From: Serendipita indica DSM 11827
Taxonomy: Eukaryota; Basidiomycota; Agaricomycetes; Sebacinales; Serendipitaceae
Length of the DNA: 64,000 bases
Direction: 5' to 3'
Assembly: GCA_910890315.1 (NCBI GenBank)
Contig: CAJVGD010000001.1
Span: 2,170,001-2,234,000 of the forward strand
In this document: piece by piece, positions 1 through 64,000 of the stretch
How the letters are laid out: each line of letters begins with the position of its first letter
Numbering within the stretch: position 1 is the first letter of the stretch
Made by a program: the position numbers and the translations under genes
Notes under the pieces: model-generated
What the model was told of the DNA's origin: nothing
Seen by the model: only the letters and a program-made list of their open reading frames with translations
The model's database searches: none

Positions 1-1
1 G

Positions 2-199
2 ACAACAGACTCTGGACAAGTCTATCTGTCTGAAGAGAGCAAGGCGGCAGAGATTATCACTGCCAAGTGCAGTGCCATCAATATTAGCATTCCGGGTGGA
101 CCTGATGGAGATTATGTGGAGAAGCCAATACCGGAGATGCTGCGGACGGTCATCCAGGATGGCAAGCTCGTGACGTCGATTGTAGAGCATAGCGCATAA
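2..199 (+). CDS. Adenylyl cyclase-associated protein (CAP/Srv2), C-terminal end, 5' part outside window
   Basis: The first 65 codons are the tail of CAP, the actin-monomer recycling protein that works with cofilin and, in fungi, links to adenylyl cyclase. The reading contains the run DSGQVYLSEES, followed by a stretch ending PEMLRTVIQDGKLVTSIVEH and a TAA stop. This matches the C-terminal beta-helix (CARP) domain of CAP, in which a late QIYLS-type strand and a final KLVT-(T/S)-(V/I)-E segment are conserved. The rest of the gene lies upstream of the window. GCN1 follows about 145 bases later on the same strand. The family call is firm; only the last third of the CARP domain can be seen. Confidence 0.85.
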   Translation, partial: TTDSGQVYLSEESKAAEIITAKCSAINISIPGGPDGDYVEKPIPEMLRTVIQDGKLVTSIVEHSA

Positions 200-343
200 A
201 TTTTATTTGGGATATCTCACTGGGACATTCTGCGTGCTCGGCGCCTTTGCCACTCGGAGAGTTGAAGCTTGAACTCAAACTTCGTCGTGGCCTCGACGCG
301 GCAAAGTCTCAAGAAGCTAAAGGCAGCTGTTCCAGACGCTGGA

Positions 344-3300
344 ATGAGCAAGCAAGAGATTTTAAGTTGGACACAACGCGTGGAAAACGATGAAGAGGAC
401 GATCAGCTGCCCGTAGAGTTTGATTGGACAAGGTTGGAGGATGATTGGAGCGGCTTTATGCTCTTTGCTCAGCAACAGTTGCTCAACTCGAGTACAAAGC
501 TTCGGACGGGATTCATCAATGGAAGATTGATTCCATTGGCGGCACGCGCTGGTCAGTTTGACGCGACGCCGTTTGATTGATCGGCTAATCGCGAATAACA
601 TGAATAGATTTTAGTATGTCTCAGACAATGGATATGTTCAAACTCGTCATCGTTACTCTGCCACGATATATCGATGCTCCCTCGCGACTCGCTGCACTAA
701 AGATGGCTGAAACGATGGTTCGACGAGACGAATTACGTGGGAAACCTGAAGGAGAAGCTGATGTGAGCAAAATGGGTGCGCATCTGAAACCATTGCCTTG
801 TCCGAATCTAAGGTCCCGTAGGCGTGAGTGAGCAAATTATTGGGTGGCTCAACGTCGAGGCGACACGGATGAGTAAATCATCTGGGTAAATAACATTGTT
901 TGGAGGAATGCATGCTGATGGAGAGATTTCAAGTGCTATCGCATCCTCTCATGTAGCCGTCCTTCATACTTGGACGTGTCATCTCTACACGATCATGGTG
1001 GAATTGGATGAACACTTTACGAAGTCTCCAGCGTGGACAAAACTTGTCACTGCCATGGCACTCTTACTTGACCTTCTCTTGGATACGCAAGTCACGACCA
1101 AGGAACCGTTGAGGAAGAGTGCTGTTGTGCAACAGAGACGAGCGATTAGATCTGTAAGCTGATTTGTTGAACGCACCTATCATCCTGACTTGAACATAGT
1201 CTCCAGAGCACATCAAGCCCCTCGTAGCTGCCTGCACAGTGTCCACTGGAAGTACGCCAAGTGATATACGCAACGCACCGCTCATAGGGACGGCCTACGA
1301 TGTCACCCTGCATTTGAAAGACTCGGAAAAACGTCAGCAACTCCTTGGGGATCTCAAGGTGATTCGCATTGACTGATCTATTGTCCACGTCTAAAATAGT
1401 TTGCATAGACACCTTTTCTCCAATTTTACATTGGATCCATCCTATCCTCCAAAACCGCACCTCCGACTCAATCTCTGGTCAGCCTGCCGGCCTCAGAATT
1501 ATGTAGCTGACCTACAGACAGAATGCCTTCGTGAGCTTCATCGGAGATGGAGTCGACCCGGGTATTTTCTCCACTCAGTTGATGCCTGTCATCGAAAAGA
1601 TGCTTCTACGCTCGCCAGAGGTGTGCTTACCGAGTATGTGGGGAGCTTCATTTCCTTCTGATAAATATCCTTACCCACTCCTTAGCGATCACGAGCCTCT
1701 TCCAACATTATAAACTCCGCATATCCTCGGATGAATTCAAGCGCCTGCTAACATCGATTCTGAATTGCTCAAAATCCAGCAACCCTCTCATCCGAACGGG
1801 GGCAGTCCAGTTATGGAGGGCACTCATATCTAGAGATGTCGAAAGCTCTGATCTGAAATATGCCCTGGACATCATTTCTGCTCCCGTCAAGACTGGCAAG
1901 TCGAATGGCGTGGATCACCGCCAGGCTTTGTACTCGATGATTCCCAATATTCCAAGCCGTGATGATCTATGCGTTGACGTTGCTGGGACCACATTCGCAC
2001 TGTGGGAGAAAGAGACGAGCGAGGTTGCTATCTCCACACTCGCTGAGGCATCCTCGAGCCACCTGGCGGACCTTCTACGACGTGGTACTGCTTTGGGTGA
2101 CAAAACAGAGTCAATCATAGTCAAAGAAGCTGCTTCGGTCAAACCGGCACAGCGTAGAGCAATGCTCACTCTCATCGGAGAAGCATTCTGGGCTCTTCAT
2201 ACGGGCGGAGACTCTCAGTCAGAAAGTGCGAGTGCGCTTCTCAAGAAGCTGGAATCAGGCCTCCTCAAGCTGCTAAAGGACGCGTCGATATCAACTGTTG
2301 TGCAGGGAGTGGTCGACCATTGGATTGCACTCCTTCTCGTACTCCGCCAAACGGGTGAGTCGGCTTAATTTCATATATGATTGCTTCATGATCGCCTCAG
2401 GTAGCTCCACTCATTCCTCCACGTTACTCCAAGGTATCCTGTTTCCTTCCGGGAAGCCATCTTTCCTATACTCGGAGAAGAATTATCAGAAGGTCGACGA
2501 TCCGAAAGAGGCAATATGGCTACTTCGAGTTCTTGATACCTTGACTACGCATTCTGATGATCTTGTCCGTCAGGAGAAGGCAAGGTAGGAAAGAAGTGGA
2601 GAAGCGAACTTAGCTAACGATCCGCAGTCTTTATTTTGGCCAAACCCTGCTATGGCTGGCAGTCGATCACCCATCTCCAACAATTCGTCGCGAGACTTTA
2701 TCAACGCTCAAGCGTCTTTCAGCCGCCATTCCGGTGCCTATTAGCAACGCCATCAACCTGGCCAGCAACAATCTACTGTTCGGGGACAGCAAGCAGGCCA
2801 AAGAGGAGGAATCGTCTCCTCATCGCTCCTTGAGACTATCAGCTGCTCTGCTGAGCTCTGCAAATCTTGCCAATCAGGTGGAGGAAGTGAAGGAAAAGCT
2901 GATTGTTGACCTGTTTCTTGTATCGCATCACCCTGTGCTATGTGAGTGTGAATATCGTCAATAGTACCCTTCTCATCCACCTAGCGCGAGCAGGAGAAGC
3001 TTTGTGGATCGAACTGGCGCAACATGCGCAACTTGATCCTCATTTAGTGGTCACGAGACACCTGGATGCACTCAAGTCAACGGTAGATGAGGGTCTGGCT
3101 TTTGCAGAGGTAAGAGTGCCAAACAACGAAGCTTTTTTTAGAATATTCACCCTTCCTCGTAAGGGCAAGCATCGAGATTCAGCGTTGCGTGCTTTGGGTA
3201 CACTGACCCTTGTCGCACCGGTGGAAACGCTACCCATCTACATAGAGCGGGCCAACCAACTATTGGACCCAACACCATTGCACTCGTTAGGAGAATTTGA

Positions 3301-6300
3301 GCTCGGTGTTTGGGCAACGCCTGCTGGCACAGCGTTTCTTGATGGTGAGCACCAAAGGTATGAATCGGGGATGGACTAACCCAAGTTCAGTTCTCGCGAA
3401 TAAGAAGGGAGGGAGTACTGTCGAGAAAGGGAAGGATGCGAAAATCAAACAATGGGAGGATGAAGTTCGCAAATCACTGGCTCAAAAGAAGGCGGCTGCG
3501 CCCACGCTCTCCAAACAAGAAAAGGCTCTTGTCGATGCCCAGCTCGAGAAAGAGGAGGCCGTCAGAGCGAGGCTAAAGTCCATCCAAAAGAACATCAAGG
3601 ACGGTCTGTCCATCATCAAGGCCATTCTCGCTTCGCGAACGGAGCAATCAGAAATGTCACTACACATACTGGCGTCTCTCCTCATGAGAGGAGTAGTACA
3701 GCTGGGAGCACCCCTTGTAGAAGCAGAGGCAATTCAAACATATCTGGTTGGTTGCTGTTCAAATAATATGAGACCTCTGACTCGCATCTAGGAAATCTTT
3801 GATTTTGCGTCGGATCGTCTGGATACGCTCCGTATCTGGGTGGGTGTGGCCAACTTACGTGCTAACGATGTGGAGCACATTCCCGAACGCTACACTGGAG
3901 AACCACTGAATTGTGAGTCTAGACGCAGGGATGGAAGCCTGTGCTAAAGTTGGCCCTAAGCTCTCGTTGGACGACTACTCTACCGTATCAAATCACTATC
4001 GGAACAGACGCCGTTTGATGGAGTTACATTCTCGCTGTTCTGGCCTACGCTTCACAGAATCGTTGAGAAAGGTGGAGTCTCCGTCGAGACGGAGGACGAT
4101 GCCGTAGAACAAATGCTACTGAGCTTGGAGATTATCCGAGCCCATTCTTCCCAGTGTGCGTATCGTGTTTGCTTACTGTGCACAGCTGATATACTACAGT
4201 CTCCGACCCTCTCTATCCGCGGCAATCTATTTGTGAAACTCTCGTTCACCTCATTGCGAATCAACCAAAGGTATCAAGAGATGCCGTATCTGGTCTCCTC
4301 GAGGCCACAGAGGCAATGCGGGACTCTGCGACGGAGACAGAGAAGGATCAGCTTGTCCAGAGTACATTGAGCCAGGAAGTGTTCGTACGTAATGCATGCT
4401 TACAGGCTTTGCAGGTAATGTTCTCTCTGGGACAATACGCTTTTCTAACTTGTTCTAGTCCTTCGATTTCACCGAGCGCGATTGGATCCCAGCCATCTGG
4501 CTTGCGTGCCACGACGAGGACGATCAAAATGCAAATTTGGCGCGTCAGCTCTGGGTGGAAAATGGTTTAGACGTGCCTGAGGATTTCCTATCTCCTCTTC
4601 TCTCATATCTCAGTACGTCTAGTCTTTCACTGGGGTTGACCTAACCAATTGCAGGTCATACGAATAGCTACGTTCGACGTAGTAGCGCAGCATCATTCAC
4701 AGAATCTCTGGAAAGCTGGCCAACATCCAGTTCTGGAGCCGTACTTGCACTGCAAGACTATTATCGAGAAAAGGCCAAGCTTCTAGTTCCTGAATACGAT
4801 CAATTTGTCAGTCTAGGTAGTAAATCGGCGTCTGCACTGCTGACATATACCAGGGTATGGTGATTCCCGAGACTCTTGATCGCAAGGATCCTTGGGAGGC
4901 ACGCCTCGCGGTGGCAGATGCCTTTCATCACATGGCAGAATCCATACCGGAGACCGACGTCGAATCACTATTTAAATTCTTCATCGAAGACGAAGCGTTG
5001 GGAGACAGGCATGGCGACGTCCGACGGCGCATGCTTGAAGCTGGAATGGCTGTAATCCAGCTACATGGAAAGTCAAGATTACCTGGTTTGATATCCATAT
5101 TCGAAACCCACCTCGGATCGTCAAAGCCAACAGCTACAGATACAGGAGATCACATTCGACAAGCCGTCGTCATCCTACTTGGAGGACTGGCGCAACATCT
5201 TGAAAAGACCGACCCACGAGTCAAAGAGGTTGTCAATAGGCTTATCGAGGCATTAAAGACCCCCAGCGAAGTCGTTCAAGAATCAGTCGCGGACTGCTTG
5301 ACACCTCTCGCCCCGCTCGTTGAGGATGAAGCCAGTGATCTTATCGATCGACTGTACGCGGAACTGACTACAAGCCCTAAATATGCTTCTCGGCGTGGGG
5401 CAGCCTATGGCATTGCCGGTATCATTCGTGGTATCGGAATTGTTGGCATCCAACGATTCAACATCATTCGTCGTCTCCGAGACGCTGCTGCGGATAAGAA
5501 GAGCTACGAAGCTCGCCAAGGAGCATCCTTTGCCCTTGAAACTCTGGCGCGAATTCTTGGACGCGGCTTTGAGCCGTACGTCGTTCAGCTCCTTCCCCTC
5601 ATCCTCACATCATTTGGAGATGCAAACCCGGAGGTTAGAGAGGCAACAATTGATGCCTCGAAGGTGATAATGGGTAAACTTTCGGGGTATGGTGTGAAAC
5701 AGATCATGCCCAAGGTGATGGAAGGGTTGGAGGAGCGCCAATGGCGCACCAAGAAGGTATGCCCATGGCAGTGACTTTTGGAATATCAATCTCAAAGTTC
5801 ACAGGGGTCTGTGGAACTTCTCGGATCAATGGCATTCTGCGCTCCCAAGCAGCTCTCCTCAGCACTTCCAACTGTCGTCCCACAACTGACCCTCGTTCTC
5901 ACAGACTCGCACGCTCAAGTCCGGGCAGCGGGTAGTAAAAGCCTGAAGCAGTTCGGGGAGGTCATCAGCAATCCAGAAATTCATTCACTCGTACCGACTC
6001 TCCTCAAAGCGTTGGTTGATCCAGAAAAGACACCAAATGCCTTGAGTGCACTACTGAAGAAGTCGTTTGTTCATTACATCGACTCTGCATCCCTCGCTAT
6101 CGTAAGCCCTGAATATTGCTAGAGGCACGCTGACTCCGTTAGGTTATTCCGATCATTGAACGCGGCCTACGTGAACGAGGCGCGGATACAAAGCGAAAAG
6201 CGACGCAGATCGTCGGCCAAATGGCAGGCTTGACGGACTCCAAGGACTTCATCCCATATCTATCTCGTCTTCTGCCCCTGGTGCACACTGTACTCGTTGA

Positions 6301-9300
6301 CCCAGTACCCGAGGCCCGAGCCACGGCAGCCAAAGCGCTTGGTACTCTCGTTGAGCGATTGGGAGAAGGACAATTCCCCGATCTTGTTCAAGATCTTCTC
6401 AAAACGCTCAGGAGTGACACGTCGGGTGTCGATCGACAAGGTGCTGCTCAAGGGCTTAGTGAAGTGTTGTCGGGATTGGGAATGGAGAGACTTGAAGGCT
6501 TACTCCCCGACATCATTTCCAGCACTAGCAGCCCACGGTCGTACGTTCGTGAGGGATTCATGTCATTACTGGTCTACTTGCCAGCTACATTTGGCACCCG
6601 CTTCCAGCCTCATCTCGCCAAGATTATCCCTCCAATCCTACGGGGGTTGGCGGATACAGAAGAATACGTACGGGAGGCATCGATGAAAGCCGGGCGCATG
6701 ATCGTTGTCAATTATTCCAGCAAGGCAGTCGACCTGCTCCTCCCAGAATTGGAGCTAGGCATCTTCGATTCTGGCTGGCGTATCAGGGTGAGTCCATCCC
6801 GGCCCGTTGATTTATTCTAAAAACGACTAGCAATCGTCCATTACGCTGATCGGAGAACTCCTGTTCCGCTTATCCGGTATCAGTGGCAAAGCAGAGCTGG
6901 AAGAGGAGGAAGAAGAGGCAGATGCCGTCGTCGCAGAGAGTTCCCGCAAAGTTCTCATCGATATTCTTGGCAAAGAACGCCGTGACAGGGTGTTGGGCGC
7001 TCTTTATCTTGTGCGGCAAGATGCTGTTGCGGCGGTACGCTCGGCGTCCATTCATATTTGGAAAGCTCTCGTCAGCAATACGCCACGGACCGGTATGATG
7101 CTCTATTTTCGAGTAAAAGGTACTAATTAGCGCAATAGTGAGGGAGATTCTCCCAACTTTGATGAATCAAATCGTGGATCTGCTCTCTATGCCTCATGGA
7201 GATCAGCGAGAGGTTTGTACACATTATTATGCCGTATCTCTTACTGACAGCGCATAGACTGCTGCGAGGACGATTGGTGAACTTTGCCGCAAGTTCGGTG
7301 AAAGGATCTTGGGCGACATGCTCCCGATACTGCAGCGTGGCTCCAAAAGCTCTGACACTCGTATTCGTGAAGGTGTCTGCTTGGCCATGAGCGAGATAAT
7401 GTATGTACGTTTTGTGCGCTGATTGTCACTTAACCCCCATCAGATCAAATTCTACAGATACGCAGCGAGAGGATCACGAAGATGAGATTATTGGAATTGT
7501 GCGACGGTCACTCGTGGACAATGCGAGCAACGTTCGTGCTGCTGCCGCTGTTGCCTTTGATGTGCTGCAAGATGTCATGGGCGCGAAGGCCATTGATGAG
7601 ACCATTCCAACGCTCTTAGAAGCACTAAGACAACCGGGAGAGAGTTCAGGCACTGCCCTTCAAGCCCTCAAAGAAGTCATGACTGTGAGTTTTGGGGGTT
7701 ATCTGCGACCGGATTCTGATCATGTCCCAGGTCCGAGCGTCCACTGTGTTCCCAGTTCTCATACCGACTCTCATTTCAACACCTATGACCGCTTTCAACG
7801 CGCGAGCACTTGCTTCACTTGTTACAGTGGCGGGAAATGCACTCTCCAAGCGACTCACAGTCATTTTGACGGCTCTCATTCGTGCAGTGGAACATGAAAG
7901 CGATGATGAACTGAAGGAGAGTGTTCAAGAGGCTGTTAGCGCTCTTCTCGGATCGATTGGAGACATGGAAGGCCTCCAGACCTTGATGCTTCTACTCGCG
8001 GGATGGTGAGTCACCTTACCATGCCTTTTTTATGAAACTTAAGTTTGCCAGGGTGAAGAATGAATCGTGGAACCGCAGAGTGTCGGCACTGCATTTCTTC
8101 GAGACCTTCTGTAAAGTGGCCACCATTGATTTCTCGCTATATCGGCCAGACTGGGTCCGTTACCTAGTGAGTCTGATGGATGACCGCCAAGAAGAGGTCC
8201 ATCGTGCTGCGGTTGCTGCCTTTGAGGCATTCGTCAAGTCTATCGAAAAGGACGAGCTTGACTCTGTCGTGGTGACATTGCGTCGCACAATCGAAAGCAC
8301 TGGAGCTCCTGGAAGAACGGTTCCCGGATTCAACCTCAAGGGCAGCGTCAGCTCTATGGTCCCCATTGTCATTGCCGGGCTCACTGGTGGCAACAACGAG
8401 CAGCGAGAACAAGCTGCATATGCGATTGGAGACTTGGTGGAGCGAACTGAGGAAAGCGCATTCAAGCCATATGTCGTGCCATTCACGGGCCCTCTCATCC
8501 GTGTTGCGACTCAGGCGACCGCCTTTCCCCCAGGCGTCAAGGTGGCGATTCTCAAGTCGTTGACAACAATGCTCGAGCATATTCCTGCTCACGTCAAACC
8601 ATTCTTCCCTCAACTGTCGAGAACGTTTGTCAAATCGTGTAGCGACCCATCGTCTCTCGCAGTTCGCAATGCTGCTGCAAAGGCTTTGGGAACGTTGACA
8701 AAGAGCAGTCAAATACGAATCGACGGTCTCGTAACAGAGCTCATCACGACTGCTCAAGGGGCAGACGACGATGCAATTGCTGCTTCGATGATCCTGGCCC
8801 TAGCCTATGTAGTTCGCCACGCAATTGGCGTGATGAACTCGGCTTCCAAAGAGGCATGCCTGTCAGTGATAGAATCTGCTTTCCGTGAACGGCATGACGG
8901 TACGTAACCATGTGTCGAGTATGGTCAATCTGAGCGCTTCCTAGATCCCTATCTTCATGCAACCGCGACGTTGTTCACCAGTTTGGAGACGGAGCCAGAG
9001 TTGCTGCGACCCATCGTACAGTAAATGATTTCCCCCGGTTCTTATGACAATTCTAACATTGTTTCAAGGTCGAACATTCTGCAGGGTACACCTCCAAGTA
9101 TCCTGTCGAGCCTCATCATCCTCCACGTTGTAGAAGATGCACCAAAGCTATTCTACACTATGGAATGCGTCCCTTCTGTCCTCAGGAAGATTGTAGAGAG
9201 CATTGGAGAGCCTGTCCCTGGTATCTCGAGGCCGGCTCGAGAGGCGAAAGAATTGACTCGGTCTACACCTCCGTATTGTGACGACGATATCGTCCATGCG

Positions 9301-9315
9301 ACATTTGGTTCGTAG
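344..9315 (+). CDS. GCN1: GCN1, HEAT-repeat activator of the eIF2alpha kinase Gcn2 (many exons)
   Basis: This very large HEAT-repeat protein binds ribosomes and Gcn2 and is needed for Gcn2 activation during amino-acid starvation. About 20-25 exons separated by short introns cover 9 kb, consistent with the usual 2,600-2,700 residues. The N-terminal part has [14 protein letters not shown] and [14 protein letters not shown]. The centre (about 4860-6900) carries the eEF3-like HEAT block with [36 protein letters not shown] and [16 protein letters not shown]. The C-terminal block (8050-8900) has [19 protein letters not shown], in the region that contacts the Gcn2 RWD domain in yeast. The ATG at 344 was chosen because it is in frame with exon 1, whose intron (552-607) joins to the next exon with frame kept. 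The last exon ends at the stop at 9313-9315. The start is the least certain part. Confidence 0.9.
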
Positions 9316-9683
9316 TGTTGATTTGCAAGTGTATGCGTGATCTAGTGGTGCAAGTAACCGACAACGATTCATTGAGGCTAGTGATGCGACTCGTCGCTTG
9401 GACGTAACAGCGGGGCCGGCACCACCTTCGCTTACAGTTAAACTTTAGATTAAATAATTGACAAACGTGTCTCAAGGATTCTCTTACAGGCCGACGTTGT
9501 CTTGGCCAAGGTCGCCACCCTTATTTGCTCACTTTTGGCCACGACCATAATCGCTGGCCTGCCGCCGTTGAACACCTTGAACGTTTGCGGCCCCTTAAAC
9601 AATCGATAGCAGCCTATTAGGCTTACTGGTCGCTCCTTTACTGCCCAAGTAACACGGTTCAACCGCCGCGACGCGCAGGATTG
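9316..9683. other. Intergenic region between GCN1 and the formin gene
   Basis: About 370 bases hold the GCN1 3' end and the formin promoter/leader. I see no open frame with coding character, no repeat and no clear TATA box. Confidence 0.5.
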
Positions 9684-12600
9684 ATGGATTCTCTGTTCGG
9701 AAGGAGCAAGAAGCTAACAAAGGCCCATCGTCCATCTGCTACAGGCTCAGAACTCAGCGAAAGATCAGTTCCATATGATCGTGTCGGCGCTGGACGAGCT
9801 CCCGTCCAAGTGGGCACAGTCTCGCAGGGGCTCAGAGCGTCCGGAGCCATCTCTGCTCCCATCACAAATCCAACATTGACACTGGATGGAACAGATCTCA
9901 ACTTGCACACCATGGCACGCGCAAGACACGAGCGAGAACAGACATATGGGCTACCATCCACGAGCTCAAACGAAGATTCCGCTCGGGATTCCACTCAGGG
10001 CTCTGGTGGTATCAAAATGTTGAGAAAGAGGAGTGGTGGCGAGAGCAGTTTTGCTGCAAGTAGCTCGTCTGCTGCCCGGCGCCGGGGCGATTCAGACGCG
10101 ACGGGCCCTACGACTCCCTATTCCGGTAGAGGAAATTTGGCTGATTTTGGCACTTATCCAATATCCCCCACCTCGTCTTCGCGATCCAGCAATCTTCCCA
10201 GCAATCGGAGCTTGGCCTCGGCCAGACCAGGAGAGCAATCGTTTGGCCCAGAAGCGGGAACACCACGATACGCGTCTTCGGTACTCTCCAATGGCTCAGA
10301 AGCCGTCAGTAGCATGACATCTCAGCTACGCGAACACTTGCCTCATTCGGTGCGAGAGTCGCTCAACCACCTACGTCAATCGTATTATGGTGTAACAGGG
10401 CTACGACGGGGCCTAGTGGAGAATTCCAGCTACAACGTCCCGAATCCGCCGAGGAAATTGATGCCATGTTCGAACGCGTCAAATCAGAGCGGGATATCGG
10501 GGATGCCGGAAACATGACAATGGACCAGAAATGGGGAATTGTTCACGCGCACGAGCACGATAGATGGCTACAACAGAAGAAGAGAGATGCACAAATGAAG
10601 CGCGGTGCAGCCACGGCGTCGGGACAACCCACCGTTTTTGCAAAGGATACACCCGAGTGGTATCTCAAGAAGTTTATGGATCAGACTATTACGGCGAAGC
10701 ACGTCGGAAGTCTGACCGTTTCATTGCGAACTCTGCCCATCGAGTGAGCTAGCCTGGGTCTTTTTTTGGGAGGCTTGCTAATCCCGATGCAGTTGGATGC
10801 ATCATTTCATCGAACTACAAGGCAACCAAGTGGTTGCAAGAGCACTTGGCACGATTTCGAAAAAAGGCTCCCTACGGTATGCCGTCGACTTTTAGCCAAT
10901 AAGGCGACTGACATTGCCAAGACGAAATGCAGACGTCGAACTAGAATACGAACTACTCAAGTGCTTGAAGCTTCTACTCAACTACGAGGTCGGCATTCCT
11001 CGCACTCTGCTTCCACAATACTCACATACTTGCAGAGCGGAGCAGATGATGCCGTAGCTCACCCTTCCACTATTAACGCTATTGCATGCTCGTTGAGCAC
11101 GATGCATATTCCATCAAGACGACTGGTTGCCGAGATTCTGACATTCCTATGTTACTACAACAATGGAGTGGCACATGAGTCTGTACTCAAAGCGATGGAC
11201 GCTCTGAGTGCAGAAAACAACGAAACAGGACGGTACGACTTTTGGTTCCAGTCGCTACTTGCTACGTTGTCCGGAAGAGGAAAGATGGGCAGTCTAGTCG
11301 GAGCGAGCCAAGACGTCAAGAAGCATGGTGGCCACGAAGCTACGCTCACCGAGTATGCAGTAAGTGGATACGAGCCTCCGTCTATCCTTTTTACTGACGC
11401 CGACTAGCAAAGTAATCTTATCCTTATCAATGGAATTCTTACTGTGGACGATTTCGAGCTCCGGCTGCATTACCGGTCTCAAATGGAGGCGGCTGGTCTG
11501 CGCAAAATCCTCGACGTATGCCACCAATTCCAACACGACTCGCTGGAGAAGCAGATTGCCTCGTATGAGAAACTTGCGGCTGCGGACCAGGAAGTGTTGT
11601 TACAAAACTTTGATCAAGAGGTTTTGCGCGATCTTTCGGATCCGTACGACGTCTATCGTGCGATCATGTCGTCTGTCGAAGGAACGCCGGCATATCCCTA
11701 CTTCCTATCGTCACTACAGCATCTCTTGCTTATTCGAGCCGAGGCGGATACCAAGACGCGATACTATCAACTAATCGACGAATTGGTCACTTCGATAGTG
11801 CTGGACAAGAAGCAAGATTTTTCTGGTGGCCTTTCGTCTGTCGTTGGAGTGTCCGTAGCACGTCTCGTCGCACAATTTGGAGAGCAAGAGCGCTCGCGAA
11901 TAGCTGAAGAGGAAGCGAGCAATGCCCGTCGAGAAGCCAACGAGCTTCGTCTTCAGAAAGAAAAGCTCGAGGAAGAGATCGCGGCTGGAGGGGATGGGCT
12001 CGTTGGAATGTTAAAGGAAAAACTTTCGACGGCGGAAGAGAAGCTCCGAGTTTCGAGAATGACCACCGACTCGTTGCAGGCACGACTCGCGGAACAGAAG
12101 CGTGGATATGAAGAGCAGATTGCCCAACTCGAGCTTCAAATCTTTGAACTATTCCGTATGATTCGGGAAGGTGGCATCAGTTCGCGAACGACTGGAACGG
12201 ACGGGGCCGTTCTTGACCGAAACGAGCTCATTACTACGTTGGAGAAACAAATGGAACGAAGAAAGACTATCGGCATCCTCGAAGGCCGGCACCGTAAAAA
12301 GGGCGGGGTTGGTCGAGGGGATGCCATCGCCGAGGAAGAGGAAGAGGATGACACTGGAGGGGATATGACTTTGCGATCTGTCCCACCTATTCCTGGCGAC
12401 CTTTCGAGGAGGGCGGTTACCAGTAGTAAAAATCGGCGATTGAAGGGTCCTGCTAATGCACCGTTGGAACGGAGTTCACAATTTATGGACGCCGAAGACG
12501 AACGGGAGCGCCAGCACATGGAGGAAAACCTGGCTAAAGGCACAGATATGGTGGTACGTAGACGCGATCTATTTTAGGTTGGTTTCTTACGTTTTGATTC

Positions 12601-15333
12601 AGTATCCTCACAACTCGATGCAAATGGCGAAAAGTGCCAGGAATTCACCCGTGCGTCCTGGTCCAAGCAAGCTCCCTGGTGGCTCTTCTGCCAGATTTTT
12701 GGAGGATCTCAAGGCCAAAATGGCTGCTGGAGCTGGTGGCGCTCCAACAGGGGTCAATGGTGTGGGTGGTCGAACCGCAACTACCGAGTCCATTTCCGAA
12801 GAGTCCAACACACTCGAGAGCAGCGAGTACGATATGGTCAGGGGTAGTGTCTTTACAGATGATACTCCACCGTCGAGCATTAATGGTGTGGACGCCACAC
12901 GTACAATGACCGGAAGTATGGTCGAGGACACGGACACTGGTGCCAACTCGGGTGGTATGGTCAATGCACTTGCCAACAAACTCGCACAACTTCGTAAACC
13001 CATCGATCTCAGCTCGCCACCCAATGGGACTGCTCCTCTCCCTTCGACGACCGGCACGAACGGTCCCTCTGCAACAGCGACGGCGGGGGCCGCCAACGGC
13101 GCTCCTGCTCCCCTCCGCCTCCGCCACCACCTCCACCACCTCCAATGATGGGCATGGGTCTGCCAAAATCTGGCGGGCCGGGCGGCGGCGGCTTGATGGC
13201 CCCTCCTCCTCCTCCTCCTCCTCCCCGCCACCGCCGATGCCTGGATCAGCTTCGACGTTTAGCTCAATGGCATCGCCTGCCCCTCCGCCTCCTCCACCCC
13301 CGCCCATGTCGGGCGCGTTTTCGCCTGCGAGCAAAGGTGGATCACTTCCCAATTCGACTCGGTCGTCCGTCCAGAATGGACACTCGAGTATGCAGTCGGT
13401 TCTTGCTGGTAGAAAGGATGTACCCCTCACGGCCAATACGCGGATGAAGCAGCTCCAGTGGGACAAAGTTCCACAGCAAAATGTCGGGAAAACGCTGTGG
13501 AAGGAAGAGGAAGCTGGCAAGGAGCAAGAATGGGTCCAAAAGCTGCTCAATGATGGTGTATGGAAGGAGATGGAAGAAGATTTCAAGGCCAAGCAACTTG
13601 TCATCAATCTCATGGGTTTGTCATACATCGTTGGTTGGAATGGATGCTCACGATTGTCTAGCGAAACAAAAGAGAGCAGAGCTCAAGAGCGTGCTCGACC
13701 CTCAGACGAAGAAGCGAGTCGGTGAGTCAACCCCTGGCGCTTGTGGCTCCATCTCATTATATTAGAAATCATCATTCAACGAGTCAAGAGACTATCACCA
13801 GAGGAGATTGCTCACCAGCTCCTGCTGATGGCACCAGACTTGTGCACCGAAAATTTCCTCAGCGAGCTCAAACCTGTTCTCCCGTCACCGGAGCAGATTG
13901 GCAAGTTAAATGTGTACCGCAACGCAGATCCGGAAGAATTGGCAGGACTCCATCCGTCGGATCGTCTCATGGTTCAGCTCATCAAAATCGACCGACTCGG
14001 TCCAAGGTTACAAGGAATGTTGTTCCGGTGCAGATTCGATGAACAGATGACTCTCTGGGAAGAAAATGCAAGAAAGCTTTCAGAAGCCGGAGACGCTCTC
14101 TTGCATGCGGCCAAATTCAAAGAGTTGATGAGTGTGCGTTCGACAAGACCAATCAGATGAGCCGCTAATTCCGTTCTAGTTGATCCTACTTATCGGCAAC
14201 TACATGAACGGTACAGGTATCAAAGGTGGCGCGTACGGTTTCAAGGTTAGCAGTATCAACAAGCTCGTCGATACAAAGTCTGTGCACAATACGACATTGC
14301 TCCATTTCCTTGAACGGACTGTCTCCCATCACTTCCCGGAGATGGAGGGTTTCCTCGAAGAGCTGGCCAAGCCTGCTGATGCCTGCAGAAGTACGCTCCT
14401 CTTACGATAAACTGGCTTGTACTCACAGTTTTCAGTCAATCTGCTCGATATGCGCAAAGGAGTATCGGAGATTCGAGAGGGTCTCAAGGTGCTACGAACA
14501 GAACTTCAAGACCATTTTGCCGACGTCGACGGCTCAAATCCAGGCGATCTCTTTGGCAAGAAGATGTGGCGCTTTGTCGGGGAAGCCAAGGATCGTTTAG
14601 ACGACTTGACGGACGAGGTAACGCTTGCCGACTCGACATTTGGCGAAGTCGTCCGGTACTACGGAGAAGATGAGAAGAACATGACCTCGATCGAATTCTT
14701 TGGCATCTTCAAGACTTTTGTTACCTCATACCAGGTATTTTTCTGTGGTTAAACTTTGGATATGGTGCTGATGTTACTCAGAAATGCAAGTTTGAAAACC
14801 AGAGCGCCGCCGAAGAACGCGCTGCAGCAGACAGACGGCGACAACAAGCCGAGGAGGTCAAGGCTGCAAAGGCCAAGGCGGAAATGACTCTGGAGGAAGA
14901 CAGCACGATGCTCGACTCGCTATTGGAAAAGCTGCGCGAAGGCGAGAGTGTCAAAGGCCGAGCACGGAAGCGACCCGCAAAAGACCGCGCGATGCGGCCA
15001 CCGCCAACCCCGCTCGCAATGCTACACGAGCGAAATGGCGAGGGAGGTGGGGATGCAGGTGACCTTGCTCGAGGGATGCTTGCCGCGCTCAAGTCGGATG
15101 GATTTGGCTTTGGCGCAACGGACACGATTGTTCCGATTCCGATGCCCATGTCGCCCACACGACGACGTCCGAGGATACGCAATGATCCGCTACTTGCAGA
15201 AGAATTAGAAGGGCTGAGCCCATCACTCATCGAGACACTTGCCAATGATGATTCGGAAGGAAACCCCTTGTCGCCACTCTCTCCAAAGGACCAGCAGCCG
15301 AAATCGGAAGAGGAAGGGCTAAAGGAAACGTGA
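9684..15333 (+). CDS. Diaphanous-type formin (GBD/FH3-FH1-FH2-DAD)
   Basis: Formins nucleate and elongate straight actin filaments for polarised growth and septation. The first exon (from ATG 9684) is Ser/Gly-rich. A Rho-GTPase-binding/FH3 region follows from about 10440 (MTMDQKWGIVHAHEHDRW, DTPEWYLKKFMDQTI) to about 11800, then a coiled coil rich in Glu/Arg (11880-12160). The FH1 polyproline tract lies at 13100-13310. FH2 runs from MKQLQWDKVP (13445) to about 14800 and includes the hallmark GNYMNGTGIKGGAYGFKV near 14200. The C-terminus has an autoinhibitory DAD, MLDSLLEKLREG followed by a basic patch (14910-14990). The FH1 needs two reading-frame changes, both at runs of four C (13110-13113 and about 13232), where one extra C each would restore the polyproline frame. 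These are probably sequence errors rather than real breaks. Confidence 0.92.
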
Positions 15334-15500
15334 CGCTGTACGAACTATAGACAATCTGGCATCTTGCATCTCGAGTCGCATTGTATCGTTTAGGGCCATC
15401 TGTATCTCATTTCGTAATGCAGGTTCAAGTTATTCTTCCAGAATTTATTACAGTACACGTCAGGTCTTGATTATAGATTCGTGGTCCGTAATTGATATCG

Positions 15501-16901
15501 TCAAACCGCGCGCGATGCATCACCGTGATGCATTGCACTGGGGTTTACATTGTGGTTCGCTGTTGCTCCATTGTTCCTTGAACCACCAAAAAGTCCTCCG
15601 GCACCAGCGCCGGCGCCTCCAGTCATGGATGCATCGAATGGCGCGCCGCCCGAGACTTCCTGGCGGTCACCCCATCCCCCATCCCTCGTGACGGGCCATT
15701 GGCCCGATTCTCCTGGGACGTATCCAAACGAAGGGATACCCATTCCATTTGCATCACCACCCTTGTTGCGCAAGAAGAGACTGGACGTGCGCGGGAGGAG
15801 GACGTGGTTGAACCTAAAATCCCAAATGCTCGCAAAGGTTGTGCGGAATGCGACGAATGCGCACGCAGTGCCAATGAGGCCACCAACGGTCACGTCCCAC
15901 CAGTGGTGGAATCCGTCCATGACCATGGCAAGAGCGATAAGCATTGCGGCGAGGATGGGTGCGAAGAAGAGGAGAATCTTCCAGTACGCCGGATTATGCG
16001 CGGATAAGAGTTTGAGTTGAGCGTTAAAATAGAGTGCGAGGAACACAAAGCCTGCGAATGCGGCTGTCGAGTGTCCACTTGGGAGCGACTCGACTGCGTC
16101 GTTGATTTCCTTCTTGTCTCCTGTGCACTATATAATCTCAGTCAGCAAGAGTTGCGAATAAGGAAGGGGAGATGACGTACGACTGATCGAGTGAAGTAGA
16201 GCTCTTGGTAGCCAGAGCCAACGAGGCCATTTGGGATCTGGGGTTTGCACACGACCAGGAAGTGAGGACGAGGGCCACCGATAAGACACTTGATGACGAC
16301 TTGGAAGAGCGCGGCAGTGACTAGGAAAGGGATTAGTGAATTCTACAGATGTAGGAGCCACCAAGACATACTCAGAGACTTGAGCAGACCCATAGTCGAT
16401 GTAAAGACGTGCTCCATGCTGCGTAATCTGATTTGGAACAGGACAAAGAAGACAAAGGGGACGAAGAATGCGACAAATGCAGCAGCCCAGATGGGCACGA
16501 GATCCTTTTGCATCGGAACGGCAATTGATGGCTGGGAAAGGTTAGAGTGGGTTAGTTGAAAAACGAGGAGAGCCTCACCATGATAACCTCGCCATCTTGG
16601 AAGCGGATAGGGAAGTAATGGTCATACGCGGGAGCTGTCAACGTATCAGAGAAACTCTGGTAGTTGTGCAAGGCGACATACGGGCAAAGTAGATTCCCAA
16701 GCCGGCCACTGTAAGGCTGTCAGTCTTCAGAAGTTAGGCAATACAAGAGAACTAACCTCCGGCGAGGACCATGGTAATGATATCAAACCCATGAAGACGA
16801 AGCCATGTTCCTAGATGGAAATTTCGACCGTTTCCGACATGTGTTTTCCGTGACGTTGTCGCTGTCCCGTTTGCGGCCTTGTTCTTGCCAAAGAGCGCCA
16901 T
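15501..16901 (-). CDS. PAP2-family lipid phosphate phosphatase (DPP1/LPP-like), multi-exon
   Basis: This is a membrane enzyme of the phosphatidic acid phosphatase type 2 superfamily, which removes phosphate from phosphatidate, diacylglycerol pyrophosphate or similar lipids. The start is the ATG at 16901 (MALFGKNK). Hydrophobic segments alternate with short loops through several exons. Motif C1, K-x6-RP, is present as KCLIGGPRPHF (about 16250). Motif C2 is ESLPSGHSTAAFAG (about 16070-16090). The motif C3 region reads LAMVMDGFHHWWDVTVGG (about 15910): the catalytic His and the Asp are there, but the usual Ser-Arg at its start is Ala-Met. The C-terminal tail is long and Gly/Ala/Asn-rich. The gene is convergent with the formin. 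The family is certain; the substrate is not known. Confidence 0.88.
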
Positions 16902-17248
16902 GGTCTGGATATCGGGGACGCTGGGGAACGGTCTGGAGGACACTCGACGAGGTTTGTGAACCAGCGTTGGCTCTCCAACTGGCGTTTTGCACGGGTACTA
17001 TTTATACACCTCTGTCGGAGCGTGATGTCACCAGGAAGTGAGCATGAAAGTACAAAAGCGTCACGTCATCTTTCAGAAAATACGCAATAATATGCGAAAG
17101 GAGGGAGATGTAGTGGAAACCATGTCGGGAAAAGGTCGACGAGGTCGAAAGCACGTTGGATGGAGGTCGTCTGCCGCCAAGTTGGTGGAGTGGCTTGGCG
17201 ATTATAAAAACGATTATATTAATTAACGAAGACTTTGTCCAAACTATC

Positions 17249-17360
17249 GATGTGGTGGTCGAGTGGTCTAAGACGCCAGATTTAAGTAGTAGGTGGCTGC
17301 TTCAGCCATTCAACTCCTGGTGCTCGCGAGAGCGCGTGGGTTCGAATCCCATCCACATCA
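17249..17360 (+). tRNA. tRNA-Leu (anticodon UAA) with an intron
   Basis: The acceptor stem GATGTGG (17249-17255) pairs with CCACATC (17353-17359), followed by the discriminator A. The A-box is TGGTCGAGTGG and the B-box GGTTCGAATCC. A long variable arm (stem GCTC/GAGC, 17321-17332) marks a class II tRNA. The anticodon loop begins TTTAAG, giving UAA at 17283-17285. An intron of about 27 bases sits one base after the anticodon, the standard place for nuclear tRNA introns. The last pair of the anticodon stem appears to be an A-C mismatch. A T-rich terminator, TTATTTTT, follows at once. Exact intron ends are not certain. Confidence 0.9.
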
Positions 17361-17583
17361 CATTATTTTTGCCCGTTTCGTTTTCCACACAGGGAAGGGA
17401 CGGAGATGAGCCTACTCAAATAGTCAAATTTTGGACCTGACCATCTCTTTCTTGGGCTATTGAGAAAGCTCAGAAGATTAATCGAGGACCCGCATCGATT
17501 GGAATATTAGGGTAGCGGGTATATCTACGAGCGGGTATTGAAACAGTCTGAATGCATAACAATCCATCATCAGGCTCATGTTA

Positions 17584-18458
17584 TTAGGCAGGTAATCCGC
17601 CATGGCAGCTCCGTTCATGCCTTGCCGCGTTCTGCCTCCATCCGGCTTTCCCACTGCATGCAATGTTAGGACGCGGGTTTCACAACGTTCAGCTACAAAT
17701 TTCTACTGACCAGTGCTTACACCGAACATGCGTGTCTTCATCAGTCCGCAGATGGTGCGTCAGACGCTCTTTGCTATGAAACGCTGCGGTGCTATTTCAA
17801 CACGAGGGACATAATCAGTGCGCTGTATACAAGGAGGAATGACCAGCCAACTCACCACGTCGCATCTCCGCATTGTCCACCACACAAAAACGGTCGAGCG
17901 CCCGTGTGCTTGTTTTCGCAGGCCTCGTAACGAACAGGCCTGCTGTGTGTCTTGTGACAATATGGACAGATCTTGGCGCTCTGATGAGTGTCAAAGGTCA
18001 TAGTCCCTGGTGATATTGGAGACGAGCCGCTGGTTGAAACGGGGAGTGGAACCCGATTCTGCAAGGTGGGCACGCTGGGTGAAATCACGCGGGAAAAGGG
18101 CATGACAGCTCCTACTGGCGTAGGGTATGTTGAGGACCTGCTGGAGGACGCAGTCGGCTGCGGCGGATTAGGAGTCAATGCAATGTGCGAGACAGAATGA
18201 CCAAGCGGTCGCATTTGGTGAGTCATAGCGAGATTGCGAGGTAAATTAGAGTGTATATTTTGCTGATATTGTATCCCAGGTGCTGGGTTGGCCGTCGGAA
18301 ACCCTGAAAATTGGATCGGGTACCCCGGGTTAGGGTCCCTATGGTCTTTCTCAGTAGGCTCTTTGGATATGCGTTTGATACTCACCAAGAGGAGACCAAA
18401 TCCCAGGCCCCATCTGTGCGGGGGCACCAAAGGGGTGAGCGAATCCGCGCGAGCTCAT
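17584..18458 (-). CDS. zf1: small Cys/His-rich protein of the locally amplified family
   Basis: Four exons. Exon 1 (18458-18386) is short; exon 2 carries a Ser/Pro/Thr-rich variable region and then CPYCHKTHSRPVRYEACENK and PFLCGGQCGDAT. Exon 3 gives TAAFHSKERLTHHL, and exon 4 CGKAGWRQNAARHERSC plus a short tail ending at TAA 17584-17586. The exon 2/3 and exon 3/4 introns are both phase 2 and split a Cys codon as TG|C and TG|T. The Cys/His spacing suggests three zinc-binding modules, the last two resembling C2H2/C2HC fingers. The first acceptor was chosen at 18346, the only nearby AG that keeps the frame. Function unknown; a nucleic-acid-binding regulator is a guess from ligand pattern only. 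It is transcribed away from tRNA-Leu and lies next to zf2. Confidence 0.82.
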
Positions 18459-19312
18459 GGGCGGGTGTGGAAAGTGGGAGACGAGAGAGATAATGCGACG
18501 AGGAAATGGACGTAAACAATGGTCTTGACAATGTCGTTGAGAGAGCAGAGAGTACTGGCTATCTCCTCCCGCCCCGACGGCGACTTTTATACAGATTAGC
18601 TATGGTCCGTACATCCTCGCTCGACTCTGCGCCCGTTCCCCGTCTACCGAGCCTGTAATCAATTCATCACATGCCGACAAAGTCTTTCCTCCCGGTGATC
18701 ACCTAAGCGCTGCCTCCAGGGTTAAGCCCTCATAGATCTCGTGCGTACATGGTGCGTGTCTGTACGCCATCGATCGGACAGCAATTCACAGCGCCATTTG
18801 AACCATCAAAGCCGGCTGGCGATCGAATTCCGTCTTCCAGACGCCCGGTCATCCACCCGCCTCTGTTCCAAATCGTGAACGCAGTCTTAGCGTGGGAAGC
18901 ACAAGTTTCAGCACGGGAAAGAAGAGTCGGCAGCGGGTTCGATTTGAGTGTCGCCTTGCCCTTGCCCTCTGGGCGGCTGCTAGGAGCAGTAATGCATGCA
19001 CGTTGATATGCTACAGACATGTGCCCCAAATTCACCTGATCCCCTCCGTCGATGGAGTGCTCATCACGGAGATGATGTTCGGTCAGGCGCCGCCCATGGG
19101 GCGCAAAGTGATCGAGACAGAACCACGGTTTACGCCGAGATAATTACACATTAGCGAGTCACCTACAGATGAATTTCAGATGAATTTGCCAGTTTCTCCA
19201 GACTCTGACTGTCAGTCTATTGTTCCATCCTCTCACCGGAACTCAGCACGCCATAACGAGGAAGAGTAGGTCATGCATGAATACTTGCTACTAAACTACA
19301 TGCTCGGCTTTA
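18459..19312. other. Intergenic region upstream of zf1 and downstream of zf2
   Basis: About 850 bases. Apart from the zf1 TATA box near 18584 I find no gene; the open frames here lack recognisable motifs. Confidence 0.4.
18584..18591 (-). promoter_or_regulatory. TATA box of zf1
   Basis: TATAAAAG on the minus strand, 126 bases upstream of the zf1 ATG. Several other members of the family have the same octamer or a close variant at 50-310 bases upstream. Confidence 0.55.
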
Positions 19313-20253
19313 TTACTCGAGAGGCGTGACCGATAGCTTGCAGGTCCGCCGGTGTCGGGCTGCGTTTTGCTTCCAACCGATCTCCCCACTGCGACAAGCA
19401 CAACACTGTAAGCAGGACCTCTTATGAATGGGAGGAAGCCTACCAATTGTTGCATCGCATTCGCCTCTCGTCTCGAGGACGGGTATGACGCCCCAAGAGC
19501 TCCTTGCTGTAGAATTTTGCGGTGCTAGATGCAAGGTGTGAGTGGGGGCGGCATGGCTGCGCGTTCGGGCGATCGACTTACCAGCTCGTATTACCACAGA
19601 TACGGTCACACTTAAACTGAGGTTTCTTACTGGCCTTATTCTGGCACTCTCGGTAGCGTACTGGACGCGAATGAGAGCCCAGACATGTGGCACATATGGC
19701 CCGCTGTTTTGCTGCCTTGTCTACGCCTTGGCTGTTGGAGTTCTGTGTAGTCGGAGCACTTTCTACGGAGGTATTCTGCTGTCCCTCGGATGTCGAATTG
19801 ATCAAAGGAAGCTGAAATTCGGGAATAGGAGGTGGAAGGATCGGCTGGGCTGCGTGGGGACCTGAGGGATCGACCAGAGAGGAGCTCCAGGTTTCAAATT
19901 CGCCACTAATCAGGCCACATGAGCCAAATAATTTTATATCCTCGAATCCTCGGTTGCCGGGGGATACATAAGGCTCGCAAGACGATGGAAACGGAGGACG
20001 TGAGGACGTGTCCAGAACGGGATCCCCGAAAAGAAGAAAGTCGCCAGAAGTAGACGCATGTTGACCAATGGTCGGACTATAGCAGCCTATATTCTCGAGG
20101 CCCGGATCGCCCAGCCACGGGAAAGGCTCGTTTGTAAATGGCAAGGAATCTGCACCAAGGATGAGCTTGTGCTCCTACAAAGTAATCTTTAAACAAACCA
20201 TAGAATGGTGGGAAAACGCACGAAGTTGACTGTGAGTGGGTTGGATATTCCAT
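19313..20253 (-). CDS. zf2: small Cys/His-rich protein of the amplified family
   Basis: Exon 1 (from ATG 20253) encodes a short peptide ending PPFYG. An intron starting GTTTAAAG leads to exon 2, an acidic/Pro/Ser-rich variable region followed by CATCLGSHSRPVRYRECQNK and FKCDRICGNTS. Exon 3 reads TAKFYSKELLGRH, and exon 4 CGEIGWKQNAARHRRTC and a short tail to the stop at 19313. The two phase-2 introns split Cys codons as in zf1. The CGG triplet of the family is changed to CDR here, but all Cys ligands are kept. TATAAG lies 59-64 bases upstream of the ATG (20312-20317, minus). Looks intact. Confidence 0.8.
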
Positions 20254-20311
20254 GATAAGCTGGTGGGGATCGTCGATGAAGAGCGTTGGGTGGATTGAGG
20301 TCTTCAAAAGT

Positions 20312-20317
20312 CTTATA
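20312..20317 (-). promoter_or_regulatory. TATA-like box of zf2
   Basis: TATAAG on the minus strand, about 60 bases before the zf2 ATG, a weaker match than in other members. Confidence 0.4.
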
Positions 20318-20476
20318 GACGGAGGCCAAGAACATAAATAAATTGTACGACATCACAATTTCTCTTCGGACACCTATCTAGTCCTCAGGACGAATTGAAT
20401 GAGGTACCCCCGGGATGTAATGGTGCAAGCCCTCGTGTCCATTACACCCGACAAGCTCCTCATACAAATACTGTAG

Positions 20477-21238
20477 GCACAACCTCGTTCTAGCATTCTG
20501 GTCGAGGACTTGCCCTGAACGGAAAAGGGCGCTAACCCCGTTCCAGTCCCCAATTGACTGACCCTCCGCCCCTTCGTAGCCAGGGCGAGAAGCTTGTGGT
20601 GCTACAAGAAAGATCATTACTGTTAGGGAAACAATAGACCAATTTTGCTCGGCTCACCATCCAGCGACGCCACATGCACCGCCACACTCGTACGGACGGT
20701 ATCCAATGGCCTTGTACAAGCATTCTTGATAACGAATAGGGCGACTATGCGAGTTTCCGCATACAAAGCATTTTGGTCGTTGCGTCCGTGCCTTGACGCT
20801 GGGTTGGCTACTGGAGCCTTGTGCCTCCAAAACACTCCCGGCGACCTCTGGATTTCCTGAGACGACCACGAGCTGATCCGACGGCACGCCCAAGTTGCCT
20901 TGGCATGCTTGATCAATCGAGGTCGGTCCCAGGGTATCATTACCGCTTGACTTTCCGCCGACGGGGCTTGGGTCCCAGAAGAAGGCAGCTTCTCCGAGCA
21001 AGTTGAACGGTGTTACAGATTCTGTGATGTTGTATTGAGACATGGCATTAGGATTCCAAATGGATATGTCCTGCGGTGTGGGCAACGACGGAGACAGTCC
21101 GCCTCGCCTGATATCAGCTACAGGTAAGAAGTCATTAGCATTAGCAATCCCTTTACTCTCTATAGAGCCCGCAGTAGCGTCTTGAAGATGCGCAAACATG
21201 TCGCCGTTCTTGAGGGGATGCTCAGGGGACGGGTGCAT
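20477..21238 (-). pseudogene. zf3: degenerating member of the Cys/His-rich family
   Basis: The exon 2 part is intact (ATG 21238 to 20654): a variable region, then CFVCGNSHSRPIRYQECLYK and YECGGACGVAG, ending at the usual TG|GT donor. Downstream, the expected exon 3 begins correctly with a Cys codon (TTSFSPWLRRG) but then loses the Ser-x-Glu-x-Leu-x2-His core. The exon 4-like stretch (QVLDQNARTRLC) keeps the Gln-Asn-Ala but lacks the His ligand. The N-terminal half could still be made, so this may be a truncated functional variant rather than dead DNA. No separate first exon was found. Confidence 0.6.
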
Positions 21239-21798
21239 GCCGGTGGGAATGAGTCTGCCTCGAGTTTTGCATTTCTCCTTTATGTGATTCCTTCAGCACA
21301 CCTGTACCACCTCAAGCCCTCGTCAGATAGCAAACCGACGAACACAAGCAAGGTAAACCCGTTACCGAATCGGGACATTGCTCCGAACGGGCTGACTGGG
21401 CTAGGTTCTACTCAAAACCATGCACACTTGAAGTGTAGATTTAGCGTTTGTATTCAACGCCTTTGCCCAATCAATGGATGGATGTCCCGCGCCTGTCGGC
21501 CATGTCCGCGTAGTTTTCTTCCGTGGGCAGGCGATAGAATATTCTCAGCATGGTTGGCGCAGCAGTATCCGACCGCAGCGGCGTACACGACGATCGAATA
21601 CCACAAGGGTTTGAACGGAGAAATTCCTGCGCATATACACCACAAGAGCTGCAAGCGTTTTCAAATTCAACACACGTTATACACCGTATAATCAACAGAC
21701 TGTTGTTCACATCTGAAACGGAAACGCTGCCGCCCGCCGTCGCAGTTTCTGTTTTGTTCATCATCATCGTCATCCTCTTTCTCCAGAAAAGGTCTCGC
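21239..21798. other. Intergenic region between zf3 and ERG5
   Basis: About 560 bases containing the zf3 promoter and ERG5 3' flank. No gene seen; a CATAAAG element lies about 35 bases before the zf3 ATG. Confidence 0.4.
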
Positions 21799-23579
21799 TT
21801 ATTCATTTCGGGGAGTGAAATCAAGGAGACATCCATCCTTGGGGAAGATGCTACGCAACATCTCGTCAGCCTCGATCACAGGCAAAAAAAGGGAAAGGAA
21901 AGAACTCACGTGGCAATCATCTGAACACCGTCGCTATCGGGCGTCCTCTCGTGTCTCCAATCCATCAACGACACGGCATTGGCCATGACGCACGCCATGT
22001 TAATGTTTGTATACTCGACGCCAATGCACCGATGGGGACCGGCGCCAAAGACGAGATAGTTCTTCGGGTTGGCATTGGCGCTGCTCTCGGGGTCCAGCCA
22101 TCGCTCGGGGAGGAACTGGTCTGGGTTCGGGTAGACGTTGGGATCGTGGAGCGATGGGTAGAGCGAAGGGATGACCATGCTATTTGCCGGGACGGTGTAA
22201 AACGACGAGATGGGGAATGGCTTTGTGGCCTTGTACGGAACCTATGGCGACGAAATTTAGTCGCTTCTCACAGTCTGTCGCGAGAACGTACCATTGTGAC
22301 CGGTGGCTTGATCCTGAGACTCTCCTTGATGACGGCGCGGAGGTAGGGCATATTGTCGATCATATCGAGGGTGATTGGCTTGGAGTATTCACCACCACGG
22401 ACGCGCCTTTGCTCTTCTCGAACCTTTTCCATAATCTCTGGATAATCTGCCAAGTGCTGGAACATGTAGATCACACCGGAGCTCATGGCATCTTGACTGG
22501 CAAAGAGGAAACTGAGGATGACGAGACCCATCTCGTGATCGTCAAATTCGCGAGGGAGCTTGCCTCCATCCATAATGGCCTTTTCCTTTGCTTCTTGGAT
22601 ATCCTTGACCCATTGATCCATCATGCAGTGAACCTCGCCACCGTCGGCAATGTACTCTTTGCACAACTTTGCCGCATTTTCGAGATGAGCGAGTGCAATC
22701 TTGCGAGATTGAATGGCGCCCCAGACTTTTGTGCCAGGAAGGGCGAGTGGGAAATTGACCAATTCGAGGGCGAGCGTAATCTTCCAATAGTTGTCGCTGA
22801 TGATGGTAATGGCTTCTTCGGGGATATGTTTCCCGCAAAAAACGCGGAGCGAGGTGTGCATGTTCAAGTAACGAACAGTGTGCATGATCGACTGGGGCTT
22901 GTGGTTGACCTCTTCGGCCGTCTTGAGCCAGAGCGCAAAATGGTGACGGGTGATGGTGTCTTGCACCTCGAGGTAGACTGCGAGTGCTTTGCGCGTGAAG
23001 AGCGAATTGAGTGTGCGACGATAGTCGACGTGTGCCTTGCCATTCAAAAACACCCTACCAAAGGGCGTCAGAGGCTGTTATGGTTCTGTTATTCGAAGCA
23101 AAATCGTACCAGTTTTCTGGACAGAGGACCTGTTTAGCCGAGGCAACGAGGCATGGTTCAGCATAGGCGGGCGAGTTGAGAATCTTGCGGGTGTACTCGT
23201 TGGTCGAGGCGATGACAATAAAGCTACGTATATGTGAGTTTGAGAAGGGGAAAAAGCGAGTCTAGACTCACATATGGAACACGCTGAGTGCGCTGAGCTC
23301 TCCAGAGGCCCATTGGCGTTTGTAGCCCTCGAGAGTTGGATGGAGCGAGTTAGCAAACTTTCCGATGATGGGGATTGTCCATCTTGAGCCTGGGAGGGAG
23401 CCCTTCTTGGCGCGATAGACGGTCTGCTCGAGGATGAGAAGGGCAAGCACTGCAGTAAGCGAAGCAGCGATAATCGACGAAGTTTTATCGCTGAGTAGTT
23501 TGTTGCTGAGCGTCTCTGCAGACGAAAAGATTTGACTTGGGACGGAGCTTGGGGAAACGATGGACGACTGGTGGACCAT
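21799..23579 (-). CDS. ERG5: Sterol C-22 desaturase, cytochrome P450 CYP61
   Basis: This enzyme puts the C22-C23 double bond into the ergosterol side chain in the endoplasmic reticulum. From ATG 23579 there is an N-terminal hydrophobic anchor, then KKGSLPGSRWTIPIIGKFA and LEGYKRQWASGELSALSVFH, typical of Erg5. Further on are FLNGKAHVDYRRTLNSLFTR, the I-helix LSFLFASQDAMSSG, the ExxR motif as KESLRIKPP, and the heme ligand region FGAGPHRCIG. Four or five short introns interrupt it. The last exon is short (IFPKDGCLLDFTPRNE), joined by a splice ending TTGCGTAG that keeps the frame. The gene looks intact. It sits between the minus-strand and plus-strand parts of the zf cluster. Confidence 0.94.
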
Positions 23580-24175
23580 GGCTCCAAAAGACCTGAATCG
23601 ACGGGGAATTTCAGGTGTGTTTTTACAAGCTCAAAGTCCGTGCAGAATTGTCAATGGGACAGCAGAGACTGGCGGTGTCGGTGGTCAACCTTTTGGTCAT
23701 CCATCGAACGACTTTCGACCGTCCCAGAAAGGCAGCCGGCCGGCGCGGGCCAGGCTTTGCCCAGATCACATAAGAAGCTCAGTCATCGACATCGGACATC
23801 TCGTTTACGTGCGCAACTTGGCAGAGGAAAAATCGCTAAGTCGACTAGAAAATATCGTCAATATTCCATAGCATCATGGCAACATTGTCAATCACCACAT
23901 TGACTGCGACGGGCATTTCAAGAGCCAAGGTGCGACTGTCCATCCGTGCATCTGGCCCCTCCTTAAGTACACGTCCTAGCCGCGCGCAAACCGGCCTGGC
24001 TAGTCTCAACCTCCGCCGATTGGTTCACCTACAAACTCCAACACGCGGCTAAGCACAGCAAACTCACGGTAATCTCCGATACCTACCCAGCTCTAGACGC
24101 CATCAAAATCTCTTAGGCCTCGATCAACCAGTCATCATCTCACAACTCTGAGATTAAACAACCAAAATAGGCTTA
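23580..24175. other. Divergent intergenic region between ERG5 and zf4
   Basis: About 600 bases that should hold the ERG5 promoter. No coding sequence or repeat recognised. Confidence 0.4.
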
Positions 24176-24764
24176 ATGGTTCAGTGGAATCCACAGACAG
24201 CTGGGCACGCAGCGTCAGTTCAACGTCCCAATCAACATCAATCTATCTCAATTTGGATACTGGAGCCACTCGAACACCCAACTATCATGCAAACGCTTGA
24301 TTGTTCTGACAAATATCGAAAGAGGATGGTCACCAGCAAACAACCCTCCAGGCGCTCGTTAGGGTGCCCTGTCACTCTGGGATCACCTTGTCCACTATGT
24401 TCCAAGGTCCACAGCCGTCGGGCCCGTGCTGAAGCCTGTTTCAACAAGCAGACAGGCGCACGGCCTTTTCCTTGCGGTGGAGAGTGTGGCAATACTGGTT
24501 TATATTCCTCACGATCTTCCTTCAATTACGCTGATAATCGCCGCCTTTGTTCGTAGTTTGAAAATTTTTTCCAGCAAAGAGAATCTCACGAAACATATCG
24601 CACCAAAGGATCAAAGGTACAAACTTTGTGATTTCTGGTCAGTATAGACGGCCCCCTCCTTGGCCCTGATTCCACCACGAGGTCTGACCAGAATGCATAG
24701 TGGACACAGCGTGAGTAAGTAGAACATGAGCCGTTATAGGCGCACTTGCATCAAGGGGAAGTAG
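24176..24764 (+). pseudogene. zf4: broken member of the Cys/His-rich family
   Basis: From ATG 24176 the variable region leads to CPLCSKVHSRRARAEACFNK and PFPCGGECGNTG. Compared with intact members, four bases are missing just before the donor, so the Cys codon that should span the splice is out of frame. Exon 3 (from 24599 back to about 24555) still reads LKIFSSKENLTKH. Exon 4 gives CGHSVSK, an in-frame TAG at 24720-24722, and then NMSRYRRTC. Two independent defects make this a likely pseudogene, though a short protein ending in the first module could still be made. Confidence 0.7.
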
Positions 24765-25992
24765 CTGCGTTTCACTCTGCAGAATATAGAGAGCCAAAGG
24801 ACAGAACGGTCGACAGCAGCACTAGCGTGTGCTTTTCTCGTGTACAATTGTAGCCCAAGCACCTTAATTTGAACTCAGTTAGGTTAGACATGCCCGTATG
24901 GGGTGAGCGTAAATGGCTTAGATGGATTGCCAACGACGACGTGAAGAAGTTGCCGACAAGAACCGGTCGTGTGATGACCTGAGATGTCATTGGGACACGG
25001 AAGAGCCCGTTGTGGCAGTCTCGTTTGGGGATGGAAATAAGGCGTATCCAGCATGTATTCATTGATCGGGTGAAATACCACATGGATATTTTCCTATCAT
25101 CCGCGTGCGCCCCCGGATTCGTCCGACCCCAAGAACCATCAAGCAGCTCAATCAGGAGGTCGTAAACAAGCTCTTCGCATAACGGTATGATTTAGGTTTA
25201 TTTTATTTAATAAAATGAAATAGCCTGCGAGCACAGGAGAGCCGAATGGTATCTCCGACAAACACGCGGCATGGACACATCGACGTACCGGCAGCGTAGC
25301 CCCAATCGTACTTGCCGCCTCCCAGTGTGTGCCTTTATGGACGATGGCTGGAGGGGTGGGCGAGGTCGACTCTGGTCTTGGTTGCGCCTTGATTTGGTTC
25401 TGGACGACCGTTCAAAGGTGCCAGATAGCATATAGGTCAACGGCCGGTCTAGTAGAAATCAATGAATTCGACAGGGCCACAACTAGCATCCAGTACCTGT
25501 ACAGCTGGTGTCCCCTTGTGGCGCTTAGCTACCCTAAACAGCCGCAAACGCGCAACCTATCGAGCTTTGGTAGCGATGTCAATACTAGTTTGTTGCACCT
25601 CTGATCCCCGGGACGACACAAAACAGACAGCTCGCAGCCGGATGAAAGGGACAGATGAAAAGGCATCCATTTGATTAGTTGCCTCTACCCGCAGCACGCT
25701 TACCACGCGCCATGTCGGCTGATCCGTCCGACCTCAGCTATATCCATCACTACTCACTATCTCGGTGGAAATAAGCCTGTCGCATACGTTATTGCTATGA
25801 AATTACTATTTAAATAATTATTTCTGAGAGCACGGAGAACAGGGACCATGCAAAGGAGGCGGGGTGCCCATTGATAACGGGAATTTTTTTCCCAAAATTA
25901 TAGTAACGCCTACCACGCTCTTGTGCGTGTCCACTAGACACCTATAAAAGGGGATGGTCTATCTCCTGCCGCAATCCTACCGAGCAGTGGTG
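24765..25992. other. Intergenic region between zf4 and zf5
   Basis: About 1.2 kb. Open frames on both strands show no recognisable motif, and I see no repeat or mobile element. The zf5 TATA box is at its right end. Confidence 0.4.
25943..25950 (+). promoter_or_regulatory. TATA box of zf5
   Basis: TATAAAAG 50 bases before the ATG at 25993. Its position makes the earlier in-frame ATG at 25954 unlikely as a start, since transcription would begin downstream of it. Confidence 0.65.
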
Positions 25993-26851
25993 ATGTCCTC
26001 CGAGCATTCTCTCCCAGATCCAAGAATCATCGAGGAGTACTGGAAAACAGCCTTTGGTGAGTGTGCTCTAGTCCAAGCTCGTGGTTCTCTTACGTCGCTG
26101 ACGCGGGTTATAGGCATGGCTTTCCCAAACGTTCCGAATGATATGACTGCGCGTCTAGACGAGCTTGGAACCTTTCCAGACTTGTCGATGGTGACCAGCG
26201 ATGATGCCAGCCTGACCAGCCTGACCAGTTGGAAGCACCCGCCGTCCCCTGTCCAGACTAGTGCAAGCCCTCCAAGCGTACCCACTAGTCCTCAGCATCG
26301 AAACGTTGCCGTGAAGTATTCTGCAGGACGTGCGATGAGCGGTGTCGTTCCAGCTCCGGGGACATCCTTTACCAGAGCACCAAACAGCCTGCTCACCGTT
26401 ACGACGCCAAACGTAGGTGCTATCACAGGACCTGCCTCTCCGTCTTCAGAAATCGTGGTCGGATCTCCTTGCCCTCGCTGCAGCCGAATTCACCCACGCG
26501 CGGTTCGTGCAGAAGCCTGTCTGAACAAATGGCAGGATATCCGTCCGTTTGCTTGCGGTGGTGCCTGTGGTTTACTTGGGTGGTGAGTTGGAGTTTTCCT
26601 TGTTCCCATCCGCAAGGTGCTCCGCTCACCCTATTGCCTCATCAGTTCCAAGGAGTTCTTCAGTAAAGAAACTCTCGCAAAGCATACCTTGCCCGAGGAT
26701 CGCAAGTATGAAACGTGCGACATTTGGTCAGTATGAATCACCTCTCCTGTCTATCATTTGGTTGAGGTAGCTGATCGAGATGCGCAGCAACGAGAAACAG
26801 AGAAAGCAGAATATGGCTCGTCACAAAGAGACTTGCGACAGAGCGACATAG
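25993..26851 (+). CDS. zf5: small Cys/His-rich protein of the amplified family
   Basis: Exon 1 (MSSEHSLPDP to WKTAFG) ends at 26056. Intron 26057-26113 is 57 bases long and free of in-frame stops, so its retention would keep the frame. Exon 2 holds a Ser/Thr/Pro-rich variable region and then CPRCSRIHPRAVRAEACLNK and PFACGGACGLLG. Exon 3 reads SKEFFSKETLAKH, and exon 4 CNEKQRKQNMARHKETC and the stop at 26849-26851. All the Cys/His positions of the family are kept. Together with zf4 it has RAxAEAC in place of the RPVRYxAC of the others, so these two form a subgroup. Looks intact; function unknown. Confidence 0.82.
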
Positions 26852-28191
26852 TTCGTCTCCGCACATGGCTCCGTCCATCATTTTATGGCATGCCGTTAAT
26901 GTCGAAACTTCTATGATCACAACCTCGAGCGGCCAGACGTGTCGGCGGTGTGGTCAGTTCCAGACAATAACGTGAAGCAGCTAAATAATACCGAGCCTTT
27001 TCTTGTTCGACTTAATCATTTGAGCGCAAGAGCGTGGTCTGTCGGCCTGTGTCCTGCGTCCGAGTTAGCTGCAACATGAAGTTGCGCGACATGCTAGATG
27101 ACCATCTATGATACTCCTTCGCTCTGGATGCCACCTTTGACCTTGATAGAGGCTTAACCAGTACTGTCGAGTGCCGGATTTTACTCACAACGCGACTGAT
27201 TATCCAAGGTGCATTCTACCTCGTTGATGCGTAATGAATCCCTTGTTAAAGTTGTCGTATACTCATACGATGACCTCTCTTGACCCAGAGCGGAACAAAT
27301 TACAGTGCGGGCCTGCCTCTTACTGGCATCGCGCCGCGGCGCTTTCTCCGAGCGAGAACTAGAGAAGGTGCGAATAGAAATCGTATTTGGAGCGTTATTC
27401 ATTTTAGTGGGCGTCTTTTTTGATTGAGGCGTAAAGGCTGGCATCTGGGAAAGAGTCAGCAAACACGGAGAACGCAGAGGCCGTCGGGCCAGTCAAAGTT
27501 TGTCCATTAACGGACATGGAACTATTTATGGGAAGCAGTGAACACCACGTTCTTATTAGACGGATTATGATGAATGCGACTAAGTGATCAGCTGGACCCG
27601 TGGCTATGAGATATTAGGCGTAGAAATGATCTTCAGTCGGCGAAAGGTCAAGTCAATGTCGCACAGCCCGACATCCTCTCGGTGCGACTGATGACTGGCT
27701 TTTCGACGTGTCCCAAACTGCGGCCACTCGATTGCTGGCATATCCGCTGGAGCTACAATATGATGGCTGGAAGTAGGACGTAAAGGTAATATTAAAGGTA
27801 CGAATGGGGATGAATCGGAGCACTGGCCAGTCGTCGACTGCTCGCCCTTCCAGTTGGAACGGTGTGTACTATGGACAGTAGCGTCGATAGAAAGCGGAAT
27901 GATCAAGGTACCTAAGTCGCAATGTCGGTGCAGTTAGACGCTCGTTATTCATCCCCTGGTGGCTGCTTGGAACGTTTGGTTGGAAGCCGTCCTTAGCGGT
28001 ACGCGCCCATCAGGAGCAGAGTTGGAACACATAATTCTTGACTCGAATAGACGGGACGGTGGGCCATCGCATACTATGGGATGGTCAGGATGAAAGTCCG
28101 CGTGCACAAGAGCGCGCCGTGAAGGACAGCTGGTAACTAATCCTGTGCCCTGTTCTCCATAAATCCAGCGAATCTTGAGAGGATTCCCTTC
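26852..28191. other. Intergenic region between zf5 and zf6
   Basis: About 1.3 kb. No convincing gene. A weak minus-strand resemblance to a family exon 4 near 27700 was judged chance. Confidence 0.4.
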
Positions 28192-29049
28192 ATGGAGCCC
28201 TCCCAGGACCATCGAGCCTCAAACCAGCTGCTTCCGGAAGGCAGCTCGGCGGGCAGAAGGCGGGAGGAGGAAGTCCAGTTCGACTGGTCACTTCTCAACA
28301 GTGAGTACTTCCTATGCTCACCGCTGTCTGCGCAGGATGGTAACAAGCACCAGGCCAGTCGTCGGCACCTGACCAGGCACCTCTGGATCTCTCGTACTCC
28401 ATATATCAATATTATGCCCCTGATCTATATGCTCATCAACCACTGCCGTATTTCGTACCTGTTTCTCAGTCATCCACCATCCCCGTCCAGCAGCCACCGC
28501 CACCGCCATGGCTATTCCCAATGCCTATAAACAGCAACGCGGGCGCACCTAGCATGAAGTTTGATCCTCCGGTGCAGGACGCATTCTCGTATCCTCAGCC
28601 CGTCGCCGGCACGACGAGCTCGGTGGTCAGTCCACCGCAGGAATCGCCTACGGGGCGAATCTGCATGTACTGTGGGAGGACACATACGAGGCCGGTGCGG
28701 TACCAAGCCTGTCAGAATCGATTCCTCGGGCTGAGGCCGTTTCCTTGTGACGGAGGTTGCGGTCGCATCAGATGGTAAGGGATCGTAGATGTATCTTGAA
28801 AGGATACTCACAGGCAGTCCCGTGCAGTACGGCATCGTTCCACAGCAGAGAAAGGCTGAGACAGCATTGCCTCCCAGAGGAGGCAACCCACGTGCGATGC
28901 AGACGATGGTATAGTCTCGTTCCATTGCTCCGCGAGATATCATTGAACTCTGATCTAGTGGACACCTGGGTTGGCGTCAGAACGTGAACCGGCATGAACG
29001 AAGTTGCCGTGATGCACATCGTTCCCAGTTTGATACTATGTTATGGTAG
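28192..29049 (+). CDS. zf6: small Cys/His-rich protein of the amplified family
   Basis: Exon 1 runs 28192-28300 (ending FDWSLLN); intron 28301-28353. Exon 2 is rich in Tyr/Gln/Pro with a PPPPP run, then has CMYCGRTHTRPVRYQACQNR and PFPCDGGCGRIR. Exon 3 reads TASFHSRERLRQH with a following CRRC; exon 4 is CGHLGWRQNVNRHERSC and a tail to TAG 29047-29049. The acceptor at 28353 was chosen because the nearer AG at 28334 leads to an in-frame stop. The two ligand-splitting phase-2 introns are conserved. Looks intact. Confidence 0.82.
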
Positions 29050-30521
29050 AATGAAGATGGACATGCCTAATAATGGAGATCCCCGATTATGGACCTTAGC
29101 GGCGTCACGGTGTTTGACGTCGTTGTATTCCCAACGTCGTACCAAATGTAGCTATGATTGAACAATTGAATCAATGAAATTTCCCTAGATGTGATTTTTC
29201 ATGATGATCTCTGTATACTAAGGCATACCTGGATGATTCCACGTCTGTCGCTGTGCGAGAGAGAGAGCCACCACCCGCTGACCTTGTCAACCAACCTCGG
29301 GAGATGGGAACTATCCGCTTTCTGACTTATTGCCAGGCCTATCGGTCGCTTCAAGGTGCATATATGAATTGACGATCATGGCCGGAGCCGCGGCCAGTGG
29401 ACTCAACAGCGCTGTTTATCGTGGGATATGAGGCATTACCCACCAGATCATGGCCTTATGAGCTAGGTCGATGACAGTTATCGGCCCAAGGCCGACGCGA
29501 AGCGCGAGCGATTGGGGGGCAGATGCACGGGCCCTTACTGAGGCCGACAGTCCTCGAGGCTGTCACTGCAGTGTTTCATCTGCGTCGTTGAGATGGTAGT
29601 CATGCGTCTGTACACCCTCTGCCAGACGCTGATCGCATACTCGCACCTCGGCGCGAACGGGCTGATCAAACCCCCGAGAAATCCTGGGCCGTAATAGTCA
29701 AATTAAGCCTTATCGCCAATGCAATTGAACTCCTCACCTTGCAGTCTTGATCGCGAGTACCGGAGGAAGATGCGCCCCCGGGGAGAGCCTGGTTACGATC
29801 AAACACTTGCTGGTTCGATTCGTGGCCGATTGTGTGCATATTATAGACCGGGATTTACTCGATCCAGTGAACAGATGACATTTTCCTTTGCGCACAGCTG
29901 AGAATGGACGGGGCTCCACAGTGATCACCTGCAGTGGAAACGAGTGTGAGAGAGCAAAGAAATACGTATAGAGACGGTATATCGTACCAGCGAACCGCCG
30001 GGTGTTTGATCGACCACTAGTCCGCTTAGGGCCTGCCTCTGGCCGAAGAAGGTGTCATAGAGCTTTGTGAACACAAAGATCCAATCCGATTCCGATTGAG
30101 GACGGGCTGTGGGCTGTGGGTTGAGGGCGCCGGTGAAATGGACAGGCCTTGTGTGAAGAGGGAGACGAACAATGACCCCAAGTAGCAGCCTACGTGGAGA
30201 CTGCAGTGTCATATAAAAGGCCATACGAACATAGCTGTCACATCTGCACAGAAGCGCTTCGCGACGCCCGCTGCGACAGTCAAATCTGGACAGATTGTAG
30301 GGACATCATCGCACTTACCACTCCTTTCCAGTAAGATCTGGAGAGCATTACGAGCCACTCCTGGTCAGTAGCCGCCTGCTCGCGTCTGTTGTGGCGAATT
30401 TTGGTGGCTATTCTTCTACGTCAGCTACGATCAAAACGACCCAAATCAACTGTATTACCTACGATCTATCCACAAACGGCCAGTTTGAACAAAATTAGTC
30501 GCCCATCGACTTTCATTAGAC
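29050..30521. other. Intergenic region between zf6 and zf7
   Basis: About 1.5 kb, the longest gap in the cluster. The TATA box at 30212 is probably for zf7. A stretch near 29745-29860 faintly resembles a family exon 3 but lacks the ligands. No transposon features seen. Confidence 0.4.
30212..30219 (+). promoter_or_regulatory. TATA box, probably of zf7
   Basis: TATAAAAG, 303 bases before the zf7 ATG. The distance suggests a long or spliced 5' leader. Confidence 0.5.
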
Positions 30522-30966
30522 ATGTCTTCGAACCAAGGTTATTTCGATTTCGAGGGGTTTTATACTGGCTCCTCATTACGTACTTCTGGAATATGCCAGT
30601 ATTGTGGAAGGACGCATAGTCGACCTGTTCGATATCGTGCTTGTAGGAACAGGTACTACGGTATCCAAGAATTTGTGTGCGGCGGTCAGTGTGGAAACTA
30701 TGCCTGGTAATGTACTCCTGAACCTAGTCTTTATTGCTTTCTTACCATTCCGCATTGATGAACAGCCGAGAGGCCTTTTACAGCCAAGAGCGGTTAAGGC
30801 AACATACGCTCCCAGAGGAGCGAACACACGTCAGATGTGAACGCTGGTATTTTGTTGTTCCTGTCGTCTTCGATCGTTGACTAACCGTTCGGGTAGTGAC
30901 TTGCGTCAATGGAGACAGAACATTTCACGGCACCTTCGAACATGCCGAGGACGAAACGAGTCCTGA
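30522..30966 (+). CDS. zf7: shortest member of the Cys/His-rich family
   Basis: From ATG 30522 there are only about 23 residues (MSSNQGYFDFEGFYTGSS...) before CQYCGRTHSRPVRYRACRNR and FVCGGQCGNYA, so the variable N-terminal region is nearly absent. Exon 3 is REAFYSQERLRQH then CERC; exon 4 is DLRQWRQNISRHLRTC, ending at TGA 30964-30966. An in-frame TGA near 30486 shows the frame does not extend much further upstream unless an upstream exon exists. Both ligand-splitting introns are present. It approximates the minimal conserved block of the family. Confidence 0.78.
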
Positions 30967-31983
30967 AAGCATGAGTGACATACAAGTTGGAGCCCTCCGC
31001 TGGAGAGCGGCACCGTCCGGTCGTTTCCGAGGTTTGTAGATATGGTATTGTATGTAACGATGATATATATGAGACCTCTATCATATGGAACATGGTCACC
31101 GCTATCTGATGCTGGTCCATTCCCCGAGCGGCGTGTCTTGAGCATGTCAAAGTCGCAACTTCCTTTGCATCGGAGACTTGTTTAGATCGATTTCGAGTGG
31201 ATTTGTATGTCTTTGTGTCGCGTAGTCGTCCCCGCGGTCGTTGCCGTTGTGTTGGTCGGGTCCAACCGTAGTCGAACAGCACCTCGCTTCAGGCCACTAC
31301 CACGACCAACCTCAAATGTACTGCAAACGAAGAGTTTTAATCAAAAGGCTGCTTCTATTGCTGGGAACGACGAAGTTTACTCGTGTTGTAGGCCTCTGGA
31401 GACTCTGCCTTCTTGACACGCCAATGAACCACGAGAACTCTTTTCAATGTCTGATGATTCGGGATATGGCGAATCGTGCACGGGCCGACAAACCGGCGCC
31501 CAAAGGTGGGGATGCTTGGTTCTTCTTGTTGTCAGAGATTGTTGGGTTCTGAATCTTCGACATTTTGACATTTCACTTTATGGCTGGTTCAAATCGTATT
31601 ATTGAGCGTCAAAGCACCCCTTTGACCCCACTCTTCGCGGTAATGGCAGGAGGCTTCGCAGCGGAACGCAAGGATCCAGGCCGAGGTGATGACGCCTCTC
31701 GGTCTCCCCCCGTGAGAGTGTACAGTTGACAGCTGCTGGGCCGTAGCGCGACGCTCAAATGGACGCTACCACCCGCAGTTCACGTCAGCTCTCGGCTTTT
31801 ACCCAGAGGCAAACAGCTACCTGCGCTTCTCAACTCAACGGAATTGACCGCTTACCAATGCACCCAGCGAAGTTTGTTCTTGGATAGTCATAAAGCGACA
31901 GACCTCTGAGGAGTCTATCCTCGTATAAAGGCCCAGTGGCCAAGTATCAAGGCGCCTGGCATCATCCGAGTCCTCCAGGCCTT
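30967..31983. other. Intergenic region between zf7 and zf8
   Basis: About 1 kb. No gene recognised. The zf8 TATA box lies near the right end. Confidence 0.4.
31924..31930 (+). promoter_or_regulatory. TATA box of zf8
   Basis: TATAAAG 60 bases before the zf8 ATG at 31984, which favours that start over an upstream in-frame start-like codon. Confidence 0.55.
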
Positions 31984-32680
31984 ATGCAATCTGAAAACAA
32001 CATAGGATCCTCTATTCCACTGCGAGACAGTATAGAGGCTGTATGGTGGGCGATGTACGGTAGGCGTCTTCATACTGTCGTCTCATTCAAGCTCATAAGT
32101 CAACGGTATAGACTTGGACTGTTGGCTCAGCGTGACGCCGACACCGACAGTGCTCACGCCTTTCAATCTATCGCCTCTGAACCAACAGGTCCCACTTTGC
32201 ATTGATCCCCCCTCATCTCCGGCTTTACAGCCACCTATGGCTGCCTCCTCGACCGCAAACGATCACTCGACGCCGAATCAGATGCCGACTCTGGCCAGGC
32301 CATCGAATATGCCCACGCGTCCACTTTGCTCTTACTGCGGAAGGAAGCACACTCGACCTGTACGTTATCAGGAATGTCAGAATCGACATACCGGCGCAAA
32401 GCCATTCTCCTGTCAAGGTGTCTGCGGGCAGTCCGGCTGGTGTGTATGACTCGTCCCCCACCTGGTCTTTTCTCACGTCCGCAGTATGGCTGCCTTTTCC
32501 AGTCGCGAACAGCTTCGACGGCACCTTCTCCCAGACTGCATTACACATGTACGGTGTAAACGATGGTAAACATCCTCATTGAATCGGCTGTTACAAGCTG
32601 AGTTCTTCTCCAGTGGACATCTTGGTTGGAGACAGAATGCGGCTCGACACGAAAAGACGTGCTCATCTTCCATCTTCTAA
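31984..32680 (+). CDS. zf8: small Cys/His-rich protein of the amplified family
   Basis: Exon 1 (31984-32059) ends AVWWAMYG with a phase-1 splice. Exon 2 from 32112 is Pro/Thr/Ser-rich and then has CSYCGRKHTRPVRYQECQNR and PFSCQGVCGQSG. Exon 3 reads MAAFSSREQLRRH then CKRC; exon 4 is CGHLGWRQNAARHEKTC and a five-residue tail to TAA 32678-32680. CGG is changed to CQG, with the Cys ligands kept. Looks intact. Confidence 0.83.
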
Positions 32681-33272
32681 ACTTCCAAGAGATAGCGGCG
32701 AAACACTCTTGCATGGCTCATGGGCTCATAGGCAGTGTGATCGAAGACAATACCCAAAGCGATGAGATAGCTGGGAGGACGGCGCCAGCCATTGTATGGA
32801 GTATAGATAATTCTGAATAGGATCATGGAACGGAGTCTGTCATTCTCCTTCTTAGACTTCCTAATGCCTACCGAGAAATTCGGGTGCGGTCATTATTCGC
32901 TCGGTAGGCTGAGCTGACACACGCAATGACAAACGTGGCCTCTCCTAAGAATTGACACTGACAAGATTATGGGATCGCGAGGAGCGAGAGAGCACCGGCG
33001 ACCTCAGGCGATGCGAGGTCGTACACGCTCCGTGGACCTTGCTTGCGACTCGGCAGCCCGATTATCATTGACAAGGGAAGCGGTCAATTTACGTCAATTC
33101 AATGGAATATGACAATCTATCGACCAGGAGAAAGCGCCTTCTCGGGGGGTGTCACCGCTGCAATGCAAAAAAGAGCGGAAACGGGTGAAACTGTTGATCA
33201 TCGCCATTCCTTTCGTGGCTTTAAGAACGCATCTACTCCAGAGGACGCGGCCCATCCCTCCTAAGACTCGCG
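32681..33272. other. Intergenic region between zf8 and zf9
   Basis: About 590 bases, nothing recognised. Confidence 0.4.
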
Positions 33273-33954
33273 ATGAGCTTTGAAGGCAACCTAGCATATA
33301 TACCGACCGAGGAAGAGATTGAGACAGCCTGGTGGCTCTTCTTCGGTACGATAATATACGATAGCCAGTACTAATTGCTTATCCTTGCTACGTCCCCTAG
33401 GCTGTCAGTATCCAACACAACCCATGGACAATAACGGTAGCTTCTCTGGTACACCGACTCAGAGCACTCCCCTCGCAAACATACCCAGACAAGGCCAAGC
33501 CTCAAACAGTACCCGTTCACGGACGTCCATGTCTAGGGGCGCATCGCCTTTGAACTCCATGTCATCTAAGCCTGTGCTATGTGTGCACTGCGGGAAGCCA
33601 CATACGAGGCCGGTGAGGTATGAGGCGTGCGAAAATTGGCATAGCGGGGCGAGGCCGTTTGTGTGTGGCGGAGTATGCGGACGTCCTAATTGGTAGGTCC
33701 TTCAGTCGTAGTCTCGTTTCAAGAAGTGGATAGCTCACCATTGTGTGCTTTCTTGTCTCTAGTACAGAAGCCTTCCATAGTAAAGACAGGCTCAGACAAC
33801 ACCTAGTCCCCAAAGAAGAGTTGCGAGTGAGATGCAAGCGCTGGTACGTGATACGCGTTTTGAGAGATGATACTTGCGACTGACAGTTACGAACAGTGGC
33901 ATGGTTGGATTGAAGAAAAACGCCGCACGTCACGAGCGCAGCTGCGGCAAGTAA
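33273..33954 (+). CDS. zf9: small Cys/His-rich protein, clearest full example of the family
   Basis: Exon 1 33273-33345 (MSFEGNLAYI to WWLFFG), exon 2 33401-33692, exon 3 33763-33843, exon 4 33897-33954. All introns are GT-AG, 50-70 bases. The conserved block reads CVHCGKPHTRPVRYEACENW, PFVCGGVCGRPN, then CTEAFHSKDRLRQH, CKRC and GMVGLKKNAARHERSC. Intron 1 is phase 1 inside a Gly codon; introns 2 and 3 are phase 2, each inside a ligand Cys codon. The predicted protein is about 168 residues, without a signal peptide or membrane segment. Zinc binding is inferred from the Cys/His spacing; the biological role is unknown. Confidence 0.85.
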
Positions 33955-34406
33955 GAGCGAAGCTGTATATATTCTAGTGTATCGTGTAATGATGGAGGCG
34001 ATTGTCGAGGCTTTTGACGGGTTTTCCAACCACCTCGCTGGCTAGCACAGTCGACAAGTTGGCGTCGAGTTTCAGAATGTGGTGAGAAGCGTAGATTGAA
34101 CACCGGGAGCCTCGGAGAAGCAGCGTCATCATCACTGCGCTGACTGTGTCTTGTCCAGAAAGAGAATCCTCGGTTGCGCAGCCAATGTGACGCTGGGCGC
34201 GGAGTGATCTCGAGGTAAATCTAGAAAATGAGGATCATGACTCGGGCCACTTGGGAGCGTAGGAGCCGATACAAGGCCCGGCGCCTTTGAGCCCATATCA
34301 ACGGCGTTATCCAACCTTTGACTCCCCCTCGACCACCCATCCACCAAGCTCCCCTCGAATATTTCATTATAAATACGCTTACGCACACCTATAACCAGCA
34401 GTCAAG
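33955..34406. other. Intergenic region between zf9 and the 34.4 kb gene
   Basis: About 450 bases. TATAAATA at 34368-34375 is a good TATA box for the gene starting at 34407. Nothing else seen. Confidence 0.45.
34368..34375 (+). promoter_or_regulatory. TATA box of the 34407 gene
   Basis: TATAAATA 39 bases upstream of the ATG at 34407. Confidence 0.5.
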
Positions 34407-35271
34407 ATGATTGAACCTGTTGACGAAAAGCTGGCACGATCGGATCACCATTCGCGACAAGGGATGCGAAAATCAGGTGACAGGGCGAAGAAGTTTAGCC
34501 AGAAAAACGCTGCGAAACCAAAGAGTCCCTCACAAAGTGCCGCGACGACCACGAGCACGAACAGGACGCACGGCAAGCGCGTCAAGATTGTCACGGCGGG
34601 CCATGCTCGCCGTGCGGTCGACAGCGGCCCAAGCGAGGACGAGGATGAGAACTACTTCCTTCAAGGAGGTAGTGGGGGTATAGGTCCGTCGAATGATGAC
34701 AGGCTAGAAGACGAGACAGAGGCCGAGCTGGAAGAACGCGCGAGGATGCTATTGCATACGACGAGCGACGCTACGGGTCCAGTCACAAGGGTGTCGATGG
34801 GATCGTCCTCGATGAGACAAGAGAGGCGGCGACAGTGATTCCCATCGAGGAACTCCTCGCGACCGCGTATGCGAAGAAACCCAGGAAATCGCGAGGTATG
34901 GAACCACCTTCATTTCTATATCACATCTCGTACTCATGGAATCTAATTTAGCGAGCCAATTCGACCATATACGTGGTCTAGGCAAGCAATATGTCTCGGT
35001 GGCGCCAAAGTCGCGCACGGGCATGTCGACGAAATCGCGTCGCCAGTTCCCACACGAGGAAGAGGCTGACTCGGACTGGGAGAGCATCGGCGAGGACCCA
35101 ACAGAGGCCTGGGACTACAACTCGGAATGGCGCGCTGAGATGGGCGACATTCTGGGCGAGACGACGAATCAGAAGATGAGCTACCGTGACATCACCGCCG
35201 CGGTCGTCTCCATCGACTCGTCCCTAGGGAGCGAAAGTGCCGCGACTGAGAAGACGGACGACCTCCCGTGA
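34407..35271 (+). CDS. Hypothetical charged, low-complexity protein
   Basis: The first part (from ATG 34407) is Lys/Ser/Thr-rich (MIEPVDEKLARSDHHSRQGM), then very acidic (SEDEDENY, EDETEAELEERARM). A downstream exon from about 34952 reads SQFDHIRGLGKQYVSVAPKS, then acidic EEEADSDWESIGEDPTEAWD and a short end at TGA 35269-35271. Between them a reading with LDETREAATVIPIEELL lies in a different frame, so at least one intron beyond the clear one at about 34894-34951 is needed; I could not fix it. No known domain recognised. The composition suggests a soluble, largely disordered, possibly nuclear protein. It marks the right end of the zf cluster. Confidence 0.6.
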
Positions 35272-35477
35272 TCCCCTCAAGCCTCTCACCACAGCCAAAC
35301 GAAAAGACAAGAAATGGATTGGAAAGGAATTCTAGCAATCTACAGTAATCGACTTATGGATGTGTATTTCCGACGCTCTTTATTCTCCGGCAAATCTCGG
35401 CTACGACGCATCCGAGGATAGGTAGCGTAGATTTTGTATAGTCCCGAATCTAGAAATGAAAGCTATTTAACGCAACG

Positions 35478-37160
<1,683 letters not shown>

Positions 37161-37569
37161 TCTTAGGTCTGAATTTCACAGTTTCGGCCTAGGAAGAGGA
37201 AAGAGGGGGAAGATGCTGGAAGTGGGAGAGTCCAAGATTCTACGCGCTAAACGAACGCAGACGATTCGAGAAATCATGAGATCCCTAGGCTCTGGGTAAA
37301 GTTACGGTAGATAAGGAGAGATGGACTAGATTCGCTGTAGGCTGCTCTCGAGCCATAGAGCGGCTGACCGTAGACCGCTGGCGCAATAACAGCAGACGAT
37401 GGCGCAAGTGGAGGCGCCGCACAGGCGAGCTCTAGGAAGTAGGTTATAAGCGTAGGAATACAGTGTTCATACATGATACATTACACCAATAAGCCAACGA
37501 AACAGTCCATAGTACATCCCGAGGTGAACAAAATGTCATAATGAGACACAAATCCCAGTGCGCAGACAC
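37161..37569. other. Intergenic region between MET2 and the F-box gene
   Basis: About 410 bases with the MET2 promoter and the F-box gene 3' flank. No gene seen. Confidence 0.4.
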
Positions 37570-39461
37570 TCAGCGTCGATAGTCACGCTTTGCATTCCTC
37601 CGGCGCGGCAGCAAGTACGGTCGAAACGCCGAGTTCTCCAGCGCGAGACCGTCAAACATGATCGAATACGAGTGATATGCCTCCATCAGATACTCGCGCT
37701 TGCGCGCAAACGCCCAGTATGCCTTGACACGTGCTCGCTCACTCAAAGTCTCGCCGCCTCCGTGGGTACTGCCGGCTCCCCCAGCGAGCGTATTGAGCAA
37801 CGTCGAAGGATTGAGCACCGAGAGCGCATGCGATCCGAGTTCAACCAGCGCCGCACTCGGATTCGACAGCCCACTTCCACTTGTTCCTGATGCCCAATCT
37901 GGATGATGGAGCGCAGAAAGGGGCGGATAAAGTGGTACTGCTCGGTCCCGAAGCAAGCGCTCCTCTTTGCCAACGATCGCACGTTTAACTTGGCGCGACG
38001 CATGCATGCCCTCGAGAAGCATTCTCCCTATTTCCGAAGGAAAATCCGTCAACGCGACGTCGACGATGCTCGGGCGGGCGATGATGAAATTCGAGATCAG
38101 AAGTGCGGCGTGGATCTTGTCCGCACTCGTGATACTGTATACGGGTTGTGGAGTCGACCACGCGAGCCAATTATGCAATCGCAAAGTCTCGAGGTGCGGG
38201 AGGAAGCCCTCCTCCCTATGTCCGTCGGTGGATATACAATCGTACGGTGGTTCCGCGAGCCAATGCGGAACATCAGCATCGATCATGTATCCCCAATTTC
38301 CGAGGATATAGGCTACTGGCGCAAGTGCAATGTGCCGCAGGGTCGCAGAGTGCATACGAAGGAAGTCGTAAAATGTCTGCGGATCTTTGGGGTTTTTCGC
38401 GCGGTAGTGGAACCATTCAATGCTCTCAAGATGTGGAAAGTAGCAATCTTCGAGGAGCACCGTCAAGTTGAGCCATGTGGTGAGGATGCCGAGCGTGCGC
38501 AGATTCTTTGCCCGTCGAAGCAAACTGTTGAGCTGCATCGCTCGCCGGTCTCCACAGTCGAGTTCGACAATGACATGGTCGAGGTTGAGTGCCAAAATGA
38601 GGACCGTCAGGTTTCCAACAAAAGAGTGTGGCCAATACGACGCCAAGGAAAGCGGGTCGTAGATGGTCAGATGGGTCAGTCCACGGCAATGGGTGAAAAA
38701 CATCCCAATCGCCGCTGGAAGCCGTTCGCTTGGTGGCGGCTGTTGGTAGTTGCGCCACTGTCGGACGGGGACATGGTTTAGGATGGCGTCTTTGACTTTC
38801 TTTGTCGCCGTCAAGCTCGGAGGTCGATGCGAGAGGGGAGGTGAAAGGAAAACCGGATGTAATCGCTTCAGAAAGAGCGACTTGATGTTGAGCAGCGGGA
38901 GGACAGTGTAGAGTTTGTGGTGGATCTGGTCAAGGAGCCAGTCCCTCCTTGCAATCGGCTCTCGCAATCGATTCTCCAGTCTTGTACTACGGCACCCCTC
39001 AAAGTCCTCGCCCACGTCTGGAATGTCTGGTCGGAGTGGCTTGGCGACGTCGTCAAAGATGAGCGTCTGGATAAGCGCACAGTAATCTGGCGACATCTCC
39101 AGCTTGCACAAAAGCGCATACATGGCATTTGGTCGAGCGTAGGGAAAGACGACGGTGCGATAGAGGAGGGGTGTGCTGAGCGTGCGAAGTTCCCGGCAGA
39201 CAAGGGTCAGAGCATGAAGATCGTAGGGCCATTGAAGGTGTTCAAAGATTAGGAAAAGGACGTCGATGGGCAGCCGGACGAGGGATAGAGAAGGACTCCG
39301 CGCAGTGACGACAAAGCTGTTGGAGACGTTGGTGGACCTTGTAGGGTCCCAGATTCGAAGTGTCTAACGATTTTTAGAACTATTTTACGGCATATTTGAG
39401 GTAGAAATGGGGTGTTCATGGGAGGGATCGAGCTGCACACCTTGATAATCTGACTGGGCAT
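37570..39461 (-). CDS. F-box protein with a long leucine-rich C-terminal part
   Basis: A seven-residue first exon (MPSQIIK, ATG 39461) is spliced over about 75 bases to TLRIWDPTRSTNVSNSF. An F-box follows: RLPIDVLFLIFEHLQ, DLHALTLVCRELRTL and TPLLYRTVVFPYARPNAMYA. The remaining 500 or so residues form one long exon with regular Leu spacing (FFTHCRGLTHLTIYDPL, CYFPHLESIEWFHYRA, EEGFLPHLETLRLHNWLA), consistent with an irregular LRR. F-box proteins act as substrate adaptors of SCF ubiquitin ligases via Skp1; the substrate here is unknown. The family resemblance to conserved agaricomycete F-box proteins is from memory. Looks intact. Confidence 0.85.
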
Positions 39462-40103
39462 GGCCCAGCGGTGGGGGGGTCGTTCCAAAGTCGAGAAATA
39501 CGAATATTTATAGCGAGATGCGCAACGAGTGCGTTAATGAACCCAAACACAACTGGTGGTCTGTAGAGGCGGGAAACACGATGTGGATATCTGTTGCCGA
39601 GCTCTGGCCCCAACTCCTCTTGGGCGCAGCGGGGCGTGGATTTAGCAGAGGCGAACGACTTAGTGGTGCACTCGAGGCTTATCAGTCTGCAGAGGAGCAA
39701 TTGACTCCGTCCCGCCACTATCGCTGCATCTCACGTCTTATTGGGATGACGGTGACCCAGCCCTAGGCTGGTTACAAGTATGGGTTCCGTAAAAGCAGAC
39801 AATTCTATAGAGCCAACCACAGCGCAGCGGCAATGAACCGCAAGTAATCTCCTCCATCAGAGAATTTCCTCCTTCAGAACGGCGTCGTGTAGTGTTTGAA
39901 GAGATAATTCCAGATAGGCTCCTATCAGTCTATTAGATGACGCAGAGAATCGAGAGGATGCCTCACCGACGGCAGAAACCCACCGGATTGCCATGCCACC
40001 GCTGTGAGCCCTCGGCGTGTTTCGGTGAAAATCATGCAAGCAAGGGTCAAATGGTGGGCGCTACTCCTTTGCGGTCTCCTCTGGTCCTGCGCTGTTGGCA
40101 CGT
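39462..40103. other. Intergenic region between the F-box gene and the PPTase gene
   Basis: About 640 bases: F-box gene promoter and PPTase 3' flank. Nothing recognised. Confidence 0.4.
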
Positions 40104-40641
40104 TCATTCTCCTTCGATCAAAGCCATAGCCACTACGATCCCTGCGTCATGCGATATACTAAGATGAACATTCAAAGACGTCAATGTCGAGTCCCGATAG
40201 GTGATTCGCGGCAATTTTGGAATGACGCGACTAATTTATCGCTCAAAGGCATGGCAGCTTTGGAATGTGAATCTTGGGGGGTTGAATTTGCGTCAGAGAC
40301 ACGATATTGAAGAGGGAGAACCTCAATATCTTTCCATGTGGCGCGGTGGCTAGGATAGAGCGCCTTGTAGATCGCTTCTTTCGCTGCCCATCTGTTCTCG
40401 CATTAGTAGTGACATATAGAACTCTGAAGACTCACCGAACCCCGAGGAACCGAGACATTCTTTCGAGTTGAGCCTTTGAGAATGCGTCGTCTTCGACATG
40501 CTCGCTCTTTTGTGTATGTATATGGAGGTCATCTCGTTCTCTTTCTGTTAGGATTCGTCTTGAAAGCCGCACAAGGCGACTGGGGCTAAAGGCTTGCAGT
40601 CGCGCAAGGGACAAAATGTCTGTACCGACTCCTATAATCAT
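40104..40641 (-). CDS. AcpS-type holo-[acyl-carrier-protein] synthase (phosphopantetheinyl transferase)
   Basis: This enzyme moves 4'-phosphopantetheine from CoA to a Ser of acyl carrier protein, in fungi usually the mitochondrial ACP. ATG 40641 gives MIIGVGTDILSLARL, with the Mg-binding Asp of the GxGxDI motif. The next exon has WAAKEAIYKALYPS, the W-(A/S)-x-KEA-x2-KA motif. The C-terminal exon reads LNVHLSISHDAGIVVAMALI and ends at TGA 40104-40106. The intron between the last two parts (about 40190-40270) changes frame and its exact ends are not certain. Length, about 140-150 residues, fits the AcpS type rather than the larger Sfp type. It shares a promoter region of about 118 bases with TIM21. 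Confidence 0.85.
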
Positions 40642-40759
40642 TTTCGATGCGAATACGAGGAATCAGAGACAGTTTATCGCATTTCGATGGAATGTTGAGA
40701 TTCCAGGTGGACGTGGTCAGCTTCAACTTGGTTTCTACAACGTCTTGCGGGGAAATTCG
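40642..40759. promoter_or_regulatory. Bidirectional promoter region of the PPTase and TIM21 genes
   Basis: Only 118 bases separate the two divergent ATGs, so both genes must be driven from here or from within each other's leaders. No TATA box is visible. Confidence 0.5.
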
Positions 40760-42493
40760 ATGAGCTTGAGCGCCTGCACACGCGCTGGAAAGGCGTTATA
40801 CGCTGCAAGAGAATGTATCGTTCACGCACATCTCAAACAGACTCTTTCACGCTCACAAGCTGGTCCCAAACGGCTGCCACCAGGGCTTTTCAAGCCAACT
40901 GCAGCGCGCGCGCTCTCGACCAGCCATATGCACGCTACAGACTCAAATTCTCGATATGACGCGTTGAAACGACAGAGTAGTCAAACCGAGTCGCTGCTAA
41001 ACACGCATATGGACCGCGCGTCTGCTGCAAAGTCTGCAGCCGGTCGACCAGGATCGGATGGCGTCTTTTATCTCGGGATACGTCCGAGTGCACAAGAATT
41101 GCCCAAGGGATATAAACAGTGGAGCGAGTTGGGCGTCGGCGGCAAAAGTGAGCCATTTGCTTGACGGGTTTGGAAGTCATTTGAGCTCAGTGCGCTTCTC
41201 CTTATCTTTACCTATACACTCTGTATCAAACGTGACGGTTGGACACTTGGCCTGATTCAGTGGCGAGAACGGGAGCCCGTGCATCTAGCTCGGTCGTGAT
41301 CTTAGCAGGTGCTGCATTGACGGCTTTGTTGGTCTATGCATTAGCCACAGAGCTGGGAAGTAGGGTACGGCGTTTCCCATTTTGGTGATCCACCCGTTTC
41401 TGACTCTATCTTTTAGAACTCACCAACGGTCATCTACGCGGACGTTTGCGAGTTGATCAAGGAGCACAATGGCGTATGTGACTGCGCCAACTGATAAGAT
41501 CGTTTACTGATACCTTCCAAGCTACGGAATATGCTGCCCGCCGGGTCTCGTATCAAGTTTCATACGACTGCCCCTCGTTCTTCCAGCGACCGACCGAGAC
41601 ATAGGAATAGGAGTGTTCCTTCGGCCGTTGTACTCGATTCTGCTGGCATAGAACATCTCTATCTCAATTTCTGGATTGAAGCGACACCTGTGATCGACCT
41701 TTTCTTTCTCCTCGTTCAATCACACCTCTGCTTCCATTGCTCGGTCTTTTCGCCTCTCCATACATTCTTCTCTATACTGATCTGAACCACAAATCTGTGC
41801 TGACATCTTTCCACAGGACACCTCCAATACCCTAACGTGGCGAGATGCAGAATGGTGGGACGTACGGGAGTGGGATTGGTCCGTGGCACATGCTCGAAGG
41901 TGGATTTCGGATTCCCAGGACACTGCATGGCGGCAAGGTAGAGAGTTGTTCGCCATGTTGACTGGTCAGCCGTTACCGAAGGAGGAACCAGACAAGAGGC
42001 ACGCACGAGGTGAACAGGATTCGTCGGCCTCGTCCTCGTCGACTGTCAGTCAACCCAAGAGTGAAGGTCGATCGATATCGGGCGCGCTATGGTCCACACT
42101 GACCGGCGTACTACGACCTATCAGCACTGCGTCTGCGGCGTCGCGGACACGAAAGGAGCCACTGCAGTATACGTCTGGAGAGGTCCATGTGGACTTGATC
42201 AGGGTAAGTCGAATCCATGCTCCCCTCTCGACTCCCCAAAAGGGCGCTTCGCATTTGCCTTTGGCGTCCGATCTGACTGGCTGGTTGGCATGTACGGCGT
42301 CTTTTCCAAGCTCCCACCTATGCTGTTTACGCTGTGCTGATGATGCGGGTTGATACAGGATTCGACGAACAACTATGTCTACCGATATGTTCTGGTGGAC
42401 CTGCCTAATTCGAGCGGGGCCGCATCCACCCGGATATTCGTCAAACGAGCGGCCGGGGTAGCGGAACACGAGAGTGTGATGCGGTTCTCGTGA
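40760..42493 (+). CDS. TIM21: TIM21, mitochondrial inner-membrane presequence translocase subunit
   Basis: Tim21 links the TOM and TIM23 translocases in mitochondria. The ATG at 40760 starts a basic, Ser/Ala-rich presequence-like segment (MSLSACTRAGKALYAAR, then LFKPTAARALSTS). Exon 2 (41261-41364) encodes the inner-membrane span SVVILAGAALTALLVYALAT. Exon 3 (41417-41473) has NSPTVIYADVCELIKEHNG; exon 4 starts at 41522 (LPAGSRIKFHTT). Exon 5 begins with DTSNTLTWRDAEWWDVREW and contains EVHVDLI, and the last exon YVYRYVLVDLPN and RIFVKRAAGVAEHESVMRF, the conserved C-terminal fold. A Ser-rich stretch of 50 or more residues separates RQGRELFAML from SGEVHVDLI. Intact. Confidence 0.88.
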
Positions 42494-43233
42494 TGCAAGA
42501 CGGATGCGCAAAACCCAGAGGGGCTTTCAGAGGGGATCTCAGCCTCGTAGACGGCGTATTGATCGTGATCAGGGCAAGGTATTGCCACCATCTAGAAGGT
42601 TATCTTATTTCCCAGTAATCTCTTGCTGGAACCGCGTGTCCTGTTTTACACTCTGTCTACGTCCAGGCTTTTGCCTCGTGGCTTCGGGCCCCAACAAACA
42701 GTTTGCATCTTGGATTCGGCCACCACGACGCTGGTCTGCATGAACGTCTGAGTTTCTTGTCTATTTGAATCGTTTATAACTTGCTCCCGGCCTCGACAAC
42801 TCGCACGACGACTCCTGTTATTGCCCACTTTTACGCGCCGCTGCCGCTGCCCGCCCGTTGCTTGTTGACGTCGAGCCCCTGAGCCGCCAGCAGGACGTAC
42901 CGCCTCTCTGCGACGACGACAAGAGCGTGTCAGAGCTACGCTCCACGACCCACGGCTGCGTAAGAAAAATACAAGCAGGATTCCTCGTCCAGCTGGGATC
43001 AAGTCATCGCGCACTATTATCTAGCTCTCCGCCATCCATTATTCTCTATATTGCGCTCTGTATCCACCTCAAACCCGCTGTCTAACACCCTTGTAAGTCG
43101 TTTATCCTCGTTACGAACCAGCGGCGGGCGTAGCCACCCCTCGACCAACAGGACGCGTGACCCTGACCAACTGCTCCCTTGCAGATTATCTAAGCACTCC
43201 AAAAACCCACCCAGCGACGAAATATCAACAGAA
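42494..43233. other. Promoter and spliced 5' leader of the CCCH gene
   Basis: About 740 bases. The right part probably contains a 5' leader intron starting GTAAGTCG near 43094 and ending TTGCAG near 43186, just before the ATG at 43234. The left part is the TIM21 3' flank. Confidence 0.45.
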
Positions 43234-45063
43234 ATGAATTCTGTTGTGCAACGACAAGAAATGTCCCTCATGGATTTCCCGCATCACGCACACCCCCACC
43301 ATGGTCATGGCCATCACGCCCCTCGCAGACACAACACGACGGCACTTGATACGCAGAATATTGACATTCACCCGAGTCACATGCGTGTCAACTCGCTCTC
43401 CTCCAAGGGCTCGCTCTCCGATTACCCAATCTTGCGCACCCCGCAGGACCCCGTCCAGCCAGACAGCGAGGCTATGATCAAGCACCAGGACGAATCAAGC
43501 GGTGCAAACGCTTGGAAGCCCTCTATGGGTATCGTCCAGGAGCAGCTCACCTCGTCCCCCGTCGACGAAGTCTTTTCCGGTCGCTCGACGCCTGGCAAGC
43601 CCACGCAGATGCACATCAACACGTCCTTTACCCAAAGATCTCGGCCGGGTGCGTATTCTGCTCATCCGAACCAGAAATCGATGGGCGCCAACACCACGCC
43701 GCTTCCTGCACCTCAGAGTGCAACTGCGGCCTTTCCGCCGATGCAACTCCCTTCGATCACGGGTTCATCCGCTACGCTTAACGGTACTTCCTCGACGACA
43801 AACCAGTCCAGGCAGCCGCCGTCTGTATCCCATGCAGAGGTCAAGTTGCCAGACACGCCTCCCCAACGCCCCGGACAGAGTCAGAGCCACAGAAGGACGC
43901 AGTCTGCGCCAATGTTATCTCTGTCACCACTGACGGCAAATGCTCCCCAAGAGGCCCCCATCCCTCCTCCAGCGACAAACTACGCATCCGGTGCCGGTAG
44001 TCTCGGACGGTCCAGTTATCCGCCAGCAGACCTCAACCCTCTCCAGCCTACGTCCTATCCGCAGATCAATCCAATGACTCAGGGTAAGTCTGCGTAGCGC
44101 TTCCTCGCTTGTCCTGACGCTCACTGCTCGCTCGCTCTCTCTCAGCTGCTCCCTTTACACCATTCCCCGCGATGAATGGTTTCCAAACCACGCTTCCTGG
44201 AGTTGCGCAGACTGTTTCTCCCCTAATGTGGCCTGGATTCTTCGCGCCGCCGACGGCACCAGGCAACTTTTACAGTCCCCGTCCGCCACAGCTCGCCTCG
44301 CCGGCACCAAGCATGTACAACCAACCCACACAACCGCCACAGCCGGCTCCGACGACTCAGTGGAAGATTAATCCCAACTCGCAGCCCCAGATGCCACTCT
44401 CCCATCTCATCAATCAGGCTCAAGGCATGATCCTCGGTGGTCCAAGTGCCCACAACCGCAAGATTGGATTGTGAGCACAGCTCGTGCACACTTGCGCTTG
44501 TTGTTAATGTCACAATAGGTACAAGACGGAGATTTGCCGCAATTGGGAGGAGAAGCAGAGCTGCCGCTACGGCGTCAAGTGCCAATTTGCTCATGGGCCC
44601 TCGGATATTCGTACCGTTCCTCGCCATCCCAAGTACAAGACGGAGATTTGCAGGGTAGGCTCTTGTTTTTGGGTAAAGGCTGCGCTTTTCTGACACCGCA
44701 CAGACGTTCTGGGTGACTGGAAACTGCCCATACGGAAAGCGCTGCTGCTTCATTCATCCAACCTCGACGTCGACGTCCCAAGGCCCAGGATCCGTTGCCA
44801 ACGCTCCTCTCTCTGGACCTGCCGGAACTAGCAACGGCGTCAGCGGGCCCGCACCTTCCAAGGACGACACGGATCGCGAGACACAGCATGCCATTTCCCT
44901 CCTCGCTCGCCTTGATCTTAAGCGAGGCAGTCCCGAAGGCCTCAACTCGCGCCGCACGCCAGACTCTAACGCCTCGGATGCCAATGGCTTTGTCTACCCC
45001 GGTCTCAATGGACACTCGAATGGAATCGACGGCGAGCGCAGCGGTAGTGGAGCACGCGTGTAA
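43234..45063 (+). CDS. Tandem CCCH zinc-finger protein, tristetraprolin/Cth2-like
   Basis: The N-terminal 280 or so residues are disordered, rich in His, Pro, Ser, Thr and Gln. After introns near 44084-44146 and 44474-44518, the tandem fingers follow: YKTEICRNW...CQFAH and YKTEICRTFW...CCFIH, each C-x8-C-x5-C-x3-H with the lead-in YKTEIC. This is the signature of the TIS11/TTP family, which binds AU-rich elements in mRNA 3' UTRs and promotes decay. Another short intron splits the second finger region after TEICR. The C-terminal tail is Ser/Gly/Asn-rich. The ATG at 43234 lies just after a probable leader intron. Convergent with the dynein tail gene. Confidence 0.9.
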
Positions 45064-45566
45064 AAAGGAGATGAAGACGAGGACGACCGATAACGGTTGA
45101 CAACAAAAGCGTCCATCCGAGCGCAATGCTCGGGATATCACACGTCATTTTCCGCTACTTTTTCCCAAGTTGCGGTTGTACGATATTATCTGGTCTATGC
45201 TCCCGCGCGCTTTCTTCCTCTCGCTCTCGAGATGCTGGCCACGCTCCTCACCTCGCCCCGCCACCCTCTCTTCCTCCTGTCGTCTGCTCTCACATCCTGC
45301 TCTCCTCTCGTGCTCTCCGTTGTGCAGTTCGCTGGACGTTCTTGGCTCTGGTCTCGGTCTTAACAATCAATGTGATATGCGATTCTTTAAGCAGCTCAAA
45401 CTTGCGTCTGAGCATGCATTTTTCCTCTGTCGTACTTAGCATCTGGGAATCCAAAGAGAAACATGAAAATGTGTGACAATATATTGACATGGCTACTCGT
45501 AAACAAGAGGATGGGAGGTGGAGACCATGATACAAAGGTGAGAGGGTATACAACAGCCCACCGTCC
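45064..45566. other. Convergent 3' flank of the CCCH and dynein tail genes
   Basis: About 500 bases between two converging stop codons. No dynein motor sequence is found here, so the dynein frame does not continue past 45567 in this window. Confidence 0.6.
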
Positions 45567-48500
45567 TTAGACTCGTCGTGGAGCGCCGCTAGTAAGTCCC
45601 TCAATAGACTGATGCTCCAAGTCGTGTCGAGCCTTGAGAATGGCAGCGTGCATCTCCTTCATCGCGTTGCCAAGCTTGACACCGAAACGACTGAGAATGT
45701 CGCGCTGCCACGAGTCGTATTTGGCGTTTACGCGTGCCTGCACTTGCTCGTAGTCGATCACCGCAACACCAAACGACCTTTGCGTCTCCGACGTGTCGAA
45801 CGTCGAGCGCGTGCGCTTGATCTCCGTCAACAGCTGTTGCCAGTTGGCAAGCGAGTCCCCCAGACGGTTGAAAACGTATTCGGCTTCGAGGTCCCAGAGA
45901 GATTGGAATTGCAGCCATTTCGACACATAGTCTTTGATCTGTTGCACCTTGTTCTCGATCAGCCCAAATGCCTTTTCAAGTGTGCCGTCCGTAAACCGTG
46001 TGAGCTGATGATAATGTCAATACGTCTCTGCAAATATATGATAGCACGAACCAGGAAGGTATATGTCAACTCGACTGACGAGCTTTCTTGAATTTGCAGT
46101 CCAATCTCGTAGCGAGAGCTTTGTATTCTTCGTAGGCGACAGACGACACCCAACCATTCATGTAGCTGCTTGAACCAAAAGTCCCTGGCGTACTCGATTG
46201 GTGGATCCAAGAAGATGACTTGGTTCTGTATCCGAATCTCATGAATAATGGGAGTAAGTGTCATGTCTCCATCAGGCCCCTATTGAATGTCGGTCAGACC
46301 ATGGACAAGAGAAGCAAGAAAGTGTACCTTTTCTTCCTTGCGCTTTTCAATTCTTCGCTGCTTGTTGTCTCGTAGCACAGGTTCTCGACGTTGTTCACCG
46401 TCATCAGTCTTGTCAAACTCTGTACACCAGACTTGCAAGATGTGAACAAGGCGCTGAGCAAGGATACCAGCTATCCGATCATCGAGCTCAGCGACCCAGT
46501 TTTCTAGATTGGCATAACCTTCCAAGTTGAGCCGGTCAATCTACAAGCATTCAGTGGTTGCCAGACTTTCGTTAATCCTGACTCACTGCCGCTTGGATCT
46601 TGCCAATCAAGTCTGAAAAGGCCTCAAACGTATACGGACAGGTTGACAGATCCTCGATCAGGCGGTTGATCTCCTTGTAGGAATTAACCAGCGAATTGGC
46701 CTTGTCCTTAGGGGGTATCAGCGAATTCCTCGCTAGATGAGCAACGCACTGACCTGGAATATCGATACGACTGAGGCGAATTCGCGGACAAAGGCAATGT
46801 GCCGATTCTCTCGACCATCTATTCCCCCGCCAGGGAGATATCGATGGGTATCATACGCCCCAACGAAAAAGTCCCATCTTAGCGTCATACCTGAACAACA
46901 AGTGAGAAATATGAGAGATGAATAGTAGGTAAACGTACCTCGCGATACCATTCCTTGGGCTTCATTTCGGTACTCGGCCACCAACATCTCAATGACGAGG
47001 TTCTCCTCGACGAGGTGGAGGGTCTGGCCATAGGTTCGAACAGTCTCCATAAGGCTGACAGCGTGTGGGTACACACGTTTTGCGTCCTTTGCCATGTTGT
47101 TGATAGAATGAGGGACTTGGAAGCCGAGCCATAGTAGGTTTCGAACCTCCTTGAACAGTGTGATGATCTGAGGGTCGAAGTTGACAGCCAGTTGGTAACC
47201 CCCACCGCGAAGCTTGACAATTTCAAACAAGCGACCGGTGACACTCATCTCCCTCCTGTTGATGTCTTGAAGCCACGCCTCGTAGATTGGTCTCGTGTCC
47301 AGCTTCTTCCTGAACGCCGTCGACTCGGTCTGAAGCTTTTGTCCTTCTGCGTAGAGCTCCCAGCCTTTGCCGAGGACGTCTTCTACCCGCTTCATGTAGG
47401 TCGTCAGTTGTCGCTCAATCTGTCGAGCCCAAATGACGGCGCCTGCAATTGGCGGTAGGTCTCGCATTTGAGACATGTGGTATGCCTCTGAATAGCGATA
47501 CTGTGTCTTGAATTTATTATGGAGGTGTTTAAGATCCTCTTTGACAGAGTCGATCAGTTGGGTTTGGTACTCTTGGATGGCTCCTCGGATCTGTGGACGT
47601 TTGATACAGCGCAACAGCCCAAAGGTGAACGAACCTTTGGTCTCACGAACAGAGCGTTAAACTTGGAGAACACACGGAACATCTCATTTGCATTTCGAGC
47701 CGTTCCAAGCCGGTCCTTCAACCGGGCGATGATTTGATTCTCCACACGAGCGATGCGCTCATTGTACGCATTCTCAGCGGTCACCCAAATTTCGGTGCCC
47801 TCTGTCGATAAACGTCAGCCATGTCTAACGACCTTCGGGTGACGTACCAACACTAACGTCAAGTATATCAATGTTCTTGACAATTTCGTAGGCCTCTTTG
47901 ACCTCTTCTTCCATGTTGACACCACCAAGCTCGCTTCCGATTCCAGGCCCGGAGATGCCTCCTAGACCTTTGGTCGGTGCAGTCGTGACGGCGAGTTGCT
48001 CATGCTGTCGTCTCCAGTCTCGCAAATATCGAACCCGTTCTGCTAATTTTGCGTGTGCTGGATTGATCTTGATCGGAATAAACTTTTCGCTGCGTTTCCT
48101 GGTCACGTCTCGCGCAACGTTGGTAAAGTCTTTGACATAATCGTCCCAGCTCTTGAAGACGCTCACGGTCGTATTCATGAGCTTCTCAAAAGTCTCGTAT
48201 GGTTGGTAGATCAGTCGATGGCTGGTCAATACACGAAGTATTGTGTCATTAAAGTCCCGCGAGATGGCTTCGACGAGTGGCAGGGCTCGATGGATTGGAT
48301 AGGCGACGCGACGAAGTCGACTGTTCAAATGATTGAAAATGAGACCAAGCGAGTCTTGAATCTTCTCCAAGTCCGTCGCAGAGAGCAGCTCATCCAATGG
48401 AAAGTCCTTCATCAACTGGTTGTACTTTCTGCTCCGCTCCATCCCGTCCTTCAAGCCGGTGTCTGCCATGAAACTGACAGTGGCCAGAAAACGTTTTGCC

Positions 48501-49576
48501 TTTCGAAGGCACTCCATGACGAGCTTGATCTCCTCGGATTGGAGCTGGGCGTCGATTGCTTCCAAGGCTCTCTCAAGAGAAAGCCAAAAGTTGATCTCCT
48601 GAGATGCGGTTCCGGCTTTGACATCTCGTGAAAGCTTTGTGACGGTCTGAATGGCCTTGATCCAGCCATTGACATGCGATTGGAGGGTGTTCAGGAATGT
48701 GCTGTCGTTGAGATACGCCTCTGGAATGATGCTAGTGTCAATATGGATCTTGGCTTCTCGTGCGGCGTCGACAGCCTTCTGAATGACAGGATGGATGATG
48801 AGGTGCGTCTCCGGTATTTCCACGTTCTGCTGCAGATGGAATAGCGAGAGTTCTAGCTCGGCAAATTTCTTCTTTGCATTGGGAATACCTAGATGGCCAT
48901 GTAAGGTTGAGTAACACCAAGGAATTTATTCTCACCAATCTTGCTGTCACTGTCTCGAACGCCATGCCTTGTCCCAACGAATGCATCGAACCAAGGCTTG
49001 ACAGCTTGGCTAACGACGGCATGTAAACTCTCATAGGGCGTATCTTCGTCACCAAAGAGGTTGAGTATTTGAATCTGAGAAGCCATAGGTACGGTAGAAT
49101 CCAACGATGGGACGCGTTTGATCAAGGCAAGAGTTGTGACATTGGAGGGTGTGTATGCCAACGAGGATGCAAGAGAATATCTATAATTCGGTGTCGTTGT
49201 TTCGTCTGTGAATATGGAGCGGGTGAGTGGCATATAAATAGAGCGGAAGTGGCGCACCATGCAACTCGTCTGAGATTTTGGCAACGTACAACGGGCCACC
49301 GGGCTGTGTTGCAAACTGGGTAACGCGTTCTTCGAAATCTGGGTCACTAAAGATGCCATCTTCGAGTTCTGAGGGTGTTGCTCCCAAGACGGGAGGTAAA
49401 AGTGCGAGAAGGTAGTCTCGAAATGTGGACGCATCAAACGGAAGGGGAGCAGCCGCAGGTGTTGAAGTTGCTGGACCATCTACGCTGCTCCCGTTGAGGT
49501 GATCGAGACCATTGACTCCTGGGGATGCGTGTCCGTTTGGAAAACCGCTCTGCAGTGGCGGACTGGCGACATCCAT
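45567..49576 (-). CDS. Cytoplasmic dynein heavy chain, N-terminal tail (DHC_N1) as a separate gene
   Basis: About 1,200 residues over some 10 exons match only the tail of cytoplasmic dynein 1 heavy chain. The part from ATG 49576 ([11 protein letters not shown], then [15 protein letters not shown]) is the N-terminal dimerisation region. Then come [84 protein letters not shown] and [20 protein letters not shown], all of the region that binds intermediate and light intermediate chains. It ends [12 protein letters not shown] with TAA 45567-45569. The linker, all six AAA modules and the stalk are missing. This matches my recollection that agaricomycetes such as Schizophyllum commune encode the heavy chain as two genes, tail and motor separately. 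Confidence 0.88.
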
Positions 49577-49839
49577 CGCGTATTGAGGATATAAGAATGC
49601 TGTTGATCGTCTGTTCCGTTCTTATTCTTCGATGACTGGATGCGTTGATCGCGCAGAGCTTGCTCGATACCAAAGAACGCGAGCTGAGGCCAGTCTTTTC
49701 GCGGAAAGAGATTAGCTGAGAATGAAATGTTCCATAAAGTGTATATTCCTTACGCGTACGCTTCGTTCCAAGTTGCCAAAGGGGCTTCGAGTCGTGGCGG
49801 CAGAGTCCAACAAGGTGCCGCTCAAACTTGTCCTCTGCC
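49577..49839. promoter_or_regulatory. Bidirectional promoter region of the dynein tail and MYST genes
   Basis: 263 bases between two divergent ATGs. No TATA box obvious. Confidence 0.45.
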
Positions 49840-52045
<2,206 letters not shown>

Positions 52046-53308
52046 GGCTAGAGGGGGACGTACTGACGTCGCTTTGTGTCATACTATGTGCAGAGCAGCA
52101 TACGTGCGTTGCGTTGCCCGTATCCTGCACGCATGCCGCTTGACGAGGTCACAAGCTGCAGCCATCTCTCCATGTCATTCTCTCTTGGGCTCTATGTATC
52201 TTGATACGAGCTGTATCATAACCTGCTAAGTCACAATTGCTTTTCTAATAGCCCAAGGTTTTTTCATCTTCCATTGTAAATACTGTCGATTCAGTGGTAC
52301 AAGCACACAAAACAAGAAACCACGCCACGATCTCCAACGTCTTCGTCTTCGCCCGTCCATCCTCTCCGACCTTGGAAAGGAACAGGTTAGAAACAGGAGA
52401 AATAGGAGGCGGGAATTGAGAAGGAAGATATAAATCGTAGGGTAGGTGAATATCCGGGAAGGAGCACAGAACATGGAGCAAGCACAGTTTGATTTGATAT
52501 GATGGAATAGTAAACAAGTCGAGTGGCCCAAACTTCGACGCCGCATCCTCGACGTCGAGGCACATTCGAGTTTAAACAGAGAGAGCGCAGCGGAGTGGTG
52601 AAGAGGGGGCAGAAACTAGCTGCGCCGCCGCCGTCGCCAGGCGCCTCTTGGGAGCTGCATGCACACTGTGCCGCATGTCATTGTCCAATCGTCGTCATCG
52701 TCGTCGTCTTGGTCGTTGTCGTTCGTAGGGAAGAATGCGAGAGCGAGAATGCACGATGTGATGGATTGCAGTGCAAAATGCACAAAGAATAGCAAAGGGC
52801 AACATGGTGATGGATGGGATGGGATATATGAAGGTCGATTGCACTAGAAGGTTTGCAATATGGAATGCCGATGCCAATGATGAGATGGATGTACGAGCGT
52901 GTACAAGAGGGAATGCATGCTGCACGTGCATTCGTCAGCGAGGAACAAGGCGCGAGGGGTGACCTCCCCTCTAGCGCATGGAAATTGGTATGCTTGAGAT
53001 GGTGGTATCCATAGTTTCAGAAAAACAAACAGCGACGACAGACGACGGAGGATGGACAGATGCGGGGAGAGATTGGAGGGGGACGGGCGTAGACGTCCAA
53101 ATCCATTTGGGAGAATTCGGCTCGTCTACGACGAACAGAGATCATCCAGTGAGATAGGGGTGGGTGCTTGAGAATTGACGGTATTAGTTTCAGATAGGAG
53201 GGTGGCTGAGAAAAAAAAAAGGGAGAATGGCATTCTTTGTATTTGACTTTGCTCTGCATTTGCGTTTCGACAAGACTGGAGACTGACATTCGATGTCCGT
53301 CTTCCCTA
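52046..53308. other. Convergent 3' flank between the MYST and C2H2 genes
   Basis: About 1.26 kb. It contains a GTC/GTT triplet-rich tract near 52690-52725 and a run of ten A (53211-53220). I see no gene. Confidence 0.45.
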
Positions 53309-55339
53309 TTATTGCGGCTTAGACTGGTGAGGTGGGAGCGCACGCGCATCGCTCACGCGTTCCCACCCACCAGCCGCACCGGCGCTCCCAAAGTGATAGG
53401 CCGCACTCGATGCTGGGCCATTGCTCGCAGCACCCGCACCGCTCGAGAGTCCAAGCGACGTCGTGTCGTCGCTGTATCGAATTGGTGGCAGGATCAACGA
53501 GCTCTGACCGGCTGGATGGGCCGATGGCTGCTGCGGATGGTGGGCATGGTGCTGAGGGTGATGGCCCGGAAAGTGGCCTCCACTCGACATTCTCGGCGAG
53601 TTGGTCACAGACTGGCTATGACGAGACGTCTCGCCGTAGCCAACGGGGGCAGGGTGTTGCTGCTGCTGGATCACATCCACAGGCACATAGGTCATCATCC
53701 CGCCCGAGTGAGGATATACAGGCATGGCACCGTTTGTCGGAGCCGTAGGCGCGCTCATTGAACCATGGCGGGTCACAGGACGGCTCGCTTCGCCGCCGCC
53801 TCCCGAGTTGGAGTGGGCATGATGAGGCGCATAATGGGCGTGGTAGGACCGATGTTCGACCGTAGGCGAGCTTGCTGCGCTGTGATAGACGGCGGCAGCG
53901 GCAGCAGCAGCGTGGTTGTACGACTCTGAATACGACTGGTGGCGGCTGGGCTGGTGGGGAAGAGCTTGATGCAAGTGTGCATTGGCAATGTGGGGCGAGG
54001 TTGTCGCACTCTCATAGCCTCCAACACGACCATAGGAGCCGGCCGCGGTCGTGTTTGCGCTCGCGTTCATGGGGTATCCAGAATGGGAATGCGAGCGTTG
54101 GTGACCGTGATGATGATGTTGCACGGTCGGTGGAGGATGGTGGTATTCTGCCGCGGTGGGAAACGTGGCCGTGGCCAACGGGTACGAGGAACGGAGACCG
54201 CCGGCAGACGATGGCGGTTCACCCTCGTAGTATGCACCATTTGTGGTGGTTGGGCCCGCGGGATGAACAGGATGATAGTAGCTAGTTGGGCTTTCGACAT
54301 ACGAGTTTCTATGTGCGATATGCGGGTGGGGATGGTGCGCCTGGTGATGCTGCTGTTGCTGTTGTTGTTGGTGTTGCTGCTGTTGCTGGTGATAGGCAAG
54401 CTCGAGGGCATTGCTCATCTCTGGACTGGTCGCACCAGACGAACCCGAGCCGGAAACCGAGGCAGGGTTGCGAACGGTGTGGGGGAGGCAGCCATGTGCA
54501 TACCAATAGTCATAGGCGCTAGAGAGCGGGGGTGGGGGAGGACTGGGGGACCAATCGCGCTCGACAGGATTACCGTGTGCATCCAACGAATGGCTCACGG
54601 GCGTTTGCTCGACGGTACTGGACAAGGACGAGCCAAGTGGCGGGGGACCTCCCAACGAGTGGGTGTCGAGCGGCTTGAGCTCGGTTGGCGAGATGAGCAT
54701 GTCCGGAGGATGGCCCGTAGTTGCCGTGCTTTCATGACTTGTCCCGTCGAGTTGGTCAGACGAGGCAGACGGGCCCGCGTTGAGCATCGATTGGGCGGCA
54801 TTTGCACGCCGTGGATTGACGACGAGATGGGTGCGGTAGCTGAGGACAGAATTGCCAAACGGAGTAGATAAGCCGTCAGTATACAAATCAAGTGCACCAA
54901 ACGATGACATCCCCCCAGACATCCCCCAGACCCGGTGGCTGGTGAGCACGTGTAGGGGGGGAAAGTTGAGGCCCAGAGACGAAAGAGGAAAACGAGCTCG
55001 TTGGGCTCTGGAAAAATTGGGAATAAAAAAAAAGAAGACTCACTGCTGTTGAAGATTGTCCTTTCGTGAGCAACGCATCTCGCAGCCTGGGTAGTCGCAT
55101 GCATAGCGGCGCTCTCCCGTGTGGACGCGTGAATGGCGGACGAGATGGGAGCGAGTAGCAAACTTGCGAGAGCAGTGGGAGCATTCGAATGACGCCTTTT
55201 TCTTTTTGCCAGCCGCGTTGGAGCCCTTTGGCGGGTAGTCTGCGTTGTTGTTTGCGACAACGTCGACGGCAGCGGCAGCAGCAGCAGCAACAACCGCAGC
55301 CGTGTCCTGAGTGCGGACGACGAGCGAAGATGCTGGCAT
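53309..55339 (-). CDS. C2H2 zinc-finger transcription factor with Gln/His-rich C-terminal region
   Basis: The first exon holds an Ala-rich run, a basic KKKK patch and two C2H2 fingers: ECSHCSRKFATRSHLVRH-x3-H and CDYPGCEMRCSRKDNLQQ-HH. The second finger is completed across an intron of about 120 bases at 54953-55070. The long second exon has polyGln/His (54330-54400), HHHHGH and AAAAAAA runs, and Ser/Pro/Tyr-rich stretches typical of activation regions. It ends at TAG 53309-53311. The first in-frame ATG is at 55339; the frame is open further up, so an earlier start through a spliced leader is possible. The target is not known. Divergent from GAR1. Confidence 0.8.
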
Positions 55340-55602
55340 TTGCTGCGTTTCTGGGTTGATTTCGAGTAAAAGAGGAGGATGTGGTCCGGGTCCAAGTTTG
55401 CGTTGCACAACCAGGACTCGAGGCAGAACGACCGACCAATGGACGGCCGCCTCACACTAAGGCACCGTCCTCGACGACGGAAACTCGGAAGATTGGGGGC
55501 CATTCCAATCGAGTAATTCAAAACTAAATCAAAGGAATTACTGGATAACTTGGATAGCAGTGGCGAACCCAACAATCGGAAAGCTTGGACATCACCGCCA
55601 AA

Positions 55603-56358
55603 ATGAGTAGAGCAAGAGGCGGATTCAGAGGCGATCGGGGAAGAGGTCTGTCTATTCTACAATTACTTATTTCCCCCCCTTGTTCAACCGTCCAAAAGGC
55701 AGAGGAGGTCCCTCGCGCGGTGGCTTTCAGCGCCAGTTTGACACGGGTCCGCCAGACACTGTCCTCGGTGCGTGAAACAGCATGTAAAAAACTATTCACA
55801 CCGACCATTCACCAGAAATGGGCCAGTTTATCCACGCCGTAGAGGACGAGATGCTCTGTTCATCCGTGCTAAAAGACAAGATTCCCTATTTTAACGCGCC
55901 CATCTACCTCGAAAACAAATCCTCCATCGGTAAAGTCGACGAGATTCTCGGTCCTATCAACGAGGTCTACTTTTCCGTCAAAATGGCAGAAGGAATGGTT
56001 GCTTCCAGCTTCCGCAAAGGCGACAAGGTCTACATTGGCGCTGACAAGCTTCTTCCACTTGAACGATTCCTTCCAAAGCCAAAAGAACATAAAGGTGCGT
56101 TCCCGTGTTACCCATGGCACACAACCGTTTCGACCGGCGCGGTTTCGCCGCTCTGTCTCACCAATGTCAAAAAAGAAACCAAACTGACACACATTCGTTG
56201 CATCACAATGGACTCGCTGGCTCGATCGATGACGGTTGTCTCGCTTTTGACACTGGCCTTGTTCGGTCACCCCGTGCCGTTGGCCCCCCGTGATTGATCA
56301 CAGAAAGTACGTCCGTCCGTTGTCCTGAAACGTCCCTACGGACAGATCTCCCACACAT

Positions 56359-56389
<31 letters not shown>

Positions 56390-56743
56390 CAATCACATTA
56401 CACATTTGCCGACACGCCCTGCATGACGACCAGACAAGTCGCCCTGCAATCTCCCACTTCCCATATTCTCTCTTCTCATGAAATTAAAATTTTACAACTC
56501 ATCTCGATCTCTACAGAACGCGGTGGCGCACGTGGTGTCGGTCGCGGTGCAGGGCGAGGCGCAGGCACGCGCGGAGGGCCCCGAGGACGAGGAGGAGCTG
56601 GAGCTGGTGGCTCATTTGGACGTGGAGGAAGAGGTGGCTCAATGGGACGAGGAGGCGCTGGCCGGGGAGGATTTGGAAGGGGCAGAGGCGCACCGGCTGG
56701 CGGCGGTGGTCCACGAGGAAGAGGTCGATTCGCACCGTATTAG
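55603..56743 (+). CDS. GAR1: GAR1, H/ACA small nucleolar RNP subunit
   Basis: Gar1 is a core protein of H/ACA snoRNPs, which guide pseudouridylation of rRNA in the nucleolus. Exon 1 (55603-55645) and exon 2 (from 55700) give an N-terminal RGG-type region ([18 protein letters not shown]). Exon 3, from about 55817, holds the conserved core: [69 protein letters not shown]. After a 422-base intron (56095-56516) the last exon encodes a long Gly/Arg-rich tail ending FAPY. The intron is many times longer than its neighbours and contains a CA/TA repeat. Intact. Confidence 0.94.
56348..56391. repeat. (CA)n(TA)n microsatellite in the last GAR1 intron
   Basis: About 44 bases of alternating CA and then TA dinucleotides. 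Confidence 0.8.
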
Positions 56744-56950
56744 AATCCTCTTATTCGAGTACGTTGTACTACCACAGCCATAATCAAAAAGTCCCAGGCG
56801 ACAAATCGTTGGCCAAATGTGGTATATGCAAGCTGGCTATCCGGTCATGAATTTCATCTTTACCCACTCGTTTCTCCTATCTGGTGCGAAAATGCGAGAG
56901 ATGCTCGGCAACACTACGGATTGGTTTGTGACCTGGCCACATTCCACGCA

Positions 56951-58089
56951 ATGGCGACAATTCCAGCCCATCTCCGAGAAAACAAGCCCTTATCGATTCT
57001 TCTTGCATCTATTGCCGCATTTGTCATCGCTAGACACACTCTCTCTCGCAAAGCCCGTCGGACGACGACAATCCCACGCAACCAGGAGCGCGTCGTCATC
57101 ATTGGAGCGTCCTCGGGTGTAGGAAGGGAAATCGCAAAGATATATGCGTCCAGAGGCGCACTTGTTTGTCTCGTCGGTCGACGGCAAAAGGAGCTCGACG
57201 AGGCTACGCAAGAATGCCTTCAGTTATACCCCGAGGATACAGATAAATCCACTCGGAAAGCAATCTACAAAGTAGCAGACTCTACAGACGCTGTCCAGCT
57301 CGTCGCTTTGCGCGACTTTGTCAATGCACGTGAGTGGCCGACCATATACCCGGTCTGGCTAGATGGAGAAACTCATCATACATGTAGATTGGGGACAAGT
57401 CGATACGCTTTTTATTTGCGCAGGCGTATCATCTCTTCGTCCATTGCTCGAAGTGGCCGGTTCACCGCACGGAGTCGTCGACACGACGGTGGAAGGGATT
57501 CAGCATACCCAAGCCATAGCGCAAAAGGCCATTGACGGCAACTTTATTGGGCCCCTCTCTGCCGCACTCACCTTTGTACGTCCTCCTCTGACGCGTTCTA
57601 CCCTGACCGAGTCTGACCACCGGTTTTCCTCACACACAGATTCCTTTCCTGCAGCACACCTCTCCCGCACCAGCGATCCACCTCGTTTCCTCTCTCGCAG
57701 CTCTCATTCCTCCGCCAACACGAACGCTCTACAGCGCAACAAAGGCATCCTCGCTCATGCTCTTCCGTGCCCTCTCCATCGAACACCCACGCATCTCGTT
57801 TAGCCACATTTGTCCCGGGACGATTCAGGGCAACTTTCGTGCGTCTGCCGTCGACGTTGTAGGCGCCCGTGTGACAGTCCCAAACGGAGGCGTACGCGAG
57901 AACCTGGACGGTGCAATGTCCGCGAGGGACGTGGCGAAACGATGTATAAGGATGGTGGACGAAGGTCAGACGGGAGTGGAAATTATACCTCTCAAGTACA
58001 AGGCCGGCTTCTTTCTCAGCTGGCTCTTCCCTGCTTGGATCGACAAAAAAGCGAGGCAAAAGTATGATTTCACGTCTTTTTCGCAATAG
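56951..58089 (+). CDS. Membrane-anchored short-chain dehydrogenase/reductase
   Basis: ATG 56951 gives MATIPAHLRENKPLSILLAS and a hydrophobic segment (LSILLASIAAFVIA), a likely N-terminal anchor. The Rossmann motif is VVIIGASSGVGREIA (T/x-G-x3-G-x-G). A strand VDTLFICAGVSSL replaces the usual NNAG with CAG. Then come NFIGPLSAALTF, the Ser strand HLVSSLAALIPP, and the catalytic LYSATKAS (Y-x3-K). A C-terminal FFLSWLFPAWID suggests a second membrane contact. There are two or three short introns. It reduces or oxidises a hydroxyl/keto group with NAD(P)(H), perhaps on a lipid at the ER; the substrate cannot be told. The stop is at 58087-58089. Confidence 0.85.
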
Positions 58090-58516
58090 TAAGGACGCAC
58101 CGTGCATTGAACGCATTGCACCCATGCATCGGAGATCGAGGTTGGTCAATCTCATCGGACTGAACACGGAGGACGACGCACTACATCGTCGCGTTTCACA
58201 GACGCTGAGGGACTGTTCCTGGCAAGGCCATTCGTCAACAGTATTCACACCACTGCCAGGAAGACGCCTTCGGCTCGGATGGCAGCCACGACAATCCAAG
58301 ACGGTTTCGACATGTTGACTAGCCAAACATGCAATTTTAGCTCAATCGCCCAATCTTGCGAGTACTCGAGAAATCGTATAAAAAGGGGTACGTATGCTGA
58401 GGGCTAAGGTCGTCGCTCTCAGCCATGTCCTGGAACTGGTCGTTATTGATGAATGCTTACGGTTTGTAACTCTTTCTAAAGGCTGTGATGGCGAGCTCGC
58501 TTACTATACTACAGAT
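58090..58516. other. Intergenic region with the zf10 promoter
   Basis: About 430 bases. TATAAAAAG at 58377-58385 is the only recognisable element. Confidence 0.45.
58377..58385 (+). promoter_or_regulatory. TATA box of zf10
   Basis: TATAAAAAG 132 bases before the chosen ATG at 58517; an earlier ATG at 58394 is too close to be the start. Confidence 0.5.
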
Positions 58517-59257
58517 ATGAACGACCTTGGCGAATGGTGGCCCCTTGACACCATGAATATAAATTCCGACGCGACTGCTCCGGTTGAGAGCACGAGGAAC
58601 GAGGATCAGGGCTCGACCCATGTTATTGAACACGCACCGCTCGTCGACGCATCTGCGTGGAGTACGTTCGATTATGGTTCGGTCCCGGCCTACCCCGCGC
58701 GTGGCCTTCGATCCGACCTCCGGGCTCAGTCTACATCGTCTTATGGTATAAATACTCGACTACGCCCAAGTCTTGGTCCCACTTCCAGCGCTGACGACCG
58801 CCTACCCCAACGCGCCAGCACCGTCGAACACGCCTTTCCCATCCCTACTCCCCCAACCACAGCCGGCTCACTGTAAACGACCATTGTGCTCTTACTGCGG
58901 TCGTACACACACGCGTCCCGTGAGAGACAGAGCATGTCGTAACAAGCATTTAGGACTCTTGCCTTTTGTATGTGGTGGAGACTGCGGCAAACTGGAATGG
59001 TCAGTGCTCCTTCTATCGGGATACTCTGGAAGACTAACAAGCGTGGCTAAACACCGTGTCAGTCTCAAGATCTTTGCAAGCGCAGAGCGAAAGGCGGCCC
59101 ATGTGCGTGGTCGTGTCAACTGCGAGGTGTGGTACGTCTGTCGCGTACCGTGATATAAGCTCTCGTTTTGACTTTTTTTTTTTTTACGCGCAGCGGACGG
59201 CCTGGGTGGCGTAAGAATCAGAGTCGCCACCGTGCACGATGCAATCCCAGTCTTTGA
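58517..59257 (+). CDS. zf10: distant-copy member of the Cys/His-rich family
   Basis: Exon 1 (MNDLGEWWPLDTMN...) ends at a Tyr-Gly codon pair near 58745; an intron of about 43 bases joins ALTTAYPNAP. Exon 2 has CSYCGRTHTRPVRDRACRNK and PFVCGGDCGKLE. Exon 3 reads LKIFASAERKAAH then NCEVC; exon 4 is CGRPGWRKNQSRHRARC, with TGA at 59255-59257. The His-to-Cys gap is x6 rather than the x10 of zf1-zf9, so this copy and zf11 form their own subgroup. The last intron has a run of 13 T before the acceptor. The phase-2 Cys-splitting introns are kept. Looks intact. Confidence 0.8.
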
Positions 59258-60537
59258 TCGCTCAGTCACCCCCATTTCAGCGTACCAGAGTTTATGGCAA
59301 ATGGCAGTTCTGGAGGATGACCGTCCCGTTCCGGCCGGCCAGAGACGCGGCGCCTACCAGGATCAGCAAACTTATGAAGCATTCAGTTGAGAAACGTCCG
59401 TCAAGCTCTATGATCAATCCAAGGTCAGTCGTACCAAGTCTGATTCCATTGTATGTTCTACGCTCCGGCTACCAAAATACTAGTATCGCTACAAAGAAAT
59501 TGTATATAATCTTGCACATATATCCAAACTTTTGTAGTCTTTATGGTTAGCGTCGCAAGTCTGAAAGAAACCGACGGTCTTCTTGTAGGCCATCTGATGA
59601 AGGGTCAAAAGTATAAAATTAAACCTAAATAGAATGATATTTAAGAGGACAAATGCGCTCCATTTTTAAAAAAAAGTTTTTGAAATTAACGTGCATCTCG
59701 GCGACCCGAACCCACGTCCTCAGGACAGCTGCTGCTCAAGTTCGCGTCTTATCGTCTGGATAACTCCGCTAGAATTCCTAGTCTTGCAAAAAGCCTCACT
59801 TAACACCATACCGGCCGGCCAATTACGAGCAAAGGATGTATCCTTAACCTGATTCACAAGTGCAAACTTCAATCCAATTCCCTGTACTATGCATAGAGAA
59901 CAGGTGTTCTGCAGCACCATGCAGTAGCCGCTTGAGTAGATCCTAGCAAGTATTTGGAATGTAGCCTGCGCTCTGAGTCGTCCTATAGAGTGGTAGGGGG
60001 GGCGAAGATGTTGACGAAGCTGATCGACTTCTCGCTCTACTAGTCAACTACGGAATTGCGGATTTGTCGTGGTCCAGCGGTGTCAACATGGAACTTGGCG
60101 GGGGGTGGATACTGCTCCCTACGCGATATATCCCAAGTAAAGCCAGCCGCTTCTTATAACCTTGACTCGAGAAACGGTGTTTGATACACGCCGTACCGAT
60201 ACGTTTAACGTGACCACGAATCTTCTTCGTACACGACTCCAACCTAGTGCTTGCTGGAGCTGCGTCATCCGACGATTTTACAAATGTGCGAAGCGCACCA
60301 TCGGCCGATAACTAACGGGGGAGGTAAGCCTGGGATCAAGTTGACCAGCCAGGCACGTCCCTAGTGTGCCGTGACATTGGTGGATGCTTCGATCAATTAA
60401 CATGACCTCGATTACTTAGGATACATCCTATCCACCATTGAACATGGCCTCGACAATAAAATTCTGATGTAGACATAATATCACGAAAGATATAAAAGCA
60501 TGCGTGTTCCAGAGAAGGTACAAAGTATCGCTGAGCC
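59258..60537. other. Intergenic region between zf10 and zf11
   Basis: About 1.3 kb. A minus-strand stretch at about 59680-59790 looks like a worn tRNA-derived sequence (A-box-like TAGCGGAGTTATCC, B-box-like GGTTCGGGTCGCC, then T-rich). TATAAAAG at 60491 belongs to zf11. No intact gene. Confidence 0.4.
60491..60498 (+). promoter_or_regulatory. TATA box of zf11
   Basis: TATAAAAG, as in the other members, 47 bases before an ATG at 60538. Confidence 0.5.
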
Positions 60538-61299
60538 ATGTCTTCGAATTTGAATACTCGTTGATACTATCGTCAGTGTCCCTTCCACTCTTCTTACCAG
60601 CTATTGCCGACGTTGGACATGAGAGCGATCATATCGCTGATGCAAACTCACTTTAGAAGCTCATTATGCCCCAGAAATCGACCTCTGGCCTTTTTCGTCG
60701 ATAATGAGACATCTACTGGCCCAGATGCGGCCCACACGAGCACCCGGTCCCGGCCTCCAGCCAATGTCTCCCCGCCTCCCGTGGTCACCTTCGACCCACT
60801 TGCATGGACCAACATTATTCAATCGGTCCATGAAGCTTCTATCCCACTCGTGCCCTCGGCGACATTGAGTACATCAGCCAATGCCATGTCTGCCATCAGT
60901 CAGGTGATTGCATCAACGTCCACGCACCCTATTCTACCTCAAAAAAAATGGACCTTCATGCCCTTGCTGCGGGGGGCGCTCACCCGCGACCCGTCCGCTT
61001 TCGAGCCTGCAGTAATAAACACCTTGGGCTGTATATTTTCGCGTGTGTCGGTGAGTGTGGCAAGGCAAATTGGTAAGCGGTACAGTCTATTCGATTCTAC
61101 GAGGGTTGCTGACGTCCTGGATTCTCCCCAGTGTTCAGACATTTGCGAACTCCGAGCGGAAGGCTGTTCATGTTAATGGTCGCACAAATTGCGAGTTTTG
61201 GTACGCATGCTGTACTCTAAATGGCCTCGGGACTGATTCAGTCGCACAGTGGAAAGCTGGGGCTGGAGGCGGAACCAAGCACAGCATCGTATGAGTTGC
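60538..61299 (+). pseudogene. zf11: pseudogene of the Cys/His-rich family
   Basis: The conserved block is present but scattered over frames. TGC-CCT-TGC-TGC at about 60960 matches the first module, but that frame soon meets two stops (TAATAA at 61012). CVGECGKAN, just before the donor at 61073, is in another frame. Exon 3 is intact (VQTFANSERKAVH, then NCEFC). Exon 4 starts CGKLG, then one extra base shifts to GWRRNQAQHRMSC. It is closest to zf10, sharing SERKAxH, x6 spacing and WR(K/R)NQ. At least three frame changes mark it as dead. The TATA box survives. Confidence 0.75.
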
Positions 61300-61878
61300 A
61301 GCTTGAGATTGATACGGTAAGATTTTGCATTTTGAGACGATCTAAACGAAATCTGTTACATGCTTTGCGCGTCGCTCGAATGTGCCTGAAATGTGATGGA
61401 GTGATCTTTATAAACCGTCAATCTTAGAGTCTAGTCAACAAGATATGCCACCATCTTGGCTTATGTCAGGCACGCCATAGTCTGTTCAGGTATTGTTCCA
61501 CTGAATATATATATTGCTTTGATCCTCTCATTGACACCCTCACTTGTAGTCTCCTGCTCACTGCTTGCGAGCTATTTGGTTGACGTTAGTAATCTAAGGC
61601 TGTAGCCTCGCTCACTTGTCCCTTAGCCACGACCAAGATGTCAGACGAGATTGCCTTGATTCTCGCAAACAGCGAGGACCGATGGACAGGCTCTCGTCGA
61701 ATAAATGCATAGTGAGCATACTAGATCACAACGCGATTATCTACAACGGGTTTCCAGTCTATTATGTAGGTGCAAGTAACGAGTGGTTCAAGAAACGAGG
61801 GACATCGAATAATGATCAAACTTGGAGACCGATAAAACATCTCCAGAGGTCGGATCCCAATTATTGATGAGGAGAAGA
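61300..61878. other. Intergenic region between zf11 and the exonuclease-like gene
   Basis: About 580 bases, nothing recognised. Confidence 0.35.
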
Positions 61879-62658
61879 TCAGGTAAAGTAAATGTTCCAA
61901 TAGGCGGGCAAGACGACCGATGGCCAACCGCCAGAGGTAATGACACCCTCCCAGGCGGGTCGATGAGAGCGGAAAAGGTCCATTGCCGCTCGAGCCGTCT
62001 CTGTCTAGGGCCATAGACGTCAGTGCCAGGAGAAAGGCCGAAGACAGGAGTCTCCATTCGGGGAAGAGATACACACAGTATTGACGAAGAGGGGCTCCAT
62101 ATCTCTGCGCATGAGGACCTGCACAAGATCCTTGAGGGCCGGATAAGACGAACACGAGTCGAGTGGGTATCCTAGCGCACGGCGAAACGGTGTGCTACGC
62201 CTTTAACGATAAGAACTTGCGAAATGGATGCAAAACATACTAGGTTGCAACGTCTCGTGAATGAATGGCGGGGTGGGTAAGACCAAGAAGTGCAAGGCTC
62301 GACCAGAGTGCATGGCCGACAATGACATGATTATTGATCATTTCGGCTACGTTGACGCGAACTGAACTGTACGGAAGTGCCTCAGGAGGTGCGAGATGGC
62401 GAGCATCGAGGCCGTGCGTGCTTGTCCGGTAGTCCACGATTGTCGAAGTCGGCTGAACGTAGACATCAAGCTGCGAGCGCATGTAACGTCAAGCAAAACG
62501 GTACAAACGTGTTACATACAACTGATACTCTGTCAGAAAAGACGGACCAAGGAAAGAATTTCTGACCGGTTTGGCCGCGCCAGTCGACCAGGGTGACCTG
62601 TGCGAGCAATTTGGTATTATTTGCACCAAGCACATAGTTGGTCGCCAATGCAAGAAAG
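61879..62658 (-). pseudogene. REXO4-like 3'-5' exonuclease homologue lacking catalytic acids; 5' end not found
   Basis: The exons read FLALATNYVLGANNTKLLAQ and VTLVDWRGQT; LDVYVQPTSTIVDYRTSTHG; VNVAEMINNHVIVGHALWSS; then YTPFRRALGYP...ALKDLVQVLMRRD and TETARAAMDLFRSHRPAWEG, with TGA 61879-61881. The order matches DEDDh exonucleases of the REXO4/ISG20 type. The first motif, normally ALDCEMVG, is ALATNYVLG here, so the D and E are gone. The Asp of HALxxDL is Ser. The splice between the first two exons (about 62475-62575) appears one base out of frame. It is either a pseudogene or a non-catalytic homologue. No convincing start codon was found. Confidence 0.6.
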
Positions 62659-62985
62659 CTGTGATTCAGAGGTGAGCCTCCTCGCGCTCAGCACGCGCAT
62701 GACGCACACATTTGGAGCAAACGCCGTAGTCATCTAACAGTCGACAAAGAAAAAGAAAGAAAGAGGAGGAGAGGAAAGAAACCGATGTTGACATTTTCGA
62801 ATTATAGCCGCTTTATGACAAGGCGAGTTCTCCATCTTAGCTCGCGCGGCGGGGTAATCTCAATGAAATTACGAATGAGGACATATGATGCCTACAAAAG
62901 GCATCATTAATCATGGATGTTTGCAGAGATGGGATGGAATGCAGATTCTATCAGTGATACAAGTACAAGGGAGGAATAAGATAGC
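62659..62985. other. Intergenic region with a purine-rich tract
   Basis: About 330 bases; an A/G-only run lies at 62748-62780. Nothing else recognised. Confidence 0.4.
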
Positions 62986-63314
62986 TTAATGCCCATTCGT
63001 CTGCTGACCCGACGGTGACCGACGGTGACGACGCTTCTTTTCGTTCATCTGCTGGTGCTGGTCGTCATCAGCGACGACAGTGACGAATCGTCTCAAAGGG
63101 GCTCACCGACTTGGAGGCCGACTCCCGCTCGGCCTGACGACGTGCCTCGAGCCATTGCTGCCGAGTATAATCATGTAGCTGCTGCGAGTACATCGTCAGC
63201 GGGTCGACTGGGGCGTTGTGCACTCCGTGAAATGGCTGCTTTTGCGCTGCAAACGAACGTCAGGGTCTGACGAAATCAGCGTGCGTCGATGAACGTACAC
63301 ATTGGGAAGATCAT
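62986..63314 (-). CDS. Small basic protein of unknown function, three exons
   Basis: ATG 63314 gives MIFPM, spliced to SQKQPFHGVHNAPVDPLTMY, then SQQLHDYTRQQWLEARRQAE and, after an intron of about 50 bases, HQQMNEKKRRHRRSPSGQQT and TAA 62986-62988. The total is about 75 residues: Gln-rich in the middle with a likely single helix, and a strongly basic end that could be a nuclear localisation or nucleic-acid-binding segment. A TATAAAG box lies 44-50 bases upstream (63358-63364). No family recognised. It is supported by consistent splice sites, codon use and the TATA position. Confidence 0.6.
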
Positions 63315-63357
63315 TTCAGCTGTCTTTTCCTTTCGGTGGTGTGGTCGAAAGTGCGGG

Positions 63358-63364
63358 CTTTATA
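63358..63364 (-). promoter_or_regulatory. TATA box of the small basic protein gene
   Basis: TATAAAG on the minus strand, between the RNase H1 stop (63410) and the ATG at 63314. Confidence 0.45.
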
Positions 63365-63409
63365 GACCGAATCCCGCATCGACGTCACGCTCCACTCTCC
63401 CGTCCAGCG

Positions 63410-64000
63410 CTAGAAATCCTGGGTCTCTTCGAGCAACTCCAGCTGCTCCTGGTTCAGCAAGTCATCTTCCGAAAACTGCAGATCAACGTCAGCGTGACAC
63501 ACTCCAAAATAGCCCCAACCCACCACGAAGTCTATCAGCTCCTTCGCGTCAATTGATTGCACGTTCCATAAGTCCTCTTCCTCCGCCGGCAACTCTGCAG
63601 TTTGACCACTGGCGGTGTTCGTCTCTACTTGTTTCGGCCTCTGCTCCCGTGCACGCGTCCGGAGTGCCTCGGAACACGTCTTCTCAATATCTTGACGGGC
63701 TACTGCCCAGTCACGCTCGGGAGTCATGGGTAGTTGTGTTCCGTTCACGGCCAGTCGATCCGCTGCCTCATTACCGACATCCCCTTGATGCCCTCTGACC
63801 CACTCAAACTTGACTGGCTCGTCCATCCCCCGGAGGTCCAACAAAGCCATAAGATATTGAATAAGTGGCTATATCCGTCAATATAGAGCATTCACGAAGG
63901 GACATACGCACAACATTCTTTGCCTCCTGTCCGCTTGCCAGCCTCCAGTTATTTCGTTCCCATTTGGGCGCCCACTCTGTTGCGACTTGAATTGAATACC
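63410..64000 (-). CDS. Ribonuclease H1, 3' part; 5' end outside window
   Basis: RNase H1 cuts RNA in RNA-DNA hybrids in nucleus and mitochondria. Visible parts are VATEWAPKWERNNWRLASGQ, a short intron at about 63865-63908, PLIQYLMALLDLRGMDEPV, and KFEWVRGHQGDVGNEAADRL, which carries the active-site His and the last catalytic Asp. About 105 more residues follow, acidic and ending LEETQDF, longer than in most RNase H1 proteins. The W-x2-NNW pattern is that of the cellular enzyme rather than a retroelement RNase H, and no reverse transcriptase is present nearby. The earlier catalytic residues lie beyond the window edge. Confidence 0.85.

What the first reader, a model, noticed from the sequence alone, without database searches (positions are those of the whole stretch)
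17584..33954. A cluster of nine related small Cys/His-rich genes with an apparently undescribed zinc-ligand pattern
Nine copies (seven whole or nearly so) share C-x2-C-x3-H-x8-C-x11-C-x3-C-x4-C-x12-H-x10-C-x2-C-x11-H-x3-C and the signatures H-x-R-x2-R, PF-x-CGG-x-CG and N-x2-RH. Their N-terminal halves are unrelated in sequence and differ in length from about 20 to over 150 residues. The C-terminal part resembles two atypical C2H2/C2HC fingers, the first part a separate Cys/His module. I know no named family with this layout. Such a block, with constant ligands, variable partner region and high turnover, would fit a fast-evolving regulatory or recognition family; this is inference.
Basis: partly seen in the sequence, partly recalled or inferred. 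Interest (0 to 1): 0.85.

Follow-up and report, generated by a model that had tools for sequence, protein, structure and literature searches.

The report
Fungal zinc-finger cluster with altered ligands
A fungus, probably a root endophyte, carries a cluster of small zinc-finger genes that descend from the ordinary C2H2 kind, in which the residues expected to grip the zinc in the first finger have changed while the predicted DNA-reading residues stayed fixed.

Summary
In detail: nine related copies lie at 17584-33954, seven with an intact finger module and two broken. The window holds two more (58887+ intact, 60969+ broken); six intact copies of this type lie elsewhere in the genome, which is Serendipita indica or very near it. 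The interpretation changes. This is not a separate Cys/His module plus two fingers, but a three-finger C2H2-type array with altered ligands. Twelve paralogues share the layout and, in 24 of 26 modelled genes, both introns inside the same Cys codons; 11 of 12 keep a C2H2-spaced finger 1 and two pass Pfam's zf-C2H2 cut-off. In the window type the first zinc His of finger 1 is Cys, the core-aromatic position is an invariant His, and the old last His is missing in 5 of 14 (four changes on the tree). Predicted base-contact positions are unusually conserved and the module is under purifying selection where that can be measured, so "fast-evolving recognition" is not supported for the fingers; N-termini do diverge. 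Likeliest function, inferred: small nuclear DNA-binding regulators. New variant of a known kind.

The parts
17584..18458 (-). zf1, module intact: finger 1 from 17968; exons ..17856, 17791-17711, 17653-17584; candidate first exon from 18458
19313..20174 (-). zf2, module intact: finger 1 from 19694; exons ..19582, 19524-19444, 19388-19313; residue 23 is Ala; start exon not settled
20600..21292 (-). zf3, broken: finger 1 whole, finger 2 aberrant and cut short, finger 3 not found; low end approximate
24158..24770 (+). zf4, broken: out of frame at the first splice site, stop in the last exon, ligand His to Tyr; high end approximate
   Evidence: read by eye
25948..26851 (+). zf5, module intact: finger 1 from 26470; exons ..26582, 26646-26726, 26788-26851; residue 23 is Trp; candidate first exon from 25993
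28192..29049 (+). zf6, module intact: finger 1 from 28662; exons ..28774, 28828-28908, 28959-29049; residue 23 is Phe; candidate first exon from 28192
30489..30966 (+). zf7, module intact, shortest N-terminal open frame; finger 1 from 30594; exons ..30706, 30766-30846, 30897-30966; residue 23 is Tyr
31984..32680 (+). zf8, module intact: finger 1 from 32327; exons ..32439, 32485-32565, 32614-32680; candidate first exon from 31984
33273..33954 (+). zf9, module intact: finger 1 from 33580; exons ..33692, 33763-33843, 33897-33954; candidate first exon from 33273
58752..59257 (+). zf10, module intact, outside the finding's limits: finger 1 from 58887; exons ..58999, 59063-59131, 59194-59257; start exon not settled
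60940..61350 (+). zf11, broken or mis-assembled: frame shifts in finger 1 and in finger 3, both at runs of G; read by eye, limits approximate

Best explanation
The block is a three-finger domain descended from ordinary C2H2 (TFIIIA-type) fingers, tandemly expanded, with changed zinc ligands. In alignment A2 numbering, finger 1 uses C3, C6, C19 and H10 (H23 is still there in 9 of 14); finger 2 uses C31, C35, C40, H53; finger 3 uses C64, C67, H79, C83. Shown: relationship to C2H2 arrays, shared intron positions, which residues changed, purifying selection in the measurable pairs, conservation of predicted contact positions. Inferred: the assignment of ligands to fingers; that H10, which sits where C2H2 fingers have their core aromatic, binds the zinc and so freed H23 to be lost; that the array binds DNA; and that paralogues read similar sites ('same address') while unlike N-termini give different outputs ('different message'). 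The proteins would act as small nuclear activators, repressors or competitors.
For: Profile-profile match of the 14 window-type copies (A2) with 12 paralogues (A3): probability 99.7, E 2e-26, 86 columns. Two of the 12 paralogues pass the zf-C2H2 cut-off of 25.2 bits: C5:1932634 with 38.3 (27.9 for its finger 1 alone) and C5:1918183 with 27.2, matched at finger 1. A2 profile against PDB: 2i13 (Aart) E 3e-7, aligned over columns 2-82, then ZNF568 and TFIIIA. Both introns at the same Cys codons in 24 of 26 modelled genes, one of the two in the other 2. H10 in 14 of 14 window-type and 0 of 12 paralogues; residue 19 Cys in 14 of 14 and 1 of 12; H23 in 9 of 14 and 12 of 12; on a tree built without these columns H10 needs one change and H23 four. 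Arg at helix -1 and +3 of finger 1 in 26 of 26. Twelve contact columns: mean entropy 0.63 bits against 1.75 for 53 other non-ligand columns, permutation 5e-5; 0.0046 within helices. Module pI 9.0-10.5; N-terminal open frames 33-56% S/T/P/Q/N. AlphaFold places a helix at residues 14-25 of the finger-1 peptide (block pLDDT 84 and 83 for residues 1-20), and 43 of 43 Foldseek matches are entries of C2H2 proteins by title.
Against: 0 of 14 window-type copies pass a Pfam cut-off, and 10 of 12 paralogues do not pass that of zf-C2H2. The PDB E-value sums several stretches of repeat proteins; the best single stretch in 2i13 has E 0.0048, with a bias correction of 10 bits. The AlphaFold model covers only finger 1 and the linker, has no strands and pTM 0.46; every Foldseek E-value exceeds 1. 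No geometry was measured: H10 may be a core or phosphate-contact residue. Nine of 14 copies keep H23 too. The core position is aromatic in only 8 of 12 paralogues. Finger-1 ligands changed in other ways as well: of 12 further relatives read by eye, L058 has C-x2-C-x12-C-x3-C and L061 lost both His. The tree counts two changes at residue 19, so the Cys of C5:1072558 may be independent. The window clade has support 83/83 without the trait columns, 89/89 with them, neither starred. Conserved contact columns could be conserved for the fold. In 85 of 91 pairs dS is saturated, and in 3 of the other 6 it exceeds 2. No expression or binding data exist here.
Confidence: 0.68

Rival explanations
1. Same origin, but the fingers now bind RNA or protein, not DNA.
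For: Fingers 2 and 3 have unusual ligands and finger 3 is one residue short (C-x2-C-x11-H); in paralogues it draws weak matches to zf-C2HC_2 (C5:159506, 22.1 bits against 27) and zf-C2HC_3 (C5:1932634, 18.4 against 24). In REF6 a ligand from the next finger keeps two fingers from binding DNA directly (PMC12264921, section 4 read).
Against: Arg at helix -1 and +3 of finger 1 in 26 of 26, and contact positions conserved beyond others, as expected for base reading.
Confidence: 0.25
2. One reading: an unrelated Cys/His module joined to two atypical fingers, evolving fast as a recognition family.
For: No Pfam cut-off reached; N-termini differ.
Against: C2H2 paralogues with the same introns and spacing; low dN/dS where measurable; contact positions conserved.
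Confidence: 0.05
3. A decaying array of little function, kept by unequal crossing-over.
For: 3 of 11 window copies are broken; copies are clustered.
Against: 14 copies keep all 12 ligand columns, open module frames and splice sites although synonymous sites are saturated in 85 of 91 pairs.
Confidence: 0.07
4. Host-directed nuclear effectors of a root endophyte rather than regulators of the fungus itself.
For: Small, basic modules, clustered, variable N-termini; the organism is probably a plant endophyte.
Against: By eye none of the five candidate first exons (zf1, 5, 6, 8, 9) begins with a hydrophobic signal stretch; no predictor was run. A paralogue's array sits in a frame of 498 codons.
Confidence: 0.06

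Closest known systems
C2H2 / TFIIIA-type zinc-finger arrays (PF00096)
   Same: C-x2-C-x12 spacing and TGEKPF-like linker in finger 1, C-x3-F in finger 2, profile match over nearly the whole block
   Different: No finger keeps the C2H2 ligand set; an extra Cys in finger 2; finger 3 is C2HC and one residue short; below Pfam cut-offs
REF6 (Arabidopsis) zinc finger 1
   Same: A C2H2 finger whose missing last His is replaced from another position (PMC12264921, section 4 read)
   Different: There the His comes from position -6 of the next finger; here the candidate lies in the same finger at position -9, the core-aromatic place
ZBTB7A ZF4 and CTCF ZF11 (C3H1 fingers)
   Same: Cys replaces a His ligand in a C2H2 finger (PMC12264921)
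   Different: There the last His is the one that is Cys; here the first is, and a third position may be recruited
KRAB-type poly-zinc-finger clusters of vertebrates
   Same: Tandem, lineage-specific zinc-finger gene clusters
   Different: Those show positive selection at contact positions -1, 3 and 6 (PMC2604467, passages); here those positions are conserved

Membership tests
C2H2 zinc finger (PF00096) | Sequence relationship to C2H2 arrays | tested here: met
   A2 profile to 2i13 E 3e-7 for the whole sequence, 0.0048 for the best stretch; A2-A3 hhalign E 2e-26
C2H2 zinc finger (PF00096) | Pfam gathering cut-off | tested here: not met
   0 of 14 window-type copies; 2 of 12 paralogues pass
C2H2 zinc finger (PF00096) | Two Cys and two His ligands at C-x2-4-C-x12-H-x3-5-H | tested here: not met
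   Residue 19 is Cys in 14 of 14; fingers 2 and 3 lack a conserved last His
C2H2 zinc finger (PF00096) | Beta-beta-alpha fold around one zinc | tested here: inconclusive
   Helix at 14-25, no strands assigned, pLDDT 73.9; 43 of 43 Foldseek matches are C2H2 entries by title but all E > 1
C2H2 zinc finger (PF00096) | DNA binding | not testable with these tools
   Only indirect: conserved contact positions
zf-C2HC_2 (PF13913), finger 3 | Match above its cut-off | tested here: not met
   3 of 14 window-type copies listed, best E 3; best paralogue C5:159506 22.1 bits against 27, at residues 62-82
BED zinc finger (PF02892), finger 3 | Match above its cut-off | tested here: not met
   Not among the 25 of 26 families shown for the window type; 1 of 12 paralogues passes, C1:1241194 with 23.1 bits against 20.6 at residues 59-86
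Retroviral-type CCHC knuckle | C-x2-C-x4-H-x4-C | tested here: not met
   Finger 1 is C-x2-C-x3-H-x8-C in 14 of 14; knuckle spacing as in PMC12264921

The most novel reading that the evidence does not exclude
A zinc-ligand relay seen in one genome: in finger 1 of a C2H2 array the first zinc His turned to Cys (a comparable C-x2-C-x12-C-x3-H state exists at C5:1072558, though the tree may count it as a separate event), the core-aromatic position turned to His and took over as ligand, and the original last His was then lost about four separate times, all while the predicted base-reading arginines stayed fixed. If so, the C2H2 fold accepts a ligand at its core-aromatic position, and a gene family can rewire its metal site without losing its DNA address.
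Probability: 0.4. Interest if true: 0.65.

Novelty: new variant of a known kind. Interest (0 to 1): 0.5.

Why it matters
A census of basidiomycete C2H2 genes states that sequences lacking the canonical motif were discarded (PMC12295980, passages); such a filter would drop the window-type genes. The superfamily, 42 places counted in this genome, offers a within-genome series for asking how zinc ligands change in a DNA-binding fold, and a contrast to vertebrate clusters, where contact residues evolve fastest.

Tried and rejected
Independent Cys/His module: rejected. Retroviral knuckle: spacing does not fit. Positive selection on contacts: the opposite pattern. Relatives outside the genome: in prokaryote genomes 27 pattern matches, none confirmed; in viral contigs 36 matches, none confirmed; no plasmid match for the DNA of one copy, zf6. 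No collection of named fungal genomes was available, so spread in other fungi is unknown. A shared first exon in all copies is not shown: a scan that asked for Trp near the end of a first exon gave a likely one, in phase 1, for five of eight intact window copies (zf1, 5, 6, 8, 9), but only zf8 and zf9 are alike by BLAST. The first DNA pattern search found nothing, being too strict. Literature: no description of this family in the search listings, nor in passages of the P. indica genome paper PMC3192844 ('zinc finger' 0, 'C2H2' 0 in its main text; its supplementary tables not read) or of PMC3998117.
Full report
What is there. The window is C1:2170001-2234000 of a 24.7 Mb, 55-contig genome. Both Pitef1 primers of Serendipita (Piriformospora) indica, printed in PMC5966479 (passage seen), match it exactly, on opposite strands and facing each other over 162 bases, so it is that species or a very near one. 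Nine copies lie at 17584-33954 as reported, seven with an intact finger module and two broken; the limits are the stop codons of zf1 and zf9. The window holds two more, zf10 (intact) and zf11 (frameshifted, read by eye). Outside it lie six intact copies of the same type: C1:2158210, 2164437, 2244948, 2246593, C50:12820 and C5:155456. Fifteen places therefore fall within about 88 kb of C1.

Gene structure. The finger-1 exon, the finger-2 exon and the last exon are separated by two introns of 45-71 bases in the 14 intact window-type copies, and both introns split a Cys codon after TG. Exact models were recovered for 14 of 14, with GT-AG ends except two GC-AG introns. The two cysteines made by splicing are C40, the second Cys of finger 2 in C2H2 register, and C67, the second Cys of finger 3.

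What it is. Twelve modelled paralogues elsewhere in the genome share the layout. Of the 26 modelled genes 24 have both introns at these codons; C1:2117983 lacks the first and C1:1241194 the second. In 11 of the 12 paralogues finger 1 has C2H2 spacing (C-x2/4-C-x12-H-x3/4-H); in the twelfth, C5:1072558, the first His is Cys. Two of the 12 pass the zf-C2H2 cut-off (38.3 and 27.2 bits against 25.2); the other ten do not, and 0 of 14 window-type copies pass any cut-off. The two groups match by profile-profile comparison with probability 99.7 over 86 columns. The window-type profile alone finds solved C2H2 proteins first, best 2i13 with E 3e-7 over columns 2-82; that figure sums repeated stretches, and the best single stretch has E 0.0048. 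The 'separate Cys/His module' is thus finger 1 of a C2H2-type array, and HTGARPF in zf1 is the familiar TGEKPF linker (linker motif recalled). Finger 3 (C-x2-C-x11-H-x3-C) resembles C2HC and BED fingers more than C2H2; one paralogue passes the BED cut-off there (C1:1241194). Twelve further relatives were read by eye. The count of 42 places is 14 + 12 modelled, C7:30913 with an unclear finger 2, three broken window copies, and these twelve; the search tool calls its counts lower bounds.

The ligand changes. In A2 numbering residue 19 is the place of the first zinc His of a C2H2 finger, residue 23 of the second, and residue 10 of the core aromatic (register recalled; the His reference agrees with PMC12264921). 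Residue 10 is His in 14 of 14 window-type copies and in 0 of 12 paralogues, where it is aromatic in 8 of 12. Residue 19 is Cys in 14 of 14 and in 1 of 12. Residue 23 is His in 9 of 14 and 12 of 12; the five others are Ala, Ala, Trp, Phe and Tyr. Of the broken copies zf3 has Ala, zf4 Gln and zf11 His there. On a tree built without these three columns H10 needs one change, residue 19 two and H23 four; the counts do not depend on the root, so the direction is inferred. The simplest reading is that H10 took over as ligand and H23 became dispensable. No zinc geometry was measured. Against a neat story: two of the twelve by-eye relatives changed finger-1 ligands in other ways, so this finger is labile across the superfamily; the Cys of C5:1072558, on a very long branch, may be a separate event; and the window clade has support 83/83 or 89/89, below the tool's star.

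How it probably works. Base contacts of C2H2 fingers sit at helix positions -1, 2, 3 and 6 (PMC12264921, section 4 read). Finger 1 has Arg at -1 and +3 in 26 of 26 genes. I took 12 contact columns over the three fingers, counting back from the His (or Cys) at the first-His place, which matters in finger 3 because it is one residue short; columns 1-2 and the gapped columns 55-58 were left out. Mean entropy is 0.63 bits against 1.75 for 53 other non-ligand columns; 20,000 random draws gave 5e-5, and 0.0046 when drawn only from helix columns. Finger 2 positions +3 and +6 do vary, and some of these residues may be conserved for the fold. dN/dS of the module is 0.10-0.19 in the 6 of 91 pairs with finite dS, three of which have dS above 2; the other 85 are saturated. 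For the one pair whose N-termini align (zf2, C1:2158210), pN/pS is 0.49 in the N-terminus (0.279/0.574) and 0.27 in the module (0.180/0.660): looser, but no sign of positive selection. The picture is a fixed finger part with a changing N-terminal part; vertebrate clusters do the reverse (PMC2604467, passages). That these are DNA-binding regulators is inference.

Structure. The model has mean pLDDT 73.9, pTM 0.46 and a helix at residues 14-25; strands were not assigned. All 43 listed Foldseek matches are entries of C2H2 proteins by title, none with E below 1. This agrees with a C2H2 fold and does not prove it.

Novelty. Ligand-swapped C2H2 fingers are known (ZBTB7A ZF4, CTCF ZF11, REF6 ZF1). 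I found no description of this family, or of a ligand at the core-aromatic position, in the searches listed under Tried and rejected; the library is open-access only. A 30-species census of basidiomycete C2H2 genes discarded non-canonical motifs, and its main text does not name Serendipita or Piriformospora (passages). I rate it a new variant of a known kind.

Noticed in passing
window 55040-55456, strand -: What looks like the finger exon of an ordinary C2H2 gene (CSHCSRKFATRSHLVRHSRVHTGERRYACDYPGC), just under the PF00096 cut-off (25.1 bits), next to a His/Gln-rich 576-codon frame at 53309-55039; not one of the family.
   Followed up: partly
window 22268-23077, strand -: A cytochrome P450 exon (PF00067) lies inside the cluster, between zf3 and zf4.
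   Followed up: no
window 17249-17360, strand +: A 112-base tRNA match beside zf1: Rfam scores it 45.6 bits, ARAGORN as run here finds none; perhaps intron-bearing.
   Followed up: no
L058 (C1:2504988) and L061 (C1:2350307): Relatives with other finger-1 ligand states: C-x2-C-x12-C-x3-C in L058, both His missing in L061 (by eye).
   Followed up: partly
L045, L051, L052 (C5:159-176 kb), L053 (C7:28-31 kb), L054 (C13:503-509 kb): Further tandem clusters of the paralogous three-finger genes, several with a W[FL]...EP segment shortly before finger 1.
   Followed up: partly
window 46733-48925, strand -; 11408-12577, strand +: Dynein heavy chain exons (PF08385) between zf9 and zf10, and a formin FH3 domain (PF06367) upstream of zf1.
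   Followed up: no
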